Of a DNA stretch of 64,000 nt, positions 1 through 64,000 are shown piece after piece (the first letter of the stretch is position 1; the number at the start of each line of letters is the position of its first letter). Source of the stretch: a virus. A program made the translations under genes and the position numbers. The stretch is from IMG/VR virus record IMGVR_UViG_3300028024_000077, positions 1 to 64,000 of that record; one strand, 5' to 3'. Below the pieces are notes generated by a model. It worked only from the letters and a program-made list of their open reading frames with translations. It had not been told where the DNA came from and did not search any database.

Positions 1-22
1 AAAGCAAGGGGAGCGAGGCGTC

Positions 23-325
23 ATGGATCTGGCAGAACTGACCGAGGAGTTGCGCCGCCGCGCCGGGCAGAATGTGAAGCTCGGCTACAAGGTGAAATTC
101 CTCCTCGACGAGGGCACCATCTTCTGGGACGGCACCGAGCAGCCGCCGGTGATCGGTAATGACGATGCCGGCGAGGCCAATACCACGATCCGGATTTCCG
201 CCGAGAATCTGCAGAAATTGATGGCCGGCGGGCTCGACCCGACACTGGCTTATATGACCGGCAAGCTGAAGGTCGAGGGCAGCATGGGGGTGGCTCTGAA
301 GTTGACCTCGATGTTTGCCGATTAG
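23..325 (+). CDS. SCP-2 sterol-transfer family protein (host)
   Basis: A 100-aa single-domain protein of the SCP-2 (sterol carrier protein 2) family, which binds lipids or acyl chains in a hydrophobic tunnel. The family look comes from the central strand pattern, the TTIRISAENLQKLMAG segment (about residues 52-67) and the terminal LKVEGSMGVALKLTSMF segment. Stand-alone SCP-2 proteins of this length are common in alphaproteobacteria. A GGGGAGCGAGG ribosome site precedes the ATG. It lies immediately upstream of a tRNA gene and is unlike the phage genes that follow, so I read it as host chromosome. Its biological role is unknown. Confidence 0.8.
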   Translation: MDLAELTEELRRRAGQNVKLGYKVKFLLDEGTIFWDGTEQPPVIGNDDAGEANTTIRISAENLQKLMAGGLDPTLAYMTGKLKVEGSMGVALKLTSMFAD

Positions 326-365
326 CTGCGGATTTCAATAAGTTACTGAAAAGATGACAGGCCGG

Positions 366-394
366 TTGACAGCCCGGCAGGGGCCGAGTATACG
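366..394 (+). promoter_or_regulatory. Sigma70 promoter of the tRNA gene
   Basis: TTGACA at 366-371 and TATACG at 389-394 are separated by exactly 17 bases, a near-consensus housekeeping promoter. The tRNA starts 64 bases after the -10 element. Confidence 0.75.
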
Positions 395-457
395 CATCCC
401 CGCTTGGCCGCCTTCTCGGGCGCAGCCCGGCTTCCGGCCGATCCGACGGCCCACGGT

Positions 458-532
458 GGCAGCGTAGCTCAGTGGTAGAGCAGGGGAATCATAATCCCTT
501 GGTCGGGGGTTCAAATCCCTCCGCTGCTACCA
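458..532 (+). tRNA. tRNA with CAT anticodon (tRNA-Met type)
   Basis: The 75-nt sequence folds as a cloverleaf. The acceptor arm is GGCAGCG/CGCTGCT with encoded ACCA. The D arm is AGCTCAGTGGTAGAGC. The anticodon stem is GGGGA/TCCCT with loop ATCATAA, placing CAT at positions 34-36. The T arm contains GGTTCAAAT. CAT is read as elongator Met, although a lysidine-modified tRNA-Ile cannot be excluded by eye. The initiator is less likely because position 1 can pair (G-U) with 72. Phage-like genes begin soon after the gene, so its 3' half is the natural candidate attachment site. Confidence 0.9.
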
Positions 533-571
533 TCTAAATCTTCCAATTAAAACAATAGCTTGGCTCTCCGC

Positions 572-596
572 AAGGCCCCCGACCAGGGGCCTTTTT
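572..596 (+). terminator. Rho-independent terminator after the tRNA
   Basis: The stem AAGGCCCC/GGGGCC has a six-base loop (CGACCA) and is followed by TTTTT. It lies 40 bases after the tRNA CCA end. Confidence 0.85.
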
Positions 597-1000
597 GCTG
601 CCCAAACCTCTCTTTTTGGCCCGTCCAAAAACCGCAGTTTTCCGCCATTCTCCGATGCCCTCTTTTGAAATGGGATACATGAGGGATACATGGCGCACGA
701 CTCTGGCCAGGCTGGGTTTGGTTGCCGCAGGTCAATGAATGGGCAGACGAGGGCGCTATCTTGCGCGGCAAGCTCCGCGCAGAATGAATTCCGCTTGACG
801 CGTAACGCATAATCGGTAATCTTACGCTTATGAGAACGCAACAGGAACGAAGAAAGGTAGCTTACCCATAAGTGATTGACCAGTTGGTCGAAATTTATGG
901 AACTTGAAAATGTATCAACCTACATATTCTGCTGTAGGGGGCATTCCTAAATACTTACCGAATATTATCGTTTTGCTACCAGGAATGGCCGGAATTCAGA
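597..1000. other. Gene-free stretch after the tRNA; host/phage transition
   Basis: I see no convincing gene here on either strand. It contains a tandem GGGATACATG pair (about 670-691) and a short inverted repeat TTGACCA-GT-TGGTCGAA near 873-889 that could be an operator. The composition becomes AT-richer after about 850. This is where host DNA changes to phage DNA if the tRNA is the integration site. No integrase or recognisable att repeat is visible. Confidence 0.4.
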
Positions 1001-1013
1001 GGTGGGGTGGGGC

Positions 1014-1415
1014 ATGCCGAAAGAGACGGCAGGGTTAGAATTGCGGTTGGAATTGCTCAACGCGTGCATGTCCGAGTTCAGCAAACTGGCGGGGGAAAAT
1101 TGGGTAGGCAATCACCTGCATTTGGTTGGAGTCATGGCTTGGCGCCTGCTAGTCTCGGCGAAGAAGAACCAGCACGTAACGGTGAAGACGTTATCCGCCG
1201 AGGTCTCTCCGTACACCAGCGAGGCGACGGCGATCCGCGTCATCAAGAAAATGGAAGAGGGCGGTCTGATCTCGACAAGCGCATCGAAGTCCGACAAGCG
1301 GAATGTGATTATCAAACCAACTCCGAAGATCGAAGAGATCGGTGCAAAGATTACCAAGTCACAGGACAATATCCTGCGCCGGCACGGATACGAGAAAGCA
1401 GAAAGGCCGGCATAA
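1014..1415 (+). CDS. Winged-helix (MarR-like) transcriptional regulator
   Basis: A 133-aa protein with a helical N-terminus and a central winged-helix pattern: VTVKTLSAEVSPYTSEATAIR, then IKKMEEGGLISTSASKSDKR and a beta-wing NVIIKPTPK. This layout, with the wing arginine/lysine DKRN, resembles MarR-family regulators. I chose ATG 1014, preceded by GAGGTGGGGTGG, over an in-frame GTG four codons upstream. It stands alone before the convergent repressor gene. It could be a phage early regulator or a cargo gene. Confidence 0.6.
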   Translation: MPKETAGLELRLELLNACMSEFSKLAGENWVGNHLHLVGVMAWRLLVSAKKNQHVTVKTLSAEVSPYTSEATAIRVIKKMEEGGLISTSASKSDKRNVIIKPTPKIEEIGAKITKSQDNILRRHGYEKAERPA

Positions 1416-1425
1416 AGCCGGCCTT
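1403..1425. terminator. Hairpin between convergent genes
   Basis: AAGGCCGGC (1403-1411) and GCCGGCCTT (1417-1425) form a perfect 9-bp stem that includes the stop codon of the winged-helix gene. There is only a weak T-run. It probably serves as a shared terminator with the minus-strand repressor gene ending at 1455. Confidence 0.55.
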
Positions 1426-1454
1426 GTCTCAGTGATCTAAACGGCGCGCATTAA

Positions 1455-1847
1455 TCAACCCTTAAAGAGAGCTTCCAGCTTTTTGCTCGTATCCGCGTCA
1501 ATGGCCGGATCGCTCTCTTTTGTCGCCTTACGAATGACTTTGAGGATCTGAGTTTCATGCTGAGTGACAGACACACCAAGCGTCTTGTTCAAAACGTCCA
1601 AGACCTCCGGCGCGTATTCCTTCAAAATGAGCCGCAGTAGATGAGCAGGATCGACGCCAACGGCCTCCGCGAAAGCCGGCACTTTTTCCAACGGGAGCTT
1701 AGTTTTTCCCGTCTTGATCATGCTGATCATATTTGCGTTCGTGTAACCTAAGCGCTCCGAAATCTCGTTCTGCTTTAGGTCGCTGTTATCGATCAGAGCC
1801 GCAAGATATTCGTTAAATTTCTTGCCGGTTGGGTTCGTGGCACGCAT
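1455..1847 (-). CDS. XRE-family helix-turn-helix repressor (candidate phage repressor)
   Basis: A 130-aa protein with an N-terminal XRE/Cro-type helix-turn-helix (about residues 22-75): QNEISERLGYTNANMISMIK is the HTH core. A C-terminal helical region (residues 80-130) follows. There is no peptidase domain, so RecA-triggered self-cleavage like CI/LexA is not expected. The start is well supported by GGAGGTC on the minus strand. It is divergent from the early region, the normal place for a lysogeny repressor. It is a candidate reader of the 16-bp palindrome found across the window. A degenerate copy lies in its own upstream region, but binding is inference. Confidence 0.75.
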   Translation of the reverse strand: MRATNPTGKKFNEYLAALIDNSDLKQNEISERLGYTNANMISMIKTGKTKLPLEKVPAFAEAVGVDPAHLLRLILKEYAPEVLDVLNKTLGVSVTQHETQILKVIRKATKESDPAIDADTSKKLEALFKG

Positions 1848-2165
1848 TTAGACCTCCAAGTTTAACTTTTCATTGTGTGCGCCCTTTCTGTCTGTCTCGT
1901 GAATAGACATGAGCGCGTTTTTCGCAATGTAAAGTTGCTGAATAGGGGAAAGCTACTCACGACTTACTTATCTCCTATTGGGCAGAAATTTGTCAACCGC
2001 TGATTCAATGAGATTTTCCCGCGAAAGCTAAGCAAGTGCTGACTAGAATATGAATACGCAAGATTGCTGCAAGGTGAAGTAATTCCTGATTGCGGTTAGG
2101 CCGTAATTAATCCTATATGCGCCGGTCTTGGACACAATTCGTTACAAATCCCAAGGGTCACCACA
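1848..2165. promoter_or_regulatory. Divergent control region between repressor and early genes
   Basis: A 318-bp gene-free, AT-rich gap between divergent genes. At 2030-2045 AAGCAAGTGCTGACTA matches the dispersed palindrome with two mismatches. At 1954-1969 a right half-site (TTACTT) is preceded by a poor left half. This is the expected place for early and repressor promoters. Confidence 0.5.
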
Positions 2166-2345
2166 ATGAGAACACTGCCACAGGACGAGGCCAGCAAGCT
2201 GGTCGCGGAGATGCCGAATACTGCCCACCTGGCTACCAACGCCTTGGATATCCACACGGGCATTCATCCAACCGAGGGGAAGGTTGCTGTTATTCTTTCC
2301 ATCCTGGGGGATGCTGTTGTTATCAAACTCGACAAGGCGGACTAG
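2166..2345 (+). CDS. Hypothetical 59-aa protein, first rightward gene
   Basis: The ATG follows CCAAGGGTCACCACA and opens a clean 59-codon frame beginning MRTLPQDEASKLVAEMPNTA. The protein is soluble, with a helical N-terminus and a hydrophobic AVILSILGDAVVIKL segment near the end. No HTH pattern or known family is recognised. It is divergent from the repressor and followed by a strong terminator, so it is a monocistronic early gene in the position of a Cro or antirepressor. That role is only positional. Confidence 0.6.
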   Translation: MRTLPQDEASKLVAEMPNTAHLATNALDIHTGIHPTEGKVAVILSILGDAVVIKLDKAD

Positions 2346-2382
2346 CTCGCTGCCCCTCGCCACAACGAATTCCACAAACCGA

Positions 2383-2415
2383 AGAGACGGGGGATTTGCA
2401 TCTCCTGTCTCTTTT
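2383..2415 (+). terminator. Rho-independent terminator
   Basis: AGAGACGGGGGAT pairs with ATCTCCTGTCTCT (one wobble) around a short loop and is followed by TTTT. It isolates the 59-aa gene from the CobT-like gene. Confidence 0.75.
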
Positions 2416-2432
2416 GCATACAGTCAAAATAT

Positions 2433-2448
2433 AAGTAAACGATGACTT
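2433..2448. promoter_or_regulatory. 16-bp palindrome site (perfect)
   Basis: AAGTAA-ACGA-TGACTT matches the dispersed consensus. It abuts the ribosome site of the CobT-like gene at 2462. Confidence 0.8.
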
Positions 2449-2461
2449 AAGGGAGATCGCT

Positions 2462-4732
2462 TTGTCGATTGAAGTTCAGATCCTGCGGGAGAAAGTCACG
2501 AAGCTCGTGCCGATGCTCGCCGGGCGAGGCATCACTGTTACGCAACGCGGGGATAAAGCGTATGTAAAAGCGCGTAACGGTCGCCCCTACAGCGTCAACA
2601 TTCCCAACATTCCCGACAACGCCACTCAGGATCTGATAGTCGCGATCGAGGGCTTCCTGGATCACGAAGTCGGTCATCTGCTGTTCACGGACTGGGACGG
2701 CATTGAGGCGAGTTTCAAGGGCGGCAAGCGCCTGGCGTCGCTGACCAACATCATCGAAGATCCCTTTGTCGAGCGTCGCATGCAGGCCCAATTCCCCGGC
2801 TCGAAGGACAATCTGGAGCAGGTTCAGCGCTTCATTCTCGATCGATATACGAGCGCGATGCTGCCCCGCGCCACTGAGCCGGCGCATTACATCACCATCC
2901 TGATGATGCCGGCTATCCGCGCCTGGGCCGGTCAGCCGATCTTTCAGGAGTTCATGAAGGACAAGTGGCATTACATCAAGTCATTCACGGACATTATTGG
3001 CGACTTATCCGATCGAGTAGCTACGGTCGGCTCGACCTGGGACAGTTTGAACCTCGCCAAAGACATGATCGAGCGTCTGAAAGATGCGGCGATCCCCGAT
3101 ATGAGCCCGAGCGCGTCCAGCGACGATAGCGAGGAGGGCGAGGGTGAGTCCGTTGAGGAGTCCTCTGAGGGCGAAAGCAAGTCGTCCAAAAAGAAAGAGA
3201 AGGGCGACAAGGAAGAGAAGGACGAGGGCGACGAAGGCAAGTCCAAAGAGGACGGCGACGACAGCGAGGAAGAAGCCGAGGGCGACGAAGAAAAAGACGC
3301 CGACGGCAAGGGCGGCGCCGACGAAGACGATGCCGAAGAGGAAGGCAGTTCCGAGAAGGACGACGGCAAGGACAGCGACGGCGAAGGCGAGGGCGAAAGC
3401 TCCTCAGATGGCGACGACGCCGAGGATGACGCCGATGAAGGCACTTCCGGTGATGGCGAGAGCGATGCTGAGGATGACACCGAAGAGGAAGGCGACGCGG
3501 GCGAGGGCAAGTCGGATGGTGACGACGGCGATGCGGACGCTGACGGCGAGGATGACGGCGGCGACGCGGATAGCGAGGGCGAGGCTGACGGAGAGGGCGA
3601 AGGTGGTGACACCGGCGGCGACGATGACGCAATCGACGGCGAAAGCAGCGACGGCCCGACCGGCGGCAGCGAGGCCGACGATGAATTGCATGACGGCAAG
3701 GACGGCCCCAGCGCAGATCCTGAGCTGGTTGGCGCGCTTCTTGACGCCATCGAAGACGCCAAAGACTTCGACGATGCCGCTTCCGGCGAGATCGGGAAGA
3801 TGGCGGCCGGCGTGATGGGCTCGTCCGATTATCTGATCTTCACCAGGGATGACGACCTGATCCAGCCGCTTGTGCCGCACGATCTGCCCAAAATGCAAGC
3901 CGCAGCCGCGAAGATGGAAGAAGAGATGCGCCAGGTCTGCGGCGTCATGCAGAAGGATCTGGAGCGCTTCATTGCCGCCCAGTCCCGTTCGGTCAACATT
4001 CCAGGGCATCGCTCCGGCCGTCTGCATTCAGCGGCGCTCGCCAAGCTCACCTTCAATGATGACCGCGTCTTCCGCCGGCGCGAGATCCACAAGTCGAAGG
4101 ATACGGCAGTGTCGCTGCTTGTGGATTGCTCCGGGTCGATGCGGTCTGGCAGCTACAGGAAGTCTCGTATCGCAATCGCCTGCGAAGCGGCTTATGCGTT
4201 GGCTTTCACGCTGGAGCGGATCAATGTCAAGTTCGAGGCACTCGGCTTCACGACGCTGCCGGCGAGCACCGAAACCGTCCATGAGATGGGCGAGGCGAAG
4301 GCTCGTATTGGTCGTGGTTTCAGCCGCGTTGAGCCCATCTATATGCCTATCTTCAAGGACTTCGGCGAGCGCATGAATAGCGTCGTCAAGGCGCGGTTCG
4401 CGGCAGGCGTGCACGAATTGGGACTGCGGAACAATCTGGACGGCGAAAGCGTCGAGATTGCCGCGCGCCGTCTGGCTCTGCGCCGCGAAGAACGCAAGAT
4501 CCTGATCGTCCTCTCGGATGGTTTCCCTTGCGCTTACGGCAGTTCGTCGGAGCAAAATGCGAAGCTCCGCAACGCGGTCAATGACGCCGAGAAATACAAA
4601 GTGGAAGTGCTCGGCATCGGCATCGAGTCGGATGCTGTCCAGCACTTCTACAAGAACAACGTGGTTATCAATACGGTCGATGATCTGCCGAAGATGTTGG
4701 TGAGCCGGGTCGCAAAGATGCTGCACGCGTAG
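2462..4732 (+). CDS. cobT-like: CobT-like VWA-domain protein
   Basis: A 756-aa protein that matches the aerobic cobaltochelatase subunit CobT in layout. It has an N-terminal domain with HEVGHLLFTDWDG (HExxH-like, about residues 68-80), an extremely acidic Asp/Glu/Gly/Ser linker (about 219-419), and a C-terminal von Willebrand A domain. The VWA metal site is visible as VDCSGSM (DxSxS, about 554) with a later LSDGFP. In bacteria CobS and CobT are chaperone partners of CobN for cobalt insertion into corrin. Phages often carry CobS/CobT-like pairs without CobN, and their role there is not settled. TTG start after AAGGGAGA; palindrome site directly upstream. Confidence 0.85.
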   Translation: MSIEVQILREKVTKLVPMLAGRGITVTQRGDKAYVKARNGRPYSVNIPNIPDNATQDLIVAIEGFLDHEVGHLLFTDWDGIEASFKGGKRLASLTNIIEDPFVERRMQAQFPGSKDNLEQVQRFILDRYTSAMLPRATEPAHYITILMMPAIRAWAGQPIFQEFMKDKWHYIKSFTDIIGDLSDRVATVGSTWDSLNLAKDMIERLKDAAIPDMSPSASSDDSEEGEGESVEESSEGESKSSKKKEKGDKEEKDEGDEGKSKEDGDDSEEEAEGDEEKDADGKGGADEDDAEEEGSSEKDDGKDSDGEGEGESSSDGDDAEDDADEGTSGDGESDAEDDTEEEGDAGEGKSDGDDGDADADGEDDGGDADSEGEADGEGEGGDTGGDDDAIDGESSDGPTGGSEADDELHDGKDGPSADPELVGALLDAIEDAKDFDDAASGEIGKMAAGVMGSSDYLIFTRDDDLIQPLVPHDLPKMQAAAAKMEEEMRQVCGVMQKDLERFIAAQSRSVNIPGHRSGRLHSAALAKLTFNDDRVFRRREIHKSKDTAVSLLVDCSGSMRSGSYRKSRIAIACEAAYALAFTLERINVKFEALGFTTLPASTETVHEMGEAKARIGRGFSRVEPIYMPIFKDFGERMNSVVKARFAAGVHELGLRNNLDGESVEIAARRLALRREERKILIVLSDGFPCAYGSSSEQNAKLRNAVNDAEKYKVEVLGIGIESDAVQHFYKNNVVINTVDDLPKMLVSRVAKMLHA

Positions 4733-4745
4733 GGAAAAGAAAGAT

Positions 4746-4761
4746 AAGTAAGTGATTACTG
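4746..4761. promoter_or_regulatory. 16-bp palindrome site (one mismatch)
   Basis: AAGTAA-GTGA-TTACTG differs from the consensus only in its last base. It lies 60 bp before the CobS-like gene. Confidence 0.7.
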
Positions 4762-4820
4762 TTGCGCTTCCTAATTCGCTGCGCTAAAACGGTATCTGTC
4801 GAGAGAAAACGGAGGTCACT

Positions 4821-6011
4821 ATGAACGACAAGATCACTTGCCAGATCTGCGGCGCGCAAATTCATGCTGTCGTCGCCCATCTGCGCGAGGCGCATCCCGG
4901 CGTATCGATCGAGGATTATAAGTCCTCTTACCCGGATGCGCCGCTGCTTTCCAGGCTTGCCGAGGAGAAGCTCGCCAAGGCTCGTGCTGAAAAGCTCGCA
5001 GCCGCCGGCGGCGCTGAAAGTGTCACCGAGATGAAGACCGGCGCCGCCGTGGTCACTTCGCTCGCTGAGAGGCGCGGCTACATGCAGCAGGCGCTGCATG
5101 AGGTCTTCGAATTTGGCGCGGTCGATGCTGCCATGTCGTCGATCCATAAAAAGCCGATCATGATCAATGTCCTCACGGATCAGAACGGCTACGAGGATCT
5201 CGTCCCGGAAGTGGACGAAAACCACGTCTTCGACATTGCCTTGGTCAAGACGACCCTCATGGGGCTCGAACTCAATGTCCCAACCTACCTCTGGGGCCAC
5301 GCCGGCACTGGCAAGACTTCAACCCTGCGCCAGATTTGCGCCAGGACAAAGCGCCCCTTCCTGCGCGTTCAGCATACCCTGAACACGGAAGAGAGCCACA
5401 TTGTCGGTCAGTGGACGGCGAAGGGTGGCTCAACCTCGTTCGAGTTGGGGCCGCTCGCTATCGCAATGAAGAGCGGCCTGGTCTACTGCGCCGATGAATA
5501 CGACATGGCGATGCCGGCGGTGCTGGCCGTCTATCAGCCGGTGCTTGAGGGTCAGCCGCTGGTCATCAAAGAGGCGGATCATGACAGCCGCATCGTCCGG
5601 CCGCATCCGAACTTCCGCTTTGTTGCAACCGGCAACACCAACGGAACGGGTGACGAAACCGGCCTCTATCAAGGCACGATGATCCAGAACGCCGCGAACT
5701 ATGAGCGCTTTGGCGTCGTCGAAGAGGTCAGGTATATGCCCGAGAAGCAGGAAGTCTCGGTCATCATGCAGCAGGCGAAGATCAAGTCGGCCGAGGCTCA
5801 GAAGCTGGTCAAGTTCGCTAACGACTGCCGGCAGGCTTATAGCTCCGGCAAGATCGGCCTGCCGATCAGCCCCCGAGCGCTGATCAATGCCGCCAAGATG
5901 GGCATCCGTCGCGGCGACTTTAAGGTCGGCATCCAGCTCTCTTACGCTAATCGCCTGACCCGCGTTGACAAGGCGACTGTCGAAGGGCTCGCGCAGCGCA
6001 TTTTTGGCTAA
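4821..6011 (+). CDS. cobS-like: CobS-like AAA+ ATPase with N-terminal zinc finger
   Basis: A 396-aa MoxR/CobS-type AAA+ ATPase. Residues 1-50 form a zinc-finger-like segment (CQICG, then H-x4-H) reminiscent of Ros/MucR and of CobS N-termini. Walker A is GHAGTGKTS (about 158-166), Walker B is VYCADEYDMA (about 220-229), and sensor region RFVATGNTNGTGDE follows. With the VWA protein upstream it forms the usual MoxR-VWA chaperone pair. GGAGG ribosome site before ATG. CobN, the chelatase subunit, is absent from the window, so a remodelling role on another substrate is equally possible. Confidence 0.85.
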   Translation: MNDKITCQICGAQIHAVVAHLREAHPGVSIEDYKSSYPDAPLLSRLAEEKLAKARAEKLAAAGGAESVTEMKTGAAVVTSLAERRGYMQQALHEVFEFGAVDAAMSSIHKKPIMINVLTDQNGYEDLVPEVDENHVFDIALVKTTLMGLELNVPTYLWGHAGTGKTSTLRQICARTKRPFLRVQHTLNTEESHIVGQWTAKGGSTSFELGPLAIAMKSGLVYCADEYDMAMPAVLAVYQPVLEGQPLVIKEADHDSRIVRPHPNFRFVATGNTNGTGDETGLYQGTMIQNAANYERFGVVEEVRYMPEKQEVSVIMQQAKIKSAEAQKLVKFANDCRQAYSSGKIGLPISPRALINAAKMGIRRGDFKVGIQLSYANRLTRVDKATVEGLAQRIFG

Positions 6012-6019
6012 AAGTTGGT

Positions 6020-6035
6020 AAGTAATGAATGACTT
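6020..6035. promoter_or_regulatory. 16-bp palindrome site (perfect) spanning a start codon
   Basis: AAGTAA-TGAA-TGACTT covers the ATG (6025-6027) of the sigma-like gene. Confidence 0.75.
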
Positions 6036-6648
6036 AATTTCGTTCGAGGCTTACCGTAAGTTGGCCTGGAAGTTGGCGCGAGCCATCTTCGAGCGCTTCA
6101 AAGGGGTAAACCGCACGCATACCCTGGATGATATCTTCCAGGAAGTCAGCGTCGCATTCGTGAAGTGCGCCAGCATCTATCGACCGGAGCAGGGCGCCTT
6201 CTCGACCTACTTCTACAAGGCGGCTTGGAACGAAGTGCGCCGGCAGATCAATGTCGGCAAACGCGGTCAACCCGATGCTATTTCTCTCGACAGTGACCAG
6301 CATCGGGAGGAAGAGGGGCTTCATGAAAAGCTATGCGATCATGAGGCCCCTCTTCCCGACGACATTCTGAACGCCAAGCAAAAGAGAGAGCTGGCGTTGT
6401 CGCAAATGTCCCAAAAGACTCGACTGGTGGTCGAACTCGCAGAGCATCCGCCCCGCTGGCTGCTCGACAGCGTTGACCATATCAAGGCGCGCAACGATTG
6501 GGGTAAACAGCTAGGCGTCTTACAGCGCAGCAATGCGCCCGAAGTAGGGCTTGGCTTCGTCATGTCGATCCTTGGCTACACGCAAACGTCTCGTGAAGGC
6601 GTGATCGCGGAGCTGGCCCGGATCAGGAACAAGAACAGGGGTTTGTAA
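6025..6648 (+). CDS. Putative sigma-70-like factor (region 2 present)
   Basis: A 207-aa protein. Residues 30-85 resemble sigma-70 region 2: LDDIFQEVSVAFVKCASIY, then YRPEQGAFSTYFYKAAWNEVRR. This matches the core-binding and -10-reading helices of small sigma factors. A clear region 4 HTH is not visible, although the C-terminal half (about 115-205) is helical. It may redirect host RNA polymerase to phage promoters, as phage late sigma factors do. The start codon is embedded in a palindrome site and there is little Shine-Dalgarno sequence. The stop overlaps the next ATG. Confidence 0.65.
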   Translation: MNDLISFEAYRKLAWKLARAIFERFKGVNRTHTLDDIFQEVSVAFVKCASIYRPEQGAFSTYFYKAAWNEVRRQINVGKRGQPDAISLDSDQHREEEGLHEKLCDHEAPLPDDILNAKQKRELALSQMSQKTRLVVELAEHPPRWLLDSVDHIKARNDWGKQLGVLQRSNAPEVGLGFVMSILGYTQTSREGVIAELARIRNKNRGL

Positions 6649-7259
6649 TGGATGCAGCGCCGCGTTGCTTTCAGACAGCCTTTGCCTACGGCGAAAAGAA
6701 TGCGGTCTGTCTCGCCTGCCCCTGCGTCGCCGAGTGCGCGCCGGTGGCAATGCAGAAGCGAGCCGAGATCCTCAGAGACGTAGGCGCAAAGCTAACAGCC
6801 AAACGGAACGAAACGGCGAGCGAGCCCATTGGCGATGCTCAACAAGAGGAGATTATCGTGAAACCAGACCCGATCGAGCCGACCTCGGCGCAGGTTGAAA
6901 AGCCGACAGTCACGAAGGCGCCCAAGGTGGCGAAGCCGGCGGGGCTGCCGGCGATCGAGGGTGTCAGCAAGAAGGGCATGGAGCTGATCAGGGCGATCAA
7001 CAAGGTCACCCCCAACCTTCGCAAAGACATAAAGGCCGGTCGCAATCCGTTCGAGAACGCCAAGCCGGGCTTCATGAAGGTGGTTTGCTTGATGCTGCTC
7101 GCCGGCGACTTCCATAAGAAGCAGCTCTTTGCGGCATTCAAAGAGCAACTTGGCTGGACGGACGGCTCTGCCTCGTCACATGTCGCCATGGTCGCCTCGG
7201 CGCTGCCGGCGCTGGGGTTCGTCAGGGTCGATAACGAGGTCTTCAAGGTGGAAGTATGA
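6648..7259 (+). CDS. Unknown protein with WhiB-like cysteine motif
   Basis: A 203-aa protein. The N-terminus has Cys7 and then CLACPCVAEC (Cys21, 24, 26, 30), giving the C-Xn-C-X2-C-X5-C spacing of WhiB-type iron-sulfur proteins. A Lys/Pro/Glu-rich linker (about 45-105) and a helical C-terminal domain (about 110-203) follow. WhiB proteins are otherwise actinobacterial and bind sigma factors, so the position right after the sigma-like gene (ATG overlaps its stop) is suggestive. The C-terminal domain is unrecognised. An alternative is a zinc knuckle. The stop overlaps the polymerase start (ATGA). Confidence 0.6.
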   Translation: MDAAPRCFQTAFAYGEKNAVCLACPCVAECAPVAMQKRAEILRDVGAKLTAKRNETASEPIGDAQQEEIIVKPDPIEPTSAQVEKPTVTKAPKVAKPAGLPAIEGVSKKGMELIRAINKVTPNLRKDIKAGRNPFENAKPGFMKVVCLMLLAGDFHKKQLFAAFKEQLGWTDGSASSHVAMVASALPALGFVRVDNEVFKVEV

Positions 7260-10200
7260 GTGCATTAAACTTCGCGCTCGGCGCGCGGACACACTTCTCG
7301 CTGGGCGAGTCCTTGCTGGCGCCGAAAGATGTGGTTAAGGAAGCGAAGAAGCGCGGCTACACCGCCGCTGCGCTCGCCGACACCATGACGGTCTCGTCTA
7401 TGATCGACTTCTCGAATGCCTGCAAAAAAGAGGGCATCAAGCCGATCGTGGGCGTGCGGCTGCGGATTGTCGATGACCCGACGGAGCGCAAGCCCAAGCG
7501 CGGCTCCGGCGTGAAGCGCAAAGACAACCGCCCCTGGTTCCCCAAGCTCTTCGCCAAGTCGCCGAAGGGTGTCGAGCGCATCATGCGCCTGCTCTCGCTC
7601 GCCAACAGCGCCGATCGCTTTTACGAGGTCGCGCGCCTTGGCTTTGACGATCTGCTGGCGGAACTGGACGGTAATGATCTCGTATTGCTTACGGGAGACT
7701 TCTACAGCGTCTTCCATCTGTCAGAGCATCGCGACAAGCTGCAAGCAATTGCGAGCCGTCTAGCGCCGTCTAATACGCTTGTAGAGCTGCTTCCAATCGA
7801 CACGCCGTTGTTCGATACGATCAATAAGCACGCGATTGGCGCATGCGTCGATCTGAGATTGGAGCCCATCATCACATTTCCAGCCCTCTATGAGAGCGCC
7901 GAGCATGCGACGACCCTGGACGTATTGAACGCGATCAGCCGGAATGTGGAGATCAGCGAGCCGTGGCACAACGTCTTGCCCTATCGCGGCTATGAGATCC
8001 CCGACCAGGCGTCTGCCATCGAGCGGGTGAATAAGTCGCGCCTCAACCTCAAGAAGCGCGGGCTGGAAGAAAACAAGCCGATCTGGCTGAAGGCGCTGCA
8101 AAACACTGGCAGCTTTGCCGCGCGGTTCGACTATGTCTGGTCGAAGATGCCGGTCTCGCTGCCGAAGCTCGCCGTGGACGAATACGCGACGCTCAAGGCG
8201 GAATGCGTCAAGGGCTGGAAGGAGCGCTTCGCAAAGCCGATTTTCGGGCATCAGCCGGACGATGCCACGCTGAAGGCAGAATATGTGCCGAGGCTGCAAT
8301 ACGAGCTTGGCGTCCTGAAAAAGATGGGCTTCGAGGGTTACTTCCTGCTCGTGCAGGATCTTGTCCGGTGGAGCAAGTCGCAGGGCATTCTGGTCGGGCC
8401 CGGTCGCGGCTCCGTCGGCGGCTCGCTGATCGCCTATTTGATGGGCATCACGGACGTTGACCCTATCCGCTTCAACCTGCTGTTCGAGCGCTTCATCAAT
8501 CCCGACCGCCTCGATTTGCCCGACGCCGACTTGGACTTCATGTCCGCTCGCCGGCACGAGGTCATCAAATACCTGGTCGAGAAATACGGCGCCGACAAGG
8601 TCGCAGGTATCTCGAATTACGGCACGCTGGCGTCAGCATCGGCGCTGCGCGACGTGGCGCGCGTCTACGGCGAGGATCTGAAGGAAATGACCTTCACGAA
8701 GCTCGTCCCCAAGGAACACGGCAAGTCGGTTTCCCTGGAGGAAGCCGCCAAAGCGATCCCCGATATCGACAAATACCGCCTGGCGAAGCCGGATATCTGG
8801 AAGCACGCCACCAAGCTGGAAGGGGCAATGCGCTCCTACGGCCGGCATGCCGCTGGCATCGTCGTGGGCGGTGTCCCGCTGATCGAGCGCGCCGTGGTCG
8901 AAAGCCGGCAGGGTGAGCCGACCGTCAATTGGGACAAGCGCGTCGTCGAAGACATGGGGCTGGTTAAAATGGACATTCTGGGTCTATCGACCCTGGACGT
9001 TCTCGACCACTGCATCAAGCATATCTGGAAGCGGCACACGAAGCACATCGACCTGCTATCCTTGCCGATCGATGACGAGCGCGTCCTGAATGCCTTCGGG
9101 AAGGGCGACACCATCGGCATCTTCCAGTTCGAAAGCGGCGGCATGAAAAAGCTGCTGAAGGATCTTGCTTTCGGCGGCCCGCTGACCTTCGAAGACCTCT
9201 CGGCCGCCACGGCGCTCTATCGACCGGGTCCGATGGACTCCGGCCTGCTTGACGAATACGTGGCGATTAAGCAAGGCGTCGGTGAGCCCAGCTATGAGCA
9301 TCCCAACATGAAGCCGGCCCTGGAGGCGACTTACGGCGTCATGGTCTATCAGGAGCAAGTCATGCAGCTTGCCCGAGACCTCGCCGGCATGACCTTTACC
9401 GAGTCCGACCATCTCCGCAAAGCGATGGGCAAGAAGGACAAGGATAAGATGGCCGAGCAGCGCGGCAAATGGGTTGACGGCTGCCAGAGCCATTCCGGCA
9501 TGTCCGAGAAATCAGCCCAGGAGCTATTCGACAAGATCGAGCTGTTCGCCGGCTACGCCTTCAACCGCAGCCACTCGGTCGAATATTCGCTGATCTCCTA
9601 CATCGCTATGTGGCTGAAGGTCTATTACCCGATCGAATTCTATGCCGCGTCGATGACGATCATGGATGAGGACAAAATACCTGGGATCTTGGCTGACGCG
9701 AAGTCCCGAGGCATCGTGGTCATGCCGCCGGATATCAACGAGTCCTCTGGCATCTTTGAGATCCTGAACGACAAGACGCTCCTGATCCCATTCAACCGGC
9801 TCAAGGGCATTTCGGACAATACGACGGGCGCCATCCTGTTCGCGCGCAGTGAGGGCGGCAAGTTCAAGGACAAAGCCGACTTCATCACGCGGGTCGAAAA
9901 GCGCCGCTGCAACATCCGTCACCAAGAAATTCTCGATCGCATTGGTGCCTTTGCCCGCATCGAGCCCGGCCAGCTACCCTCGACCCACGAAAGCCGTCTC
10001 AAGGATCAGATCGAGCTACTGCCAGGTTTGACCGTGCAGGCGGTCAAAGTCAGCCGCGACATGGTGACGAGCCCCTTCGCCAAGGTCAGGCTCAATGCGC
10101 TGGTCGAGGAATGGCGGAGCTGCAAGAACTGCTTGCTGGCCGGCGGGTGTCACCCGAAGCCCTTCCTCGGCAAAGAGCCCAAGTTCATGGTCGTCACCGA

Positions 10201-10633
10201 CGGCCCGAGCTGGACGGAAGAAGAAAATGACCGCATTGCAATGGGCAGCTCGTTTAGCTACGTGCATGAAGCGATGCTAGTTGCCGAGCTGGCCAAAAAG
10301 GATGCCTATTTCACGACCCTGATCAAGTCACCCAAGCCGGAAGGGGAGAAGTTCTTCCCGAACGAGGTTCTCAAGGCTTGCCCGTCTTATCTGGATCGCG
10401 AGATCGAGATCCTGAAACCGCCACTGATTGTGGCCCTGGGTAGCAATGCTGCCCGGCATTTCGTTCCCGAGTTGAAGGGCGGCGTCGCTGAACACAATGG
10501 TATGCTGCACTACAGCCGCGAACTCGATGCCACGATCATCATTGGAATTTCGCCTGGCATGATCGCGTTCGACGGTGGTAAGCAAAGGCTGTTGAACGAC
10601 GTTTTCATGAAGGCAAAGGAACTGTTGGAGTGA
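7256..10633 (+). CDS. dnaE-like: DNA polymerase III alpha-type polymerase fused to a UDG-like domain
   Basis: A 1125-aa C-family replicative polymerase. An N-terminal PHP-like domain (1-about 260) lacks most metal-binding His/Asp residues (RTHFSLGE and LADTMTV where HxHxxxS and DHG are usual). The palm has GPGRGSVGGS and the aspartate motif LPDADLDF (about 420-427), then YGRHAAGIVV and YRPGPMDSG. From about residue 945 a uracil-DNA-glycosylase family-4-like domain replaces the usual OB/tau-binding tail: CKNC, TDGPSW in place of GEAPG, and PPLIVALGSNAARHF. One expected iron-sulfur cysteine appears replaced by serine (IKSPKP). It probably replicates the phage genome. The UDG-like part may sense uracil rather than excise it. 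Confidence 0.9.
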   Translation: MSALNFALGARTHFSLGESLLAPKDVVKEAKKRGYTAAALADTMTVSSMIDFSNACKKEGIKPIVGVRLRIVDDPTERKPKRGSGVKRKDNRPWFPKLFAKSPKGVERIMRLLSLANSADRFYEVARLGFDDLLAELDGNDLVLLTGDFYSVFHLSEHRDKLQAIASRLAPSNTLVELLPIDTPLFDTINKHAIGACVDLRLEPIITFPALYESAEHATTLDVLNAISRNVEISEPWHNVLPYRGYEIPDQASAIERVNKSRLNLKKRGLEENKPIWLKALQNTGSFAARFDYVWSKMPVSLPKLAVDEYATLKAECVKGWKERFAKPIFGHQPDDATLKAEYVPRLQYELGVLKKMGFEGYFLLVQDLVRWSKSQGILVGPGRGSVGGSLIAYLMGITDVDPIRFNLLFERFINPDRLDLPDADLDFMSARRHEVIKYLVEKYGADKVAGISNYGTLASASALRDVARVYGEDLKEMTFTKLVPKEHGKSVSLEEAAKAIPDIDKYRLAKPDIWKHATKLEGAMRSYGRHAAGIVVGGVPLIERAVVESRQGEPTVNWDKRVVEDMGLVKMDILGLSTLDVLDHCIKHIWKRHTKHIDLLSLPIDDERVLNAFGKGDTIGIFQFESGGMKKLLKDLAFGGPLTFEDLSAATALYRPGPMDSGLLDEYVAIKQGVGEPSYEHPNMKPALEATYGVMVYQEQVMQLARDLAGMTFTESDHLRKAMGKKDKDKMAEQRGKWVDGCQSHSGMSEKSAQELFDKIELFAGYAFNRSHSVEYSLISYIAMWLKVYYPIEFYAASMTIMDEDKIPGILADAKSRGIVVMPPDINESSGIFEILNDKTLLIPFNRLKGISDNTTGAILFARSEGGKFKDKADFITRVEKRRCNIRHQEILDRIGAFARIEPGQLPSTHESRLKDQIELLPGLTVQAVKVSRDMVTSPFAKVRLNALVEEWRSCKNCLLAGGCHPKPFLGKEPKFMVVTDGPSWTEEENDRIAMGSSFSYVHEAMLVAELAKKDAYFTTLIKSPKPEGEKFFPNEVLKACPSYLDREIEILKPPLIVALGSNAARHFVPELKGGVAEHNGMLHYSRELDATIIIGISPGMIAFDGGKQRLLNDVFMKAKELLE

Positions 10634-10836
10634 GTTGGGAGAAACTGTGGGTGTTGATCGGTGGCATTGCTGTCATCGTGATGGGTGGGGGTTACTTCTG
10701 GTTCTCGGTCTACCCGGAGGTATATCCGACGAACATCGCCAAGGCGAACAGGCTGGCGGAATGCGAGGCTACCAGTCCAAACTTCAATCGCTGGAGCGAG
10801 AAGTCGCGCGTGTTCTGCTACATTACCACGCCATAA
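10630..10836 (+). CDS. Small membrane-anchored protein
   Basis: A 68-aa protein starting at GTG, overlapping the polymerase stop (GTGA). One N-terminal transmembrane segment (about residues 6-26, VLIGGIAVIVMGGGYFWF) is followed by a short polar tail with two cysteines. Not recognised. Translational coupling to the polymerase argues it is real. Confidence 0.6.
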   Translation: MSWEKLWVLIGGIAVIVMGGGYFWFSVYPEVYPTNIAKANRLAECEATSPNFNRWSEKSRVFCYITTP

Positions 10837-10887
10837 GCCACCAGAAGATCGGCACTAACCTGCCGATTTTCTTTTTCCCAAGAAGAT

Positions 10888-10903
10888 AAGTCACTATTTA
10901 CTT
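10888..10903. promoter_or_regulatory. 16-bp palindrome site (perfect)
   Basis: AAGTCA-CTAT-TTACTT, followed by TATAGT about 15 bp downstream. It lies 48 bp before the next gene. Confidence 0.8.
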
Positions 10904-10950
10904 CATTTCCCAGACTATAGTTAGTACAGTCGATCTCACGGAGCAGTTAG

Positions 10951-11433
10951 ATGGAGTTGAAAACTTTCTTTACGCCAGAGGAGCTGAAAGCTGACCTAGC
11001 GTTTTCGGATGCGGATCTGCACACGGCCATGATGAAACAGGCGCCGTTGTTTGCTCACTACGCGTCCATCGCAGCCCGCGCTCAGAAGCAGGCTGACGAC
11101 ATGAAGATGATCCTCGAAATTACCGAGGGCAAAGTGGACAAGGATCTTCGCAATCAGGCGGCAGCCGCCGGCGAGAAGATCACCGAGGCGTCACTGTCCA
11201 AGGCGCTTGTCCGCAGTTCGAAATACGTCGAGGCGCTCCGGCGCTACAACGACGCAAGGATGATCGCAGACCTGGCGCGCAACGCCTTGGAAGCGTTCAA
11301 GCAACGCCGCGACATGCTGGTTCAGATCGGCGTGACGCAGCGTGAAGAGATGAAGGGCGACCTTCTGATCAAGGCGCGCGAGCGGACTCTCGATGAGAAG
11401 AAGGCGGGCGTTTTGGGAAAAGTTAGCGCGTGA
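10951..11433 (+). CDS. Hypothetical helical protein of the recombination module
   Basis: A 160-aa, almost entirely helical, charged protein with coiled-coil character (ARAQKQADDMKMILEITEG; ALVRSSKYVEALRRYNDAR). It contains no catalytic motif. It sits directly before the SSB gene in its own palindrome-controlled unit. The size and helical content would fit a recombination-mediator or loading protein, but that is only an inference from position. Confidence 0.55.
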   Translation: MELKTFFTPEELKADLAFSDADLHTAMMKQAPLFAHYASIAARAQKQADDMKMILEITEGKVDKDLRNQAAAAGEKITEASLSKALVRSSKYVEALRRYNDARMIADLARNALEAFKQRRDMLVQIGVTQREEMKGDLLIKARERTLDEKKAGVLGKVSA

Positions 11434-11451
11434 CAATTTCCTCTTAGAAAT

Positions 11452-11467
11452 AAGTCACCGCTTACTA
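11452..11467. promoter_or_regulatory. 16-bp palindrome site (one mismatch)
   Basis: AAGTCA-CCGC-TTACTA, directly followed by TATTATAG, a plausible -10 element for the SSB gene. Confidence 0.75.
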
Positions 11468-11543
11468 TATTATAGTTGTGAAAGTAAGTCGCGAATGAGC
11501 GGCGAGGTTCACAGTCATTCAAGCGATAAAAGGAAAGCAAAAG

Positions 11544-12527
11544 ATGGCAAGCACTGCCGAATTACTCGAAAAGATCAAGCAGAAGAAGCAGGCGATCCAG
11601 CAGGCTTCGGGCCGCCGGGTCAAGACGCTGAAGCCCACCCCCGGTAAGAGCCGTTGGCGCATTCTTCCGTCCTGGCGCGGTGATGGGCAGCAGTTCTGGC
11701 ACGATTTCGGCCAGCACTTCATCAAGAATACCGCTGGCGAATTGCAGGCGGTTTACGTCTGCCTCAGCAAGACGTATGGCGATGACCGCCCCTGCGAGGT
11801 CTGCAACAGCCTGTCTTCGGCGATCAAGGCTTGTGATGACGATACCGTCATCGAGAAGCTGAAGGAAGCGTCCTCGAAGGGCCGCATCCTGCTCAACGCC
11901 CTTCACCTCGATGGTGAAGATCCCAAGACGCCGGGTATCCTGGAACTGACCCCGACCACGTTCGAGAAGTTCCTCGACCTGTTCGCCGAATACGAAGATC
12001 TGATGGATCTCGACGCCGGCCGCGACATCATCATCACGCGCACTGGCTCGGGCCTCAACACCGAATACAGCATCATGGTTGGTGCGAAGACGGTGAAGGT
12101 CGATCGCGCAATTCTGCCCAAGCTTCACAACTTGGACGAATACGTCGCCCAGGAATACGAGGAGGGCAAGAAGAAGGCCCTCGCGGCGATCGGCAATGTA
12201 TCCGGTCGTCTCTCGGCAGCCGGCGGCGCTGGTCTGCTCACTGGCCCGAAGGGTGGCTCCCGGCCGACCCCGAAGGACGAAGACCTGGATGACGATATCC
12301 CTTTTGACGAGTCCTCGCCGATCGGCGGCGAGGTGATCGAAGGGAAGGCAACGGAAGTGAAGGAGCCGGCGCCGACCCCGCCCAAGGCGGCTTCTGAGAC
12401 CACTCCCGCGCCGAGCGCCCCGAAGAAACCCGATCCGAAGCTGGCAGTTGAAGAAGTGCCCGCTGCGGATATCGCAGGGTCTTACTCGGACGCTGAGATC
12501 GACGCCTTGCTCGGCGATCTCGACTAA
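11544..12527 (+). CDS. Single-stranded DNA-binding protein, T4 gp32-like
   Basis: A 327-aa ssDNA-binding protein. The basic N-terminus (KKQAIQQASGRRVKTLK) is followed by an OB-fold region with a gp32-type zinc site (PCEVCNS plus nearby Cys, residues about 72-95). The C-terminal third is a disordered Pro/Ala/Lys/Glu linker ending in acidic segments (DEDLDDDIPFDE and DAEIDALLGDLD). Such acidic tails recruit replication partners in gp32 and SSB. It protects ssDNA and coordinates polymerase, RecA and exonuclease. AAGG ribosome site; own palindrome site upstream. Confidence 0.85.
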   Translation: MASTAELLEKIKQKKQAIQQASGRRVKTLKPTPGKSRWRILPSWRGDGQQFWHDFGQHFIKNTAGELQAVYVCLSKTYGDDRPCEVCNSLSSAIKACDDDTVIEKLKEASSKGRILLNALHLDGEDPKTPGILELTPTTFEKFLDLFAEYEDLMDLDAGRDIIITRTGSGLNTEYSIMVGAKTVKVDRAILPKLHNLDEYVAQEYEEGKKKALAAIGNVSGRLSAAGGAGLLTGPKGGSRPTPKDEDLDDDIPFDESSPIGGEVIEGKATEVKEPAPTPPKAASETTPAPSAPKKPDPKLAVEEVPAADIAGSYSDAEIDALLGDLD

Positions 12528-12535
12528 ACGGAGCG

Positions 12536-12562
12536 GACGCGGGTCTCCCCAACCCGCGTCCC
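12536..12562 (+). terminator. Hairpin after the SSB gene
   Basis: GGACGCGGGT and ACCCGCGTCC form a perfect 10-bp stem with a 7-base loop, followed by CCTCGCTCC rather than a T-run. It may attenuate transcription or protect the mRNA 3' end. Confidence 0.55.
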
Positions 12563-12581
12563 TCGCTCCTCAGAGAGCCCC

Positions 12582-13496
12582 ATGAAGCATTATCTCATCA
12601 TTGACGGCAACAGCATTGGCTTTGCTGCCCACAACACGACCGTCCTCACGGTCGCCGGCAAGCAAGTCCAGGCGATCTTTGGCTTTCTCAGGACGGTCAG
12701 GAAGATGGTCGAGACCTATGGGTCCGGCGGTGTTCTGATCCTCTGGGACGGCAAGTCATGGCGCAAGGAAGCCTACTCGTTTTACAAGGCTGACCGAGAC
12801 AAAGACCCGAAGATCGCTGCGGCGCGAGCGCATTACAAAACGCAGCGGCCGTCAATCGCGCGAGCCTGCAAGCTACTCGGTCTCCCCCAGTTGTTCGCTC
12901 CCAACCTGGAAGCGGATGATCTCGCCGGGATGCTTGTGCCGCGCGCCGTTGCAAAGGGCGCCCGCGTAACGATGGCAACCGGCGATCAGGACTGGCTTCA
13001 GCTTGTCCAGCCCGGCGTCGTCTGGATGGACTTCGTTCGCGAGAAGATCGTCACCACCAAGAATTTCCAGGAGTTCACCGGCTACGTGAATGCCGCCGCC
13101 TTTTTGCAGGGTAAGGCACTTCGCGGTGACAGCTCCGACAAAATTCCGGGTGTTGGCGGCATCGGCGAGAAGGGCGCGGCGGAGATGCTGGAGAAGTGGG
13201 GCTCTGTTGAGGGGTTTCTTGAAGCCTTCAATGGCGGCAAGATCGAGAAGCCGGGCAAAAAGCTGGTGACGTTCGCCACGAACGCTGCCGGCGGCGTCGA
13301 TAACTTCCACCGCAACATGGAGATCATGGATCTCCGCAGTCCCGCCATCCCAAAGCCGACCAAGTTGCACAAGACCGCCAAGCCGCTCGATGAGGAAGGC
13401 TTCACGGAATTCTGCGCTGAGCTGGCTTTCCATTCCATCCTTCGTGAACTCGACAAGTGGCTGACGCCATTTAAGAAAGGAATTTCCCATGCGTGA
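12582..13496 (+). CDS. 5'-3' exonuclease / flap endonuclease
   Basis: A 304-aa FEN-family nuclease. Metal-binding acidic motifs are visible: IIDGNSI (about residue 5), NLEADDLAG (about 108-116) and ATGDQDWLQL (about 130-139). The helix-hairpin-helix GDSSDKIPGVGGIGEKGA (about 183-200) binds DNA. The family removes RNA primers and 5' flaps at the replication fork. It lies between SSB and RecA, consistent with the replisome. The stop overlaps the next start by 8 bases. Confidence 0.9.
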   Translation: MKHYLIIDGNSIGFAAHNTTVLTVAGKQVQAIFGFLRTVRKMVETYGSGGVLILWDGKSWRKEAYSFYKADRDKDPKIAAARAHYKTQRPSIARACKLLGLPQLFAPNLEADDLAGMLVPRAVAKGARVTMATGDQDWLQLVQPGVVWMDFVREKIVTTKNFQEFTGYVNAAAFLQGKALRGDSSDKIPGVGGIGEKGAAEMLEKWGSVEGFLEAFNGGKIEKPGKKLVTFATNAAGGVDNFHRNMEIMDLRSPAIPKPTKLHKTAKPLDEEGFTEFCAELAFHSILRELDKWLTPFKKGISHA

Positions 13497-13725
13497 AGCT
13501 AAGCAGGCCCGTTTCAAAGAACAGGTCACCGATCGTCTCCAGCAGATCAAGAAGCAGTTCGAGGCGTTGACGGCGCTCGTGGACAAGAGCCCGGAACTCT
13601 ACGACGCGGATATCCAGGGCAAGGTTCACTCCTATGTCGCCGGCGCAAACGACCAGTTGTCGGGCTTCGCCGACAGCCGCCGTGGTCTGCGCTCCAATTC
13701 CACTTTCGCCGACGTGACGCTGTAA
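13489..13725 (+). CDS. Hypothetical small helical protein
   Basis: A 78-aa protein with a basic helical N-terminus (KQARFKEQVTDRLQQIKKQF) and no recognised family. It overlaps the exonuclease end by 8 bases and is 9 bases from the next gene, so it is translated as part of the replication operon. Confidence 0.6.
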   Translation: MREAKQARFKEQVTDRLQQIKKQFEALTALVDKSPELYDADIQGKVHSYVAGANDQLSGFADSRRGLRSNSTFADVTL

Positions 13726-13734
13726 GGAGCAATC

Positions 13735-14007
13735 ATGCAGTACATTCTCGAAGGGTTGGCCGCCTACGGCCTGATTGGCGCTGTGTTTGCGCTCGCCGTT
13801 GCGCGCCGCATCTGGGCGGAGCGCGCTAATCACGTTGCTACGCTGTTCGGCCAGATCCTCTGGCTGATCCTGGCGCTGTGGATCGTGGTCGTCATCTGGC
13901 CATTCTTCCTCGTGATCATGGTCAAGTCGCTGATCGTCTTCGTCAAGATGAAGATCTCGGAAGGCTTCTCCAGCGTCGAGGACGACTTCAAGGGCGGGAT
14001 CAAGTAA
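13735..14007 (+). CDS. Small membrane protein
   Basis: A 90-aa protein with two hydrophobic segments: about residues 6-22 (GLAAYGLIGAVFALAVA) and 35-66 (LFGQILWLILALWIVVVIW). AAGGAGC ribosome site. Unrecognised. Its TAA overlaps the RecA start codon (TAATG), so the two are translationally coupled. Confidence 0.6.
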   Translation: MQYILEGLAAYGLIGAVFALAVARRIWAERANHVATLFGQILWLILALWIVVVIWPFFLVIMVKSLIVFVKMKISEGFSSVEDDFKGGIK

Positions 14008-15038
14008 TGAGCAAGGGCGACGCACTAGCTAAGGCGCTGTTGAGCGCCATCGGCGACAATGCGGACAATCAAGCGGTGTCGCAATTCATCGACACTGGCT
14101 ACGCTCCGCTCAATCGCATCATCAGCGGTCGGTATGACGGCGGCTTGCCATTTGGTCGTTGCGTCGAGATGTTCGGCGCGTCGTCTTCGGGCAAGACCGC
14201 GCTCGCAACCGATTGGATGGTCACGGCTCAGAAGATGGGCGGCGTGGCGATCTTTATCGACTGGGAGCGCTCCTTCAACGTCAATCTGGCGGTGTCGTTC
14301 GGCCTCAAAACCGAGCGCCCCTTCTGGATCTACAAGAAGCCCAAGACGTGGGAAGAGGGCAACACGATTGCCGCCAAGGCGTGTCAGATCATTCGGAACT
14401 CCGAGATGATCCCGGCCTCGGCGCCGATCCTGGTAGTCTTTGACTCGATCGCCGCTGCCCTGCCGAAGTCGATGACTGACAAGGACATCGACGAATACAC
14501 CATGAACGACACCACCGCATTGGCTCGGGTGACCTCCACGACGTTGAAGTCCATGTCGAGCTGGGCGGAGGAGTATAACTCCACGTTCCTCTACTTGAAC
14601 CAGATCCGGCTCAAGCCGGGCGTGGTGTACGGCAATCCGCAGACCACCCCCGGCGGCATGGCCATGGAGTTCTATTCGACGGTTCGTCTGTCGCTTGGCC
14701 GGACAAAGATCGTCGCGGGCAGCGATAAGGAATTCGTCGGCCAGAAGATCAATATCAATTGCGTCAAATCGAAGCTGACCAAGCCGTTCCAGGAATGCTC
14801 CATGAACCTCATGTTCGATGACGCAGGCACGGCGGTATTCGACAAGGTGCTCTCCCTGATCGACCACCTGGTCGAAGAGAAAGCTTTGACCATGAGCGGC
14901 GCTCGCGTCGCGTGGATCGACGGCAAGACCTTCCACAAGAGCGAGCTTGCCAAGAAGCTCGTCAAGGAAGGCGCGGTCGCGGAACTGGTCAAGCTGTTGC
15001 CGCCCACCGGCGCAGCAGAAAAAGAAGCTGCCGCTTAA
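14007..15038 (+). CDS. recA-like: RecA-type recombinase (UvsX-like)
   Basis: A 343-aa RecA/UvsX-family recombinase. Walker A is GASSSGKTALA (about 56-66), Walker B is ILVVFDSIAA (about 143-152), and LNQIRLKPG is the L2-adjacent strand with the conserved Gln. It lacks the long C-terminal domain of bacterial RecA, as phage versions do. It forms filaments on ssDNA for strand exchange and recombination-dependent replication with the SSB and SbcCD homologues nearby. The start is ATG 14007, overlapping the previous stop. An upstream in-frame extension is antisense-like and not credible. Confidence 0.9.
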   Translation: MSKGDALAKALLSAIGDNADNQAVSQFIDTGYAPLNRIISGRYDGGLPFGRCVEMFGASSSGKTALATDWMVTAQKMGGVAIFIDWERSFNVNLAVSFGLKTERPFWIYKKPKTWEEGNTIAAKACQIIRNSEMIPASAPILVVFDSIAAALPKSMTDKDIDEYTMNDTTALARVTSTTLKSMSSWAEEYNSTFLYLNQIRLKPGVVYGNPQTTPGGMAMEFYSTVRLSLGRTKIVAGSDKEFVGQKININCVKSKLTKPFQECSMNLMFDDAGTAVFDKVLSLIDHLVEEKALTMSGARVAWIDGKTFHKSELAKKLVKEGAVAELVKLLPPTGAAEKEAAA

Positions 15039-15103
15039 TTTCCTCAATTGACGATTTGGGGTCGAAGCACAATGCTCTACTCTCGAACACTCGGGAGTAG
15101 GGC

Positions 15104-15685
15104 ATGGCTTCTTTAAAGCAGATCAAGGCGCGGGTTAAACTGGTCGATGGCTACTTCACCTTGGAGACTGTCGTCGAACAGCGGAAGCGCATCAATCTGT
15201 GCGACCAATGTGGTCTTGGAGCAAGATGCTCCATTCGATCAACGGTCGCGAAATTGAACAAGGAAGGCGTGGTAATTCTGCCGGTGAAAACCTGCAAGGA
15301 ATTTCGGCATCGCATCCCCTTCCAAAGTGAGCGTGGGCTTATCAAAGACCGGGTCAATACCTTCCGCATGGGTGCAGCCTGGTCTGGCCGGATCGATCCG
15401 GGCAACATCGTCCTCTTGACCAACAGCAAGACCGGCGCGGTGTATGGCGAGGCGGAAGTGATCGAGAAGCATGTCGGTTCTTTCGAAGAGATGGCGACGG
15501 CGCACGCGCTCAATAACCACATGCTGATAGATAGCGGGGAAGCCGATCCCGTGGAGGCAATGTATACGATCCTGCAAAAGTCCTATGGCCCGCTGTATGT
15601 GAGCCGCGACAAGCAGGTATCGGTCATTTACTGGAAGTGGCTGGGACATGGCGCGGAGCAAGAAGGAGAAGCCCTACAGCGTTGA
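15104..15685 (+). CDS. Hypothetical protein with Cys cluster and ASCH/PUA-like region
   Basis: A 193-aa protein. Four cysteines (LCDQCGLGARC, then TCKEF) near residues 33-63 could bind metal. Residues about 85-170 (FRMGAAWSGRIDPGNIVLLTNS through YGEAEVIEKHVGSF) look like a small beta-barrel of the ASCH/PUA type that binds RNA or nucleotides. This is a weak fold impression. The end overlaps the next gene by 38 bases. Confidence 0.55.
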   Translation: MASLKQIKARVKLVDGYFTLETVVEQRKRINLCDQCGLGARCSIRSTVAKLNKEGVVILPVKTCKEFRHRIPFQSERGLIKDRVNTFRMGAAWSGRIDPGNIVLLTNSKTGAVYGEAEVIEKHVGSFEEMATAHALNNHMLIDSGEADPVEAMYTILQKSYGPLYVSRDKQVSVIYWKWLGHGAEQEGEALQR

Positions 15686-16046
15686 GCTGATCAAGAGGGG
15701 CAGCCGCAAATACGGCGAGATCAGGACATTCCCTGACGGGCGAACAATCTATGTCGCCTATCGCCGGATGAAAGACATCTTCCGCAACGGCCACAAAACC
15801 TACTCTGGCGCCTTCCGCACAAACGAGGCTTTCTGGGCATTCGACCTAGACATTCTCCTCAAGATGCGCCACCGCAAAATCCAATTCATTGGCGTACTCG
15901 TGAGAGAGAACGACGACCTCTATCTGACGCGCATGGAATGGGCGTCAGATCCTTCCAAGACACGCCTGGTTCAACGCGGCGGCGTTCTCATGCGGAACGT
16001 CCCGTTTGAGCTATTCACCAAAAAACCCGGTGTCGTTCGTCTGTAA
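15648..16046 (+). CDS. Hypothetical protein
   Basis: A 132-aa basic protein (MARSKKEKPYSVELIKRGSR) with mixed alpha/beta pattern and many aromatics. Not recognised. It overlaps the previous gene by 38 bases and ends 5 bases before a palindrome site. The ribosome site AAGAAGGAGAAG is inside the start region, and the coupled arrangement supports it as real. Confidence 0.55.
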   Translation: MARSKKEKPYSVELIKRGSRKYGEIRTFPDGRTIYVAYRRMKDIFRNGHKTYSGAFRTNEAFWAFDLDILLKMRHRKIQFIGVLVRENDDLYLTRMEWASDPSKTRLVQRGGVLMRNVPFELFTKKPGVVRL

Positions 16047-16050
16047 AAAT

Positions 16051-16066
16051 AAGTAATCGCTTATTG
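16051..16066. promoter_or_regulatory. 16-bp palindrome site (two mismatches)
   Basis: AAGTAA-TCGC-TTATTG, followed by the small inverted repeat GCTCCCAGTGAGC. It lies 52 bp before the SbcD-like gene. Confidence 0.65.
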
Positions 16067-16117
16067 TGCTCCCAGTGAGCAAGCGATACAGTCGAGCGAC
16101 ATGATAACGAGGGACAG

Positions 16118-17176
16118 ATGACTAAACCCTACGCAGTTGTTTCCGACCTGCACATGCACGCATGGTCGCAGTTCTCCAGCATCAACGCTGATGGCACAAA
16201 TTCCCGATTGACGATCATCTTGGACGAGTTGGAGCGCGCCGGCGATTACCTGCTGGAGCAGGGCGGCGATCACATCTATGTGGCCGGCGATATGTTCCAC
16301 GTTCGCGGCAAGATCGAGCCATCTGTCCTTAATCCGACCAAAGATCGCATCTTGAAGATGCGCAAGAAGGGCATCGAATTTGCCTTCATTCCTGGCAATC
16401 ACGATCTGGAAGGTAAGGACGCATCGCGTCTTTCGAATGCCGTCACGGCATTGGAGAGTGATGGCGTCACCATCTGCCAGCAACCTTTGTATTTTGCGGG
16501 CAACAGGGTGTTCATGGTGCCTTGGCATTCGAACATCGAGGAGCTAAAGGCCGAAATCCTCAAGACCGATGCCCACTATCGCAACAGGCTTGATTTGATC
16601 ATCCATGCGCCGCTGAACGGCGTCATCATGGGCATTCCCGATCACGGCCTGGTCGCGGCGGAGGTCGCGGAGTGGGGTTTCAGGCGCGTCTTCTGCGGCC
16701 ATTACCACAGTCACGTCGAGTTTCCCGGCGGTGTCTATTCGATCGGCGCGACGACACATCAAACATGGGGTGACGTTGGCTCGAAGGCCGGCTTCCTGGT
16801 CGTCTATGAAGATCGCGTCGATTTCCGCGCCAGCCATGCGCCGGCATTCGTGGATCTCGATCCGCTCGCTGACGAGCTGACCATCCAAAACACGGTCGAT
16901 GGCAACTATGTCCGCGTGAAGCTCTCCTCGGCGACCGAAGCCGAGATCAAGGCGATCAAGGAAAGCGTCTTGGAAGCGGGAGCGCGCGGCGTTGTGGTGC
17001 ATGCCGTCAAGGAAACGGTCTCCATCAAGCGCGAGGGCGTCGTGAAGGCCGGCGGCGTGTCGCTTAGCCAGTCCGTCAACGATTACGTCAAGGCGAAGTA
17101 TGCCGGCGAGGACGAGAAGCCGCTGGCGGAACTTTGCGAGGATATTTTGACCGAGTCCAGGAGCGTCGAGGCATGA
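16118..17176 (+). CDS. sbcD-like: SbcD/Mre11-like nuclease subunit (T4 gp47 type)
   Basis: A 352-aa calcineurin-like phosphoesterase. Metal motifs in order are SDLHMHAW (about 9-16), VAGDMFH (about 60-66, with His where Asp is common), GNHDLEG (about 93) and CGHYHSH (about 194-200). It pairs with the SbcC-like ATPase directly downstream (ATGA overlap). Such complexes resect double-strand ends for recombination and replication; T4 gp46/47 is the phage model. It has its own palindrome site upstream. Confidence 0.9.
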   Translation: MTKPYAVVSDLHMHAWSQFSSINADGTNSRLTIILDELERAGDYLLEQGGDHIYVAGDMFHVRGKIEPSVLNPTKDRILKMRKKGIEFAFIPGNHDLEGKDASRLSNAVTALESDGVTICQQPLYFAGNRVFMVPWHSNIEELKAEILKTDAHYRNRLDLIIHAPLNGVIMGIPDHGLVAAEVAEWGFRRVFCGHYHSHVEFPGGVYSIGATTHQTWGDVGSKAGFLVVYEDRVDFRASHAPAFVDLDPLADELTIQNTVDGNYVRVKLSSATEAEIKAIKESVLEAGARGVVVHAVKETVSIKREGVVKAGGVSLSQSVNDYVKAKYAGEDEKPLAELCEDILTESRSVEA

Positions 17177-19110
17177 AGTTTCATCTGGCAATCGAGAACT
17201 TTCTGGCGATCAGCCTGGCTGAGATCGACCTTTCCGGTCGCGGGCTGCTGCTGATCCAGGGGGACAACCAGGACAATCCTAGCGCCGAGAGCAATGGCGC
17301 CGGCAAGTCGTCAGTCCCCGATGCGCTCTATTGGGCGCTCACCGGCGAGACGGCGCGCGGTGTTTCTGGCGACGCAGTGATCAACCGGAGCGCCGGCAAG
17401 AACTGCCGCGTTGTGGTGAAAGTCACCGACGAAAAAGAGACCTACGAGATCGCGCGCCACCGGAAGCACACCAAGGGCAAGAACAGCGTCACGGTCAAGC
17501 TATTGGATGCCGACGGCAGCGGGCGCGAGCACGATCTGACTAAGGGCACGGACAAGCTAACCCAGGAGGTTATCTTCAAAATCCTTGGCTGCTCGGCTGA
17601 GGTCTTCAAGGCTGCCGTCTACTCTGGCCAGGAGCAGATGCCCGATCTGCCAGGTATGACCGACAAGCAGCTCAAGTTGCTGGTCGAGGAAGCGGCCGGC
17701 ATCAATCAACTCCAGGCTGCCCACGACATTGCCAAGAAGCGGCTGGCGACGGCAGAGGCGGTTTTCTCCGACTGCCTGTCCAAGAAGAAAAACCTGGGAG
17801 ACCGCCTTGAGGATGCTAAAAGCCATCACGAAGGCGCAAAAGCCCGAGCCGATGAATGGGATAAGGCGCAGGGCGGCCGGATCGCTGACGCAACTAACAG
17901 GGCCAAAGAGGCGGTCGATGCGGTCAAGCGGCTGGATACCGAGATCGCCGGTGACGATCTGGTAGCCAAAGAGGCGGAACGGGATCGCCTACAGGGGATC
18001 ATCGACGGTGTGGCCGGCGAGCGCGTGAAGGAGGTTGAACTTCGCACCACTCTGAGCCGGGCCCAGGCCGAAGAAGCAAAGGCGCAAGTCAACCTCACCA
18101 ACGCGGCCGGGAAGCTGCGGACGGCAGTCGATAAGCTGAAAGGCATCGACGCCCAGATCGGCAAAGCCTGTGGCGAGTGTGGCCGTAATCATGACGAGTC
18201 CACCCTTGGGGCGGCCAAGTGCGCGCTCAAGGAGACCGCCAAAAAGGAGAAGACCTCCTACGATATGGCGGTCGAGGCCCGAGCTGCTGCTGGAAACACC
18301 GTTTTAACGAGCGCTAAGAGCTTGGAGACGTTCACGGCGTCAATGACTGACATCAGCGAGGCGACGGCGTCCCTGAGCGCTATAAACGCGTCTATCGTCA
18401 CTTCCAGCGCACTACGCGACAAGCGCAAGACGGCAGCGACGACGGCCAAGAGCCTGGTCGAGCGTCAGAGGGAGATCAAGGCGGAGATAAATCCGCATTT
18501 GGCGACCATCACCGATGCCTTGGGCAAGATCGACTACCTCAAAGTGCAGATCGATAATGCCGATGAGGAGATTGCCGAACAGGCTGCGGCAGTCGAGCTG
18601 CGGAAGAAGGCCGTTCAGGTCTATGGCCCGGCCGGCGTGCGCGCCCATATCCTCGATACTGTGACGCCATTCCTCAATGACCGGACGGCGCACTATCTCG
18701 GCGCCCTGTCTGACGGCAACTGCCATGCAATTTGGCAGACCCTGACGCCGACGGCAAAGGGTGAGCTGCGGGAGAAATTCTCCATCGATGTGGCCGATGA
18801 CCAGGGAGCGGAGAGCTTCGCCGGTTTGTCGGGCGGTGAGAAGCGCAAGGTGAGGTTGGCTACCGCCCTCGCTTTGCAAGACCTGGTTGGAAGTCGGGCG
18901 GCCAAGCCGATCGACCTCTGGATCGGGGATGAAATTGACGACGCGCTGGACAACGCCGGCCTTGAGCGCCTGATGAATATTCTGGAGCTGAAGGCGCGCG
19001 AGCGGGGAACGGTGTTGGTAATCTCTCATGCCGATCTGAAGGATTGGATCAGAGAGACGCTGACGGTCGTCAAGAAGGGTGGCGTTAGCACAGTGGTTGA
19101 AGGTGATTAA
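17173..19110 (+). CDS. sbcC-like: SbcC/Rad50-like ATPase subunit (T4 gp46 type)
   Basis: A 645-aa SMC-like ATPase. Walker A (SNGAGKSSV, about residues 41-49) lies near the N-terminus. Long coiled-coil arms (about 180-500) are interrupted by a zinc hook CGECG (about 333-337). The C-terminal half has the signature GLSGGEKRKVRLATAL (about 551) and Walker B IDLWIGDEIDDALDNAG. I chose ATG 17173, which overlaps the SbcD stop as ATGA. It forms the end-resection complex with SbcD. Confidence 0.9.
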   Translation: MKFHLAIENFLAISLAEIDLSGRGLLLIQGDNQDNPSAESNGAGKSSVPDALYWALTGETARGVSGDAVINRSAGKNCRVVVKVTDEKETYEIARHRKHTKGKNSVTVKLLDADGSGREHDLTKGTDKLTQEVIFKILGCSAEVFKAAVYSGQEQMPDLPGMTDKQLKLLVEEAAGINQLQAAHDIAKKRLATAEAVFSDCLSKKKNLGDRLEDAKSHHEGAKARADEWDKAQGGRIADATNRAKEAVDAVKRLDTEIAGDDLVAKEAERDRLQGIIDGVAGERVKEVELRTTLSRAQAEEAKAQVNLTNAAGKLRTAVDKLKGIDAQIGKACGECGRNHDESTLGAAKCALKETAKKEKTSYDMAVEARAAAGNTVLTSAKSLETFTASMTDISEATASLSAINASIVTSSALRDKRKTAATTAKSLVERQREIKAEINPHLATITDALGKIDYLKVQIDNADEEIAEQAAAVELRKKAVQVYGPAGVRAHILDTVTPFLNDRTAHYLGALSDGNCHAIWQTLTPTAKGELREKFSIDVADDQGAESFAGLSGGEKRKVRLATALALQDLVGSRAAKPIDLWIGDEIDDALDNAGLERLMNILELKARERGTVLVISHADLKDWIRETLTVVKKGGVSTVVEGD

Positions 19111-19526
19111 TGGCAGTTACAGAAGAACAAAAGCGAGAGCGGGAGCAGATCGCCGCCCAAATCAGCAAGGCGGCAGAAGTCGGCGTGTATCACTTCAGGC
19201 TGCTCCAGCCGACGACATTGACGGTCAAACAGGGCCATCAGTTCAAGAAAAAGCCCTTCATTGGCGAAGAGATTTTCGCCGTCAAGACGGCCTATGTCGG
19301 GAAGCGGGGCGGCATTATCGTGGTATTCGAGCCATATACCGCGAGTGAGTACGCCTCGATCGAGATCCCCATTATGGATTGCGAGACGCTTCTGGAGGGC
19401 TGGCCGAACTGGCGCGCCGGTGTCCTGAAAGAGTTCGAAGGCGACGGCATCCACATTCCGTTGAAGCCGGTGGCGCCGACACCGCCTGAGGAACTCATGA
19501 CCGATCCAAATTTCGGGAGTTGGTGA
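19110..19526 (+). CDS. Hypothetical protein ending in FGSW
   Basis: A 138-aa protein beginning MAVTEEQKREREQIAAQ, with a beta-rich middle (TLTVKQGHQFKKKPFIGEE) and a Pro-rich tail ending DPNFGSW. The tail belongs to the recurrent (F/W)G(T/S)W C-terminus seen on four proteins in this window. It overlaps the SbcC stop (TAATG) and touches the RuvC start, so it belongs to the recombination operon. The fold is unrecognised. Confidence 0.65.
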   Translation: MAVTEEQKREREQIAAQISKAAEVGVYHFRLLQPTTLTVKQGHQFKKKPFIGEEIFAVKTAYVGKRGGIIVVFEPYTASEYASIEIPIMDCETLLEGWPNWRAGVLKEFEGDGIHIPLKPVAPTPPEELMTDPNFGSW

Positions 19527-20123
19527 ATGGCTCAAATTCGCGCATTAACGATCGACCCCTCACTCCGAAATTGGGGAATGGGGCGTGTCCTGATCGATAT
19601 CGACACCCGCCAGGTCACGGTCGAGGAGCTATTCCTCAACAAGACCGAGGATGACAGCGGCAAGGTCGTTCGCAAGAACAGCGACGACCTGCGCCGGGCC
19701 AAGGCGCTCTATGACGAAATGGTCCGCTTCAGCCAAGGCTGCTCGATTGCCTTCGCTGAAGTCCCAGTCGGCTCACAGAGCGCTCGCGCCATGGCGTCTT
19801 ACGGTGTCTGTATTGGCGTTCTGGCCGGCTGTCCGCTGCCGCTGATCCAGGTGACCCCGACAGAGGTCAAGTTGGCCGGCTTCGGCTACAAGCACGCCAC
19901 CAAGGAAGAGATGATCCAGTGGGCAACCGAGAAGCACCCGGAAGCCAATTGGCTCATGAAGAAGCGGGGAGGGGCGCTGACCCCCACCAATGACAACGAG
20001 CACCTGGCGGACGCAATTGGCGCCGTCTACGCGGGGATCAAGACTGACCAGTTCCGCCAGGCAGTTGCCATGCTCAGATCCATGGGGGTGGCTGCGGCAA
20101 TCCCTGGAAATCCTTCTATTTGA
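19527..20123 (+). CDS. ruvC-like: RuvC-like Holliday junction resolvase
   Basis: A 198-aa RNase H-fold nuclease. Acidic residues expected for RuvC are visible: LTIDPSLRNWGMG (Asp about 9), FAEVPVGSQSARAM (Glu about 75) and NEHLADAIGAVYAG (Asp about 160). RuvC cuts four-way junctions. In phages it also debranches DNA before packaging. It is the last gene of the SbcDC operon and the start abuts the previous stop. Confidence 0.85.
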   Translation: MAQIRALTIDPSLRNWGMGRVLIDIDTRQVTVEELFLNKTEDDSGKVVRKNSDDLRRAKALYDEMVRFSQGCSIAFAEVPVGSQSARAMASYGVCIGVLAGCPLPLIQVTPTEVKLAGFGYKHATKEEMIQWATEKHPEANWLMKKRGGALTPTNDNEHLADAIGAVYAGIKTDQFRQAVAMLRSMGVAAAIPGNPSI

Positions 20124-20133
20124 CGTTAATAGT

Positions 20134-20149
20134 AAGTCATTGCTTACTT
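20134..20149. promoter_or_regulatory. 16-bp palindrome site (perfect) with TATAAT
   Basis: AAGTCA-TTGC-TTACTT, followed after CAT by TATAAT, a consensus -10. A regulator bound here would directly control the ribonucleotide reductase promoter. Confidence 0.8.
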
Positions 20150-20200
20150 CATTATAATTAGTTCCCCTTGCGCTCAGCAGGACGGAATTAGGAGAACACC

Positions 20201-22624
20201 ATGTTTTACGACACGCATGTTCAGGCGCGTGCATATGCGCCTGGCATTGGGCAAGCTGTTGCCGATCGAACCATCAACCGGACTGTCACCGAGCAGTATC
20301 CGGCCATCAAGCAGGTCTATGCGACCATCCCGCGCGACGATCAGACTTCCCTGGACAGTCAGATCGAAGCCTGGTGTAAGTCCAACAACTATGTCTTTGG
20401 CGGCGAATACCGCGTGCAGCACGGCGACGACACGTCGGTCAATGTCGCCATCGATGTGACCGGCGAGCTGCGCCGCGAAACCTGGGCGGACGTGGCGGAA
20501 CGCGTCTCGCTCGGCAACTCGCTGCTGACCAAGATCCGGCAGGACGAGGAGCGCCAGGCGCTTCGCTACCATCTCCGGCGCGGCAGCATCATCATGTCCG
20601 GCCGCCATCTCCAGCACGGCGATGAAACCCAGCCCACTCGCAACCAGGAGGTCTTTACCAACTGCGCGACAAGTGCGGCAAGCTTCCTGACCTTTTATCT
20701 GCTGCTGAATGGCGCTGGCGTCGGTCGCTCCTATGACGACGACATGATGCTGGTGGACTGGTTCTATATGCCGGTCCTGGAATGCGTCATCGATGACCAG
20801 CACGCCGACGCCCAAAGCGGCGAGATCCAGGCGCTGACCCGCACCCAAGCTGAGCATCTCTATGCCGGCCGCGCCCGCGAGGTCTTCGAAGTGCCCGATA
20901 GCCGGGAAGGTTGGGCGGCTGCCGTCGAGAAGATCGAGACGATGACGGCAGCAGAGAAGTATCGCGGCTGGACGCTGATCTTGGACTTCAGCAAGGTTCG
21001 CCCGCGCGGTGCGCCCATCAAGGGCATGCAAGACCGCCCAGCTTCCGGCCCTGGACCGCTGATGAAGGCTATCCAGCAGATCGCCCGCATCCGCGACAGC
21101 AGCATGGACCCCTGGCGCTCGACCATGTACGTGGATCACTATCTTGCCGAATGCGTGCTTGTCGGCGGCGCCCGCCGTGCGGCCCGTATGTCCACCAAGC
21201 ACTGGAGTGATGAAGGCATTTTCGACTTCATCTCGGTGAAGCGGGGCGGCTTCCTGTGGTCGTCGAACAACTCGGTGACCACCGATGCCGAGTTCCGCAG
21301 CTATATCCTCGATCCGAGCATCAAGACGAAGGAAGCCGAATGGGCTCGCCAGGTGCTTGAAGCGATCTGCCAGGCTGCCTATCACGATCGGACTGGTGAG
21401 CCGGGCCTGATCAATCAGGACATGCTTCGCGAGAACAACGTGAAGCTGGAGGATTACGCGATCGGCAACTTCGTCGGTTCGCAGCGCTTCCAGCTCTCCG
21501 GCGACGGCAAGAGCCTGATGGGCAAGCTTGCCGAGGCGTTCCTCGCCAAGAAGCACAAGATGATCACCAACCCGTGCGGCGAGATCACGCTGATCATGTT
21601 GGGCGGCTATTGTCTGATCGGCGACAACGCGCCGTATCATGCCAAGCCCGACTGGATGCCGACGGCGCTCACTCAGCCGACTTGGGAGATCATCTGGGAC
21701 ACGGAGGCCGAGGACAGCTTCCGGGTCATCACGCGCGCCCTGATCCGCACGAACTTGATGGATTGCCTCTATCGCAAGGAGGTCAATCGCACCAACCGTA
21801 TCGGCGTCAGTCTCACCGGCCTGCATGAATACGCCTATGCCCGCTTCGGCTACGGCTTCCGCGATCTGATCGATGAGGAGAAATCCAAGCCGTTCTGGCT
21901 GACCATGTCGCGGTTTGCCCGCGCCGTGCAGGAAGAGGGCATCAAATATTCGGCAGAGCTTGGCGTCAATGCGCCGCATACCGACCGGACGATCAAGCCG
22001 GCTGGCACAACCAGTAAGCTGTTCAGCCTCTCGGAAGGCGCGCACTTGCCGGCGCGGCGCGAATATCTCCGCTGGGTGCAGTTCCGCTATGACGATCCGC
22101 TGATCGCCAAATACGAGGCGCTGGGCTATCCGGTCAAGCGGCTCAAGACCTACAGCGGAACGGTCATCGTCGGCTTCCCGACGCAGCCCGAGATCTGCAA
22201 GCTCGGCATGGGCGACAAGCTGGTTCTGGCTTCTGAGGCGACGCCGGAGAAGCAATTCCAGTGGCTGCGCCTGATCGAGAAATACTGGATCAGGGGCGTG
22301 CAGGCTGACGGCGTCACGCCGTTGACCGAGGACACCGGCAATCAGGTCTCCTACACCCTGAAATATAAGCCGACCGAGATCTCCTACGAGGCTTTCCGCG
22401 ATAGCATCGTCCGCAACCAGTTCACGGTGAAGGTCTGCTCGGTCCTTCCCGAGCTGGATGAGGTGGAGTCGGCATACGAGTATCTGCCGGAGCAGGTCGT
22501 GACCAAGCACGATTACGAGATGATCGTGAATGCCATCAAGCAGGACGATAGCGTGAGGGAGGACGTGGATTTCAGCCACGTAGACTGCGCGACCGGCGCC
22601 TGTCCGGTGGACTTCAATAAGTAA
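20201..22624 (+). CDS. nrdJ-like: Adenosylcobalamin-dependent (class II) ribonucleotide reductase
   Basis: An 807-aa monomeric-type class II reductase. The active-site finger loop is NPCGEI (Cys about 459) with an earlier NCATSAASF cysteine. C-terminal redox cysteines CATGACPVD (about 795-803) match the single-chain class II pattern. GTTSKLFSLSEGAH is a conserved barrel motif. It makes deoxyribonucleotides using a B12 radical, so it needs no separate radical subunit and no oxygen. It is consistent with ThyX, dUTPase and kinase genes just downstream. AGGAG ribosome site. A long open frame on the opposite strand is a codon-bias shadow. Confidence 0.9.
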   Translation: MFYDTHVQARAYAPGIGQAVADRTINRTVTEQYPAIKQVYATIPRDDQTSLDSQIEAWCKSNNYVFGGEYRVQHGDDTSVNVAIDVTGELRRETWADVAERVSLGNSLLTKIRQDEERQALRYHLRRGSIIMSGRHLQHGDETQPTRNQEVFTNCATSAASFLTFYLLLNGAGVGRSYDDDMMLVDWFYMPVLECVIDDQHADAQSGEIQALTRTQAEHLYAGRAREVFEVPDSREGWAAAVEKIETMTAAEKYRGWTLILDFSKVRPRGAPIKGMQDRPASGPGPLMKAIQQIARIRDSSMDPWRSTMYVDHYLAECVLVGGARRAARMSTKHWSDEGIFDFISVKRGGFLWSSNNSVTTDAEFRSYILDPSIKTKEAEWARQVLEAICQAAYHDRTGEPGLINQDMLRENNVKLEDYAIGNFVGSQRFQLSGDGKSLMGKLAEAFLAKKHKMITNPCGEITLIMLGGYCLIGDNAPYHAKPDWMPTALTQPTWEIIWDTEAEDSFRVITRALIRTNLMDCLYRKEVNRTNRIGVSLTGLHEYAYARFGYGFRDLIDEEKSKPFWLTMSRFARAVQEEGIKYSAELGVNAPHTDRTIKPAGTTSKLFSLSEGAHLPARREYLRWVQFRYDDPLIAKYEALGYPVKRLKTYSGTVIVGFPTQPEICKLGMGDKLVLASEATPEKQFQWLRLIEKYWIRGVQADGVTPLTEDTGNQVSYTLKYKPTEISYEAFRDSIVRNQFTVKVCSVLPELDEVESAYEYLPEQVVTKHDYEMIVNAIKQDDSVREDVDFSHVDCATGACPVDFNK

Positions 22625-22695
22625 TAGACACGCGACTTAGGACTGGAACCCTCGCGCTCTCCTGGTATAAATTGGGGAGAGAGAGCGGGGGTTCT

Positions 22696-23340
22696 ATGTT
22701 TAATGATCTATTGAATGCTTTGGCGACTCTGCCCGCCTGGGTCAGCGGGCTTGCGACTATATTTGGGTTCTTTGGTGGTATTTGGGGCACGGTTAAGGTC
22801 CTTCTTTGGTGTAAGGGCCTGATATTGCGATGGTTGCCTCACGTGAGCGCCATCGTGGCCAAATGGGAGGCAAGCCAACTAGTAAGGGCTATGAGATCCT
22901 ACCATTGGGCTATCGCAAATGACACGTTGGTCTGCTTAGTCGGCATTCGAATTCTGCGCGCCTTTAGCATTGGATCGGCTGTGGCAATCTTTCCATGGGT
23001 ATTCTTTGGCCAGAATGATTGGGTAGATCATCTTGTAATGCTCGACCGATTACATAGCCCGACCTTTGTCTATGCGTTCATATCGGTGATGCTTTTTTCT
23101 TTCGTACTTGGGAAGCAAATTGACTTGCTCTTCGACTACCTTTATCCACAGGGTCATAGACGAAACCTAATGGGTCAACTATTGACTCTGTTACAGTCGT
23201 CCGGGATGAAATCGCAGGCCGAACGGTCGAAGTGGATGACTTCTCGAAGTATAATTCCCGCCTACGGCAAGGAATACGAAGAAGCAGAGCGTCTTCTTGA
23301 AGCAAACACGCCACGGATACCACGGCAGCCTGCCGAGTAA
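22696..23340 (+). CDS. Membrane protein, possible cargo (moron) gene
   Basis: A 214-aa protein with hydrophobic segments near residues 13-38, 95-120 and 125-148 and a basic cytoplasmic tail. I took ATG 22696 after GAGCGGGGG. Codon usage is clearly AT-richer than its neighbours (many TTT, ATA, AGT). It has no palindrome site of its own, which suggests a later acquisition. The family is not recognised. A surface or superinfection-exclusion role would be typical of such genes but is not shown. Confidence 0.6.
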   Translation: MFNDLLNALATLPAWVSGLATIFGFFGGIWGTVKVLLWCKGLILRWLPHVSAIVAKWEASQLVRAMRSYHWAIANDTLVCLVGIRILRAFSIGSAVAIFPWVFFGQNDWVDHLVMLDRLHSPTFVYAFISVMLFSFVLGKQIDLLFDYLYPQGHRRNLMGQLLTLLQSSGMKSQAERSKWMTSRSIIPAYGKEYEEAERLLEANTPRIPRQPAE

Positions 23341-23386
23341 TTCTTGATTGGAAAACGATAATCATGCTTGCGATCCCAAGAAAAGT

Positions 23387-23402
23387 AAGTCATAACTTAC
23401 TT
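23387..23402. promoter_or_regulatory. 16-bp palindrome site (perfect)
   Basis: AAGTCA-TAAC-TTACTT, 50 bp before the next gene. The intervening leader contains GAGCTAGACAAAAGGAGG, a variant of the GGAGCTAGACA leader. Confidence 0.8.
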
Positions 23403-23452
23403 ACAAGACGGCGCACAAGAAGCGCGAGAGCTAGACAAAAGGAGGTTGTTCG

Positions 23453-23740
23453 ATGCCCAAGGCACTCGAACTTGAAGACTTTGGTATCTGCGACAACGCG
23501 GACGCGCCGGAGGTCAGCGGCGAAATGAAAGAGATCGCCGGCAGGCTCATGAAGCTGCCATACTGCGATATGCGGACGATGGCCGAAATGTTGGCTACTC
23601 TCTTCCAGAGCACCGTCAGGGCTAATCCCGACTTCTTCGCCGCTTCGCTGATTACCGTCAGCCGCGAGATCCTCAAATCTCCCAGCCCGAAGCCGACCGG
23701 CCCGGTCTATCGCGATACGAGGCTCACCAATGCCCGCTAA
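23453..23740 (+). CDS. Hypothetical protein
   Basis: A 95-aa soluble helical protein (EMKEIAGRLMKLPYCDMRTMAEML) with no known motif. Strong AAAGGAGG ribosome site. It is the first gene of an operon leading through ThyX to dUTPase; its end overlaps the next start by 11 bases. Confidence 0.6.
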   Translation: MPKALELEDFGICDNADAPEVSGEMKEIAGRLMKLPYCDMRTMAEMLATLFQSTVRANPDFFAASLITVSREILKSPSPKPTGPVYRDTRLTNAR

Positions 23741-23933
23741 TAAGCCGATCGCATTCAAGCTCGTCCCGGTCTATGAGCCGGAGCCGGGCGCCATCGTCAC
23801 CAACCAGGTCATGACCTGCGCGCTCTCCGGCCGCATCCTCGGCGGACACAACGGCGCCGGCCTCTACCTGGCTCCCGAGATCGTGGACGAGATCCGCTTG
23901 GGCCACGTCCGCTATGAGCGAGATCCCGACTAA
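23730..23933 (+). CDS. Hypothetical small protein
   Basis: A 67-aa protein (MPANKPIAFKLVPVYEPEPG) of beta character with a CALSGRILGGHNGAGLY segment. Unrecognised. It overlaps both neighbours (11 bases upstream, TAATG downstream), so it is translationally coupled. Confidence 0.55.
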   Translation: MPANKPIAFKLVPVYEPEPGAIVTNQVMTCALSGRILGGHNGAGLYLAPEIVDEIRLGHVRYERDPD

Positions 23934-24103
23934 TGGAACGGCTCATGTCACTGGACGAGTTTGTCCAACAGCAGCGCCAGGCGCTCGAAAAGTTCGAGAA
24001 GAAATGGCGCAAGGAGCATGAGACAAATCCCATCGTCTATCCCGGCTCGATGATGCCGGGCGACTGGGACGAGCAGCTCAACTTCTTCGACCCCTCCGAA
24101 TAA
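23933..24103 (+). CDS. Hypothetical 56-aa protein
   Basis: A short charged protein starting MERLMSLDEFVQQQRQALEK with an acidic end (DWDEQLNFFDPSE). It is coupled to the previous gene by a TAATG overlap and ends 12 bases before ThyX. No family is recognised. Confidence 0.55.
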   Translation: MERLMSLDEFVQQQRQALEKFEKKWRKEHETNPIVYPGSMMPGDWDEQLNFFDPSE

Positions 24104-24115
24104 GGCTTCCACACA

Positions 24116-25039
24116 ATGCAAGTCCAGATCATCGCTGACAGCATCAGCGAAGCGCATAAGCGCATCACCACGTTCCAGCTCCGCTATCCACGTTTCGTCC
24201 ATGCGGAACTGATGACCCATCGGGTTTTCAGCCGCAACGCGCGGTCGTCGCGCGCCGTCCCGACCAAGGTTCTCTTGGAGGAGATCGAGAAGATGCCGGC
24301 TCAGCCGCTTGTGTGGGGCAAGAACATGCCCGGCATGCAGGCTAAGGAAGAGCTGGGGATCTTCGAGCGCGTCGAGGCCCTCGCTGTATGGATGAGCGCG
24401 GCACAGCACGCGGCGGCGCACGCGCGGAAGCTGGCGGAGATTGGCTGCCATAAGCAGATCGTCAATCGGGTGATCGAGCCATTCTCCTTCATCAACACGG
24501 TCGTCACCTCGACCGAGTGGGAAAACTGGTATGGCTTGCGTGTCCACGAAGACGCGCAGCCAGAGATCCGCATCCTGGCAACTGAAATGCTGCGGGTGCA
24601 TCGGGCGTCGAAGCCCAAGCTGTTGCGGCATGGCGAATGGCATCTGCCCTATGTGGTCGATGACGACATTGTCAGGGCGACGGCTTGGACGGTCTCGAAG
24701 TATGGCGAGCGAGCGGATGCGAACGATCTGCTGGCACAAGCCCTGCTGGCAGTATCGACGGCCCGATGCGCCCGAGTGAGCTACAAGGCTCACGATGGCT
24801 CTGAGACGAGCATCGGCAAGGACATGGAGCTGACTGACGCACTCGTCGGCGCCCAACCCATGCACGCCAGCCCGGCCGAGCACCAAGCGACGCCGGACGA
24901 GCGCAACAGCCAGGGCGATCTGGTCTATCCGACTTGGAAGTTCCCCGAGCTGCACGGCAACTTTGTCGGCTGGAAGCAGCATCGTAAGTTCCTGCTGGGC
25001 GAGAAGGTGGCTGCTTACCCCGACGCCCGCGGCCTCTGA
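24116..25039 (+). CDS. thyX: Flavin-dependent thymidylate synthase
   Basis: A 307-aa ThyX-type enzyme that makes dTMP from dUMP with FAD and methylene-tetrahydrofolate. The ThyX signature appears as THRVFSRNARSSR (about residues 33-46), with Thr in place of the first Arg of RHRxxSxNxxSxR. Other expected features are QIVNRVIEPFSFINTVVTST and the C-terminal WKQHRKFL. It is longer than the usual 220-250 aa. It lies in the nucleotide-metabolism operon before dUTPase. Confidence 0.85.
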   Translation: MQVQIIADSISEAHKRITTFQLRYPRFVHAELMTHRVFSRNARSSRAVPTKVLLEEIEKMPAQPLVWGKNMPGMQAKEELGIFERVEALAVWMSAAQHAAAHARKLAEIGCHKQIVNRVIEPFSFINTVVTSTEWENWYGLRVHEDAQPEIRILATEMLRVHRASKPKLLRHGEWHLPYVVDDDIVRATAWTVSKYGERADANDLLAQALLAVSTARCARVSYKAHDGSETSIGKDMELTDALVGAQPMHASPAEHQATPDERNSQGDLVYPTWKFPELHGNFVGWKQHRKFLLGEKVAAYPDARGL

Positions 25040-25065
25040 CCAATCAAAAACAGGAGTCCAATCAA

Positions 25066-25545
25066 TTGCTTAACGTCCAGATCAAGCTTGTCCGCCCCGG
25101 TCTTTTCCCGAAGAACGGTGAGCCGATGATTTCCGTCCCCGAATACAAGACGGCCATGTCCGCCGGCGTGGATCTCCAGGCGGCCATCGCCGACCCGGTC
25201 GAAATCTGGCCCAATTCGCAGCCGACCATGATCCCGACCGGCGTCGCTATCTTCATCAACGACCCGAACTATGTCGCGCAGATCCACCCGCGCTCCGGCC
25301 TCGGCAGCAAGGGCCTGGTCCTCGGCAACCTGACTGGCATCATCGACGCCGACTACCAGGGCGAGCTGCTGATTTGCGCCTGGAACCGTGGGCCGCTCTC
25401 CAGCTCGCCCATTGTGATCGCTCCCAGCGACCGCATCGCTCAATTGATCTTCCTGCCGATCGCGCGGGCCAAGTTCCACAAGGTTGACGAATTCAGCCTG
25501 ACCAGTGAGCGCGGCGCCGGCGGCTGGGGCTCCACGGGGCGCTGA
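25066..25545 (+). CDS. dut: dUTPase
   Basis: A 159-aa trimeric-type dUTP diphosphatase. All five motifs are visible: AGVDLQA, HPRSGLGSKG, GIIDADYQGEL, DRIAQLIF and GGWGSTGR. It hydrolyses dUTP to dUMP, preventing uracil entry into phage DNA and feeding ThyX. TTG start after AGGAG. Uracil control here is notable beside the polymerase-fused UDG-like domain. Confidence 0.92.
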   Translation: MLNVQIKLVRPGLFPKNGEPMISVPEYKTAMSAGVDLQAAIADPVEIWPNSQPTMIPTGVAIFINDPNYVAQIHPRSGLGSKGLVLGNLTGIIDADYQGELLICAWNRGPLSSSPIVIAPSDRIAQLIFLPIARAKFHKVDEFSLTSERGAGGWGSTGR

Positions 25546-25546
25546 C

Positions 25547-25750
25547 ATGCTGACCAAGGAAAACTTGGACGCTGCCATTGAGGAATGCGAGCGCTTCCTC
25601 AAGCGGGCAAAGCGGGCGCGAAAGGCGGTCAAGCCAGATGACGTGTTCCAGGTCAGAAACAAGGCGTTCGCCGCCACCAAGCGCGCATCGTTGGATCTCA
25701 GCCAGGCGCTCGTGATCCTGCGCTCACCCTATGACTGGAGGATGAAATGA
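25547..25750 (+). CDS. Hypothetical small helical protein
   Basis: A 67-aa basic helical protein (ENLDAAIEECERFLKRAKRA) between dUTPase (one-base gap) and the kinase-like gene (ATGA overlap). No known family. Confidence 0.55.
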   Translation: MLTKENLDAAIEECERFLKRAKRARKAVKPDDVFQVRNKAFAATKRASLDLSQALVILRSPYDWRMK

Positions 25751-26349
25751 TCGGACTGACCGGCGCGCACCGCGCAGGCAAGACCACGCTCGCCAAACTC
25801 TTGGCGGAGAAGATTGGCATTCCGTTCCTCCAACTGCCGCCGGTGGTCAAGCAAATGGGCTTGTCACCGAAGGACATCGAGCATTTCGGCGTTCGGCTGG
25901 AAGTGCAGAGAGCCTATCTCGAAGAGGCGGCGGCACTCTATCGGACGCAGCCGACCATCTTCATCACCGACCGGACGCCGCTGGATATCGCCGCCTACCT
26001 GTTGGGCGACGTGCGGCAGGATTTGCCGAAACACCAGATCGACGACGCGATGGAGCTGCTTAACCAGGCTGTCGGCCTGACCAGCAAGACGTTCTCGACC
26101 ATCATGTTCATTCCGACCGTCCTCAAGTTCGAGGAGCATCCCGACAAGCCGCCCATGAACCCGGCCTACCAGAACCAGATCGAAACGCTGATCAAGGGCC
26201 TGCTCTATCACGACGCCATGAGCTGCCAGTTCTATCTGCTCGGCGCCCAGGTGACGGACTTGCAGGATCGTCTGACGGTCCTAATGAGCCTTCACGAGCG
26301 GCTGTGCGCTGCGATCGCCAATGCCGTCGTCGGCATGACGCGCCAGTAG
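25747..26349 (+). CDS. P-loop nucleotide kinase-like protein
   Basis: A 200-aa P-loop NTPase. Walker A is GAHRAGKTTL (residues 6-15) and a kinase-like DR motif appears in ITDRTPLDIAAYL (about 73-85). The compact layout resembles deoxynucleotide or NadR/AAA_28-type kinases. With ThyX, dUTPase and RNR upstream, dNMP phosphorylation is the likely role, but the substrate cannot be read from the sequence. Confidence 0.7.
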   Translation: MIGLTGAHRAGKTTLAKLLAEKIGIPFLQLPPVVKQMGLSPKDIEHFGVRLEVQRAYLEEAAALYRTQPTIFITDRTPLDIAAYLLGDVRQDLPKHQIDDAMELLNQAVGLTSKTFSTIMFIPTVLKFEEHPDKPPMNPAYQNQIETLIKGLLYHDAMSCQFYLLGAQVTDLQDRLTVLMSLHERLCAAIANAVVGMTRQ

Positions 26350-26364
26350 TTTGCCCGACAAGAT

Positions 26365-26380
26365 AAGTAAACGATGACAT
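26365..26380. promoter_or_regulatory. 16-bp palindrome site (one mismatch)
   Basis: AAGTAA-ACGA-TGACAT, preceded by TTGCCC 18 bases before the right half, as at several other sites. Confidence 0.7.
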
Positions 26381-26388
26381 GATATCCC

Positions 26389-26429
26389 TAGCCGTTACTG
26401 CGACACTTCTAACGTCACAGTAACGGCTA
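26389..26429. promoter_or_regulatory. Strong 5' leader hairpin
   Basis: TAGCCGTTACTG and CAGTAACGGCTA form a perfect 12-bp stem with a 17-base loop between a palindrome site and the AAGGAGG of the next gene. No T-run follows, so it is more likely an mRNA-stabilising or regulatory leader than a terminator. Confidence 0.65.
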
Positions 26430-26444
26430 ACAAGGAGGTTCTGA

Positions 26445-27071
26445 ATGACCAAGATTACCCAGGAATTTGCGCGTGTTCTTGCCCACCGCATCAGTAAAAA
26501 GGCGATCGAAGAGCGGATCGCTGCCCTGATTGCCTTCGAGGACAAGCTGGTGGAGGATATTCACGCCCATCTCGTCCCGGCCGCCGAACTCAAGGCGATG
26601 AAGAAGTTGCCCGAAAACTTTTTCCTGAGCAGTTCAACGATCCACGTCCCTCATAGGGATTACAGCCATCGCAACCTCAAACACTCGACCAAGACCTTCC
26701 TGATGCCTGCGTTTTTCGCTTCCTCCGTTGCCGAGGATATGCTGTCGCAGGATCTTTGGGTGCGCATCAAGGAGCGCAACGGGGAGAGCGACAACATCAA
26801 GCAGCACGAGCAGGAGATCAACTCCTCTGCCTACCGGAAGATCCTAGGCGCCAGCACGCTCAAGCGCCTGATCGAAGCCTGGCCGGCAGTGAAGGATCAT
26901 CTTCTACCCGAAGAGCTGAAGCCTGCCAGCTATGCCTTGCCGGCCCTTTCGTTCGAGGATCTCGATCGCATGATCGCCAAGGCCGGCGTGCCGGCCAATG
27001 CGCCCAAGACGCCGAGCGCGGCTCGCAAGGCTGCTCTCGCCCAGCTCAAGGCGCAGAAGGAAGCAGCCTAA
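26445..27071 (+). CDS. Hypothetical protein, possibly Nmad5-like
   Basis: A 208-aa helical protein. The N-terminal half (AIEERIAALIAFEDKLVEDI, KAMKKLPENFFLSSSTIHV) recalls phage proteins described as Nmad5, a domain linked to modified nucleotides. That resemblance is from memory and weak. The C-terminus is a basic Ala/Lys tail. AAGGAGG ribosome site behind a palindrome site and leader hairpin, suggesting high regulated expression. Confidence 0.55.
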   Translation: MTKITQEFARVLAHRISKKAIEERIAALIAFEDKLVEDIHAHLVPAAELKAMKKLPENFFLSSSTIHVPHRDYSHRNLKHSTKTFLMPAFFASSVAEDMLSQDLWVRIKERNGESDNIKQHEQEINSSAYRKILGASTLKRLIEAWPAVKDHLLPEELKPASYALPALSFEDLDRMIAKAGVPANAPKTPSAARKAALAQLKAQKEAA

Positions 27072-27078
27072 CCCAACC

Positions 27079-27513
27079 ATGACCGAGCCTCACGTCCCCA
27101 CAACCCAGGAAGAGCTTTCTCGGAAGACCCTGGAGACGATCGAGGAGCTGCTGTTGTGGCGATCCCAGGAGCGCATCACTGATGGGCAACTAGGGATCGC
27201 CATCAACGCGGTCTTCAAGTCAGTTTCGGGCCTGATCGACAAGGACGTGTTCGAGATCATCAGCCAAATCGTGGTTGACCATCCCAAGCATGACCGAGAG
27301 ATCGCGGTCTTCCAGAAGGGGCGCGGCTCATTGGTGCTCGTCCGGTATGTCAATCAAGGGCGTCTCATGGCCTGGGACTGCCTGTTGGGCAAGACCAGCG
27401 CGAAGTCTTTCGAGGACGAGGCTCTCCCCGACAAGCGCGCCAAGCAGGCGTTTGACGCCGCCATCCAACACTGCCGCGACAAGGGCTATCGCGAGCTAAC
27501 TGCAACCAAGTGA
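27079..27513 (+). CDS. Hypothetical protein
   Basis: A 144-aa soluble protein starting MTEPHVPTTQEELSRKTLET, mixed helix then beta (REIAVFQKGRGSLVLVRYVN). No motif is recognised. It is 7 bases after the previous gene and 6 before the next, in one operon. Confidence 0.55.
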   Translation: MTEPHVPTTQEELSRKTLETIEELLLWRSQERITDGQLGIAINAVFKSVSGLIDKDVFEIISQIVVDHPKHDREIAVFQKGRGSLVLVRYVNQGRLMAWDCLLGKTSAKSFEDEALPDKRAKQAFDAAIQHCRDKGYRELTATK

Positions 27514-27519
27514 GGGGAT

Positions 27520-27714
27520 ATGGAGATCGCAACCAAGACCACCTACCAGCTCTATCAAGAGTTGGGTGACCGGACGCATCTGATCGGTGGAGAAATTGCC
27601 GATCGGCAAGAAGCCGGCAGGAAGTTTTTCGCGCATAAGAGGCTCTTCCCGAAAGAGAAGATCGGCATACTTGAGCATGTGGAGACGACTAAGGTCAGCC
27701 TCAAAGCGCGGTGA
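27520..27714 (+). CDS. Hypothetical small protein
   Basis: A 64-aa charged protein (MEIATKTTYQLYQELGDRTH) with GAGGGG ribosome site. Last gene of the small operon. Not recognised. Confidence 0.5.
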   Translation: MEIATKTTYQLYQELGDRTHLIGGEIADRQEAGRKFFAHKRLFPKEKIGILEHVETTKVSLKAR

Positions 27715-27901
27715 CAAAACGCCTCATATCCCAAAGCGTTAGCGTGGAACGTGTTCTAAAATTAGGGAAAATCTGACTTTAGCGTTTTTCGCAAGAGCCA
27801 GAAAATTCCCATCGATCCACGGAATAATTTTGAGAGTCAGCCATCTGTCTCTTTGATTTTCTCACAGAATAGGGTAGTCAACACAAAGGCACAGACGACT
27901 C

Positions 27902-28462
27902 ATGATAGTGTCTGGTTTGGATCTTGAAACGACAGGACTTGAGCAGGTTAAAGGCGATCGTATCGTAGAAGTTGCGATCAAGTTCTATCATTTGGAAACC
28001 CGACGATTGGTCGGGCAGTACATACAGCGGATTAACCCGGAGAGATCCATCTCTGCGGCGGCTGAGGCGGTGCATAAAATCACGCTCGCCGATCTGGCTG
28101 ATAAACCAAAGTGGCCGGCAGTAGCTCCAAAGGTCTACTCGCTGCTTACAAAGGCTCCACTCGTTGTCGCTCACAACGGGGACGAGTTCGATTTGCCATT
28201 TCTCATTGGCGAGTTAATTCGGGTAGGGCAACCGATCCCCGAAGTGGCGACTGTTGATACGATGAAGGAAGGGAGATGGGCTACGCCGGTCGGCAAAGTT
28301 CCAAGCCTCAAGGAACTGTGTTTCGCGTGCGACGTGGAATACGACCCAGAGAAGGCGCACGCGGCCGACTACGACGTGGACAAAATGATGGAATGTTTTT
28401 TCAGGGGATTGGATTTCGGCTTTTTCAGGCTGCCCGCCACGATACGGGCGGAGGCGGCATAA
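27902..28462 (+). CDS. DEDDh 3'-5' exonuclease (DnaQ-like)
   Basis: A 186-aa exonuclease with GLDLETTGLE (DxE, residues 5-14), VVAHNGDEFDLPFLIGE (second Asp, about 89) and HAADYDVDKM (His-x4-Asp, about 158-163). This is the DEDDh proofreading fold of Pol III epsilon. The separate DnaE-type polymerase here lacks proofreading, so this gene may supply it. Base composition of the gene and its 187-bp upstream gap is AT-richer than neighbours, and no palindrome site precedes it, so it may be a later arrival. Confidence 0.85.
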   Translation: MIVSGLDLETTGLEQVKGDRIVEVAIKFYHLETRRLVGQYIQRINPERSISAAAEAVHKITLADLADKPKWPAVAPKVYSLLTKAPLVVAHNGDEFDLPFLIGELIRVGQPIPEVATVDTMKEGRWATPVGKVPSLKELCFACDVEYDPEKAHAADYDVDKMMECFFRGLDFGFFRLPATIRAEAA

Positions 28463-28761
28463 TGAACGACAATTACCAGATCCCTCGGATCGCTCAATTG
28501 AGGATCGGTCGGAACGAGAGTTTCCTTAGCTCGTGGTTTCTCGGCATCCTTATTCCGCTTTTCTGGCTGCCTTCCCACATTCTCAGCGCTCTGGCCAGCG
28601 GCATCATGGAGATTGTGGTCGGCGCCTTCGCTATCGTCACGCGGATCGTTGCGATGCTTGTGCAGTATGGAATTCTGATAGCGTGTGGCGCCTGCGGTAT
28701 GGTGGTCGCAGTGAGCGCCGAGGAAGCTGCTGACGAGATCCAAGACGAGATTGACGACTAG
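28462..28761 (+). CDS. Membrane protein
   Basis: A 99-aa protein with hydrophobic segments about 26-50 (FLGILIPLFWLPSHIL), 53-68 and 72-87 and an acidic tail (EEAADEIQDEIDD). TAATG overlap with the exonuclease gene. No family is recognised. Confidence 0.55.
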   Translation: MNDNYQIPRIAQLRIGRNESFLSSWFLGILIPLFWLPSHILSALASGIMEIVVGAFAIVTRIVAMLVQYGILIACGACGMVVAVSAEEAADEIQDEIDD

Positions 28762-28843
28762 CCACCCACAACCGGCTGTGGTAATATTTTGACTGTCTAG
28801 CTCCGCGCGCAACGCAAAACCTTGCGTGTGGAAGCCACCTTGA

Positions 28844-28875
28844 CCCCCAGGCCCAAAGCCTGGGGGTTCTCTTTT
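28844..28875 (+). terminator. Strong Rho-independent terminator
   Basis: CCCCCAGGC and GCCTGGGGG form a perfect 9-bp stem with a 5-base loop followed by TTCTCTTTT. A smaller hairpin, ACGCAA/TTGCGT, lies just upstream (28812-28827). Confidence 0.9.
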
Positions 28876-28887
28876 CATGGGAAAAGT

Positions 28888-28903
28888 AAGTCATCGATTA
28901 CTT
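28888..28903. promoter_or_regulatory. 16-bp palindrome site (perfect)
   Basis: AAGTCA-TCGA-TTACTT immediately after the terminator, starting a new unit. A leader hairpin CTAGCGA/TCGCTAG follows at 28908-28934. Confidence 0.8.
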
Positions 28904-28961
28904 TTCACTAGCGACTCCTACGCCGGTTCGCTAGATTGAGCCGTCTAGAGAAGAGAGCAGC

Positions 28962-29564
28962 ATGGCTATTCCGTCGCGTATCACGTCAGAGATGATCGAG
29001 ATGCTCAAGGAAGCGGCGAAGGGGATTAAGTCGCCGTTGCTCACGACCAAGCCTCTCTTCGGGGAAGGCGCCAAGCCATACTATACCGGCGGGTTTGTCC
29101 CATCGGGTGGCGTGCCATCCGCCGGCTTGCTAAAGGACGAGATCCCGTTCATTGCGAAGCCAGGGTATGACGAAGTCCGCGTGCCGAAGGAACTTTTAGA
29201 CGATCTGTCGGCACGAGATTATATCCGCAGGCTTGTGGCGAAAAGTGGGAGCGGCGAGCCCGTCACCACCAGCACGACGATCCACGTTATTGAGCCGGCC
29301 GTTGCGGCTACCCTCACGGCGGACAAGCTCGAAGCCATGAGGGAGACAATATGGAAAAGTTTGATAGGTGAGGAGGACGAAACGATGGCAGCAAAACCCC
29401 GCAGATTTGGCAAGACCAAAAGCGCCGATGAAATGGCAGAGCGCCGCAAGCAGCTCGCCGCGATGATGGCTGACAACGCCAAGGATCGGGCGGAAGTGCA
29501 GGCCGAGGTCGCCGCCCTCAGCGAGCGGATCGCCGAGGAAAACCCGGAATTCGGGACGTGGTAG
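28962..29564 (+). CDS. Hypothetical protein ending in EFGTW
   Basis: A 200-aa monocistronic protein. The N-terminal region is Gly/Pro-rich (SGGVPSAGLLKDEIPFIAKP). The C-terminal third is a charged coiled coil (about 140-190). It ends ENPEFGTW, sharing the (F/W)G(T/S)W tail with three other proteins. It sits between two palindrome sites. Function unknown; the tail suggests docking to a common partner. Confidence 0.6.
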   Translation: MAIPSRITSEMIEMLKEAAKGIKSPLLTTKPLFGEGAKPYYTGGFVPSGGVPSAGLLKDEIPFIAKPGYDEVRVPKELLDDLSARDYIRRLVAKSGSGEPVTTSTTIHVIEPAVAATLTADKLEAMRETIWKSLIGEEDETMAAKPRRFGKTKSADEMAERRKQLAAMMADNAKDRAEVQAEVAALSERIAEENPEFGTW

Positions 29565-29594
29565 GGAAAAGCTTATTGCATTTTCCCAGAAAAT

Positions 29595-29610
29595 AAGTAA
29601 TCACTGACTT
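29595..29610. promoter_or_regulatory. 16-bp palindrome site (perfect)
   Basis: AAGTAA-TCAC-TGACTT, preceded by TTTCCC. It lies 58 bp before the next gene. Confidence 0.8.
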
Positions 29611-29667
29611 TCTTTCCCAACGCGCAAGTGCGATAGTTGAGAGATCAGAGAGCAAACGGAGGTAAGA

Positions 29668-30360
29668 TTGTCGGACGAGCAGGAATTTCACCATGACTCC
29701 TATGGCATGGTCGAGGCCAGCCGGATCAGTGGCGTTTTTAGTATGTTCGGCTCCGATCTTGAGCATAGCGACGCCATCGAGATCCGTGTCCGGCCGGGCA
29801 AGCACGTCCGCTACCTTAACAGCGATTGGTTCTACGAGACCGGCATGCCTTACCTGACTTTCCGCATGACGGAAGCGCAGTTCGTGAGCATGGTTACCGG
29901 CCTCAATACCAAGCGCGTGCCTTGCACGATCTATCAGAGCCGCGACGGTGACGTGAAGATCCACGAGAGGACGCCCCAGCCGGAGACAAAGCAACGGGTC
30001 TTCCAGCGCGAGTTTAAGGTGCGCGCCGCTCGCGCAGTGGAAAAGGTAGCTGAGGCCGGTCGGAAGCTGACCGCGATCCTCAATCAAAAGACCGTCAGCA
30101 AGGCGGACGTGCGCAACGCCCTTTGCCTGGTTGATGCCGCGCACATCGACGTTAAGAACAACATGCCATTCGTGGTCGAGTGCTTCGAGGAGAACCTCGA
30201 ATGGCGCACCCATGATGCGAAGTTGGAGATCGAGACCCACGCCCAAATGACCGTTACGCGCCTTGGCATGGAGGCTCTCGGCAAGAGATTGGAGGAGGGC
30301 GAGGTTCTCATTGAGATCATCGACCCCGCCAAACCGGCAGCGCTGCCGGCGGGCGATTAA
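29668..30360 (+). CDS. Hypothetical protein
   Basis: A 230-aa protein from a TTG start with an excellent GGAGGTAAGA site. The N-terminal half is beta-rich (DAIEIRVRPGKHVRYLNSDW), the middle basic-helical (RVFQREFKVRAARAVEKVAE). No known motif. Monocistronic, bracketed by palindrome sites. Confidence 0.6.
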   Translation: MSDEQEFHHDSYGMVEASRISGVFSMFGSDLEHSDAIEIRVRPGKHVRYLNSDWFYETGMPYLTFRMTEAQFVSMVTGLNTKRVPCTIYQSRDGDVKIHERTPQPETKQRVFQREFKVRAARAVEKVAEAGRKLTAILNQKTVSKADVRNALCLVDAAHIDVKNNMPFVVECFEENLEWRTHDAKLEIETHAQMTVTRLGMEALGKRLEEGEVLIEIIDPAKPAALPAGD

Positions 30361-30376
30361 TTTTGCCTGGAACAAT

Positions 30377-30392
30377 AAGTAAGTGCTGACTT
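30377..30392. promoter_or_regulatory. 16-bp palindrome site (perfect)
   Basis: AAGTAA-GTGC-TGACTT, ending only 3 bases before the leader GGAGCTAGACA of the next gene. It therefore overlaps the probable transcription start. Confidence 0.8.
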
Positions 30393-30406
30393 TTAGGAGC
30401 TAGACA

Positions 30407-30805
30407 ATGAAGCACAAACTGACCCTGCGGAAGGCGTTGCCCAAGATGTTCAAGGCGTTCCGCGAACGCAAACTGATCTGCCAGAACGGCGGCCAAAACG
30501 TGGGCTATCGACGTGAAGATGGCTGCATGTGCATCGTCGGCGCCGGGCTTCCCGACAAGACCCTCGTGGAACTGTTGAATGCCAAGCGCAACCAAAATGG
30601 CCTGGATGTGCTGCATGACTACAATCATGTCGAATTCAAGTCCGACAGCGAGCAGGAAGTTTTCGGGGAACTCATGGATCTCCATGATGAAGGCTGCGCC
30701 GGCGCGAAACTCTATCGGCGTAAACAACGGCGCCAACTGGCGGCTAAGCTGAACAAGCTCGCCAAGGATCTCAAGCTGGATCTTCAGCCGCTCCATGTGA
30801 GCTAA
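30407..30805 (+). CDS. Hypothetical protein with GGAGCTAGACA leader
   Basis: A 132-aa protein. A basic N-terminus (KLTLRKALPKMFKAFRERK) precedes a compact segment with GCMCIVGAGLP and an acidic stretch. The C-terminus is Lys/Arg/Leu-rich. Not recognised. It is one of six genes whose start codon directly follows GGAGCTAGACA. Confidence 0.55.
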   Translation: MKHKLTLRKALPKMFKAFRERKLICQNGGQNVGYRREDGCMCIVGAGLPDKTLVELLNAKRNQNGLDVLHDYNHVEFKSDSEQEVFGELMDLHDEGCAGAKLYRRKQRRQLAAKLNKLAKDLKLDLQPLHVS

Positions 30806-30905
30806 GGCAGCAATTTGCCCGAGTGGGGAAGCGATAACCAACCCGCTTCCCCGCTTGCGCGCTGCGACAATCACACAATCGACAGAACAACGGAGGGCCG
30901 GGGCA

Positions 30906-32330
30906 ATGTCCACGGAGATCGCGCTACGCGCATCGATCAGGCAGCTCGAAGGGTATCGCAAGATGGCGATCACTCAGTTCGCTGAGGCGACGGCGGCCAT
31001 GAATACGGCGCTGAAGACGGCGGCGCTGGCGGCCGGCGGCAAAGGCATCTATGTAGATGACGACTTCGCCAAGTGTTTTTTCGGCCGTGGCTACGCCAAG
31101 CATGATTTCGCCACGACGGCCCGGATGCAGCTCGATCGCCAGATTTGGGATCATCTGATCGAGGCCCACGGCCTTGAGCGGATCATGGACAAGAAGGCGC
31201 GCGATGAATTCCGCGAGCAGCTCCGCAACGACCCGCCGGAGGCAACGGCCGAGAACGCCTACGCCACGATCAGCACGTTCCTGGGCCAGGCCGATCTGAT
31301 TTTCAAGCGCGGCATCGCCAACGCTTTCAGCCAGCTCGATCGCCGCTTCCGCACGCATGACGGCTTCAAGATTGGCAGCAAGATTATTCTGTCGAATGCC
31401 TTCACTGATTATGGGAGCTGGAACTACCACCGGCGCCAGGACGAGACCCTGCGCGACGTTGAGCGGGCATTCTACATCCTGGATGGAAAGCCCGTGCCGG
31501 ATAGGGTCGGCAACCCCAAGCCTGATAACGGCGGACCTGCCATTGCCAAGAGCTTTCTAACGACGGTCGATGAGGCTCGCCCGAGAGGGTTTGGTATGGT
31601 CGCGTTCCAGGCTGAGGACGATATGTTCCGCCTCAGGGCGTTCAAGAACGGCAACGCCCATCTATTCTTCAAGCGCGACGACCTGGTCACCAAGGTTAAC
31701 AAGCAGCTCGCCGACTATTATGGCGACGTGCTACCGGCGGGCAGCGATTGCGCTGAGGTGAAGCCTCAATTCAACCGGACGCCGGCCAAGAACTATGGCT
31801 TCTTCCCGACGCCCGAGGCCGTGGTCAGTCACCTAATTGAGCGCGCCAACATCTATCCGAAGCCGCTCAAGATCTTGGAGCCGGAAGCGGGCACGGGGCG
31901 CATTGCCTCGGCAGTGGCGGACGAAAACGACGTAACCTGTGTTGAGATCCAGCGTCACATGGCTGACGAATTGGCGGCCAGCGGCAAATACCGGCGTGTG
32001 ATCCACAATGACTTTTTCGACGTCACGCCCGAATACCTGGGGCTCTTCGACCGCATCATCATGAACCCGCCATTCGACGGCCAGCGTGACATCGACCACG
32101 TCACGCACGCCGTCAGCTTCCTTGAAGACGAGGGGCGCCTGGTCGCGGTTATGGCTGCCGGCGTCGAGTTCCGAGAGAACGCGAAGGCGGTCAAGTTCCG
32201 CCAGCTCGTCGAGGCGCGCAAGGGTGCTTTCTTTGACCTGCCGCCGGCCTCGTTCGCGGAGAGCGGCACGATGGTCAACACGGTGATTTGCGTCATCCCC
32301 GGCATTAAGGCCGGCCCAGCGAGGTGGTGA
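30906..32330 (+). CDS. DUF4942-type DNA methyltransferase
   Basis: A 474-aa protein. Residues 1-about 290 match the DUF4942 type (FGSWN-like YGSWNYHRRQDETLRDVERA). The C-terminal SAM-dependent methyltransferase has motif I LEPEAGTGRIA (about 320-330) and catalytic motif IV MNPPFDGQRD (about 382), the NPPF of N6-adenine or N4-cytosine enzymes. There is no restriction partner nearby, so it probably protects phage DNA or tunes expression. I chose ATG 30906 after GGAGGGCCGGGGCA over an upstream extension. Coupled with small genes downstream. Confidence 0.85.
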   Translation: MSTEIALRASIRQLEGYRKMAITQFAEATAAMNTALKTAALAAGGKGIYVDDDFAKCFFGRGYAKHDFATTARMQLDRQIWDHLIEAHGLERIMDKKARDEFREQLRNDPPEATAENAYATISTFLGQADLIFKRGIANAFSQLDRRFRTHDGFKIGSKIILSNAFTDYGSWNYHRRQDETLRDVERAFYILDGKPVPDRVGNPKPDNGGPAIAKSFLTTVDEARPRGFGMVAFQAEDDMFRLRAFKNGNAHLFFKRDDLVTKVNKQLADYYGDVLPAGSDCAEVKPQFNRTPAKNYGFFPTPEAVVSHLIERANIYPKPLKILEPEAGTGRIASAVADENDVTCVEIQRHMADELAASGKYRRVIHNDFFDVTPEYLGLFDRIIMNPPFDGQRDIDHVTHAVSFLEDEGRLVAVMAAGVEFRENAKAVKFRQLVEARKGAFFDLPPASFAESGTMVNTVICVIPGIKAGPARW

Positions 32331-32332
32331 AA

Positions 32333-32557
32333 ATGAGCAGAGGCAGTTTTGCAATGAGCATGTTGGGAGCGGCTCTGATGGCCAGTGGCGGCATCCGGCC
32401 GGTGAGCGACACGGTGCGCGAGGTGGACGAGGCAAAACGCCCCGAGCCTAAGACCGCCCCGACCACAAACACGGCGCGCGACCCGTTCGAAGGCATGTCC
32501 CGGCAGCAGCGCCGCGCCATCCAGCGCCAAGTCACCAAGAAGCTGCGGAGAGGCTGA
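32333..32557 (+). CDS. Hypothetical small basic protein
   Basis: A 74-aa protein (MSRGSFAMSMLGAALMASGG) with a basic C-terminus (MSRQQRRAIQRQVTKKLRR) that could contact nucleic acid. GAGGTGG ribosome site overlapping the methyltransferase end. The N-terminus is mildly hydrophobic. Unrecognised. Confidence 0.5.
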   Translation: MSRGSFAMSMLGAALMASGGIRPVSDTVREVDEAKRPEPKTAPTTNTARDPFEGMSRQQRRAIQRQVTKKLRRG

Positions 32558-32558
32558 G

Positions 32559-32804
32559 ATGGGCATCCATACTGACAATATGCGTCGGCAGGCACATCTG
32601 AAGGCCGAGAAGATCGCCCGCATCGCCAAGAGCAATTGCTGTTTCACGGTGTCGCTCCGCTACCGGGACGATTGGTTGCGACGGCGCTGCAACAAGATGG
32701 TCTTGGAAGGCATCTTCGCCCGGCCCAAGCGCGTCGGCAAATACATCGAATATCGGCTGCGACCGGCGAGCGTCGCCCCAGCTACAACCGGAGGAGCGGC
32801 ATGA
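32559..32804 (+). CDS. Hypothetical small basic protein, wHTH-like
   Basis: An 81-aa basic protein. Residues 25-70 (CCFTVSLRYRDDWLRRRCNK, then VLEGIFARPKRVGKYIEYRL) look like a small winged helix with a beta wing. One base after the previous gene, ATGA overlap with the next. Function unknown. Confidence 0.5.
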   Translation: MGIHTDNMRRQAHLKAEKIARIAKSNCCFTVSLRYRDDWLRRRCNKMVLEGIFARPKRVGKYIEYRLRPASVAPATTGGAA

Positions 32805-33448
32805 TCCGCAGCACCATCGAGGATGCTCTGAAGCATTCCTATCGCAACTTCCACGCCAAGGGCTTTGACTATCTTTGCCTGAAGCGCAGTGCCAAGGAGA
32901 CGGTGAAGATTTACACCTTCGCCGACGAAGCGGCGTACAGCTCGGAGGTGGTCTGTCCGCATGATCACCGATACGACTTCACCACGACGGTCCTGGCCGG
33001 CACGCTGCAAAACCTGGTTTATGTGCCGCGCATGAACCACTACAGCCAGCTCTTCTATCGCCACAACTATCGCACGCCACTGAATGGCGGCAACGGCTTC
33101 GAACCAGCCGGCGCCACGTATTTGGCGCTGACCGAGCATAGCATCTATGGGAACGGCGAAATCTGCCAAATGCTCGCCGAGCAGATCCACACCATCCGGG
33201 TGGACTCGCGCTCCATCCTGATGCTTGAACAGGCAGAGGATCGCAACGTCGTTCATACGGCGACCTACAGTCGCCACGAGACCATGCCGTCGCTCTCGGG
33301 CCTTTACCGCAGGTTCTATGAGGGCGAGTTCATGGACAAGCTTCATGACGTGTGCGAGGCGGTCGGCGCTGATCTGAAGTTCTTTGATAACGCCTTCGAA
33401 TTCAACCACCACAAGCTGAACATGCACGACACAGTGGAGACGAAATAA
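32801..33448 (+). CDS. Hypothetical protein, cupin-like
   Basis: A 215-aa protein with a beta-rich pattern and several histidines (CPHDHRYDFTTTVLAGTL). This resembles cysteine-dioxygenase/cupin-like small-molecule or metal-binding barrels. The His-x-Asp arrangement is suggestive but not diagnostic. GGAGG before ATG, and ATGA overlap with the preceding gene. Unrecognised in phages I know. Confidence 0.5.
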   Translation: MIRSTIEDALKHSYRNFHAKGFDYLCLKRSAKETVKIYTFADEAAYSSEVVCPHDHRYDFTTTVLAGTLQNLVYVPRMNHYSQLFYRHNYRTPLNGGNGFEPAGATYLALTEHSIYGNGEICQMLAEQIHTIRVDSRSILMLEQAEDRNVVHTATYSRHETMPSLSGLYRRFYEGEFMDKLHDVCEAVGADLKFFDNAFEFNHHKLNMHDTVETK

Positions 33449-33990
33449 TGACTACGCGCAAAGGCATTGCCGAGCCCAAGGGGCCGGTCACCCAGGATTG
33501 GGTTCACGGCATCACCTTCATGCAACAGACTGTCCTGCTGGCAGCCGTACGTGGCCCGGATGGCGTCAGTAAGTATCATCCGGCCAAGTTCCTCCTTCGC
33601 TGGTATCGGCGTTGTGTCCTCGTATCCGCGATGGATGGGAAGGTGTTGATGACGCCCTATCATTTCGGTGGCGGTTCGTTCACCGGCCCGAGCTATAGCC
33701 CGACCCAGTTAGAGCATGACTGGGAGCCGCAGATGGACGAAGTGGTCGGGAAGTATATCCGAGAGATCGACAGCCTGCCGCATCATGCGATCAGCCACTA
33801 CCTGGGCGCCTTCCAGATCCTCGGCTGCAAGCACCCGGTCGAGAAGGTCAGGAATTGGTGGCGGCGTGTTTACGAGCGCCTGGTTCAAGACCTCAACCTG
33901 CGCCCGGAGTCCGAGGCTGACATGGACAGTCGCCTCGGCGACGATCGCTCGGCCTGGCTGGCGCGCAACGATGTGGCAAAGGTTGACTGA
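33448..33990 (+). CDS. Hypothetical protein
   Basis: A 180-aa protein rich in Trp/Tyr (KFLLRWYRRCVLVSAMDGKV; LEHDWEPQMDEVVG) without known motifs. TAATG overlap upstream and TGATG overlap downstream place it in the methyltransferase-HD operon. Confidence 0.5.
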   Translation: MTTRKGIAEPKGPVTQDWVHGITFMQQTVLLAAVRGPDGVSKYHPAKFLLRWYRRCVLVSAMDGKVLMTPYHFGGGSFTGPSYSPTQLEHDWEPQMDEVVGKYIREIDSLPHHAISHYLGAFQILGCKHPVEKVRNWWRRVYERLVQDLNLRPESEADMDSRLGDDRSAWLARNDVAKVD

Positions 33991-34574
33991 TGCTGATCAG
34001 TGATCTGGAACGCCGGGCGATGGAATTTGCCTACGAGGCGCACGAAGGGCAAGACCGCAAATATAACGGGATGCCCTACATCATTCACCCGGCGGAGGTG
34101 GTCAGTATCCTGCGGGCTGTTGACCCGCACCCGGCTATGCTGGCGGCGGCCTGGCTGCATGACGTGGTGGAAGATTGCGAGATCACGAACGAGGCAATCC
34201 GCGAAGAGTTTGGCGATGAGGTCGCCGATCTTGTGGATTGGGTGACCGACCCCGAGCCCTACCGCGACCCATCCTATGGCAACCGCGCCAAGCGGAAAGA
34301 GGCTATTCGAATGCGGCTCGGTATGGCGCCAGTCGATGCTCAGAACATCAAGGTGGCGGATCTCATGTCCAACACCCGCTCGATCATCGCCTATGATAAG
34401 GGCTTCGCCAAGATCTACCTCCCTGAAAAGGACGCGTTGCTGGCGACGTTGACCAAGGCGCACCAGATTTTGCGGATGCAGGCATACGATTTGCTCGGCA
34501 AAGCCGTGGCAGAACTGGATCAATTCGAGTTGAACCTCGAACAAATGAAGCGCCGCACGCTGCCGACGTGTTGA
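33990..34574 (+). CDS. HD-domain hydrolase, SpoT/MESH1-like
   Basis: A 194-aa protein. The RelA/SpoT-type HD domain is clear: AYEAHEGQDRKYNGMPYIIH (about residues 14-33), then AWLHDVVEDCEI (about 53-64) and KVADLMSNTRSI with the later Asp. Stand-alone versions (MESH1 type) hydrolyse ppGpp or NADPH. In a phage it could remove the starvation alarmone or act on nucleotides. It is the last gene of the operon begun by the methyltransferase. Confidence 0.8.
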   Translation: MLISDLERRAMEFAYEAHEGQDRKYNGMPYIIHPAEVVSILRAVDPHPAMLAAAWLHDVVEDCEITNEAIREEFGDEVADLVDWVTDPEPYRDPSYGNRAKRKEAIRMRLGMAPVDAQNIKVADLMSNTRSIIAYDKGFAKIYLPEKDALLATLTKAHQILRMQAYDLLGKAVAELDQFELNLEQMKRRTLPTC

Positions 34575-34627
34575 AAGCAGCCGGCAGCTAGGTCACAATG
34601 GGATAGGTCAGTAGGGAGAAACGAGCC

Positions 34628-34939
34628 ATGAAATGGGTGCTTGCGGCAGTTGTGGCGTTAGGATCGGCGGCGTTTGCAGATATGGCCGCAGCCGATGGCT
34701 ACATCATCCCCAATGGCATGGGTGGCTATAACGTCTACAGTCCAAGTGGCAACCTGAAATACCAGGTTGTGCCAAACGCCACTGGTGCTGTCGTGGTCGA
34801 TCGCCACGGCAACCACGTCGAGACGTTATATAACTTCGATCAGCAATCTGATCAGGATCTGACCAACCCTTATAGCTCCAATGATGTTGATCCGGCCTAT
34901 CAGGATCAAGGCGACGACGGCAGCGAAGATACCCAGTAA
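34628..34939 (+). CDS. Secreted small protein
   Basis: A 103-aa protein with a clear N-terminal signal peptide (MKWVLAAVVALGSAAFADMA, cleavage after an AxA-like site near residue 20). An exported domain has GYIIPNGMGGYNVYSPSGN and an acidic Asp/Gln-rich tail. GGGAG ribosome site. A periplasmic product, perhaps affecting envelope or superinfection. Family unknown. Confidence 0.6.
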   Translation: MKWVLAAVVALGSAAFADMAAADGYIIPNGMGGYNVYSPSGNLKYQVVPNATGAVVVDRHGNHVETLYNFDQQSDQDLTNPYSSNDVDPAYQDQGDDGSEDTQ

Positions 34940-34973
34940 ATAGCGGGTCTTCCAGTTTGTAACGCCAATATCT

Positions 34974-35022
34974 ATGCGTCACTATCATCATGTCAGCGCA
35001 ACGAAGCGCAGACAGTGACGCA
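34974..35022. promoter_or_regulatory. Nested leader hairpin
   Basis: Outer stem TGCGTCACT/AGTGACGCA encloses inner stem TGTC-A-GCGC/GCGC-A-GACA. It lies just before the GGAGCTAGAC leader of the gene at 35041, where no 16-bp palindrome site is present. It could be an operator for another regulator or an mRNA structure. Confidence 0.6.
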
Positions 35023-35040
35023 AACAACAAGGAGCTAGAC

Positions 35041-35874
35041 ATGCCCAACCCGACGACTGACACCGTCAAGGTGTCGCCCGCCGTTCCGGCCGCCGTGCTG
35101 GACGAGAATTTGCTCGATACGATTGACGCTGAGGAAGCGACGGTCGATGAAACGAGCCTGACCGACGAGGAGCTTGCGCTCATGGACGAAGCGATGGTCA
35201 TCGACGGCACGGCCGAGGAAGTGACCGATGAGACGCTTTCCGCCGAGGACGAAGCGCTGCTCTCGGAAATCTCCACCGAGATCGAAGCCGAGGAGATGCG
35301 CGCCGAGACCTACAAGGAGGCGGACGCCGGGGCCGACGTGAAGTCTGCCGAGGAAGTTGCCGCCGAGGCGCCGAAGAAGGCCCGCAAGGCACGGGAAGCC
35401 ACGCCCGCCGGCGAGAAGAAGCCGCGCGAGCCGCGCCCGACCTTCGAGCATCGCTCCGATGCTTTGCTGCATCGCATCGGCGGGCGGGAAAACCTGCTGT
35501 TCGTCTCTGGCGATCTGCATCTCGACCCCGGCGCCCTGGCGCAGAAGCGCGACGACTTCCTGGCGGAAGTTAACAGCACGGCCAAGAAGGTGCAGGAGAA
35601 GGTCATCAATCTTTTCGCTGCTGCCAACGGCAAGGCGAAGCTGTCCGAATACAGCAAGATCGCCATCAATCTGCTCGCCGAGAGCGAGACTACTTCGAAG
35701 GCGATTTACGAGGCGATGCTGGCGGCGAAGTATTCGACCGGCACGGCGCGCAGCCAGAGCCAGCAGATGATGAATTTGCTGCCGCTGGTGGGCATCGCCA
35801 CCCGCGACAAGAACGTCCTCAAGCTGAACAAGGACAGCGTCCTGTTTGTCGCACTCACCAAGACCGCCGAGTAA
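35041..35874 (+). CDS. Acidic N-terminus protein with TAxSQxS C-terminal domain
   Basis: A 277-aa protein. Residues 1-110 are strongly acidic and probably disordered (many EE/DE). A basic Lys/Arg/Ala/Pro linker (about 115-135) follows, then a helical C-terminal domain containing TARSQSQQMMNLL and LKLNKDSVLF. The TAxSQ(A/S)S core recurs in the proteins at 47063 and 50213, which also share the GGAGCTAGACA leader. I therefore see a phage-internal paralogous family. ATG 35041 directly follows the leader. Function unknown; a strong leader suggests abundant product. Confidence 0.6.
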   Translation: MPNPTTDTVKVSPAVPAAVLDENLLDTIDAEEATVDETSLTDEELALMDEAMVIDGTAEEVTDETLSAEDEALLSEISTEIEAEEMRAETYKEADAGADVKSAEEVAAEAPKKARKAREATPAGEKKPREPRPTFEHRSDALLHRIGGRENLLFVSGDLHLDPGALAQKRDDFLAEVNSTAKKVQEKVINLFAAANGKAKLSEYSKIAINLLAESETTSKAIYEAMLAAKYSTGTARSQSQQMMNLLPLVGIATRDKNVLKLNKDSVLFVALTKTAE

Positions 35875-35881
35875 TCGAGTA

Positions 35882-35905
35882 GGGGCGGGGCCAGCTCCCC
35901 GCCCC
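35882..35905 (+). terminator. Terminator hairpin
   Basis: GGGGCGGGG/CCCCGCCCC, a perfect 9-bp stem with 6-base loop right after the stop codon of the acidic protein. Weak T content follows. Confidence 0.65.
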
Positions 35906-35926
35906 CTTGACTTTGCGGCGCAAGGT

Positions 35927-35942
35927 AAGTAAACGATTACTT
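35927..35942. promoter_or_regulatory. 16-bp palindrome site (perfect, symmetric) abutting a start codon
   Basis: AAGTAA-ACGA-TTACTT ends one base before the ATG at 35943. Confidence 0.75.
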
Positions 35943-36110
35943 ATGAGAGCGATGTTCCGCTTCCTCATGATCACCGCGTTCCTGATCGGCTACGGCCATC
36001 ATGTGGTGCATTGCTATTTGACCGGGAAGTGGATCGCGCTGGTCTTCGGCGCAGTCGTGTTCCCGGCTGGAGTTCTTCACGGCTACGGCCTGTGGTTTGG
36101 ATGGTTCTAA
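35943..36110 (+). CDS. Small membrane protein
   Basis: A 55-aa protein with two hydrophobic stretches (FRFLMITAFLIGYGHHVVHC and ALVFGAVVFPAGVLHGYGLW). The first ATG directly follows a palindrome site and lacks a Shine-Dalgarno sequence, so translation may be leaderless. An internal ATG at 35952 is an alternative. The stop overlaps the ribosome site of the next gene. Confidence 0.45.
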   Translation: MRAMFRFLMITAFLIGYGHHVVHCYLTGKWIALVFGAVVFPAGVLHGYGLWFGWF

Positions 36111-36123
36111 GGAGGGGTTTGAC

Positions 36124-36513
36124 GTGGAGCTTCGCGCAGCGGTGAAAGCCGAATTTAGCAGGATGCTGGATGGCGGCGACTATCGCGAGGGCTTCTGGCA
36201 GGGGCTCTATGAGCCGTCGCGCCAGGAGATGTATCGGGCCCGGTTGGTTCGGGACAGTGAACTGCATACGTTGGATGCTTACGCCAAGATGCTCGAAATG
36301 GCTGCTGCGCCCGGCGACGTGAAAGCCAAGCGCGCAGCGCGCAAAGCGCGCGAGAAAGCCCGCAAGTTCGAAGGCGTCCTGCGCCAGCGCCGGTATGGGT
36401 GGGTGACAGATCCAATTACCCGAGAGTGGCAGGCGAGTGTGCAGTGGATCACGGATGCGCGCGACGCTGCCGTCTACATACAGCGAATGAACAACCAGTT
36501 TCCCAAGGGTTGA
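36124..36513 (+). CDS. Hypothetical basic protein
   Basis: A 129-aa protein from a GTG start, chosen for the ideal AAGGAGG upstream. Helical, with a very basic Lys/Arg/Ala stretch in the middle (DVKAKRAARKAREKARKFEG) and a Trp-containing end. Could bind nucleic acid. No family is recognised. Confidence 0.55.
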   Translation: MELRAAVKAEFSRMLDGGDYREGFWQGLYEPSRQEMYRARLVRDSELHTLDAYAKMLEMAAAPGDVKAKRAARKAREKARKFEGVLRQRRYGWVTDPITREWQASVQWITDARDAAVYIQRMNNQFPKG

Positions 36514-37111
36514 TCGCCCCAGGGAGTGAGGATCAGCGGCGTGGAAGGAACACGCTAATCAGAGGTGCGAGAGCCCATCCGGTGTAGCGATACGGCGCGG
36601 GTGTAGCTGCCGAGATGAGTATGGTTAGGCAGCGGAGAAGGCAAATAAAACGAGGCGTCGTCACCAACACGCCTATCGCCCTCATAGTCGGTATCAAGCC
36701 CGATCTGATCCTCACATGAACAACGAGGCAGCGGTGAACGGCAAATCCAGCGTGAGCCTGAGTGATCGCGCAAATAGGCGCACAGGCAAGCAATAGCGCA
36801 AATCTGTCGTGACCAGGCCGGGAGAGTAGCGGCCAACTAACCGCCCATGCGGCGAGCTGAGACGACCAAGACCCGGTGGCCGGGCACAGTCGGTTCTCTG
36901 GCCTGATCCCGAGTACGTGCAGGGGCAGGGTGGAGGCCCAAAACTCTGCGAGTAGCTGTCGCAGAACAGGTCTCAGCTCACCGGATCGGCGGCCGGAATG
37001 CGGCGGCGCAGACTTGGAGTGAAGGGGTTCGACCCAGTCCCGAGAGGGTATCGCCAAGGCAAACGTGAGATGTGTCTCAACGCCGATCTCGATTTCACTA
37101 AGGAGGATAAA
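36514..37111. other. 598-bp stretch without a clear gene; possible structured RNA
   Basis: No plus-strand frame with a good ribosome site is seen. Two tiny coupled frames exist (from 36613, 34 codons, and from about 36713, 26 codons, sharing ATGA), unsupported otherwise. Between about 36810 and 37060 the DNA is GC-rich with nested complementarity: CAGGCC pairs with GGCCTG, and CCCGG-TGG-CCGGG is internal. A minus-strand open frame spans it but has implausible composition. A noncoding RNA is possible; I do not recognise a class. Confidence 0.3.
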
Positions 37112-37567
37112 TTGAATTTCGAAGAACGATTGGAGAAGCGCCCACGGCGCACAGTCCTGGGCATTCTCCTCTCCGGCGTAGCGATCATTGCCGTCGTCAG
37201 CGCCGCAAGCTGGGGCATTCGCATGGTGATGTATCCCGTCCAGCAGGCCGGCCGCATCATGGAGAAGACGCTCGATGCGGACAACGTCATCGGCAATTAC
37301 GAATGGTTCAAGCAGCAAGTCCAGGACGTGAAAGCGATGGATACGCGGCTTGCTGCCGCCCGCCAGTCGCTCGACAGCTACCGAGCCTCTGCCGGCGACC
37401 GCTCCAAGTGGGGTTTTGAGGAGAAGCAGGAAGAGGCTCGCTTGAACGCGATCGTCCTCGGTCTCCAAGGCCAGCGCGCCGGCATGGTCGCCGAATACAA
37501 CGCCAAGAGCCAGATGGAAAATCGGGCGTTGTTCAAGACCCGCGATCTCCCCGACACCCTCGAATAA
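37112..37567 (+). CDS. Membrane protein with periplasmic coiled region
   Basis: A 151-aa protein from TTG with AAGGAGG ideally spaced. One transmembrane segment (about 18-38, TVLGILLSGVAIIAVVSAAS) is followed by a long helical, charged C-terminal region (SRQSLDSYRAS-type repeats of helix). It is adjacent to a secreted protein gene (13-bp gap), suggesting an envelope pair, possibly a lysis or exclusion function. Not recognised. Confidence 0.6.
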   Translation: MNFEERLEKRPRRTVLGILLSGVAIIAVVSAASWGIRMVMYPVQQAGRIMEKTLDADNVIGNYEWFKQQVQDVKAMDTRLAAARQSLDSYRASAGDRSKWGFEEKQEEARLNAIVLGLQGQRAGMVAEYNAKSQMENRALFKTRDLPDTLE

Positions 37568-37580
37568 GGACAAGAGGCAC

Positions 37581-38111
37581 ATGAAGAAGAACTGGATGAA
37601 ATACGCCGCCATCGCCGCCTGTATGCCGTTGCTGATGGCGAACGAAGGTTGTGAGGCGCAGCCCTCGGCCAAGGCGATCGAGCAAGCAGCTATCGCCAAT
37701 AATCAGCAGCGCCTCATCAACGACATTCCGCCACCGCAGCTCAAGACCTCCTTGGAGCGGAAGAACCTGGTCGAGCGCCTGCAACGCATCAACCAGCAGA
37801 ACATGAGCGGCTGTATCTATCTGATCAGCCAGGGCACGATCATGGCCATGTATCCGGTGCGGGGCAAGGTCACGTCGCTGAATGCCTATCTGATGGGCGC
37901 CGAGCAGGTCGAATATCACTCGGACGCCGGTGGTGGCAATGTGACGCTGGAACAGCCTGATTTCGACGGCGCATATGGCAAGAACGCCGATGGTGTCTTC
38001 TTCTTCACGGCCGACACCAACAGCTATGTCGAATGGCAGGGTGAATACTTGTTCACCGACCAGTGCCTGCCCATGAACCAACAGCCGAAGTTGGTTCGTG
38101 AGGTCAAGTAG
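37581..38111 (+). CDS. Exported hypothetical protein
   Basis: A 176-aa protein with a signal peptide (MKKNWMKYAAIAACMPLLMA). A Cys at residue 24 after ANEG is only a poor lipobox. The mature part is helical and then beta (GCIYLISQGTIMAMYPVRGK), ending in an acidic patch. Follows the membrane protein in the same operon. Similar small lipoprotein-like phage proteins exist, but I cannot name a family. Confidence 0.6.
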   Translation: MKKNWMKYAAIAACMPLLMANEGCEAQPSAKAIEQAAIANNQQRLINDIPPPQLKTSLERKNLVERLQRINQQNMSGCIYLISQGTIMAMYPVRGKVTSLNAYLMGAEQVEYHSDAGGGNVTLEQPDFDGAYGKNADGVFFFTADTNSYVEWQGEYLFTDQCLPMNQQPKLVREVK

Positions 38112-38133
38112 GGCGAATTTTGCCCGAAACGAT

Positions 38134-38149
38134 AAGTAATCAATGACTT
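38134..38149. promoter_or_regulatory. 16-bp palindrome site (perfect)
   Basis: AAGTAA-TCAA-TGACTT, preceded by TTGCCC 18 bases before the right half. Confidence 0.8.
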
Positions 38150-38150
38150 A

Positions 38151-38176
38151 TGGATGGCGCATCGCTGCGCCATCCA
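38151..38176. promoter_or_regulatory. Perfect 11-bp leader hairpin
   Basis: TGGATGGCGCA-TCGC-TGCGCCATCCA lies between the palindrome site and the GGAGGG ribosome site of the next gene. No T-run. Confidence 0.7.
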
Positions 38177-38191
38177 GTGATCGGAGGGACT

Positions 38192-38917
38192 ATGATCCGC
38201 TACGGAAACGACGTTCCGCTTCTTCTGCGCCTTATCGGCTGCCGCGAGACGGGGCGGGAATATCGGTTCAACTGGGGAAGCTTTGAACCGCGCTTTGGAC
38301 TTGCTCTCGGCGTCGGCTGCTCACCCGCAGATGATAGCGATGGTCGGGCGAGCCTCTACTTCACGGCCGGTTGGGGCAAATTCTTCATCAAGCTGTGGCG
38401 CGGCTCCGCCTGGCAGCATGACGATATGTGGGAGAGCTATAGCTTCTCCCTCGATCCCGACTGCCACAGCAGCATCCACCTGAATTGGGGTAAGCGCTGC
38501 AAGATCGTCGATCTGCCGTGGGAGTGGCGGCAGGTGCGCCATGAAGTGCAGCGCCGGGATGGCTCCTGGACGCCGCTTCTGCCGCATTACGGCACGAGGG
38601 CCAATGACTGGCAGCCGCGCGATGACGGCCGGCACAAGACGGCCCACGAATACACCTACAAGCTCAGGAACGGCGGCGTGCAGCACGTCATCGCCACGAT
38701 CTACGTGGAACGTCGCGAGTGGCGCTGGAAGGCTTTCAAATGGCTGCCGTTTCCACGCATGCGCTGCCAAGCGATCGACGTGAATTTCAATGCTGAGGTC
38801 GGCGAGCGCGCCGGGTCTTGGAAGGGCGGTTGCATTGGCTGCTCCTACGAGATGAAGCCAGGCGAAACGCCAGAAGACACCCTTCGTCGCATGGAGCGGG
38901 AGCGCACGTTCCGATGA
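38192..38917 (+). CDS. Hypothetical protein, Trp/Arg-rich
   Basis: A 241-aa protein with an unusually high content of Trp, Arg and Gly (FTAGWGKFFIKLWRGSAWQ; IYVERREWRWKAFKWLPF). Predominantly beta. No signal peptide. Not recognised; I recall similar 'hypothetical' proteins from alphaproteobacterial phages without a function. Palindrome site and leader hairpin upstream, ATGA overlap with the next gene. Confidence 0.55.
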   Translation: MIRYGNDVPLLLRLIGCRETGREYRFNWGSFEPRFGLALGVGCSPADDSDGRASLYFTAGWGKFFIKLWRGSAWQHDDMWESYSFSLDPDCHSSIHLNWGKRCKIVDLPWEWRQVRHEVQRRDGSWTPLLPHYGTRANDWQPRDDGRHKTAHEYTYKLRNGGVQHVIATIYVERREWRWKAFKWLPFPRMRCQAIDVNFNAEVGERAGSWKGGCIGCSYEMKPGETPEDTLRRMERERTFR

Positions 38918-39099
38918 GCGATCTCAGAATGTGGAGCTATTGGCGGGACAAGAACGGCCACGAGGATGCCTTGACTGATTACTTCCCCGAGGTCGTCGCC
39001 GCCAATCCCGATCTGCAACAGGCGCTTTACAGCATCCGCGCCGCCAAAGCGCTGATCGATCAGACCATGACCCGGCTCGAAGCCGAGGCTAACGACTAA
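38914..39099 (+). CDS. Hypothetical 61-aa protein
   Basis: A small acidic helical protein (MSDLRMWSYWRDKNGHEDAL) coupled to the previous gene by ATGA. The C-terminal half is a single helix (YSIRAAKALIDQTMTRLEAE). Unknown. Confidence 0.5.
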   Translation: MSDLRMWSYWRDKNGHEDALTDYFPEVVAANPDLQQALYSIRAAKALIDQTMTRLEAEAND

Positions 39100-39138
39100 G
39101 ACGCCCAATCACCACCCATCAAGACAGGAGAACGAAAC

Positions 39139-39660
39139 ATGGCAGGCAATCTGCTCGCCACTATTGTCGCCCTTGTTCTGGGTCATCAGGAGCCCGGCAG
39201 CATCCAGGAACTCATTTACCGTGAGGACGTGGTGTGCATGGCGGAAAACGTCTATCACGAGGCGCGCGGCGAGCCGGTTCAAGGCCAGGTCGCCGTCGCC
39301 AACGTGACGCTCAACCGTGTGAAGGCCGGCAAGTGGGCCGACACGGTCTGCGATGTGGTCTTTCAATCGCAACAGTTCGAGTGGACGATCTCCTATAAAG
39401 CCAGAGACAGTCCGAAAGACCGCGTCGCTTGGTCGGTAGCGCTCAGTATCTCGGCCATGGTCTACACAGGCATCATCGAAGACCAGACCAGAGGAGCGAC
39501 CTACTTCTACGCGCCCAAGAAAGTCCACCCGAAATGGGCAAAGCAGATGACCCGCATCACGCGGATTGGCGACCACCTCTTCCTGAAAGAAGATCCCGCC
39601 AAGAAGGCGACCAAGCAATCGACTGCTAAGCACAAGAGCAAAGCCCCGGCCAAGCCGTAG
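39139..39660 (+). CDS. SleB/CwlJ-like cell-wall hydrolase
   Basis: A 173-aa Hydrolase_2-type enzyme: VCMAENVYHEARGEP (catalytic Glu region, about residues 32-46) and QVAVANVTLNRVKAG (about 50-64) are diagnostic of the SleB/CwlJ peptidoglycan-cleaving domain. The N-terminus is mildly hydrophobic (NLLATIVALVLGH), possibly a signal-arrest or export signal. The C-terminal tail is Lys/Ala-rich. It could be the endolysin, but lies in the early/unknown region far from terminase and without a clear holin. AGGAG ribosome site. Confidence 0.8.
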   Translation: MAGNLLATIVALVLGHQEPGSIQELIYREDVVCMAENVYHEARGEPVQGQVAVANVTLNRVKAGKWADTVCDVVFQSQQFEWTISYKARDSPKDRVAWSVALSISAMVYTGIIEDQTRGATYFYAPKKVHPKWAKQMTRITRIGDHLFLKEDPAKKATKQSTAKHKSKAPAKP

Positions 39661-39679
39661 GGAAGCTCATTAGAACGCG

Positions 39680-39757
39680 CTAGAGCGCCGTCTAACTTTC
39701 AGCCGTCACAATGACGCGCCGTTAGCTAGACGGCGCTCTAGACGCTTTAAAAACGGC
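39680..39757. repeat. Palindromic repeat element, copy 1
   Basis: CTAGAGCGCCGTCTA (39680-39694) is the exact reverse complement of TAGACGGCGCTCTAG (39727-39741), with AC/GT continuing the stem. The right side continues into CTTTAAAAACGGC, nearly identical to the element ending at 48917. It follows the hydrolase gene and could act as terminator, together with the small GGCCC/GGGCC hairpin after it. Confidence 0.65.
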
Positions 39758-39859
39758 CCTCCAGGGGCCTTTCATTTCTCCTCGCTCCCACTCAAAGCCC
39801 AACCCGCATATCCACAAGCGGGCCGTCACTCTGATTTCAGAGACAAGACGGAGGCGGCT

Positions 39860-40252
39860 ATGACCGACTGGAACAAAGAGCGCATCCAAGAGCTGATCGT
39901 GACCAACGATGCCGCCGTGAAGAAGGCGCTGTTGGTGATCTTCAACAATCAGACGGCCGATGAGCGGAGCGCGGAAGCGACCCACGACCGCAACAATATC
40001 GGCTTCACCGGCGTCGATGCCAAGATCATGACGAGCTTCGCCAAGCAGCTCATTGGGCGGGGCTTCCTCTCGTCGAAGCAACTCGCGATCGCTCGCCGGA
40101 AGCTGCCGAAATACTGGCGCCAACTTAAGCAGGAGATTATCCGCCGGGAGGAGACCGGAGTCGTGGTCGCGCCCAAGCCGGTCGCGCAGCCTACGCCCGT
40201 CCCGATGCCTGTCGAGCCCCTGCAGGGCGAGATCTTTGGCTCGTTTTCGTGA
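39860..40252 (+). CDS. Hypothetical protein
   Basis: A 130-aa protein. The helical domain (NDAAVKKALLVIFNNQTADE; IMTSFAKQLIGRGFLSSKQL) is followed by a Val/Pro-rich tail ending GEIFGSFS. GGAGG ribosome site. Helical patterns of this sort occur in phage proteins of unknown function; no motif can be assigned. Confidence 0.55.
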   Translation: MTDWNKERIQELIVTNDAAVKKALLVIFNNQTADERSAEATHDRNNIGFTGVDAKIMTSFAKQLIGRGFLSSKQLAIARRKLPKYWRQLKQEIIRREETGVVVAPKPVAQPTPVPMPVEPLQGEIFGSFS

Positions 40253-40521
40253 CAATCCGCGGACTGCCAATATTAACGTAACCTTAATATCGGCAGCGGC
40301 ATGACATTGAGATATATCAATGGCTTAGCGTCGATAGCATTAACGTAACACTAACAAAATGTCCCCCAATGTTGTGGCTTTTTCCATGGAAAAAATTTTG
40401 GGTGTGACATCGGCAAAGCAGGCGTCAGTGGGTTGGCAAAATTAAGTAACCGATGACTTCCTATTTCGCTTGCCAAAAGATAAGCAGTAACTTACTAGTC
40501 AGCGCAAACGAGGAGGTCGTT
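40253..40521. promoter_or_regulatory. Leader region with hairpin, repeats and two palindrome sites
   Basis: Gene-free. CTGCCAATATTAA (40264-40276) pairs with TTAATATCGGCAG (40284-40296) apart from one mismatch. ATTAACGTAAC occurs twice (40272 and 40339). TTTTTCCATGGAAAAA is a perfect palindrome near 40379. A perfect 16-bp site AAGTAA-CCGA-TGACTT lies at 40444-40459 and a degenerate one at 40482-40497. Confidence 0.6.
40444..40459. promoter_or_regulatory. 16-bp palindrome site (perfect)
   Basis: AAGTAA-CCGA-TGACTT; a second, degenerate site follows 38 bp downstream, before the operon of small coupled genes. Confidence 0.8.
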
Positions 40522-40845
40522 ATGAGCACAGGCTACCAAGTGGCCTACCGGATCGGAGGGCATATGAGCTTCATCTGGCATCTCAGTGAGGTGCTGGAGA
40601 CCGAGGAGAAGGCCCAGAAGCGGCGCGACCGCCACTGCAAAGAGGGCTTCTTCGCCACCTACGATGAGGCGAGCTTCTTCGAGCGGTTTGGCAAGCCGGA
40701 CAGCTTCTTCTACTGCGTCTGGCAGGAGAAGCTGGACATGCGCCTGCGCGAGACCGAGGCGGTGGAGCGCAAGAGCAAGATCCTCAAGGTGCTCAACCTG
40801 GCTGGCATCGATCTGACCAACGTCAGTATCGAGGTGGCAGCATGA
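40522..40845 (+). CDS. Hypothetical protein, first of the small-gene operon
   Basis: A 107-aa protein (MSTGYQVAYRIGGHMSFIWH) with a charged helical middle and a C-terminal KILKVLNLAGIDLTNVSIEV. GAGGAGG ribosome site. It opens a run of some 15 tiny genes mostly joined by stop/start overlaps. Unknown. Confidence 0.55.
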   Translation: MSTGYQVAYRIGGHMSFIWHLSEVLETEEKAQKRRDRHCKEGFFATYDEASFFERFGKPDSFFYCVWQEKLDMRLRETEAVERKSKILKVLNLAGIDLTNVSIEVAA

Positions 40846-41048
40846 TGACTGTCCGCGAGCTGATGCGCGCTCTGGCGCAGTATCCCTATCCCGATAGCCC
40901 CGTGGTCTTCAACAACGAGAAGGGTCAGCGCGTGCCCGTGGCCGTCAGCTCGGACGAGCGCGGCATCGTTCTGTATGAGCCATTCAACGGCTATCAACAG
41001 CCGCATAACGTCACGCCATTTGGCCATCGGGTCGAGAGGCAGCGCTGA
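40842..41048 (+). CDS. Hypothetical small protein
   Basis: A 68-aa protein (MMTVRELMRALAQYPYPDSP) with a beta-hairpin-rich body. Similar short 'MTVxELxxxLxxYPxD' proteins are common in phages and have no assigned role. ATGA overlap with the previous gene; a second ATG at 40845 is equally possible. Confidence 0.55.
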   Translation: MMTVRELMRALAQYPYPDSPVVFNNEKGQRVPVAVSSDERGIVLYEPFNGYQQPHNVTPFGHRVERQR

Positions 41049-41049
41049 C

Positions 41050-41265
41050 ATGAAGTCGGGTTGGCTCACATTCGAGAGGCGCCTCGCGATCAAGGGCATC
41101 CCGTTGCCGGAATGGATGGCTGGCATCGAGTTTCGTGACGCTGCCGGCCAGGTGGTTGGTAAGCTCGAAGGCTTGAAGATCCGAGCCGGCGAGGGTCTGA
41201 TCGAAGCCATCAAGCGCGCGACGCCGGTAGGCTGCTACGCGGTCATGGATGGATCGAAGATCTGA
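41050..41265 (+). CDS. Hypothetical small protein
   Basis: A 71-aa protein (MKSGWLTFERRLAIKGIPLP) of mixed alpha/beta pattern. One base after the previous stop and TGATG overlap downstream. Unknown. Confidence 0.5.
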   Translation: MKSGWLTFERRLAIKGIPLPEWMAGIEFRDAAGQVVGKLEGLKIRAGEGLIEAIKRATPVGCYAVMDGSKI

Positions 41266-41534
41266 TGAAGCTCGACCACATCGACTGGAGTGGCCCGGAG
41301 CCTATTGCCGTGTTCAATCTCGGCTTCGGGCGAGGCTGTGTAGAACCCATGACCCAGAACATGACCGTCAAGGACATGGAAGGGGAGATCAGGCGCGGTC
41401 ACTACAGCAGCCGCTACTACAAACAGGCGCTGGCAGAGATCGTCCGAGAGATAGAGCCTAACTCGATAACGTCAAGAGCCAAGGTTGGCGAGCCGAGTGT
41501 GGAAGCACGCAACCTGGATTGGGGAACATGGTGA
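41265..41534 (+). CDS. Hypothetical protein ending in DWGTW
   Basis: An 89-aa protein (MKLDHIDWSGPEPIAVFNLG), mostly helical in the C-terminal half, ending ARNLDWGTW. The final codons TGG-GGA-ACA-TGG-TGA contain the ATG of the next gene. It carries the shared (F/W)G(T/S)W tail. Confidence 0.55.
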   Translation: MKLDHIDWSGPEPIAVFNLGFGRGCVEPMTQNMTVKDMEGEIRRGHYSSRYYKQALAEIVREIEPNSITSRAKVGEPSVEARNLDWGTW

Positions 41535-41803
41535 AGGCGCGCTCGACTTGGCTCAAATGGAAGTACTCGCACCTCGAATTGATCGAGGGCACCAAAGACC
41601 AGGAGGCCGTCTTTGTCCAGGGCACGCTCCGAACGCCCGTGAGTAGAGACGAGGTCGAACAGGTGCTCGCCATGTACAGCGAGAAGAAGTTGCCGGAGTT
41701 CGCACGGGCCTTGGCTGCCTTCAATGGTGAGCGCGACCCGGACGAGATCAAGGCAGAAAGAGTCGAAAAGCGGAAACCGCCAGAGGAGTGGGGAACATGG
41801 TGA
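41528..41803 (+). CDS. Hypothetical protein ending in EWGTW
   Basis: A 91-aa basic protein (MVKARSTWLKWKYSHLELIE) with an acidic C-terminal part ending PPEEWGTW. As in the gene before it, the terminal TGGGGAACATGGTGA both encodes the tail and provides the next start codon. Start ATG 41528 overlaps the previous gene by 7 bases. Confidence 0.55.
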   Translation: MVKARSTWLKWKYSHLELIEGTKDQEAVFVQGTLRTPVSRDEVEQVLAMYSEKKLPEFARALAAFNGERDPDEIKAERVEKRKPPEEWGTW

Positions 41804-42468
41804 TGGATCTCGATAAGCCGTTGAACGCCGACAAGGGCCACTACAATGGCTCTTGCAATCGCCGAGCCTGTCAGAAACCAGGCGCCCGCTTCTACAACAA
41901 GGGCACGAACGCCTATTACTGCGCTGAGTGCGCCAGGCTGATCAATGATGCCTGCCGTGACATGCACCCGGAAGGGCTCTGTGTCATCCACCGCCAGCAG
42001 CCGGAGGCGTTCCAGGACTGGGACGGCGGCTACTCCAAGGCTTGGTATGACGTAGAGACGCCGATGGGCGAAGTCATCACTCATTGCTGGCCCAATGCCG
42101 GCTTCATGACCGCTACGGATGGCTCCGGCCGGCAGTGGGCCGTCCATAGCGGGATCAAGGTCAGGCTTAGCGCCAATCACCCCTTGGATGAGGTGCGGGC
42201 CCGTCCCCTGGTGGATGAGCGCAAGCCTGACCGGATCATCATAGATGACCCTCTCGCCATGGCGCACGAACACCACGTTTCGAACGGGCTTGAGCCCGAG
42301 CGGGAATGTTCAGCATGCGCCGCCGGCCACGTCCCAGGGCAACGCCTTCCGGTTAGGCCGGCCGTCGAGCGGCAGGAGACAGACCCGCAAAAGATGAGCC
42401 GCCGGGAGCGTCGCGCCTATTACAGCAGCATGCGGAAGAAGAAGCTTTTCAAGGGATGGAGGGTTTGA
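41797..42468 (+). CDS. Hypothetical protein with treble-clef-like zinc site
   Basis: A 223-aa protein. Two cysteine pairs near residues 20-50 (SCNRRACQKPG and YYCAECARL) form a probable zinc ribbon or treble clef. A later ECSACAAGH adds another CxxC. The C-terminus is basic (KMSRRERRAYYSSMRKKKLF). It may bind nucleic acid. Start ATG 41797, with a second ATG two codons later. ATGA-type overlap with both neighbours. Confidence 0.55.
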   Translation: MVMDLDKPLNADKGHYNGSCNRRACQKPGARFYNKGTNAYYCAECARLINDACRDMHPEGLCVIHRQQPEAFQDWDGGYSKAWYDVETPMGEVITHCWPNAGFMTATDGSGRQWAVHSGIKVRLSANHPLDEVRARPLVDERKPDRIIIDDPLAMAHEHHVSNGLEPERECSACAAGHVPGQRLPVRPAVERQETDPQKMSRRERRAYYSSMRKKKLFKGWRV

Positions 42469-42905
42469 TGGCCGATTGGCGGAAGGAACTCGATCTCCGC
42501 GTCGAATGGGAGAAGACCCAGGAAGGCGAGATGACCAATAGCGCGCTCTGCAAGGTGATCCATGAGCGCCTGACGAAGCTCTACCCGGAGCCAAGCCGCG
42601 ACATGCGGCTGACTGAGCTGATGGAAGAGTTCCAGACGCTGGCCGATTTGCAGGCTATCTGGGAAAGCGAGGGAAGAATGGCAATCCGTGAAGCCGACAC
42701 CATCAACACCGTCGAGAAACAGGCGATCGTGGACGCTGCATTGGCCTGGGCTGATGCCGTCAATACGCCAGGGGCAACGGCCCGCCGCATTGCGCTGCTG
42801 GATGCGGTCAAGCGCTACAAGGCCGCCACGGAGAAATACGGGACTTTCACGTCCGAGGGGCGCTGCTGCATGGGCGGCCCGCGCGGTCGCGGATGCACTT
42901 GCTAG
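42468..42905 (+). CDS. Hypothetical protein
   Basis: A 145-aa mostly helical protein (MADWRKELDLRVEWEKTQEG) with a Gly/Cys-rich end (RCCMGGPRGRGCTC). ATG chosen for the TGATG overlap with the previous stop. Unknown. Confidence 0.5.
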   Translation: MADWRKELDLRVEWEKTQEGEMTNSALCKVIHERLTKLYPEPSRDMRLTELMEEFQTLADLQAIWESEGRMAIREADTINTVEKQAIVDAALAWADAVNTPGATARRIALLDAVKRYKAATEKYGTFTSEGRCCMGGPRGRGCTC

Positions 42906-42914
42906 GAGGGAAGA

Positions 42915-43307
42915 ATGAGCGAAGACATTAAGCCGATCACTGCTGAGGAGCTGCGCGACGCTGGCTTCGCGCCGGGCAATTATTGCTGCAAGTGCGTTCC
43001 CTGTGGGGCCTATTTCGACGGTGATAAACGCGCCTCACGTTGCCAGAATTGCGCCACCAAAACCGTGCTGGAGCGCCGGCGCCTTAGCGCGCTGCTTAAA
43101 CTTGGCGACAAGGTCAAGGTCAGCCCGACCTATGTCTATGCGGTTGATTGGCGGGAGATCTATTTCATCACCGCCATCAAAGCCAGGGTGGGCAGTGGCG
43201 AGCCCGCCTATGCCATCGGCGATCATTGGCCGCCGCGCCATCTGGGCGACTTTACGGATGGTTGGCATGAGCACGATCTCGTGCCGGCCGGGGAGTCGGC
43301 ACGATGA
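42915..43307 (+). CDS. Zinc-ribbon hypothetical protein
   Basis: A 130-aa protein. A cysteine cluster YCCKCVPCG followed by SRCQNCATK (residues 16-46) forms a zinc ribbon. A small beta domain follows, with conserved-looking HWPPRHLGDFTDGWHEHDL near the end. AGGAGGG ribosome site. Role unknown. Confidence 0.55.
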   Translation: MSEDIKPITAEELRDAGFAPGNYCCKCVPCGAYFDGDKRASRCQNCATKTVLERRRLSALLKLGDKVKVSPTYVYAVDWREIYFITAIKARVGSGEPAYAIGDHWPPRHLGDFTDGWHEHDLVPAGESAR

Positions 43308-43438
43308 TCAGATTCTGGGTTGGCTTCATGACGGCGCCCATCACCGACCCGGTCGCTGCCTTTGGCTATCGCATTTGGGCCGTTGCTGGGGTGATCAGCA
43401 TGCTGCGGTTCTTTCTTGAGCCTGGTATCTGCTACTGA
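43304..43438 (+). CDS. Small membrane protein (44 aa)
   Basis: ATGA overlap with the previous stop opens a 44-codon frame, MIRFWVGFMTAPITDPVAAF and onward, with a hydrophobic stretch AFGYRIWAVAGVISMLRFFL. Likely a single-pass membrane peptide. Unknown. Confidence 0.45.
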   Translation: MIRFWVGFMTAPITDPVAAFGYRIWAVAGVISMLRFFLEPGICY

Positions 43439-43560
43439 AATCCGCCTGATGAGACCTTTTGCCAGGTCGAAACGCCGTCCCGTGGGCGGCGTCGCGGTAG
43501 CTGTTAACTCCGCCCGGTGGCTACGGCTGCCGGCAACCACAAACGAAAAAGGGCCAGACG

Positions 43561-43632
43561 ATGACACGTCTAACCCTCTTTCTGGTGGTGCTGTTGATCC
43601 TGCTCACAGCAATGAGCGGATCGGCATACTAA
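43561..43632 (+). CDS. Tiny hydrophobic peptide (23 aa)
   Basis: ATG at 43561 encodes MTRLTLFLVVLLILLTAMSG plus three residues, essentially one transmembrane helix. The ribosome site is weak (GGGCCAGACG). Such peptides can be lysis or toxin proteins, but no evidence decides this. The 43439-43705 gap otherwise shows no gene I would defend. Confidence 0.3.
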   Translation: MTRLTLFLVVLLILLTAMSGSAY

Positions 43633-43705
43633 CCGGAGCCTGGGCGGTGGGCGCAACCTGCCGTCCAGGTCCGGGAATGATAGCAGTCAGAGAAAGGAAT
43701 GCAAG

Positions 43706-43990
43706 ATGGCTGAATTCTACGCCAGTTTCATTTACCACGGCCTGGATTACACGCCCAGCGAGCCGCGCCCGGACGGCAAAGGGTATCAAGGCAAGCGGAT
43801 ACGGACCGAGAGCGCGGAGGAGGCAGCCAAGGTCGCCAAGCGCGACTTCGTGGCCGAACATGCGGCGCACAAGGCGCTGAACGTGCCGTTCATCTCGCCA
43901 GAGGGCTGCCACACCATCGTGATCTTCGAAGAAGTGGAAACGGGGATGCGCGGCATCTACCAGTTCAAGTATGACGAGGTGGCGGCATGA
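43706..43990 (+). CDS. Hypothetical protein
   Basis: A 94-aa protein (MAEFYASFIYHGLDYTPSEP), basic in the middle with a helix TESAEEAAKVAKRDFVAEHA and a beta end. AGAAAGG ribosome site. ATGA overlap with the next gene. Unknown. Confidence 0.55.
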   Translation: MAEFYASFIYHGLDYTPSEPRPDGKGYQGKRIRTESAEEAAKVAKRDFVAEHAAHKALNVPFISPEGCHTIVIFEEVETGMRGIYQFKYDEVAA

Positions 43991-44205
43991 AGGACAAGTT
44001 CAAGACGGAGGTCTGGGCCAAGATCGCTGATCCAGCCACGATCTGCGACCGGCTGCGCGGTATCTACCGGACGCCCATCACGGACGGCCTTGAGCTGTGC
44101 GAGGACGAGGGCTGCCCGCAGCATGGCACGCCCCATGTCTGTGTCGCCGCCCAACCGGAGCCCGACAGTATGCACGCCACTGGCTACGAGGAGGCAGGCG
44201 TATGA
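43987..44205 (+). CDS. Hypothetical small protein
   Basis: A 72-aa protein (MKDKFKTEVWAKIADPATIC) with Cys/His residues (CEDEGCPQHGTPHVC) that could bind a metal. Coupled to both neighbours by ATGA overlaps. Confidence 0.5.
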   Translation: MKDKFKTEVWAKIADPATICDRLRGIYRTPITDGLELCEDEGCPQHGTPHVCVAAQPEPDSMHATGYEEAGV

Positions 44206-44354
44206 GCAAGATCCAACTCGATCTGGCATGGGGTTCCCGCAGCTTCAATCTAGGCATGCTCGCCGGCTTCGCCTGGGCCGTGGCGTGCCTCATTGGCTCG
44301 ATTTATTGGGCCTTCCACCTGGCGCATCTGACCTTCTGTTCGGTGGCACCATGA
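44202..44354 (+). CDS. Small membrane protein (50 aa)
   Basis: ATGA overlap; MSKIQLDLAWGSRSFNLGML then a transmembrane helix AGFAWAVACLIGSIYWAFHL. Coupled to the next gene by ATGA. Unknown. Confidence 0.5.
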   Translation: MSKIQLDLAWGSRSFNLGMLAGFAWAVACLIGSIYWAFHLAHLTFCSVAP

Positions 44355-44665
44355 AGATTAAAGGCTCAGAACTGATCGAATTCATGGTCGCCGGCTGGCC
44401 CCAGCCGGAAGAGAACTGGTATTGGGATCACCAGCTTTTCGAGGAGCCGGAGCCCGACCAGACCTACGACACCGATGAAATCGGCCCTATCTTCCACCAG
44501 GGCATGAGCCCCGACCCCACCAACGGCGACGGCTACGACCTTGCCAAGCTGATCCGTGCATGGCGCAAGGCGCGAGATTACGACGTGCTAACCATCACCG
44601 TGCTAAAGGCCAAGACCGAGGCGGTCAAAGCGGCGATTGTAGCTCTAGGCGTCAGGGTGACTTGA
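44351..44665 (+). CDS. Hypothetical acidic protein
   Basis: A 104-aa protein (MKIKGSELIEFMVAGWPQPE) with an acidic centre and a basic, helical C-terminal half (IRAWRKARDYDVLTITVLKA). Coupled by ATGA upstream and TGATG downstream. Unknown. Confidence 0.5.
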   Translation: MKIKGSELIEFMVAGWPQPEENWYWDHQLFEEPEPDQTYDTDEIGPIFHQGMSPDPTNGDGYDLAKLIRAWRKARDYDVLTITVLKAKTEAVKAAIVALGVRVT

Positions 44666-45132
44666 TGAAACGTCTTCGTAAGATCTACATGGCCGATATG
44701 ACCTGCCTGGGGTGCGGGAAGGGCTGGTATGAGGGCTACATGCCGCCTGTCAACGGCGTCCCCACCAATAAGACCCTCCCCTGCAACGTCTGCGGCCACC
44801 AAACGACCGCCGTGATGACCCCCAAAGCCTTCGATCGGGCGGTAGAAGCGCGCAACGTCAAAATGACAAGGGAGATGTCATCAAGGAGCGTCGAGCAACT
44901 CAAGAAGGCGCTGGGCGAACACTTCCATCAATTGGCCGTGGAAAACCCCAAGGACGGGATCGATCACTTCATCAACGAGCGCCTTGAGCTGTTCGCCAAG
45001 ACCCGCACCGGCAGTGGCTGGGATGCGATCCAGACCGTGCACAAGCTGAAGGAGCTGGCGAAGCTCTCACATGACGAGAGGCGCCTGCATGCCGAAGTTA
45101 CCATGAGATCTTTGGGGATGACGTGGAAATAG
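44665..45132 (+). CDS. Zinc-ribbon hypothetical protein
   Basis: A 155-aa protein. CLGCGKGW and LPCNVCGH (residues 15-45) form a four-Cys zinc ribbon, then a long helical C-terminal region (VEQLKKALGEHFHQLAVENP). Last member of the coupled small-gene run. It could bind nucleic acid or a protein; unknown. Confidence 0.55.
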   Translation: MKRLRKIYMADMTCLGCGKGWYEGYMPPVNGVPTNKTLPCNVCGHQTTAVMTPKAFDRAVEARNVKMTREMSSRSVEQLKKALGEHFHQLAVENPKDGIDHFINERLELFAKTRTGSGWDAIQTVHKLKELAKLSHDERRLHAEVTMRSLGMTWK

Positions 45133-45217
45133 GCCCGGCATTTGTTCCTTCCAAAACGAGTGACTAGCGCGCCGCCAATGGCTATAAAGTCCTGACAGAC
45201 ACTTTTTGGGGGAAGTC

Positions 45218-45439
45218 ATGAGCCGTAGGGAAAACGAAAAGCGAAACCATATCTTGGCCCAGCAGATCAAGCTGGCCAAGGCCAGAAGAGACCATGCGGC
45301 GGTCCTGGATCTGCTCAAACGAGGCAGCGCCGGTATCACCAAGAAGGACGCCGAAGCCTTGGCCGAACACGTCAAGCATCGAGAGCGCCAACTGAGAGAA
45401 GCGGAGACCGAGCTGGAGGAATTTCTAGCCAAGCGCTAG
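45218..45439 (+). CDS. Hypothetical coiled-coil protein
   Basis: A 73-aa highly charged helical protein (MSRRENEKRNHILAQQIKLA; LREAETELEEFLAKR). ATG 45218 after TTTGGGGGAAG. A probable promoter-bearing 85-bp gap precedes it. Unknown. Confidence 0.55.
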   Translation: MSRRENEKRNHILAQQIKLAKARRDHAAVLDLLKRGSAGITKKDAEALAEHVKHRERQLREAETELEEFLAKR

Positions 45440-45595
45440 ATGTCACATCACCCCTATGTCGTGACATTTCTGGACGCATGCGACGCGATTTTAAGCCCGT
45501 ACAAGCCGTCTGGAGCAAACAAGCGCCGTTCTGACGGTCTAAACCTCCAAGCCGTCTAGCAAGCTCTAAAACGCGTCTGAAACGCTATCCAAAAC
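45440..45595. repeat. Non-coding stretch rich in AGCCGTCT/GACGG words
   Basis: The interval contains AAGCCGTCT twice, CGCCGTTCTGACGG and TCTAAAACGCGTC, resembling the arms of the palindromic elements at 39680 and 48828 but degenerate. No gene is seen. It may be a decayed copy. Confidence 0.35.
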
Positions 45596-45811
45596 ATGAT
45601 GCAAGCAGCAAACGACAACCCCGGCCTAGAAACCCAGATCGCCCTCGGGAAAGCATATCGAGAAGGCGTAGAAGCCGGCGCAGCCTGGTGTCAGGATCTC
45701 AAGAAAGAGCCTCCTCAAAACCCGTATCCTCCCGGAGAGCTAAACGACCGCTGGGAGGCTGGATACGTAGACGCGCTAGACGATTGGCATCACGCGCAAT
45801 ACGCTGACTAG
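45596..45811 (+). CDS. Hypothetical small protein
   Basis: A 71-aa acidic protein (MMQAANDNPGLETQIALGKA) with several Trp near the end. No strong ribosome site, so the call rests on reading frame and neighbours. Unknown. Confidence 0.4.
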   Translation: MMQAANDNPGLETQIALGKAYREGVEAGAAWCQDLKKEPPQNPYPPGELNDRWEAGYVDALDDWHHAQYAD

Positions 45812-45833
45812 AGCCAACACAAGGGGGAAGAAA

Positions 45834-46094
45834 GTGCAGAAAACCGCCATATACGCAGCAATTATCCTTGGGATCGCCATAATCCTTCATGGGGGCATCT
45901 ATAGCTTCAACATGATGACGACCCAATGGGCGGTCGGCTACAGGCTCAATAAGTTCACAGGACAGATGGCTCTTTGCAGTCCATCCAACTGCCGTTCGAT
46001 AGAGGACGTGTCAGTCGGTAGTCCTCAGCTCAATACAAATGACTTAAAGCCCATGACAAAGGAAGAGGCAGAGAAGTTTCTTGATAAACCATAG
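45834..46094 (+). CDS. Small membrane-anchored protein
   Basis: An 86-aa protein from GTG after AAGGGGGAAG. One N-terminal transmembrane helix (AIYAAIILGIAIILHGGIYS), then a polar domain with two Cys (LCSPSNC) that may form a disulfide in the periplasm. Unknown. Confidence 0.55.
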   Translation: MQKTAIYAAIILGIAIILHGGIYSFNMMTTQWAVGYRLNKFTGQMALCSPSNCRSIEDVSVGSPQLNTNDLKPMTKEEAEKFLDKP

Positions 46095-46439
46095 AGGCAT
46101 AGAGTGTTGGAGAGTGAACGTAGAGCGTTAGACGTTGGGTGTTTAGGGTTAGGGGTTAGGGAGTGGGTGTTTGGAGAGTTTCTCTATAAGAAATTCCGAA
46201 TGCGATGCTGACCCAGTAAAAATCACTCCTCCAAACCAGGCCCGCCAAGGCCGTGGCAGGAGTCCTGCCCTATCAGGCCACCTACCAACAGCCAACACTC
46301 CCACACCAAAACGTCCCTCATTCCACGCGTCTCTGGCAAAATATCAGGCCAGTTAACTCCCAAATTTCAACCCCAGTAAACAAACATTAACGTCTCTCTT
46401 GTGCAGCGATGACGCACACAATTGACGGAGAGACGAGCG
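46095..46439. other. Gene-free stretch with strong strand asymmetry
   Basis: 46095-46190 is G/T-rich on the plus strand, including GTTTAGGGTTAGGGGTTAGG. 46205-46330 is C/A-rich with loosely complementary words (CCTCCAAACC, CAACACTCCCACACC). A perfect hairpin GGCAGGA-G-TCCTGCC lies in between. A large stem or a termination/origin element is possible. No gene is seen. Confidence 0.4.
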
Positions 46440-46691
46440 ATGACCAATCGCGTTCAGATTGTCGAGATGACGGTGGGAAATATTCGGGCGGTTCTTGAAC
46501 AGATCCAGCCCGGCTTGCGCTATCAGGTCATCGTCTATTGGGATGGGAAGATAGGGTTTCGAGGTGATCCGGTTGACTATCAGACCGCGACCACCGCGAT
46601 GACCAGGATGCTTTCCAGCTCTCTCCAGAAGCTCACGGTCGCCGAGGTAGACATGACCCGGCGAGGTGAGAAAGTGGCTCACGCGGCATAG
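46440..46691 (+). CDS. Hypothetical small protein
   Basis: An 83-aa protein (MTNRVQIVEMTVGNIRAVLE) with an alpha/beta pattern (YQVIVYWDGKIGFRG). ACGGAGAGACGAGCG before the ATG. Monocistronic with a strong terminator just after it. Unknown. Confidence 0.55.
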   Translation: MTNRVQIVEMTVGNIRAVLEQIQPGLRYQVIVYWDGKIGFRGDPVDYQTATTAMTRMLSSSLQKLTVAEVDMTRRGEKVAHAA

Positions 46692-46712
46692 AGTAGCTCC
46701 GAACACCCAACT

Positions 46713-46752
46713 TGCCCTGGCGGCTTCCCAATGCTGCCAGGGCATCTTTTTG
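46713..46752 (+). terminator. Rho-independent terminator
   Basis: TGCCCTGGC and GCCAGGGCA form a 9-bp stem followed by TCTTTTTGG. Confidence 0.85.
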
Positions 46753-46770
46753 GTTGCCGTCTATCCGATG

Positions 46771-46951
46771 CCATGGCGATCCCTATCAGCCCCGGCCCGG
46801 CCAATCCTAGCCATGGGCTTTCCATGGGGAATGAATGGCTGGAAATCCAGACTATTACGAGCCGCCATGGCTCTATCCATGGCGCTGCCTATACAGACTT
46901 CCATGGCAGATCCTTGGGCCAACCAAGGCGCCCAGCCATGGATTGCCATGG
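46771..46951. repeat. Cluster of CCATGG palindromes (8 in 181 bp)
   Basis: CCATGG occurs at 46771, 46811, 46822, 46865, 46877, 46901, 46936 and 46946, with CCTTGG and CCAAGG between. The interval is non-coding and lies between a terminator and the leader of the gene at 47063. A second cluster lies at 48712-49507. Confidence 0.7.
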
Positions 46952-47062
46952 TCTTGGCAAAAGTAAGCGCCAGCTTATTACCAACTTTCAATGCCACAGG
47001 GAGCTTGCGACTATCAAATCGTCAGAGGGGATCAACCCTCGACATCTAGAAGGAGCTAGACA

Positions 47063-47602
47063 ATGGATATTGCACAGTTTCAGGCGTTGATTGGCGAAAC
47101 CCTCGATAAGCGCGTTGCCGCCTGTCGCGCCGAGGAAAACGAGTCCCAGGCCCGCAAGTGGGAGCGCGAGCGCGCGTTTCTGACACAGACGGCCTATGCC
47201 ACCTATCTCATGGAGAGCAAGTTTGACCTCTCGCTCTTCGACACGATGGCGATCTACGTCGCCGAGAAAGTCCGCAAGATCGTCGGCATGATGGCGGGCA
47301 AGAGCCGCGTGGACAACTATACGCCGGTGATCATTGGGAACGCCAAGGCGTGCGAGAAGAAAAAGATGGAATTCACGAGCGCGCTTCAAGAGGCATCGCT
47401 CTCGAAAGCCAAGGAGGTCGAGAACGCCCACAAGCTCCCCAAGCGCCTTTCCTGCACGGTCGGCACTGCCAACAGCCAGGCGTCGAGTTCCCGCCTTGCC
47501 ATGAAGATCATGGGTATGGCTCACGAGGAAAAGGCAGAGGGTGGTGATCGCCACCTGGTCATGAATTGGGAGAGCCCGATCCTCCAGAAGATCGCCGCCT
47601 AA
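47063..47602 (+). CDS. TAxSQxS family protein with GGAGCTAGACA leader
   Basis: A 179-aa helical, charged protein (MDIAQFQALIGETLDKRVAA). The C-terminal part has CTVGTANSQASSSRLAMKIM, related to the cores of the proteins at 35041 and 50213. AAGGAGCTAGACA directly precedes the ATG. A degenerate palindrome site lies near 46961. Unknown function; likely well translated. Confidence 0.6.
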   Translation: MDIAQFQALIGETLDKRVAACRAEENESQARKWERERAFLTQTAYATYLMESKFDLSLFDTMAIYVAEKVRKIVGMMAGKSRVDNYTPVIIGNAKACEKKKMEFTSALQEASLSKAKEVENAHKLPKRLSCTVGTANSQASSSRLAMKIMGMAHEEKAEGGDRHLVMNWESPILQKIAA

Positions 47603-47609
47603 CGGGATA

Positions 47610-47630
47610 GGGGAGGGCCAAGCTCTCCCC
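47610..47630 (+). terminator. Hairpin after the TAxSQxS gene
   Basis: GGGGAGGG pairs with CTCTCCCC (one G-U) right after the stop codon; weak T-run. Confidence 0.5.
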
Positions 47631-47668
47631 AATTCCCACCACCAGGCGCCATGGCGTGCAGGAAAAAT

Positions 47669-47684
47669 AAGCTTCCACTTACTT
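47669..47684. promoter_or_regulatory. Degenerate 16-bp palindrome site
   Basis: AAGCTT-CCAC-TTACTT: right half perfect, left half poor. Positioned 62 bp before the next gene, as the better copies are. Confidence 0.5.
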
Positions 47685-47745
47685 TTTCTTTGCAACGCCA
47701 ACTGGGATCTCGCATTCTGCTCTGACAATAAAAACGGAGCTAGAC

Positions 47746-48303
47746 ATGGCTAACACCCTGCATAAATTCACCCCCGAGCAACGCGACGCCCTCCTCGCGG
47801 CTCTGCGTTACTACCAACTGGGCTGCCAGCACGATCCCGACCACCGGGGCGATGATATCGCGGATATCGCCACCAATGGCGGCGCCCATAGCGGCTTGGG
47901 CTATGATGAAATAGATGGTCTCTGTGAGGACATCAACTGCACTGGCGGGGCGCAGCTTTTGATCTCGTTGGAAGGCGGGCTCGTGTCGGCCGTCGTCTCC
48001 CGCGACCAAGCGCTCCTTGGGTTGGACGTGCTGGTGGTGGATTACGACGCAACCGCCGAGGAAACCCAGGACGTTTTCGTCCAGCAGAGCGATGGTGAAG
48101 CCCCGGATGTCTACGCGTATTGGACAGGGGTTGAACGCCAAACCATCACCATCCTTGAGGATCACGTCCAGTGCAGGTCTTGCGTCGCCGTGACGCCAAA
48201 GAGCGAAACCATCGAGGATGACGGCCACTATTACTGCCACGAATGCCATGAGGACGTGGTGAAGTTCGAAGCCTCGGAAGAGGTAAACGTCGCGGCGTCG
48301 TAA
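47746..48303 (+). CDS. Hypothetical protein with C-terminal zinc ribbon
   Basis: A 185-aa protein behind a GGAGCTAGAC leader. N-terminal helical part (LHKFTPEQRDALLAALRYYQ), beta-rich middle, and near the end CRSC and YYCHECHEDV, a four-Cys zinc ribbon (about residues 144-168). Unknown function. Confidence 0.55.
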   Translation: MANTLHKFTPEQRDALLAALRYYQLGCQHDPDHRGDDIADIATNGGAHSGLGYDEIDGLCEDINCTGGAQLLISLEGGLVSAVVSRDQALLGLDVLVVDYDATAEETQDVFVQQSDGEAPDVYAYWTGVERQTITILEDHVQCRSCVAVTPKSETIEDDGHYYCHECHEDVVKFEASEEVNVAAS

Positions 48304-48388
48304 AGCCCAATGTGCAACGCCTAACATGATCAGCGATCATGATCATGTCGAAACGGAAAACGCGCTTCGGGCGCTAACGCAATACGAA

Positions 48389-48454
48389 CAAAGGAGGTGA
48401 CCAATGCCCGACAAGTAGACCCAGCGCCGGGTTACTAGCCTGGCCCGGCGCTGG
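48389..48454 (+). promoter_or_regulatory. Extended Shine-Dalgarno, four-codon ORF and 11-bp hairpin
   Basis: AAAGGAGGTGACC, almost the full complement of the 16S 3' end, precedes ATG CCC GAC AAG TAG (48404-48418). Two bases later CCAGCGCCGGG (48421-48431) pairs perfectly with CCCGGCGCTGG (48444-48454). The layout looks like a leader peptide with attenuator-like hairpin, but no gene follows closely. Confidence 0.5.
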
Positions 48455-48667
48455 TCCATAGTGGCCCAATCTCATGCCACGGCCGAGGGCCTGATTTAAG
48501 GCGCACAATGCGCTTAGGGAAAGCATCGAATAATTATCGGACATATGAGCCGGTCTAAGAGCTATCCCAACTGATCCCGTAAGGGCGCCAGGAAGCAATG
48601 GCGTAAACTATGCGAGCGGCTGCCGGCTGAATGGCGCGCGACGGTTGGCGTTATGAAACCGGGACTT

Positions 48668-48693
48668 AAAGGCGGGGCATTGATCCCGCCTTT
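48668..48693. terminator. Hairpin terminator, possibly bidirectional
   Basis: AAAGGCGGG and CCCGCCTTT form a perfect 9-bp stem with an 8-base loop; A and T runs on both sides allow function in either direction. Confidence 0.65.
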
Positions 48694-48827
48694 CTCCTGA
48701 CATGATCAATTCCATGGAGTCCAGTCCATGGAGGCCAGGCCATAGTCCATGAAGTCCAGGCCAGGGGCACAAGCGAGCTGAGAAACACTCATTGCAATGA
48801 TCATCTTGGAACGCACGCGGTAGACGT

Positions 48828-48918
48828 GATTTTAGCGCGCTCTGAGCCGTTTCCAAGATCGAGCCGTCTCTCTGACGCTTGAACGAGAGACGGCGCTCTA
48901 GCGCGCTTAAAAACGGCT
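48828..48918. repeat. Palindromic repeat element, copy 2
   Basis: Inner stem GCCGTCTCTC (48863-48872)/GAGAGACGGC (48885-48894). The outer flanks TTTTAGCGCGCTCTGAGC and GCTCTAGCGCGCTTAAAA are near complements. The right end AGACGGCGCTCTAG...CTTAAAAACGGC is almost identical to the element at 39680-39757. Confidence 0.6.
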
Positions 48919-49030
48919 TTCCACAAACGGATCGGAGAAGAGAGTAGGGGAGAGATCCCCTATTTGTATCCCCTACGATCGCTCGTCACTGTGATCTCAC
49001 GAGAGAGACACACAACAAGGGGTCAACAAC

Positions 49031-49129
49031 ATGGGGAAGATCAAGAATGCAGTGAGTAACGGCATCTATGGCACGGCCGGCGCGGTGGCAGCTTTCATAA
49101 CTCTTTTCTGCCTGTTCTCACCCACCTGA
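49031..49129 (+). CDS. Small membrane peptide (32 aa)
   Basis: ATG after ACAAGGGGTCAACAAC encodes MGKIKNAVSNGIYGTAGAVA followed by a hydrophobic stretch FITLFCLFSPT. Single-pass membrane peptide. A strong terminator follows, supporting a real transcript. Unknown. Confidence 0.5.
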   Translation: MGKIKNAVSNGIYGTAGAVAAFITLFCLFSPT

Positions 49130-49163
49130 ATTTCAGCAGCCAGATAAGCGCGGCCCAACTTGA

Positions 49164-49197
49164 CCCCGGATGGTGAAAGCCCTCCGGGGTTTTCTTT
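49164..49197 (+). terminator. Rho-independent terminator
   Basis: CCCCGGA and TCCGGGG form the stem, followed by TTTTCTTT. Confidence 0.8.
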
Positions 49198-49210
49198 GGT
49201 TGGGCGTGAT

Positions 49211-49507
49211 CCATGGACGCGCCATGGAATGGGTTTGGATCTGCCATGGGTGCGCCATGGTGAATGGCTTGAAATGCAGATTGGTTTGGGTAAGGCCCTG
49301 GCCCTGTATATGGCTCGATCCGCAGACTAGGAGGTTTTCGTTGGCTCCCGCCATGGGAGGGGTGTGGCATCCATGCCAGGGGTGTGGTTGGCCCGCCACA
49401 TGGCGGAAAAGTCACAGGTGGAAAAGTTGCGTGGATCAACGTTGGCACGCAAGAAAATTGGAATGCCAACGTGGGAATTCCAACTTTCTTTCGCGTCAAT
49501 TCCATGG
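49211..49507. repeat. Second CCATGG cluster
   Basis: CCATGG at 49211, 49222, 49244, 49255, 49351 and 49502 in otherwise non-coding DNA (49198-49600), with related words ATGCCAGG and CCATGC. No gene is seen here. Confidence 0.6.
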
Positions 49508-49603
49508 CGGATGCGGATCATCCTCACCAGCCAAGCCGTGTCCGCCCCGCCACACACCGCCGAGCCATGCGAAAGCGCGACGCCTTCCGACGCCGCGCTC
49601 AAT

Positions 49604-49619
49604 AAGTCACGCCTGACTT
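49604..49619. promoter_or_regulatory. 16-bp palindrome site (perfect, symmetric)
   Basis: AAGTCA-CGCC-TGACTT. Unusual in lying just beyond the stop codon of a minus-strand gene instead of before a start. Confidence 0.7.
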
Positions 49620-49620
49620 A

Positions 49621-49833
49621 TTAATTCGTCGCCAAGCGACGCAAGCGCGCTTTGTGTTCTGCGCGCCGTTCCTTGTCGCGCATCCGCTCCCGCTGCCGAG
49701 CACGCTTTGCGTTGCGTCGCTGGCGCGCGCTTGTCACGTTGTTCCGATCCTCAAGCGCGACGATGAAAAGCGCCGCGACGACAAGAGCGAGACAAGCCCC
49801 AGCCAGCAAAGCCTGAATTTCCCCAGCGCTCAT
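49621..49833 (-). CDS. Small membrane protein with Arg-rich tail
   Basis: A 70-aa protein. N-terminal transmembrane helix (ALLAGACLALVVAALFIVAL), then a very basic tail (RQRRNAKRARQRERMRDKER). The start overlaps the stop of the upstream minus-strand gene (TAATG). Function unknown; the tail could contact nucleic acid at the membrane. Confidence 0.6.
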   Translation of the reverse strand: MSAGEIQALLAGACLALVVAALFIVALEDRNNVTSARQRRNAKRARQRERMRDKERRAEHKARLRRLATN

Positions 49834-49991
49834 TATTCGTCACTCCCGTTCTCAAACTTAACGGCTAGTTCCGTCAATTCCGTTTCGAAAGTATCGCCGT
49901 CAAGATCAGCGAAGTCCGCGTAAACCCGAGCCCGCTCCTTCAATTGACGAGCGCGCTTGCGCTGCAATGTCGTTTCTTTGTTTTCGCTCAT
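49833..49991 (-). CDS. Hypothetical 52-aa protein with GGAGCTAGACA leader
   Basis: Reading the minus strand, GCGGAGCTAGACAA precedes an ATG that encodes MSENKETTLQRKRARQLKER and continues with an acidic C-terminus (ADLDGDTFETELTELAVKFE). Basic first half, acidic second half. It forms a two-gene operon with the membrane protein downstream. The shared leader on the opposite strand is strong support for both the gene and the leader signal. Confidence 0.65.
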   Translation of the reverse strand: MSENKETTLQRKRARQLKERARVYADFADLDGDTFETELTELAVKFENGSDE

Positions 49992-50014
49992 TTGTCTAGC
50001 TCCGCTTTTCATTT

Positions 50015-50035
50015 CTTACTGTTGAATTCAGTAAG
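50015..50035. promoter_or_regulatory. Inverted half-sites (CTTACTG/CAGTAAG)
   Basis: CTTACTG and CAGTAAG, 7 bases apart, are the half-sites of the dispersed palindrome in outward order. They lie just upstream of the minus-strand two-gene operon. Confidence 0.5.
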
Positions 50036-50143
50036 TGCTTATTTATCTCATGACCGTTAAAACGCGTCAAATAAAAAAGCAGCAAAACAGAGAAAATAAT
50101 TTTGCATCTTTTTTAAAAAAGCTGCGATTTAGCCCTTGCATCC

Positions 50144-50159
50144 AAGTAAGTGCTGACTT
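50144..50159. promoter_or_regulatory. 16-bp palindrome site (perfect)
   Basis: AAGTAA-GTGC-TGACTT, identical to the copy at 30377. It lies 54 bp before the gene at 50213, next to an AT-rich divergent promoter region (50040-50130). Confidence 0.8.
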
Positions 50160-50212
50160 ATGTTTCTTGTGTCAGCAACGATGCTGACTAACAAAAAAGC
50201 GGAGCTAGACAA

Positions 50213-50788
50213 ATGACCAACAATCGCGAAATTCTGAAGGCCGAAATCAGCACTGCCATTGATGCTCGCATTGCTGAAAAGAAAGCGCTTCATGAAGCCG
50301 GCGCCATCGCTGACCGCGTCTTTGACGCCAACCGCACCCACTTCACTGATCTTGCTGTGGTGCTCGCCAATGACGCTATGCTGGACACCTGCGAGCGCTT
50401 CACCCTCAACCCCGTGGTGATCGCCAAGACGCTCGCCATGAAGACCCAAGACAAAGCCATCAAGCTGATCCAGCACCTGACCAGCGAGCGCCTTTTCTCT
50501 GATCCCTACGCGACGCCGATCATTCGCAACGCCATCCCCTTCAGCAAGCGCAACGTTGCTATGTCCAACACTGATCAGTGCGCGACGCTGTGTGAAGCTG
50601 TGGAGACCGAGAACCGCGCCAAGATGAAAGAGAAGCGCGCCTATAGCAATGCGACCGCTGCGAGCCAAGCGTCGCAGGTGCGTCGCCTGCTTTCTGATCT
50701 GAACATTGGGACGGAAACAAAGGACGGCATTGTCCTTAACATGACCCACCCTGTCGTCGTCCACTTTGTCGAAAAGAATAAGAAGTAA
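50213..50788 (+). CDS. TAxSQxS family protein with GGAGCTAGACA leader
   Basis: A 191-aa helical protein (MTNNREILKAEISTAIDARI). The C-terminal part has YSNATAASQASQVRRLLSDL and ends in beta (VLNMTHPVVVHF), matching the cores at 35041 and 47063. GCGGAGCTAGACAA directly before ATG. Own palindrome site upstream. Unknown function. Confidence 0.6.
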   Translation: MTNNREILKAEISTAIDARIAEKKALHEAGAIADRVFDANRTHFTDLAVVLANDAMLDTCERFTLNPVVIAKTLAMKTQDKAIKLIQHLTSERLFSDPYATPIIRNAIPFSKRNVAMSNTDQCATLCEAVETENRAKMKEKRAYSNATAASQASQVRRLLSDLNIGTETKDGIVLNMTHPVVVHFVEKNKK

Positions 50789-50831
50789 GGACTTACCTAT
50801 GTGCGATGCAGCAACCAACGCTGCATCGCAC
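50783..50831. promoter_or_regulatory. 16-bp palindrome site (one mismatch) plus 12-bp hairpin
   Basis: AAGTAA-GGAC-TTACCT (50783-50798) overlaps the stop codon of the preceding gene. GTGCGATGCAGC/GCTGCATCGCAC (50801-50831) is a perfect stem with a 7-base loop directly after it. It may be terminator and/or control site for the membrane-protein operon at 51071. 50832-51070 holds no clear gene. Confidence 0.6.
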
Positions 50832-51070
50832 CAATCTTAAGAGAAGTTAAAGTCCTAGAGAAAATTCCTCGACCCGAGGGGGATGCCGCCTGTGTCGCCA
50901 CCCCGGAACGGAAACTCCCTTATATTAGCGGCATCCCTGCCATCTTCCCCTTATATCAGCGGGCAAAACATCAAATGCAGGCGGGCGATCGGTATAACCG
51001 CTATGGTAGCAAGGCTCTTTCTTATATCGCCATCGCCGGCTAGGATTGTTGGATTAGGGGGAGAGTTCTC

Positions 51071-51460
51071 ATGGGGAAAAGTCGATTTGTTTTAACGCTC
51101 TACGGGATTGTGGCGGCGATAGCTGGCCTCACCTTCATCGCGATCGGGATATCGATGCTCGCGGGCATAGGTGTTCTCGGTCACGACATGCTTGTATGGG
51201 CGCAAACAGGCACTTGGCGTTCGATGACGATCGCCGATGGGTTTGCGGAAATCGGCCCGGTCATTCCCAACTTGCACACCGGCTGGATCGGTATAGATCA
51301 GCTGATCAATGATCAGATCGCGTTGGGCCGTCTCTGGGTCTTTTTCTTTTTCTGGCTACCCATCGGCATAAGTGCAGCCTCTCTGATGCTCGGCGCTCTC
51401 GTCAAAGATTTCGCCAAGGATATAGAGCGGAAACAACAGCGTATAGTGCGAGGTGGTTGA
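51071..51460 (+). CDS. Membrane protein, two transmembrane segments
   Basis: A 129-aa protein with hydrophobic segments about 8-36 (TLYGIVAAIAGLTFIAIGIS) and 88-112 (LWVFFFFWLPIGISAASLML) and a basic C-terminal tail. GGGGGAGAG ribosome site. Followed by two more small genes, the last also membrane-bound. Unknown. Confidence 0.55.
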   Translation: MGKSRFVLTLYGIVAAIAGLTFIAIGISMLAGIGVLGHDMLVWAQTGTWRSMTIADGFAEIGPVIPNLHTGWIGIDQLINDQIALGRLWVFFFFWLPIGISAASLMLGALVKDFAKDIERKQQRIVRGG

Positions 51461-51464
51461 GCAA

Positions 51465-51662
51465 ATGGAAGTCGGCGATCAGGTCAAATACAATCCGGGC
51501 TTACAGCGTTCCGCGTTACCCGAGCGACGCAACAAGCAAGGCACTGTCATTCGCGTATGGAAATATCCCACGAATATCGTTCGCCTGAACGTGCGCTTTG
51601 GCGAGAACGATGTTGATGAGGGCGTCTCCGCGACCGAGTTCATGTCGTGGGGCGACCAATGA
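51465..51662 (+). CDS. Hypothetical small beta-barrel-like protein
   Basis: A 65-aa protein (MEVGDQVKYNPGLQRSALPE) with an SH3-like beta pattern (KQGTVIRVWKYPTNIVRLNV). GAGGTGG ribosome site. ATGA overlap with the next gene. Unknown. Confidence 0.55.
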   Translation: MEVGDQVKYNPGLQRSALPERRNKQGTVIRVWKYPTNIVRLNVRFGENDVDEGVSATEFMSWGDQ

Positions 51663-52117
51663 TGACCGTCAAAGAGACAAAGTCGGTCGAGACGCTCCTC
51701 ACTTGGCTTCAGTCAGTGACAGTTGGGCTCGTACCTCTTCTGGTCGCTCTGACCGATTTGCAGCCGCTGACCAAGATAATCCTTGCCACCGTATGGCTCA
51801 GCTTTCATTGGACGGTGCAATTGATCGCCTGTGCCATTCAGCAAGTATATGTGACCACCTATCAGGCACAGCACTACGAGCGGATCACGAGCCTAGCACT
51901 CCTCTTGAAGTTCGAGAATGAAAAGGAGGTGGGAGAGCAAATGGCGAAGAACGCTAAAACGCAGAAGTTCCAGGACATAGCCGATCTGACCGACCCGACG
52001 CCGTTCTATTTCGCGGTCTACCAGTGCGCCATCTACTTGGTGTTTGCGGTGTTGTTCTTCCTGATCATGGCCTATAGCCACGAGATCCTCTTATACCTGC
52101 GCGGAACGGAGGGGTGA
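51659..52117 (+). CDS. Membrane protein
   Basis: A 152-aa protein with two N-terminal hydrophobic segments (about 15-62) and one C-terminal (about 118-146, YLVFAVLFFLIMAYSHEILL), separated by a charged cytoplasmic loop. Coupled by ATGA to the previous gene. No holin or exclusion family is recognisable. Confidence 0.55.
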   Translation: MMTVKETKSVETLLTWLQSVTVGLVPLLVALTDLQPLTKIILATVWLSFHWTVQLIACAIQQVYVTTYQAQHYERITSLALLLKFENEKEVGEQMAKNAKTQKFQDIADLTDPTPFYFAVYQCAIYLVFAVLFFLIMAYSHEILLYLRGTEG

Positions 52118-52141
52118 TCATCGCGATCGCCGGCGTCGCTT

Positions 52142-52471
52142 ATGAGTAGCTGGATGAATCTTGACCAGCTCGTAGGCTGTCCAGGTAAGGTAACGATCGA
52201 AGGTGGGATGCCAACGCCCTCCCTCAGCTTCAAAGACGCGATATACCGATCCGCCGGTGGGCAGCTTCATCTTGAGGTTTATGCCCCACTTGGCGCGAGC
52301 CTCGGCGGGCGTGAGCTTAGTTTTCGTCTCGCCTTAACAGGCGTAGTCATCGGACCCTGCAGATATCCTCAATTGTCAGCAGTTGCGCTCGCCGATTTAC
52401 TGGGACAGATTCGCTATTCAGAAGCTGAAGTCGAAGTTCTGCGATCAAAGGTGCCCTATCGAACAGTATAA
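52142..52471 (+). CDS. Hypothetical protein (weak)
   Basis: A 109-aa frame beginning MSSWMNLDQLVGCPGKVTIE. Composition is plausible, but the ribosome site is poor. Unknown. Confidence 0.35.
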   Translation: MSSWMNLDQLVGCPGKVTIEGGMPTPSLSFKDAIYRSAGGQLHLEVYAPLGASLGGRELSFRLALTGVVIGPCRYPQLSAVALADLLGQIRYSEAEVEVLRSKVPYRTV

Positions 52472-52763
52472 GGTTGCAGCGGAGATTGCCCGAACCGACC
52501 AGACAGGAATATGTAGCGCGCAATTGAGCTTTTTTTCTCGTTCTACTCCGAGTCAATGACGACATTCCCCTGATGTTTCGTCAAAATAGCAAACACTTTG
52601 CACATCAGCGCAATAACTTCGTGAGTTAGGGGGGGATGTCGCGAGGCCCAGATGGTCATTCCTTCGGTAGAGCAAGTCAAAGCCCTGGCTTTGACACGTG
52701 CCCATATCACCGAGAGTCGGCCGTACGAATGATTTTGTTCACACCGCCAGTGGAGTGTTCAAG
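52472..52763. other. Gene-free stretch with perfect inverted repeat
   Basis: GTCAAAGCC (52676-52684) and GGCTTTGAC (52687-52695) are two bases apart, a perfect 9-bp inverted repeat of operator type unlike the 16-bp sites. The interval is AT-richer (GCTTTTTTTC near 52527) and has no gene. Confidence 0.45.
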
Positions 52764-52985
52764 ATGCCAGAAAAATCCAAAGACAACCGGCCGATCGAGG
52801 GTGTGACGGCATATGGGGATGTCAAGCTGTTGAAAGCAGGCGATCCCGATTTCGCTGCGTGCCTTTGCCCCTATTCAGACGGAACATGCGGCAGTCTCAA
52901 TGACCGAGGGTGCGATTCATTTCACCAAGAGGTGCAATGCGGCAGCAATGGTTGGTTCAGAACGGGGGGGGTCTGCCCCCACTGA
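52764..52985 (+). CDS. Small cysteine-rich protein
   Basis: A 73-aa protein. Seven cysteines lie in the second half (CLCPYSDGTCG, GCDSFHQEVQCG, VCPH), suggesting metal or disulfide cross-linking. GGAGTG ribosome site. It converges with the minus-strand operon, overlapping its last gene by 29 bases. Confidence 0.55.
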   Translation: MPEKSKDNRPIEGVTAYGDVKLLKAGDPDFAACLCPYSDGTCGSLNDRGCDSFHQEVQCGSNGWFRTGGVCPH

Positions 52986-53190
52986 CGGCGGCTGGCGCCC
53001 CCGTATTCTTGCGGGCGATTTCCTGCGCCCTTTGGGCGGCTGCTTGTTCAATCGCTTCGACCCGCTGCCGGGCGCTTTCAGACGGCACACCGATCATCGC
53101 CGCTCCAGCACAGGTGAGGTCGCCGAGCAGCACAGCATGCTCGCCGAGAGCGCCCTTGCGTGGATCGGGAGTGACAGTAGCGAAACTCAT
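52957..53190 (-). CDS. Hypothetical small protein
   Basis: A 77-aa protein (MSFATVTPDPRKGALGEHAV) with an Ala-rich helix and a Gly/Pro-rich end. It overlaps the stop of the upstream minus-strand gene by ATGA, so it is probably the last gene of this operon. Unknown. Confidence 0.45.
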   Translation of the reverse strand: MSFATVTPDPRKGALGEHAVLLGDLTCAGAAMIGVPSESARQRVEAIEQAAAQRAQEIARKNTGAPAAVSGGRPPPF

Positions 53191-53390
53191 AGCTTCTCCC
53201 ATGGTTTGATCTTGGCTTCGTCCTTGACGATGCGCTTGGCCTCGTCCTTGGACTTGTGCTCGACGTGGATCAGGTAGCGCAGGCGATCTGCCGTCCACCT
53301 GATCTCGGATTCGGAAAGACCGCTCAACCACGCCATGAGCTTGACGCCGTTGAAGGTCTTTCCGTCCGGGTTGCGGAAGAGGTCAGTCAT
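53187..53390 (-). CDS. Hypothetical small protein
   Basis: A 67-aa helical protein (GLSESEIRWTADRLRYLIHV; basic Lys-rich C-terminus). ATGA overlap downstream, 8-base overlap upstream. Could be a small DNA-binding protein; no clear HTH. Unknown. Confidence 0.5.
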   Translation of the reverse strand: MTDLFRNPDGKTFNGVKLMAWLSGLSESEIRWTADRLRYLIHVEHKSKDEAKRIVKDEAKIKPWEKL

Positions 53391-53847
53391 GCGGCTGAGT
53401 GCGTTTCTCGTAGATCACGTAGAGGACGATCACCACGAGAAAGGCCCAGGCGCCGGCCTCGCTAATGATGAGCGCGTGCGTGAACGTCAGCGGGTTGGGC
53501 TGATGCTGCGACCAGAGAAACCCGCAGGCTGCGAGCACGATGCCGCCGCTCGTCGTTGCGAGCAGCGCGCCGAGTAGCGCCCACCAGTCGATGCCGAGGT
53601 TGGTTAGCCGGTCTTCCAGCCAGGTCTGAACCATGTTGCCCACGACATATCCGACAGCCAATGCCCAGACGCCGGCGACCGACCACCACATGCACTGACT
53701 GAAATGCCAGTCGCCGGTTGTGTGGAAGAGGATCAGAGAGAGAACCAGACCGACAAGAGCGCCGGCGGCTGTTACCAGCGCGCCGATGCCCAAGAAGGCG
53801 AGGTAGATGATCGGCTTGATATCGACATCCACCATGACCGGCGTCAC
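53383..53847 (-). CDS. Membrane protein, four transmembrane segments
   Basis: A 154-aa protein with four hydrophobic helices (about 13-40, 53-72, 88-110, 124-144). GTG start overlapping the upstream stop (GTGA); an internal ATG four codons later is an alternative. Unknown. Confidence 0.55.
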   Translation of the reverse strand: MTPVMVDVDIKPIIYLAFLGIGALVTAAGALVGLVLSLILFHTTGDWHFSQCMWWSVAGVWALAVGYVVGNMVQTWLEDRLTNLGIDWWALLGALLATTSGGIVLAACGFLWSQHQPNPLTFTHALIISEAGAWAFLVVIVLYVIYEKRTQPHD

Positions 53848-54347
53848 AGACCGGCTTTGTCGAGCTGGCGCTCGATGCGCTTCGCTAGATCTTCGGCGGC
53901 GCTCTTGCTGTAATCGGCTCGCTGACGATCGATCAGAAAGGCATTGATGCGATCGGCGACCGCGCCCGGCGACTTCCTGTCACGTTCGGAATAGGCATCG
54001 CTCATGAACAGATAATAGGCTTCGCGACTAGTCAGGCCGAAGAACTCGGTGACGGCCTCCCAGCCTTCGAAAACCTTGCCCGAGCTGTTCTTGTAAATGG
54101 GATGCCCATCGCCGTCGGAATCGACATCGATCGTGAAGCCACGCTTCGTGAACCAGGGCGTTGTGCCGGCGTAGCCGCAGGCGCATGCAGTTGTCCCGCA
54201 GGACTTTACTTCCTGCCAGTCCGAGAGATCGAACTTGGCAACCTTAACGACGCCGTTCTGAGAAAGCACCATCTGACGGCGCTTGATGCTCTGCAGCAGT
54301 CCGAACATTTGATCGAGCCGCTCGATGTGATGGGAACGTAATTTCAC
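53844..54347 (-). CDS. Hypothetical protein
   Basis: A 167-aa protein from GTG after GAGAGGTC. It has KSCGTTACACGYAGTTPWF (Cys-rich loop) and FFGLTSREAYYLFMS in the middle. I recall similar conserved phage and plasmid hypotheticals with this CGTxACxxGxA pattern but no function. First gene of the 54.3-53.0 kb minus-strand operon; palindrome site upstream. Confidence 0.6.
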   Translation of the reverse strand: MKLRSHHIERLDQMFGLLQSIKRRQMVLSQNGVVKVAKFDLSDWQEVKSCGTTACACGYAGTTPWFTKRGFTIDVDSDGDGHPIYKNSSGKVFEGWEAVTEFFGLTSREAYYLFMSDAYSERDRKSPGAVADRINAFLIDRQRADYSKSAAEDLAKRIERQLDKAGL

Positions 54348-54400
54348 TTTGACCTCTCAATGTGTGTGTGCGCGTGATTGCGCCCGTTGCAAGTGTATTA

Positions 54401-54416
54401 TAGTAAGTGATTACTT
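54401..54416. promoter_or_regulatory. 16-bp palindrome site (one mismatch), divergent
   Basis: TAGTAA-GTGA-TTACTT lies between divergent genes starting at 54347 (minus) and 54507 (plus) and may serve both. Confidence 0.7.
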
Positions 54417-54506
54417 ATCTTTCGTGGGAAATGTCAAGATCCCCAAAGCGCCTCATTGCGCTCTCCCAAGATCGCAGGTAATGAACGGAGACCAAGGGAG
54501 GTTAGC

Positions 54507-54695
54507 ATGTCGAAATTCATCTCCGATCGGCACTTAGAGATCCTATACACGCGCATGCCGCGCGCCGTGCCACTGAGCGAGTTCCCGCGCCTGATCCGTC
54601 ATATCCGGGCCCGCCATAACCGCGAGGTGGCCGCCGTGTGCCGGCAAATGTCGCTGCGCCTGGCTGAACGCGCGATACCGCCGACGGCGCACTAA
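54507..54695 (+). CDS. Hypothetical small basic protein
   Basis: A 62-aa Arg-rich helical protein (MSKFISDRHLEILYTRMPRA; RLIRHIRARHNREVAAVCRQ). AAGGGAGG ribosome site. Alone on the plus strand between minus-strand operons, its end overlapping the mini-kinase gene by 4 bases. Possibly nucleic-acid binding. Unknown. Confidence 0.55.
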   Translation: MSKFISDRHLEILYTRMPRAVPLSEFPRLIRHIRARHNREVAAVCRQMSLRLAERAIPPTAH

Positions 54696-55123
54696 TCGGC
54701 CGGCCGCATCCGCTTGGTGAGGCCCTTGCTCATCAGCAGGGTCAGACCATAGTCATGAGCGACGATCCGGCCTTTGTAGCGCCCGAAATTCTCGGGCTTG
54801 AGATCGGTCATATAGGCAGGCACTTTGAAGCCCCTGGGGAAATCCTTTAGGGGTTTCGTTTTGGCCATGATCAAGACCGTGCCGGTGATCGAGATCGAGT
54901 GGACAGGTGCGAACCACTTAGCGTGTTCCGTGAATTGCACCTCTTGCCAGATCTCACTCTCCAGAATGTTCTGGAATGAGCCAGCCACGTCCTCGACCTT
55001 CACCACATAGCGCGGCAGCAGGGCGCAATCATAGACCTGCCGCGCCGACCCGCCGCCGAGCTTGTCGCCTAGCAGGGTAGCAAACAGATCCTGGGTCGCG
55101 ACCGTTCCGAATTCGTTTCTCAT
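54692..55123 (-). CDS. Mini protein-kinase-like protein
   Basis: A 143-aa protein with kinase-like signatures in order: glycine-rich loop GGGSARQVY (residues 23-31), VVKVE with a candidate ATP Lys42, catalytic-loop-like DLKPEN (107-112) and HDYG (123-126) in place of DFG. Overall length is half that of a normal kinase, and no HRD histidine precedes the Asp. It may be a minimal kinase, pseudokinase or decoy. Lies after the P-loop kinase gene in a minus-strand operon controlled by a palindrome site. Confidence 0.55.
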   Translation of the reverse strand: MRNEFGTVATQDLFATLLGDKLGGGSARQVYDCALLPRYVVKVEDVAGSFQNILESEIWQEVQFTEHAKWFAPVHSISITGTVLIMAKTKPLKDFPRGFKVPAYMTDLKPENFGRYKGRIVAHDYGLTLLMSKGLTKRMRPAD

Positions 55124-55126
55124 GGC

Positions 55127-55735
55127 TCAGTCCTTGCTGTAGGTGCAGAGCTTGATGGCCGCCATTGCCGTCAAGATTTCGTCGCGGAAGGCGATGACGC
55201 TGTTTTCGTCAGGCTCGACGCCGAACGGCAGCGGATTGCGAACGGTGAGGCTCACATAGCTGCGATCGTATTGGTCGAAGTCATAGGGCGAGGGCGCGCA
55301 GCCGTCGCGCACGATCTCCATGACGACGCCGCGCGAGTGCTTGCGATAGGTGAGACCCTGAACCTTGCGAACGGAGCCGAAGCTATAGCCATGCTGCCGG
55401 TGGCCGGCCGGCAAGCTCGCCCAATGCTCCTCGGCGATGCGAAGTGCGGCTTCGGGAAGGATCTGCTCGCTGTAACGCTCCTCGAACAGCTTGCCCGCCG
55501 TTCCGAGCAGGTCGCGAACCTGGTAGGTTTCGCCGCAAACGGTCACGTATTCAGCCTTGCCGGCCTGGGTCGTGACCTGTGCTTCGGTCAGACCATACAT
55601 GATCTTGCAAACGTCTCGGAGCGGCCGGCCATCGTCGATCGGGGAGATCCCGCAAGCTTCGAGGATCTTCTGGGCAGTCGATTTGCCGGAGTTGGGGTTG
55701 CCGCAGAGGGCAATCATAATAGGTAAGTCAGTCAT
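55127..55735 (-). CDS. P-loop nucleotide kinase-like protein
   Basis: A 202-aa protein with Walker A GNPNSGKST (residues 12-20) and the overall size of a dNMP kinase. GRPLRDVCKIMYGL follows like the substrate-binding region, with VVMEIVRDG later. Related in kind to phage deoxynucleotide monophosphate kinases. Start codon lies inside a palindrome site (55725-55740), which would allow a bound regulator to block initiation. Confidence 0.65.
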   Translation of the reverse strand: MTDLPIMIALCGNPNSGKSTAQKILEACGISPIDDGRPLRDVCKIMYGLTEAQVTTQAGKAEYVTVCGETYQVRDLLGTAGKLFEERYSEQILPEAALRIAEEHWASLPAGHRQHGYSFGSVRKVQGLTYRKHSRGVVMEIVRDGCAPSPYDFDQYDRSYVSLTVRNPLPFGVEPDENSVIAFRDEILTAMAAIKLCTYSKD

Positions 55736-55740
55736 TACTT
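55725..55740. promoter_or_regulatory. 16-bp palindrome site (perfect) spanning a start codon
   Basis: AAGTCA-GTCA-TTACTT covers the start codon of the minus-strand P-loop kinase gene. Confidence 0.8.
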
Positions 55741-55750
55741 ACTTTTTCCA

Positions 55751-56026
55751 TTAAACGGATAGGTTGTCAAGTAGCTCTTGAGCGCGTTTCATCGCCTCGG
55801 CTGCGATTTCGGGATCATTCATCGCCTCGTTGATCGCCAGCGTCAGCTTGATGGCGCCCTGGCCTGCCGGCGTCCGGTGGTTAACCGGCAGATGAATGTC
55901 CAGGTGCTTCTCATCGGAGATGATGACGACGCCGCTGTCACGCGGGACGGCAAAGAGGGTGATGTCGAAGAGCAGGAAGAGACGACGCAGGGCGTTCCAA
56001 AGCAAATAGGCTATTCTAGCTCGCAC
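55751..56026 (-). CDS. Hypothetical protein with hydrophobic N-terminus
   Basis: A 91-aa protein from GTG. The N-terminal stretch (AYLLWNALRRLFLLFDITLF) is hydrophobic; the rest is beta then helical and acidic. Overlaps the preceding minus-strand gene by 11 bases. Unknown. Confidence 0.5.
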   Translation of the reverse strand: MRARIAYLLWNALRRLFLLFDITLFAVPRDSGVVIISDEKHLDIHLPVNHRTPAGQGAIKLTLAINEAMNDPEIAAEAMKRAQELLDNLSV

Positions 56027-56207
56027 GTTGCGGCGCCCCCTGAGTCTTGCCGCGCAGCTTGTTGATTAGCCGGGCCTGAGCCTCGACCTTCTCGGACAGC
56101 TCGCGGTTCTGCTTCCGCAGATAGTCTGCTTCCGCCAAGGACATGCCATTGGACTGGAAGAGGTGGAGGTGGGCAGGGCACTTCTGGCAAAAACGTTCGG
56201 TGGTCAT
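56016..56207 (-). CDS. Hypothetical small Cys/coiled-coil protein
   Basis: A 63-aa protein: FCQKCPAHLHLF (CxxC plus His, zinc-like) then a coiled coil (ADYLRKQNRELSEKVEAQAR). Preferred over the other reading frame because of ATGA coupling to the upstream gene and sensible composition. Unknown. Confidence 0.5.
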   Translation of the reverse strand: MTTERFCQKCPAHLHLFQSNGMSLAEADYLRKQNRELSEKVEAQARLINKLRGKTQGAPQRAS

Positions 56208-56491
56208 TCATCACCCTGAAGATCTGCGAGCAGCTTCTGGCGCTCTTCCGGCGACAGGCTGGCGATCTTGGCTTTGAGGTTGGAAACGGTGCGAACCTGG
56301 CGCGGCCGGCCGGCGCGGACTGCTGCCGCGTCTTCCTTTAGCTTCTCCCAGTCCGCCTGCATCACCAACATTTCGATGATCTCGTTCTGGGAGATGCGGA
56401 GCGTCTTCTTGCCCTCTTTCAGCTTGGCGCGGGCCATGGGGCCGATCACAAGAGAGGAACGTCCCTTTTTGCTGTCTTCTTCATTCTGCAT
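56204..56491 (-). CDS. Hypothetical protein
   Basis: A 95-aa basic helical protein (ARAKLKEGKKTLRISQNEII) with a short LRISQNEIIEMLV segment that could be part of a ribbon-helix-helix or HTH. GGAGTAG ribosome site; a left half-site AAGTAA lies just upstream (56507). Unknown, possibly DNA-binding. Confidence 0.5.
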   Translation of the reverse strand: MQNEEDSKKGRSSLVIGPMARAKLKEGKKTLRISQNEIIEMLVMQADWEKLKEDAAAVRAGRPRQVRTVSNLKAKIASLSPEERQKLLADLQGDE

Positions 56492-56548
56492 CTAAATTAC
56501 TACTCCAAGTAAGACGCTATCTCGATATGAGATTAAGCATCATTTCTG

Positions 56549-58066
56549 TCAATGCGCTATTTTCTTCAAACCCAGCGCATCAAAATTAAAATCGCTGCCA
56601 ATTGGCAGGACGTTTTCGGCAAAGCCCGGCGTGCCGTCGATAATGGCAAAGCGCGTGAGGGCGTGGTCGCGGAGATGGTTGTTGAAGGGATCGGTGAAAT
56701 CGATCACCAGGCAGACGTTCGGCGGGATCACCTTGGCGCGCAGCCCGCGCCCGACCCGCTGCCGGAGCTGGATCTCCGCCTTGCCGCCGCCGGCGAGGAT
56801 CACCATACCGACCGCTGGCACGTCCACGCCTACGTCAAGAATGGTTGAGCCGATCAAGACCTGGATATCGCCGCGCTTGAGCTTCGCCAGCGTTGCCGCG
56901 CGCTTGTCCTGACTGGATTCCCCAAAGATGTATTCGACGCGGACGCCAGCCGAGGCGATCATCTGCTTGAGGATGGCGCCGTGTTCCTTTCGGGAGACCA
57001 GGATCATGACCGGCAGGCCGTATTTGGTCGCGCGCACCGCCTCGATCGCGATCTGCTGGTTGCGCCAGGTGTTTTTGACGATGCCGAGATCATAGGCACG
57101 CTGATAGGATGAGGTGCGCCGGACGCCGGTGGGCGCCTCCGGCTGCTTGATCCGCTTGAAGTAGGGGGTAGCCAAGATCCCGCGCCCAATCAGCATCTCT
57201 TCCGAGATCTCGATGCCGACTGGGCCGAAGGCCGCCATCAGGCGCATATTGCGCTCTTCGTCGGCGGACATGAATGGCGTCGCAGTCAGCGCCAGGCGGT
57301 AATGCGCGTTCCGGCAGTGGCGGGCGATCTCGTAATAGCTGCTGCCGCCGGCCTCGTGCGCTTCCTCGCCGATCAGGAATTCCATGTATTCGAGAAGCTT
57401 GATGGTCTTGGCGCGCACGATGCGCTGGCGCTCGGCTTGCTCCGCGTTCATGTCGTCGGTGGGTTCGGCCTGGCGAGCAACCAGAGTCTGCACCATGCCG
57501 ACATTGATGCCGCGCCGGGGTTCCCAGACGCTGTCGCCCAGCACGCCGACGTTCAGCCCCATCCCCTCGAACGCTTCTTTCATCTGATACATGAGAACGG
57601 AGCGCGTCGTGAGAAATAGCGTGGGGCGCTTGATGCGCGCATAGGCGAGCTTCGCTATCCGGCTCTTGCCGCCGCCGGTCGCGATGCGGGCGATCATGCT
57701 GCGGTGTTTCAGCAGCTTGCGGACGGTCTCCGGCTGGTAGTCATAGCGCGGATCTTCTTCGAAGGGATCGACGATGGGGTTTTCGGGCCCGAGAGCTTCC
57801 GGCGCCTTGGGGCGGACAAGCTGCACGTTGTAGCCGCGCCGCTTGAGGTCGCTATAGACCAGGTGGACGAAACCCATGGGGAAGCTGCCCGACCGATAGT
57901 CGAAGAAGCTCGATCGACCATCCCAGCTATGGGACTTGTAGGCGTCCGAATACTCAGCGCCCTCGACCTTGTAGGAGAGCAACTGAGAGACCTTCAGCTT
58001 GGTGTCGCGGTCGGCATTCAGCAGCTTTGCGTGAATGGCGTTATGCGCGATCTGTAAAACGCTCAA
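56549..58066 (-). CDS. Superfamily 2 helicase, UvsW-like
   Basis: A 505-aa DExH-type helicase. Motif I is ATGGGKSRIA (129-138), motif II is EEAH (234-237, in place of DEAH/DExH), motif III is LTATPF (260-265), and motif VI is QRVGRGLRAK. The N-terminal domain (1-110) resembles the substrate-binding part of T4 UvsW. UvsW-type enzymes unwind branched DNA and R-loops and drive the shift to recombination-dependent replication. TTG start after AAGGAGATATT. It fits with RecA, SbcCD and RuvC. Confidence 0.85.
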   Translation of the reverse strand: MSVLQIAHNAIHAKLLNADRDTKLKVSQLLSYKVEGAEYSDAYKSHSWDGRSSFFDYRSGSFPMGFVHLVYSDLKRRGYNVQLVRPKAPEALGPENPIVDPFEEDPRYDYQPETVRKLLKHRSMIARIATGGGKSRIAKLAYARIKRPTLFLTTRSVLMYQMKEAFEGMGLNVGVLGDSVWEPRRGINVGMVQTLVARQAEPTDDMNAEQAERQRIVRAKTIKLLEYMEFLIGEEAHEAGGSSYYEIARHCRNAHYRLALTATPFMSADEERNMRLMAAFGPVGIEISEEMLIGRGILATPYFKRIKQPEAPTGVRRTSSYQRAYDLGIVKNTWRNQQIAIEAVRATKYGLPVMILVSRKEHGAILKQMIASAGVRVEYIFGESSQDKRAATLAKLKRGDIQVLIGSTILDVGVDVPAVGMVILAGGGKAEIQLRQRVGRGLRAKVIPPNVCLVIDFTDPFNNHLRDHALTRFAIIDGTPGFAENVLPIGSDFNFDALGLKKIAH

Positions 58067-58103
58067 AATATCTCCTTGAGAAAGCGCCTTTTCATGGTAG
58101 GAT

Positions 58104-58119
58104 AAGTCACCATTTACTT
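58104..58119. promoter_or_regulatory. 16-bp palindrome site (perfect)
   Basis: AAGTCA-CCAT-TTACTT, 38 bp upstream of the minus-strand helicase gene. Confidence 0.8.
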
Positions 58120-58144
58120 ATTAAACGGCGCGATTTAAGATTAT

Positions 58145-58160
58145 AAGTCAGCGCTTACTT
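58145..58160. promoter_or_regulatory. 16-bp palindrome site (perfect)
   Basis: AAGTCA-GCGC-TTACTT, 30 bp upstream of the plus-strand ParB-like gene. With 58104 it gives one site per divergent promoter. Confidence 0.8.
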
Positions 58161-58189
58161 TGCAACAAGAGCAAAAACGCATCAAAACT

Positions 58190-58834
58190 ATGAAAAGCGC
58201 AGAAATTGACCCGCGACGTTTGAAGCCAAATCGCTGGAACACGAACGTCGTCAGCCCAGACAACGAGAAGAAGCTGGACGAAAGCCTCCGGCGCCTCGGC
58301 GTCTTCAAGCCCGTCCTCGTGCGGACACTACCCAATGATGATCTGGAGATCATCGGCGGCGCGCACCGCGTCGAAAGCGCGATCCGCATCGGGCTCAAAT
58401 CCATCCCAGTCGTCAACCTCGGCGAGATCGACGACCACAAGGCCAAGGAGATCGGCCTGGTCGATAATGGCCGCTACGGCGCCGATGACGTGGTTAGCCT
58501 GGCCGAGCTGATGAGCGAGCTGGGCAGTGCCGCCGACCTCGCCAGCTTCCTGCCCTATACCGACGCCGAGATGACAGCGATCTTTTCCTCGACCGACATC
58601 GACCTCGACATGCTCGATGGCAGCGATGATGACGAGGCCCCGCTGGCGCCCATTGAGACCGCGCTGAAGACCCACACCATCATGCGCTTCAAAGTCCCGC
58701 TGGGCGACGCCGAGCGCCTCCAGGAAGCCATTGAGAGCGTCATGAAACGCCAGGGCTTCACCGACAGCGACGATCTGACCAATGCCGGCGACGCGCTCGT
58801 CTGGCTCTTTAATGAATACCTGAAAGGCGAATGA
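58190..58834 (+). CDS. ParB-like nuclease-domain protein 1
   Basis: A 214-aa protein with an N-terminal ParB/Srx-type domain: PRRLKPNRWNTNVVSPDNEK and IGGAHRVESAIRIGLKSIPV (GxHR motif). An acidic linker and a C-terminal domain follow. ParB-like domains bind CTP or cut DNA in different families. ATG 58190 was chosen; an upstream TTG inside the palindrome site is possible. First gene of the ParB-ABC-GNAT operon before terminase. Confidence 0.75.
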   Translation: MKSAEIDPRRLKPNRWNTNVVSPDNEKKLDESLRRLGVFKPVLVRTLPNDDLEIIGGAHRVESAIRIGLKSIPVVNLGEIDDHKAKEIGLVDNGRYGADDVVSLAELMSELGSAADLASFLPYTDAEMTAIFSSTDIDLDMLDGSDDDEAPLAPIETALKTHTIMRFKVPLGDAERLQEAIESVMKRQGFTDSDDLTNAGDALVWLFNEYLKGE

Positions 58835-58835
58835 C

Positions 58836-58994
58836 ATGCGCGGCTATCGCGACTGTAAGACCTGCGCTCACCAGCGCACCGCCAAGTGCCTTCCCTGCAC
58901 AAGCGGCCAGAACTTCGAACCCAAGGAGATCGAGGAGCTGGATTTCGAGAACGACACCCTGAATTTCGAGGACTTCGATGGCGACCAAGACTAA
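58836..58994 (+). CDS. Small zinc-ribbon protein (52 aa)
   Basis: One base after the previous stop, the frame MRGYRDCKTCAHQRTAKCLP continues with a second CxxC (CLPC) and an acidic tail. Four Cys in the C-x2-C-x7-C-x2-C arrangement indicate zinc binding. It overlaps the next ParB-like gene by 17 bases. Perhaps an adapter for the neighbouring ParB proteins. Confidence 0.6.
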   Translation: MRGYRDCKTCAHQRTAKCLPCTSGQNFEPKEIEELDFENDTLNFEDFDGDQD

Positions 58995-59679
58995 GAGCGG
59001 CGCACGCGACGTGGTGGAGCTGGCCGGCGAGCTGCGGCCGGACTATCCGCTTGAGAAGCTGATCCCCTACGAGAACAACACCAAGATCCACGCCGAAGAG
59101 CAGGTCGAGCTGTTGGCGAAGCTGATCCTGGAGAATGGCTTCACCGATCCGATCCTGGTCAACAAGAAGGGCGTGATCATCGCCGGCCATGGACGGCGTC
59201 TGGCCATGCTGAAGCTCGGCTACAAGACGATCCCGGCCTTCGTCGCCACCAACTTGACGCCGACACAGGAGCGGGCTCTCCGCATCTCCCACAACAAGGC
59301 CAGCTCGTCCAAATACGACACCGAGAAAATGGCCTTTGAGATCCGAGGCTTGAGCGACGATGGCTACGACATTTCGGGCCTTGGCCTGGAAGGTAAGGAA
59401 ATCGAGTTCATGAGCGGCGATCTCGACGTGATAGACGAGAGCGCCTTTGCCGATGACATCGTCGATGCGGTCGAGCGTCAGAACGAGGAGAGCCAGGAGA
59501 ATATCGACCGCGTCGATGCTGGCGAGATCCCGGTTTGGCGTGCCCTCGGCTTCAAAACGATCGCCAAGCACCGCGAGAAGCTGGTCAACGAGTTCATACG
59601 CCGCATCGAGAACGAGACCGGCAAGCAGGGCGGCGAAGCCTTGGCGCATTTCATCAGCCAGGTCACGGAGACAGTATGA
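58978..59679 (+). CDS. ParB-like nuclease-domain protein 2
   Basis: A 233-aa protein with a second ParB-type domain: PLEKLIPYENNTKIHAEEQV, ILVNKKGVIIAGHGRRLAML (GHGRR motif) and LRISHNKASS. The C-terminal half is acidic then helical. Phage ParB-like domains of this kind often precede DNA methyltransferases or terminases. Coupled to the next gene by ATGA. Confidence 0.75.
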   Translation: MATKTKSGARDVVELAGELRPDYPLEKLIPYENNTKIHAEEQVELLAKLILENGFTDPILVNKKGVIIAGHGRRLAMLKLGYKTIPAFVATNLTPTQERALRISHNKASSSKYDTEKMAFEIRGLSDDGYDISGLGLEGKEIEFMSGDLDVIDESAFADDIVDAVERQNEESQENIDRVDAGEIPVWRALGFKTIAKHREKLVNEFIRRIENETGKQGGEALAHFISQVTETV

Positions 59680-59987
59680 GCGACGAAAAGAAGATCGTCC
59701 GGCTCGTGCCGGTCGCCGAGCGCCTAGAACAAGAGAAGGAAGAGATCGCCGGCGACGACCAGAAGGAGCTGATCGCTTACCTAGGGGAGCTGCTGGAGCG
59801 GGCCCGCGCCGGCGAGTTCGTCGGCATGGTCGCTATTGTGGATACGAAAGACAATGGCTTCTTCAAAATTAGCACCCAATCGATGCTGGATAATGCCAGC
59901 CAGACGATCGGCGAGTTGGAGATTGTGAAGACCCAATTCATCCAAGCGATCAGTGATTTGGCGGTCGAAGAGGGGATTGACCAGTGA
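59676..59987 (+). CDS. Hypothetical protein of the ParB-ABC-GNAT operon
   Basis: A 103-aa acidic helical protein (RLVPVAERLEQEKEEIAGDD) with a small beta unit (EFVGMVAIVDTKDNGFFKIS). Both ends overlap neighbours by ATGA/GTGA. Unknown. Confidence 0.6.
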   Translation: MSDEKKIVRLVPVAERLEQEKEEIAGDDQKELIAYLGELLERARAGEFVGMVAIVDTKDNGFFKISTQSMLDNASQTIGELEIVKTQFIQAISDLAVEEGIDQ

Positions 59988-60625
59988 AATACCTGATCAG
60001 CAAGTCCTTTTCGACCACCGTCGAGCGCTCGCCGCGCGTGATCGAGGTCGCTGAAGCCTATGGCCTGGGTCTCAGCGATAAGGAATTCACCATCTACGAC
60101 AACTTCGAGATCGAGGTGAAGCAAGGCGACGTGGTCTACATCACCGGCCAGAGCGGCTCGGGCAAGTCGCTGCTGCTGCGCGAGCTGGCCGCCCAGATGA
60201 AGGATGACGGCCTGAAGGTGGCCGACATCGAGGGCATCCAGTTCGACGACCGGCCGCTGATCGACCAGGTTGGCAAGAACATGACCGAGGCCAGTAACCT
60301 ACTGAGCCAAGCCGGCGTGAATGACGCCTATTTGCAGATCCGCCGACCCAAGGAGCTGTCCGACGGCCAGCGCTACCGGCTACGCCTGGCCAAGCTGATC
60401 GAAAGCGGCGCCGAGGTGTGGGTCGCGGACGAATTCGGGGCGATCCTGGATCGCAACACCGCCAAGGTGGTCGCCTTCAACATGCAAAAGATGGCGCGCA
60501 AGTTGGGCGCGACCCTGATCGTCGCCACCACTCACACCGACATGGAAGCCGAGCTTGGAGCCGACATCATGATCACCAAGCGCTTCAAAGAGCGGATCGA
60601 CGTAAAGCGGGTAGAGAACGAATGA
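59984..60625 (+). CDS. ABC-type ATPase, soluble, paired with GNAT
   Basis: A 213-aa ABC ATPase. Walker A is TGQSGSGKS (about 55-63), signature LSDGQRYRLRLAKLI (about 125-139) with Asp in place of the first Gly of LSGGQ, Walker B VWVADEFG (about 145-152), and H-loop TTHTD. It has no membrane partner. ABC-ATPase plus GNAT fusions are known (COG2401 type) with unknown function. Here the two halves are adjacent genes (ATGA overlap), so they likely act as one complex. Confidence 0.8.
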   Translation: MKYLISKSFSTTVERSPRVIEVAEAYGLGLSDKEFTIYDNFEIEVKQGDVVYITGQSGSGKSLLLRELAAQMKDDGLKVADIEGIQFDDRPLIDQVGKNMTEASNLLSQAGVNDAYLQIRRPKELSDGQRYRLRLAKLIESGAEVWVADEFGAILDRNTAKVVAFNMQKMARKLGATLIVATTHTDMEAELGADIMITKRFKERIDVKRVENE

Positions 60626-61566
60626 CGCGATTAGAGCGTGCTGCAAGCCCGTCGCACGATTTGCCGTCTCTGACAACGGGTTTAGAGCTGGAGACGGTCG
60701 TAGAGCGTCGGGAGCGTGCTCGGGGCGTCTTCCCGATGCTTTCTGAGATGATCGTCGAGCGCGGGACGGCTGACGACTGGGAATTGCTCCACGAGCTGCA
60801 CTATAAGTCGGAAGGCGGACTGTTTGGGCCGCATTACTGGCGCTGCTCACTCCGGGGCGAGACGATCGGTGTCATGGTCATCTCCATGCCGCGCGGACTC
60901 CTGAAAGACCGCCATAACGTGTTCCCCAAACTCGCACCTGGCGGCGACACGAAGATGACCAACACCTACCGCTATGTTTTCGTGAACAAGAACTTCCGCC
61001 TGGTCTCGCGCCTGGTGGTGGATACGATGTTCCGGGGCATCGGCGTCGCCTACCGGATGCAGAATCTCGCCGCGCGCATGGAGGGCGCCAGGTATATCGA
61101 GATCCAGTCGTCGATGAGCAAATACAACCTCTTCGCCGAGAAGGCCGGCTTCCGGTTTGCTAAGCCCCGACGGGCCAACAAATACGAGCTGGGCCTAGAG
61201 ATGTTCCGCCGGCACTTCCGGTCCTACCCCGGCGATCATCAGGCGATCATGCAGGAGATCAAGGCGCTCGATCCGAAGATCCGCGAAAAGAAGATCGAGG
61301 AGCTGAAGGCGTTCTATTACCAGCACTCCGCCATGGAGCGCACGGGGTCGAACGGCCAGAAGGGGACAGAGCGGGTTGAAGCTCTCTCCGACGCTGCCCT
61401 GATCCGCAACCTGATCCAGATGTGCTTTTCCAGCCCGCTGTACGGCGTCTACACCAATCCCGACCACGGACGCCAGATCCCCGACCGGCTGCCGCTCACG
61501 GCCTTCGACAACCAGCCTGTGAACGCGCCCTTAGACCTGGAGAAGATCAAATGGCCTACGGTCTGA
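60622..61566 (+). CDS. GNAT-family acyltransferase
   Basis: A 314-aa protein. The GNAT core spans about residues 35-205; the acetyl-CoA pyrophosphate loop is FRGIGVAYRM (R-x-x-G-x-A, about 137-146), followed by the motif-B strand YIEIQSSMSKYNLFAEKAGF. The first about 35 residues read oddly (Ser/Leu/Arg-rich) and their DNA resembles the palindromic elements elsewhere (GCCGTCTCTG...AGACGG). The Mu Mom DNA modifier is also a GNAT-fold enzyme, so base modification is a plausible but unproven role. Confidence 0.75.
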   Translation: MTRLERAASPSHDLPSLTTGLELETVVERRERARGVFPMLSEMIVERGTADDWELLHELHYKSEGGLFGPHYWRCSLRGETIGVMVISMPRGLLKDRHNVFPKLAPGGDTKMTNTYRYVFVNKNFRLVSRLVVDTMFRGIGVAYRMQNLAARMEGARYIEIQSSMSKYNLFAEKAGFRFAKPRRANKYELGLEMFRRHFRSYPGDHQAIMQEIKALDPKIREKKIEELKAFYYQHSAMERTGSNGQKGTERVEALSDAALIRNLIQMCFSSPLYGVYTNPDHGRQIPDRLPLTAFDNQPVNAPLDLEKIKWPTV

Positions 61567-61832
61567 CCGAGAAGCAGCGGATGATCCTGGAGACCATTCA
61601 CCGGGGCGGGGAGGGCGCGGGCCAGATCCGCCTGGAGACGCTGCTGAAAAAACTGCCCTACCAGACCTCTAAGGACAGCATTCAGTTCTCGCTCCGGGCG
61701 CTGGATAGGGCCAAGTTCACCCGCAGCACCTATGGGACGTTCGCCGGCCGCCGGCATCGGTTCATTTCACTGACCGAGGACGGCTACCGGGTGATCAAGT
61801 TCCTCAAGCAAGACTGGGGAGTGGAGCTGTAG
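61551..61832 (+). CDS. Winged-helix DNA-binding protein
   Basis: A 93-aa protein with a LexA-like start (LTEKQRMILETIHRGGEG) and a winged-helix pattern (LETLLKKLPYQTSKDSIQFS; LRALDRAKFTRSTYG), and a beta wing. Overlaps the GNAT end by 16 bases. Likely a small transcription factor; target unknown. Confidence 0.65.
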   Translation: MAYGLTEKQRMILETIHRGGEGAGQIRLETLLKKLPYQTSKDSIQFSLRALDRAKFTRSTYGTFAGRRHRFISLTEDGYRVIKFLKQDWGVEL

Positions 61833-61839
61833 AAGCGCG

Positions 61840-62011
61840 CCGTGGGAGTTTTGGGAGCCCATGCCGCGCCCGCCCGAAAGTTTTTTAAAGAAATAAGCTT
61901 CTACTTACTATAATAGGTTTAAAACCAAGCCAAAGAGTTGTTTTTATATATTATAACACTTTAACATAAAACTTTCGGGCGGGCGGATTTGGCAACTACC
62001 AACTCCCACGG
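61840..62011. repeat. Long two-block inverted repeat upstream of terminase
   Basis: CCGTGGGAGTT (61840-61850) and CGCCCGCCCGAAAGTTTT (61867-61884) recur as exact reverse complements at 62001-62011 and 61968-61985. The 83-bp centre is very AT-rich (TTGTTTTTATATATTATAAC) and holds a degenerate palindrome site (61895-61910) followed by TATAAT. No gene is present. Candidate origin, packaging site or control element. Confidence 0.75.
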
Positions 62012-62061
62012 CCCCCACTGGGAAACCTCACCGGCGCGGCGATCCATCGCCATCTGAAAAT

Positions 62062-62077
62062 AAGTAATCAGTTACTT
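62062..62077. promoter_or_regulatory. 16-bp palindrome site (perfect, symmetric)
   Basis: AAGTAA-TCAG-TTACTT, 107 bp before the terminase small subunit gene. Confidence 0.8.
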
Positions 62078-62132
62078 GATTTTCGGCCTCGTATTTGTTA
62101 ACATTAATACCTTAATGCGCTCCATCCGTTGC

Positions 62133-62164
62133 GGGGCGCCTGGCTGACCTCCACCGGGCGCCCC
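62133..62164. promoter_or_regulatory. GC-rich leader hairpin before terminase
   Basis: GGGGCGCCTGG and CCGGGCGCCCC form an 11-bp stem with one wobble and a 10-base loop, 20 bp before the start codon of the small subunit. No T-run. Confidence 0.6.
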
Positions 62165-62183
62165 ACTATTTCCGAGGCACGCA

Positions 62184-62795
62184 ATGTCCGAGACCAAGAA
62201 CAAGAAGATGACGCCGGCAGAATACGAGCAGGCAAAGCAGCTTCGCGTCACCGGACAGAAGACCATCAAAGACATCGCCGCGCAATTTGGCGTTTCCGAG
62301 CAGGCGCTACGCAAGCGCTTCAGCCGGGATGGTGTCGAGGTGCTGGAAGAGGCGGTGGAAGAGCATGTCGCCGGGGTCACCGACCTGGCCGCCCAAAAGC
62401 TGGCGGAGTCGATTGCCCTTCACCAGAAGCGCGTTCAGGACACCAAGGAGATCCACTATAAGCTGGCCGAACAGTTCACGGCCCTTGTCGCGCGCAAGAC
62501 CAAAACGGCGATCGAAGACAAGATATCCCTAGCCACCCTCATCCCCGAATTCAAGGCGATCAAGCTCGCTCTCGAAATCAGCCAAACGGCCAAACAGATC
62601 CGCTACGACGTGCTGGAGATCAACAACGGCGACGTTGATCCCGAGGATATGCCGGAACTGCCGATTGTGGAGATTACCGACGAAGAAGCTCACGAGATCG
62701 GCCGCAGCAAGGGCCTGAACTTCGAAGAAGACGACGAGTTGGTCGCCGGCGCGGAGTCAGACACTGAAGATGCCGATAGCGACCCCGCCGATTAG
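62184..62795 (+). CDS. Terminase small subunit (putative)
   Basis: A 203-aa protein. N-terminal HTH (AKQLRVTGQKTIKDIAAQFG, VSEQALRKRF; residues 17-48) for DNA recognition, a central helical oligomerisation region (about 60-150) and an acidic C-terminal tail. This is the layout of phage small terminases, which select DNA for packaging. Assignment rests on the fold and on the large subunit directly downstream, overlapping by 26 bases. Confidence 0.75.
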   Translation: MSETKNKKMTPAEYEQAKQLRVTGQKTIKDIAAQFGVSEQALRKRFSRDGVEVLEEAVEEHVAGVTDLAAQKLAESIALHQKRVQDTKEIHYKLAEQFTALVARKTKTAIEDKISLATLIPEFKAIKLALEISQTAKQIRYDVLEINNGDVDPEDMPELPIVEITDEEAHEIGRSKGLNFEEDDELVAGAESDTEDADSDPAD

Positions 62796-64000
62796 TAAGC
62801 CTCGGCCGCGCGCCGCCGCGCTCACCCTTCACCGGGGCCAGGCCGAAGTCTTCCGATCTCAAGCTCGTATCAAAGTCGTCGTCGCCGGCCGCCGCTGGGG
62901 CAAGACCCAGCTCGCCAAGATCGCGATTATAAGGGCAGCTCGCATCCCGAAGCGCCTTATCTGGTATGTCGCGCCAACCTATGGCATGGCCAAGGGCATC
63001 ATGTGGCATGAGCTGCTGGAGAGCATTCCCCGGAAGTGGCTGGCCGGCAAGCCGAACGAGACCGCGCTCTGCATCAAGCTGCGGAACGGGACGCGCATCG
63101 AGCTGAAAGGCGCCGACAAGCCGGACACTTTGCGCGGCGTGGGTCTGCATTATCTGGTTCTCGACGAATTCCAGGACATCAAGGAAGACACTTGGACGAA
63201 GATCCTGCGGCCGACGCTAGCCTCCACCGGCGGCCACGCGCTGATCATCGGCACGCCCAAAGCCTTCAACATGCTCCACAAGCTCTGGGCTAAGGGCCAG
63301 AAGGAATACAATCGTATGTACGGGCGCTGGCATAGCTGGCAGTTCCCGACCATTACCAGCCCCTTCATCCCGAAGAGCGAGATCGAGGAGGCCCGGCGCG
63401 ACATGGACGCCAGGTCTTTCAAGCAGGAGTTTGAGGCCAGCTTCGAGACCATGAGCGGGCGGGTCTATTATGCCTTCGACCGGAAGATCCATGTCGGCAA
63501 ATACCCGCTCAATCCCGACCTGCCGGTGATGGTGGGGCAGGATTTCAACATTGACCCGATGTCGAGCATTCTGCTGCAACGCCAGGACAACGGCGAGCTA
63601 TGGGCGGTGGGCGAGCTTGTGCTGTTCGGCTCGAATGTCGCCGAGGTGTCGGAAAAGCTGGAGCAGCGTCTGTGGCGCATCAATCAGCGCTTCGTCACCA
63701 TCTACCCCGATCCGGCAGGCGCCGGCCGCCAGCATGCCCGAGGCGAAAGCTCGCTCGATATCTTCCGGGAAAAGGGCTTCGTGGACATTCGCTATCGCCG
63801 CAAGGCGCCGGCGATCGCCGACCGCGTCAACTGCGTCAACCGGCTTCTTATGAGTGCCGACGGCTCCATCAAGCTGAAGATCGATGAGAGCTGCCGCTAC
63901 CTGGTCGATAGCTTGGAGCAGACCATCTACAAGCCGGGCACGCCCGAGATCGACAAGACGAATGGCAAGGAGCACTTCACCGACGCTCTCGGCTATCCGA
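62770..64000 (+). CDS. Terminase large subunit (partial, runs off the window)
   Basis: The first 410 codons of the DNA-packaging motor. Walker A is GRRWGKTQLA (residues 40-49), Walker B is YLVLDEFQD (about 127-135), coupling motif IIGTPKAF (about 159). The RNase H-like nuclease begins GQDFNIDPMSS, and the frame ends at DALGYP within the last nuclease motif. ATG 62770 lies inside the end of the small subunit gene. Structural genes should follow beyond the window. Confidence 0.9.
   Translation, partial: MPIATPPISKPRPRAAALTLHRGQAEVFRSQARIKVVVAGRRWGKTQLAKIAIIRAARIPKRLIWYVAPTYGMAKGIMWHELLESIPRKWLAGKPNETALCIKLRNGTRIELKGADKPDTLRGVGLHYLVLDEFQDIKEDTWTKILRPTLASTGGHALIIGTPKAFNMLHKLWAKGQKEYNRMYGRWHSWQFPTITSPFIPKSEIEEARRDMDARSFKQEFEASFETMSGRVYYAFDRKIHVGKYPLNPDLPVMVGQDFNIDPMSSILLQRQDNGELWAVGELVLFGSNVAEVSEKLEQRLWRINQRFVTIYPDPAGAGRQHARGESSLDIFREKGFVDIRYRRKAPAIADRVNCVNRLLMSADGSIKLKIDESCRYLVDSLEQTIYKPGTPEIDKTNGKEHFTDALGYP

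Follow-up and report, generated by a model that had tools for sequence, protein, structure and literature searches.

A ParB-ParB, ABC ATPase and GNAT operon before the terminase genes of SSU5-type phage-plasmids, a candidate DNA-modification system

A seven-gene operon in the window, the whole 64,000-nucleotide stretch of viral DNA analysed here, encodes two ParB/Srx-fold proteins, a soluble ABC ATPase and a GNAT-fold acyltransferase, and we narrowly favour the view that it is an ABC-GNAT-type machine for modifying phage DNA. The GNAT would transfer an acyl-like group from an acyl-CoA-type donor onto a nucleobase of the phage DNA, the ABC ATPase, probably a dimer, would power or gate its access to the DNA, and the ParB/Srx-fold pair may serve as NTP-dependent factors for DNA loading or specificity; phage DNA modified in this way would withstand host nucleases. 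The idea of DNA modification is not new, since Iyer et al. already predicted in 2013 that ABC-GNAT proteins acylate a DNA base, a prediction restated in 2021 (PMC7824862). What this analysis adds is a variant in which ABC and GNAT are split, two ParBs are present and the formyltransferase is lacking, and which is a fixed feature of a large group of phage-plasmids.

Operon layout and conservation

All seven reading frames put forward in the earlier note are present on one strand, each either abutting the next or sharing a few bases with it, and the operon does precede the terminase genes, as had been claimed:

58104..58119, no strand: 16-bp palindrome AAGTCACCATTTACTT, a putative operator in the gap separating the divergently oriented helicase and ParB1 genes
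58145..58160, no strand: the palindrome again, as AAGTCAGCGCTTACTT, in the same helicase-ParB1 gap
58190-61832, + strand: operon of seven genes
58190..58834, + strand: ParB1, ParB/Srx-fold, 214 aa, GGAHR box (PF02195, E 1.9e-10; phrog_723, E 7.5e-60)
58836..58994, + strand: 52-aa ORF with a zinc-ribbon-like motif, CxxC-x7-CxxC
58978..59679, + strand: ParB2, 233 aa, likewise ParB/Srx-fold, with an AGHGRR box (phrog_930, E 1.8e-56)
59676..59987, + strand: small protein, 103 aa, of no known family
59984..60625, + strand: soluble ABC ATPase, 213 aa, GTG start (PF00005, E 6.7e-13; phrog_293, E 7.8e-45; phrog_11143, E 9.5e-24)
60622..61566, + strand: GNAT-fold acyltransferase, 314 aa (phrog_886, E 5e-121; GNAT fold model)
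61551..61832, + strand: winged-helix protein, 93 aa (phrog_900, E 1.2e-12; HTH_12)
61866..61985, no strand: perfect inverted repeat of 18 bp, CGCCCGCCCGAAAGTTTT, enclosing an AT-rich loop of 83 bases, between the winged-helix and TerS genes
62062..62077, no strand: palindromic site AAGTAATCAGTTACTT upstream of TerS, its motif shared with the sites upstream of ParB1
62184..62795, + strand: neighbouring TerS, a small terminase-type DNA-binding protein (phrog_867, E 5.7e-29)
62770..63999, + strand: neighbouring large terminase, TerL, continuing past the window end

The family matches bear out both ParB-like genes, the soluble ABC ATPase with its LSDGQ signature and the winged helix of the earlier note, while the GNAT enzyme is upheld by phrog_886 and the fold model. 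The zinc ribbon stands as a motif in the 52-aa ORF, with no family match behind it; this ORF is missing from some relatives, and SSU5 lists none at that place. The 103-aa protein, which also varies among relatives, gave no significant match in family searches.

The operon is not a local oddity. The order ParB1-ParB2-ABC-GNAT-winged helix-TerS-TerL was found in SSU5-type phage-plasmids wherever the flanks sufficed (82 complete loci), and because it recurs unchanged in all related loci whose flanks were long enough, chance is excluded. The shared block extends from the helicase gene, which diverges from the operon across the gap upstream of ParB1, to the portal gene beyond TerL. In SSU5, Cyrano, nickie and RHEph10 the operon (phrog_886/phrog_293/phrog_723/phrog_930) has the same genes in the same order, again placed before TerS-TerL, but differs from the present one in its accessory small genes. 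The GNAT gene occurs in 905 plasmid records; the comparison was confined to members of the phage-plasmid group other than its virulence plasmids.

The palindromic motif has 24 sites in the window at no more than one mismatch, and relatives carry related sites in the same helicase-ParB1 gap. An inverted-repeat element comparable to that before TerS is present in 60/104 scanned sequences, and G-U mismatches in the inverted repeats outnumber A-C ones by 19 to 9, which is compatible with an RNA hairpin as well as with a DNA dyad; an Rfam search of the gap between winged helix and TerS gave just two matches, both sub-threshold and implausible.

The ABC ATPase, the GNAT and their relatives

The ABC protein carries the motifs GQSGSGKS, LSDGQ and ADEF, with Walker A, signature, Walker B and H-loop intact and the motifs kept in 88-92 of 92 homologues. 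Its NBD fold is itself similar to that of transporters. No membrane-spanning segment was found in the operon (maximum Kyte-Doolittle 1.07), on which ground a transporter role was rejected; 'ABC transporter' is thus a misnomer, because all ATPase motifs are present and a membrane partner is absent.

The GNAT has an HY dyad at residues 60-61, an acyl-CoA loop (R138xxG141xA143), the sequence EIQSSMSK and a C-terminal extension of ~115 aa, and among its homologues H60-Y61 and R138 are each found in 97/97 and G141 in 95/97. A Pfam search with the protein and a search of solved structures with its sequence profile gave no match. Its structure model is confident (pLDDT 87) and, searched by fold against 350,542 PDB chains, has Mu Mom (8bv8) as its best match (E 3.2e-5, TM 0.47 by target), with ordinary amine and protein GNATs close behind and nearly equal in score, and the nucleic-acid cytidine acetyltransferases TmcA and NAT10 at ranks 3 and 7; in a search of viral models a Mom came at rank 3. 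Across 399 sampled proteobacterial genomes the GNAT profile matched only the SSU5-type copy and two further sequences at E ~0.004, which were treated as noise.

ABC and GNAT match the two halves of one fused ABC-GNAT protein (COG2401-type, phrog_11143) from unrelated phages. The ABC halves align at hhalign 99.2% (E 3e-19) and the GNAT halves at 73% (E 3e-5), with HY and RGIG aligned and a score of 44 compared to a maximum of 23.6 across 40 column shuffles. Immediately upstream of the fused gene, and abutting it, is a ParB ORF in 63 of the 90 testable loci, and a formyltransferase lies downstream in 65 of 80. The two systems share homologous ABC and GNAT halves, an abutting ParB gene and the predicted chemistry, but the fused protein is one chain while here ABC and GNAT are separate ORFs, making the operon a split relative of the fused family and not a strict member. 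It also differs in its two ParBs, its long C-terminal GNAT extension, its winged helix and its lack of a formyltransferase, PF00551 being absent across the 103-kb record.

The best evidence for DNA modification comes from two Porphyromonas phages in which, beside adjacent tail proteins that are 86–98% identical, one slot is occupied either by a PF25680 Mom or by ABC-GNAT with a formyltransferase, although accessory genes in general might be inserted at this slot. A ParB beside Mom was seen in two examples, the phages Appa and Martha, where the Mom gene comes immediately after a phrog_723/620-type ParB gene or one gene further on. Mu Mom (PF25680, PDB 8bv8) has in common with the GNAT a general GNAT fold, the ParB neighbour of some Moms and an HY dyad after the first helix (H58-Y59 in 9/9 Moms, equated with that of the GNAT by secondary structure and not by superposition). 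It differs in that nothing in the GNAT clearly corresponds to its active-site serine, S124, and the Mom loci seen have no ABC partner. Homology to Mom by sequence was rejected, there being no PF25680 match to the GNAT and a negative profile comparison (hhalign probability 1–2%). TmcA and NAT10 likewise pair a GNAT with an ATPase and act on a nucleobase, but with another ATPase type, an RNA substrate and no ParB.

The DNA modification suggested by the earlier note is thus supported by the fused-protein homology, the replacement of Mom at one slot, ParB beside Mom and Mom as the best-scoring structural match, and goes without sequence homology to Mom. Counting against it are the closeness of ordinary GNATs to Mom in score, the negative Mom profile comparison, the formyltransferase partner missing from the record, and an invariant core position that is unusual for an anti-restriction gene, as such genes tend to come and go.

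Alternative functions and wider consequences

That the DNA would be marked just before packaging, as the earlier note supposed, is unsupported, because in other phages the fused module is often away from the terminase. Packaging or genome maturation itself, with the ParBs and ABC acting on a packaging site beside TerS and the GNAT regulating a packaging protein, is unlikely in our estimation. It would fit the invariant place directly before TerS-TerL in all testable SSU5-type loci, the adjacent gap with its inverted repeats and the SSU5 map ends, and Gordonia-type phages, where ParB-ABC-GNAT also comes just before the terminase (22/39 loci with TerL nearby). The Porphyromonas-type ParB/ABC-GNAT modules, however, follow the tail genes, in a place that Mom can take instead, with TerL detectable in 6/80 such loci only, a figure limited by TerL diversity. 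Nor is packaging known to depend on an acyltransferase in any tailed phage, which counts against this explanation.

Protein acylation by the GNAT, with host RNA polymerase as one possible target in the manner of the phiKMV-like Rac and with ABC and ParB as regulators of the GNAT, is quite unlikely. Amines and proteins are the commonest GNAT targets, generic GNATs fit the model nearly as well as Mom, and a phage GNAT acting on RNA polymerase has been described (PMC7824862), but the ParB and ABC partners, the exchange with Mom and the ParB beside Mom would be left unexplained. Another form of counter-defence, blocking host defence or superinfecting phages through nucleotide depletion or a ParB nuclease without any DNA mark, appears improbable to us; ParB/Srx proteins that act in conflicts as nucleases or NTPases have been discussed (PMC10853773) and defence systems include soluble ABC ATPases, yet the unvarying core position and the co-regulation of the module with phage genes contrast with a variable, moron-like placement.

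Partition of the phage-plasmid state by the two ParBs is highly improbable. The ParB_N domain, the phage-plasmid nature of the relatives and a ParA gene some kilobases off in the Rhizobium relatives would agree with it, but a PF13614 search of the 103-kb record, which may be incomplete, found no ParA-type ATPase, and both ParBs (35.6 and 25.7 bits) are far under the TIGR00180 partition-protein cutoff of 58.45 bits; on these grounds a partition role was rejected. The operon promoter, moreover, bears a putative phage-wide operator, and in the E. coli relative, Cyrano, genes 119-123 are all missing from the published list of lysogen-expressed genes (PMC9928086).

Beyond the preferred reading, DNA modification, lies the bolder and doubtful possibility that SSU5-type phage-plasmids, which are very widespread, bear an unrecognised, possibly essential modification of DNA bases. 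A machine of three components, ParB-ParB, ABC ATPase and GNAT, would make it, with acyl transfer to DNA gated by ATP hydrolysis, and such an enzyme would represent a new class among those that hypermodify DNA. If the preferred reading is right, hundreds of phage-plasmids of Enterobacterales, Acinetobacter, Pseudomonas and Rhizobiales contain chemically altered DNA, with effects on how restriction enzymes cut it and on the signals obtained in sequencing. The ABC-GNAT enzymes that were predicted in 2013 and are still uncharacterised would then be easily accessible in the laboratory, with E. coli K-12 and Salmonella LT2 as hosts. One annotation proves misleading as well: phrog_886 bears the label 'ABC transporter ATP-binding subunit' but is a GNAT.

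The operon and its proteins

All seven ORFs at 58190-61832, described in the earlier note as coupled genes, are borne out by direct reading of the window: neighbouring frames abut or overlap on the + strand, with TerS and TerL downstream, in a virus record of 103,480 bases.

ORFs of the operon (window coordinates, strand, protein, family)
58190-58834, +, ORF 1, ParB1, phrog_723
58836-58994, +, ORF 2, 52-residue 'zinc ribbon', no significant family
58978-59679, +, ORF 3, ParB2, phrog_930
59676-59987, +, ORF 4, 103-residue small protein, no significant family
59984-60625, +, ORF 5, ABC, phrog_293
60622-61566, +, ORF 6, GNAT, phrog_886
61551-61832, +, ORF 7, winged helix, phrog_900

Family searches with ORFs 2 and 4 returned nothing significant. 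The Walker A, S-D-G-Q signature, D-E-F Walker B and H-loop histidine of the ABC are essentially invariant among 92 distinct proteins, while near-invariant positions in 97 GNATs comprise the HY dyad, R97-H98, N114, N122, R130, D134, R138 with G141, and EIQSSMSK. The closest PDB chains to the ABC fold are transporter NBDs; as no membrane segment was found in any operon protein, the label 'ABC transporter' describes the fold only. The GNAT is itself labelled 'ABC transporter ATP-binding subunit' in phrog_886 and RefSeq (NC_018843, NC_042091, NC_034248), despite its GNAT fold and lack of Walker motifs.

Relation to fused ABC-GNAT proteins and to Mom

The ABC matches phrog_11143 (E 9.5e-24), whose members are ABC-GNAT fusions. 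Aligned to 49 such fused proteins, the ABC of the SSU5-type operon, found split as here in the SSU5 group of phage-plasmids, gives 99.2% (E 3e-19) and the GNAT 73% (E 3e-5), the latter pairing HELHYKSEG with PHHYLDSGP and FRGIGVAYR with WQGAGIGMK. The GNAT score of 44.3 compares with a maximum of 23.6 in forty column shuffles and 15.9 for the reversed profile. By these profile comparisons, the split pair is a relative of the fused enzyme. The fused form is a single chain, usually with a formyltransferase downstream, whereas the SSU5-type is split, has two ParBs and lacks the formyltransferase.

Of 119 fetched loci of the fused enzyme, 90 extend far enough upstream to be judged, and 63 of these have a ParB ORF abutting the fused gene; 80 extend far enough downstream, and 65 of these carry a formyltransferase after it. 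Gordonia phage BiggityBass has ParB, ABC-GNAT, formyltransferase (PF00551) and terminase in this order, with RuvC and portal next. In Tenacibaculum phage pT24, named as an ABC-GNAT example (PMC7824862), the ABC-GNAT appears as two ORFs with a short gap (fetched locus L109, 5842-7014), which may point to an interruption or a sequence error in the deposited gene.

Similar surroundings are seen for Mom, the DNA-modifying enzyme of phage Mu. Porphyromonas phages Bg4 and Kyudai4 share 86-98% identity in the three tail-region proteins closest to the slot; the slot itself, which follows them, is occupied by ABC-GNAT with a formyltransferase in one phage and by a PF25680 Mom gene in the other. In two actinobacterial phages a ParB gene lies just upstream of a Mom-like gene: in Microbacterium phage Appa (L153, 2469-3621) it runs into the start of that gene, and in Arthrobacter phage Martha (L154, 693-2061) one small gene separates the two. 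Both ParBs match phrog_723/620, and ParB1 itself has phrog_723 as its top family. Taken together, this genomic context is evidence, though not proof, of comparable functions for ABC-GNAT systems and Mom. The predicted GNAT model (pLDDT 87, pTM 0.77) has Mu Mom as its top PDB match (8bv8, E 3.2e-5), with dopamine N-acetyltransferase, TmcA, Naa60 and NAT10 also among the top seven at E values within about fivefold; the modelled fold is therefore suggestive of nucleic-acid GNATs, not decisively so. Profile comparison of the GNAT with nine Mom proteins was negative for homology.

Conservation and intergenic elements

The GNAT gene was found in 30 phage records, 905 plasmid records, at least 198 IMG/VR contigs (80 of them fetched) and 17 fetched GTDB contigs, mostly of about 90-120 kb. 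Among the phage records are those of SSU5, Cyrano, nickie and the Rhizobium phages, which are SSU5 group phage-plasmids or lytic-isolated relatives. When all fetched loci were scanned with HMMs, 82 showed ParB1-ParB2-ABC-GNAT-winged helix-TerS-TerL on one strand. Outside these 82 there are two single variants (one locus with an extra ParB2-type ORF, another with the ParB labels swapped); the other SSU5-type loci either run into a contig or record end or lack only a call from the TerS model, which was built from two sequences. As this order is kept down to 32% GNAT identity, the operon belongs to the core programme of the phage rather than to its passing accessory genes. In fetched loci L030 and L032 (about 9918-12624) the large terminase lies in two ORFs, both matching the TerL model, which could reflect an insertion, intein, frameshift or assembly error.

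A 16-bp palindrome, AAGTMANNNNTKACTT, has 24 sites in the window at one mismatch or fewer, mostly intergenic and close to gene starts; a stricter pattern gives 54 strand-wise matches, where shuffled sequence predicts 1.1.

Intergenic elements (window coordinates)
2433, 10888, 20134, 28888, 30377, 35927, 40444, example AAGTMANNNNTKACTT sites
58104, 58145, AAGTMANNNNTKACTT sites between the divergent helicase gene and ParB1
62062, AAGTMANNNNTKACTT site before TerS
61866-61985, inverted repeat; also in loci L017, L023, L042, L047, L052, L064, L066, L068, L085 and others

Across 89 relatives a related motif, AGTCANNNNTGACT, was counted 35 times between helicase and ParB1 and 37 times between winged helix and TerS, far exceeding these gaps' share of sequence. 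AAGTMANNNNTKACTT probably serves as operator for a phage-wide regulator and, with sites dispersed near gene starts and flanking the operon, the latter probably belongs to a phage-wide regulon. The winged helix-TerS gap contains long inverted repeats in 60 of 104 sequences scanned, beginning a few bases past the winged-helix stop codon, with arms of up to 39 bp that vary in sequence while keeping complementarity, and an AT-rich loop (median 31 bases). The linear map of SSU5 (NC_018843) starts (1-133) and ends (103238-103299) within this gap, which may fit a packaging site there or merely be the annotators' choice.

A putative role in DNA modification

That ABC-GNAT systems modify bases is already known as an idea, since Iyer et al. 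2013 predicted that a GNAT coupled with an ABC ATPase would modify a nucleobase with an acyl group in a way as yet uncharacterised, as restated in PMC7824862. As far as the openly accessible literature shows, the split form with two ParBs and no formyltransferase, fixed before the terminase in SSU5-type phage-plasmids, is new.

Given the observed parts, motifs, fold, order, context and homology to fused ABC-GNAT, the GNAT most likely carries out an acyl-type modification of phage DNA, assisted by the ABC and ParB-fold proteins; the substrate, donor, role of each partner and benefit are what we infer, the ABC ATPase and ParB-fold proteins being candidate energy, loading or specificity parts. 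The DNA-modification system proposed in the earlier note gains from the fused-enzyme homology, the exchange with Mom at one slot and Mom as top fold match, and is weakened by the negative Mom profile comparison. Binding of CTP, ATP or GTP is a property of ParB-fold proteins, and GTP was bound by a fusion of ParB with an acetyltransferase (PMC12704722), which makes an NTP-switch role for ParB plausible. Two results argue against plasmid partition by the operon ParBs: a search of the record, which may be incomplete, gave no ParA match, and genes 119-123 of the relative Cyrano are absent from the list of genes transcribed at least 5-fold above prophage background in E. coli LF82 (PMC9928086). The Cyrano result also fits use of the operon in the lytic cycle. 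The suggestion that the cluster acts just before packaging is argued from position and is not supported: Porphyromonas-type fused relatives sit after tail genes, and TerL was detected in only 6 of 80 such loci, by models limited partly by TerL diversity.

Elsewhere in the window, the C-terminal part of a 491-residue protein (30855-32330) matches phage DNA methyltransferases, making it a possible second DNA-modifying enzyme, and a CobT-like (phrog_17276) and CobS/AAA-like (phrog_249) pair adjoins a 1125-residue DNA polymerase (2462-6008).
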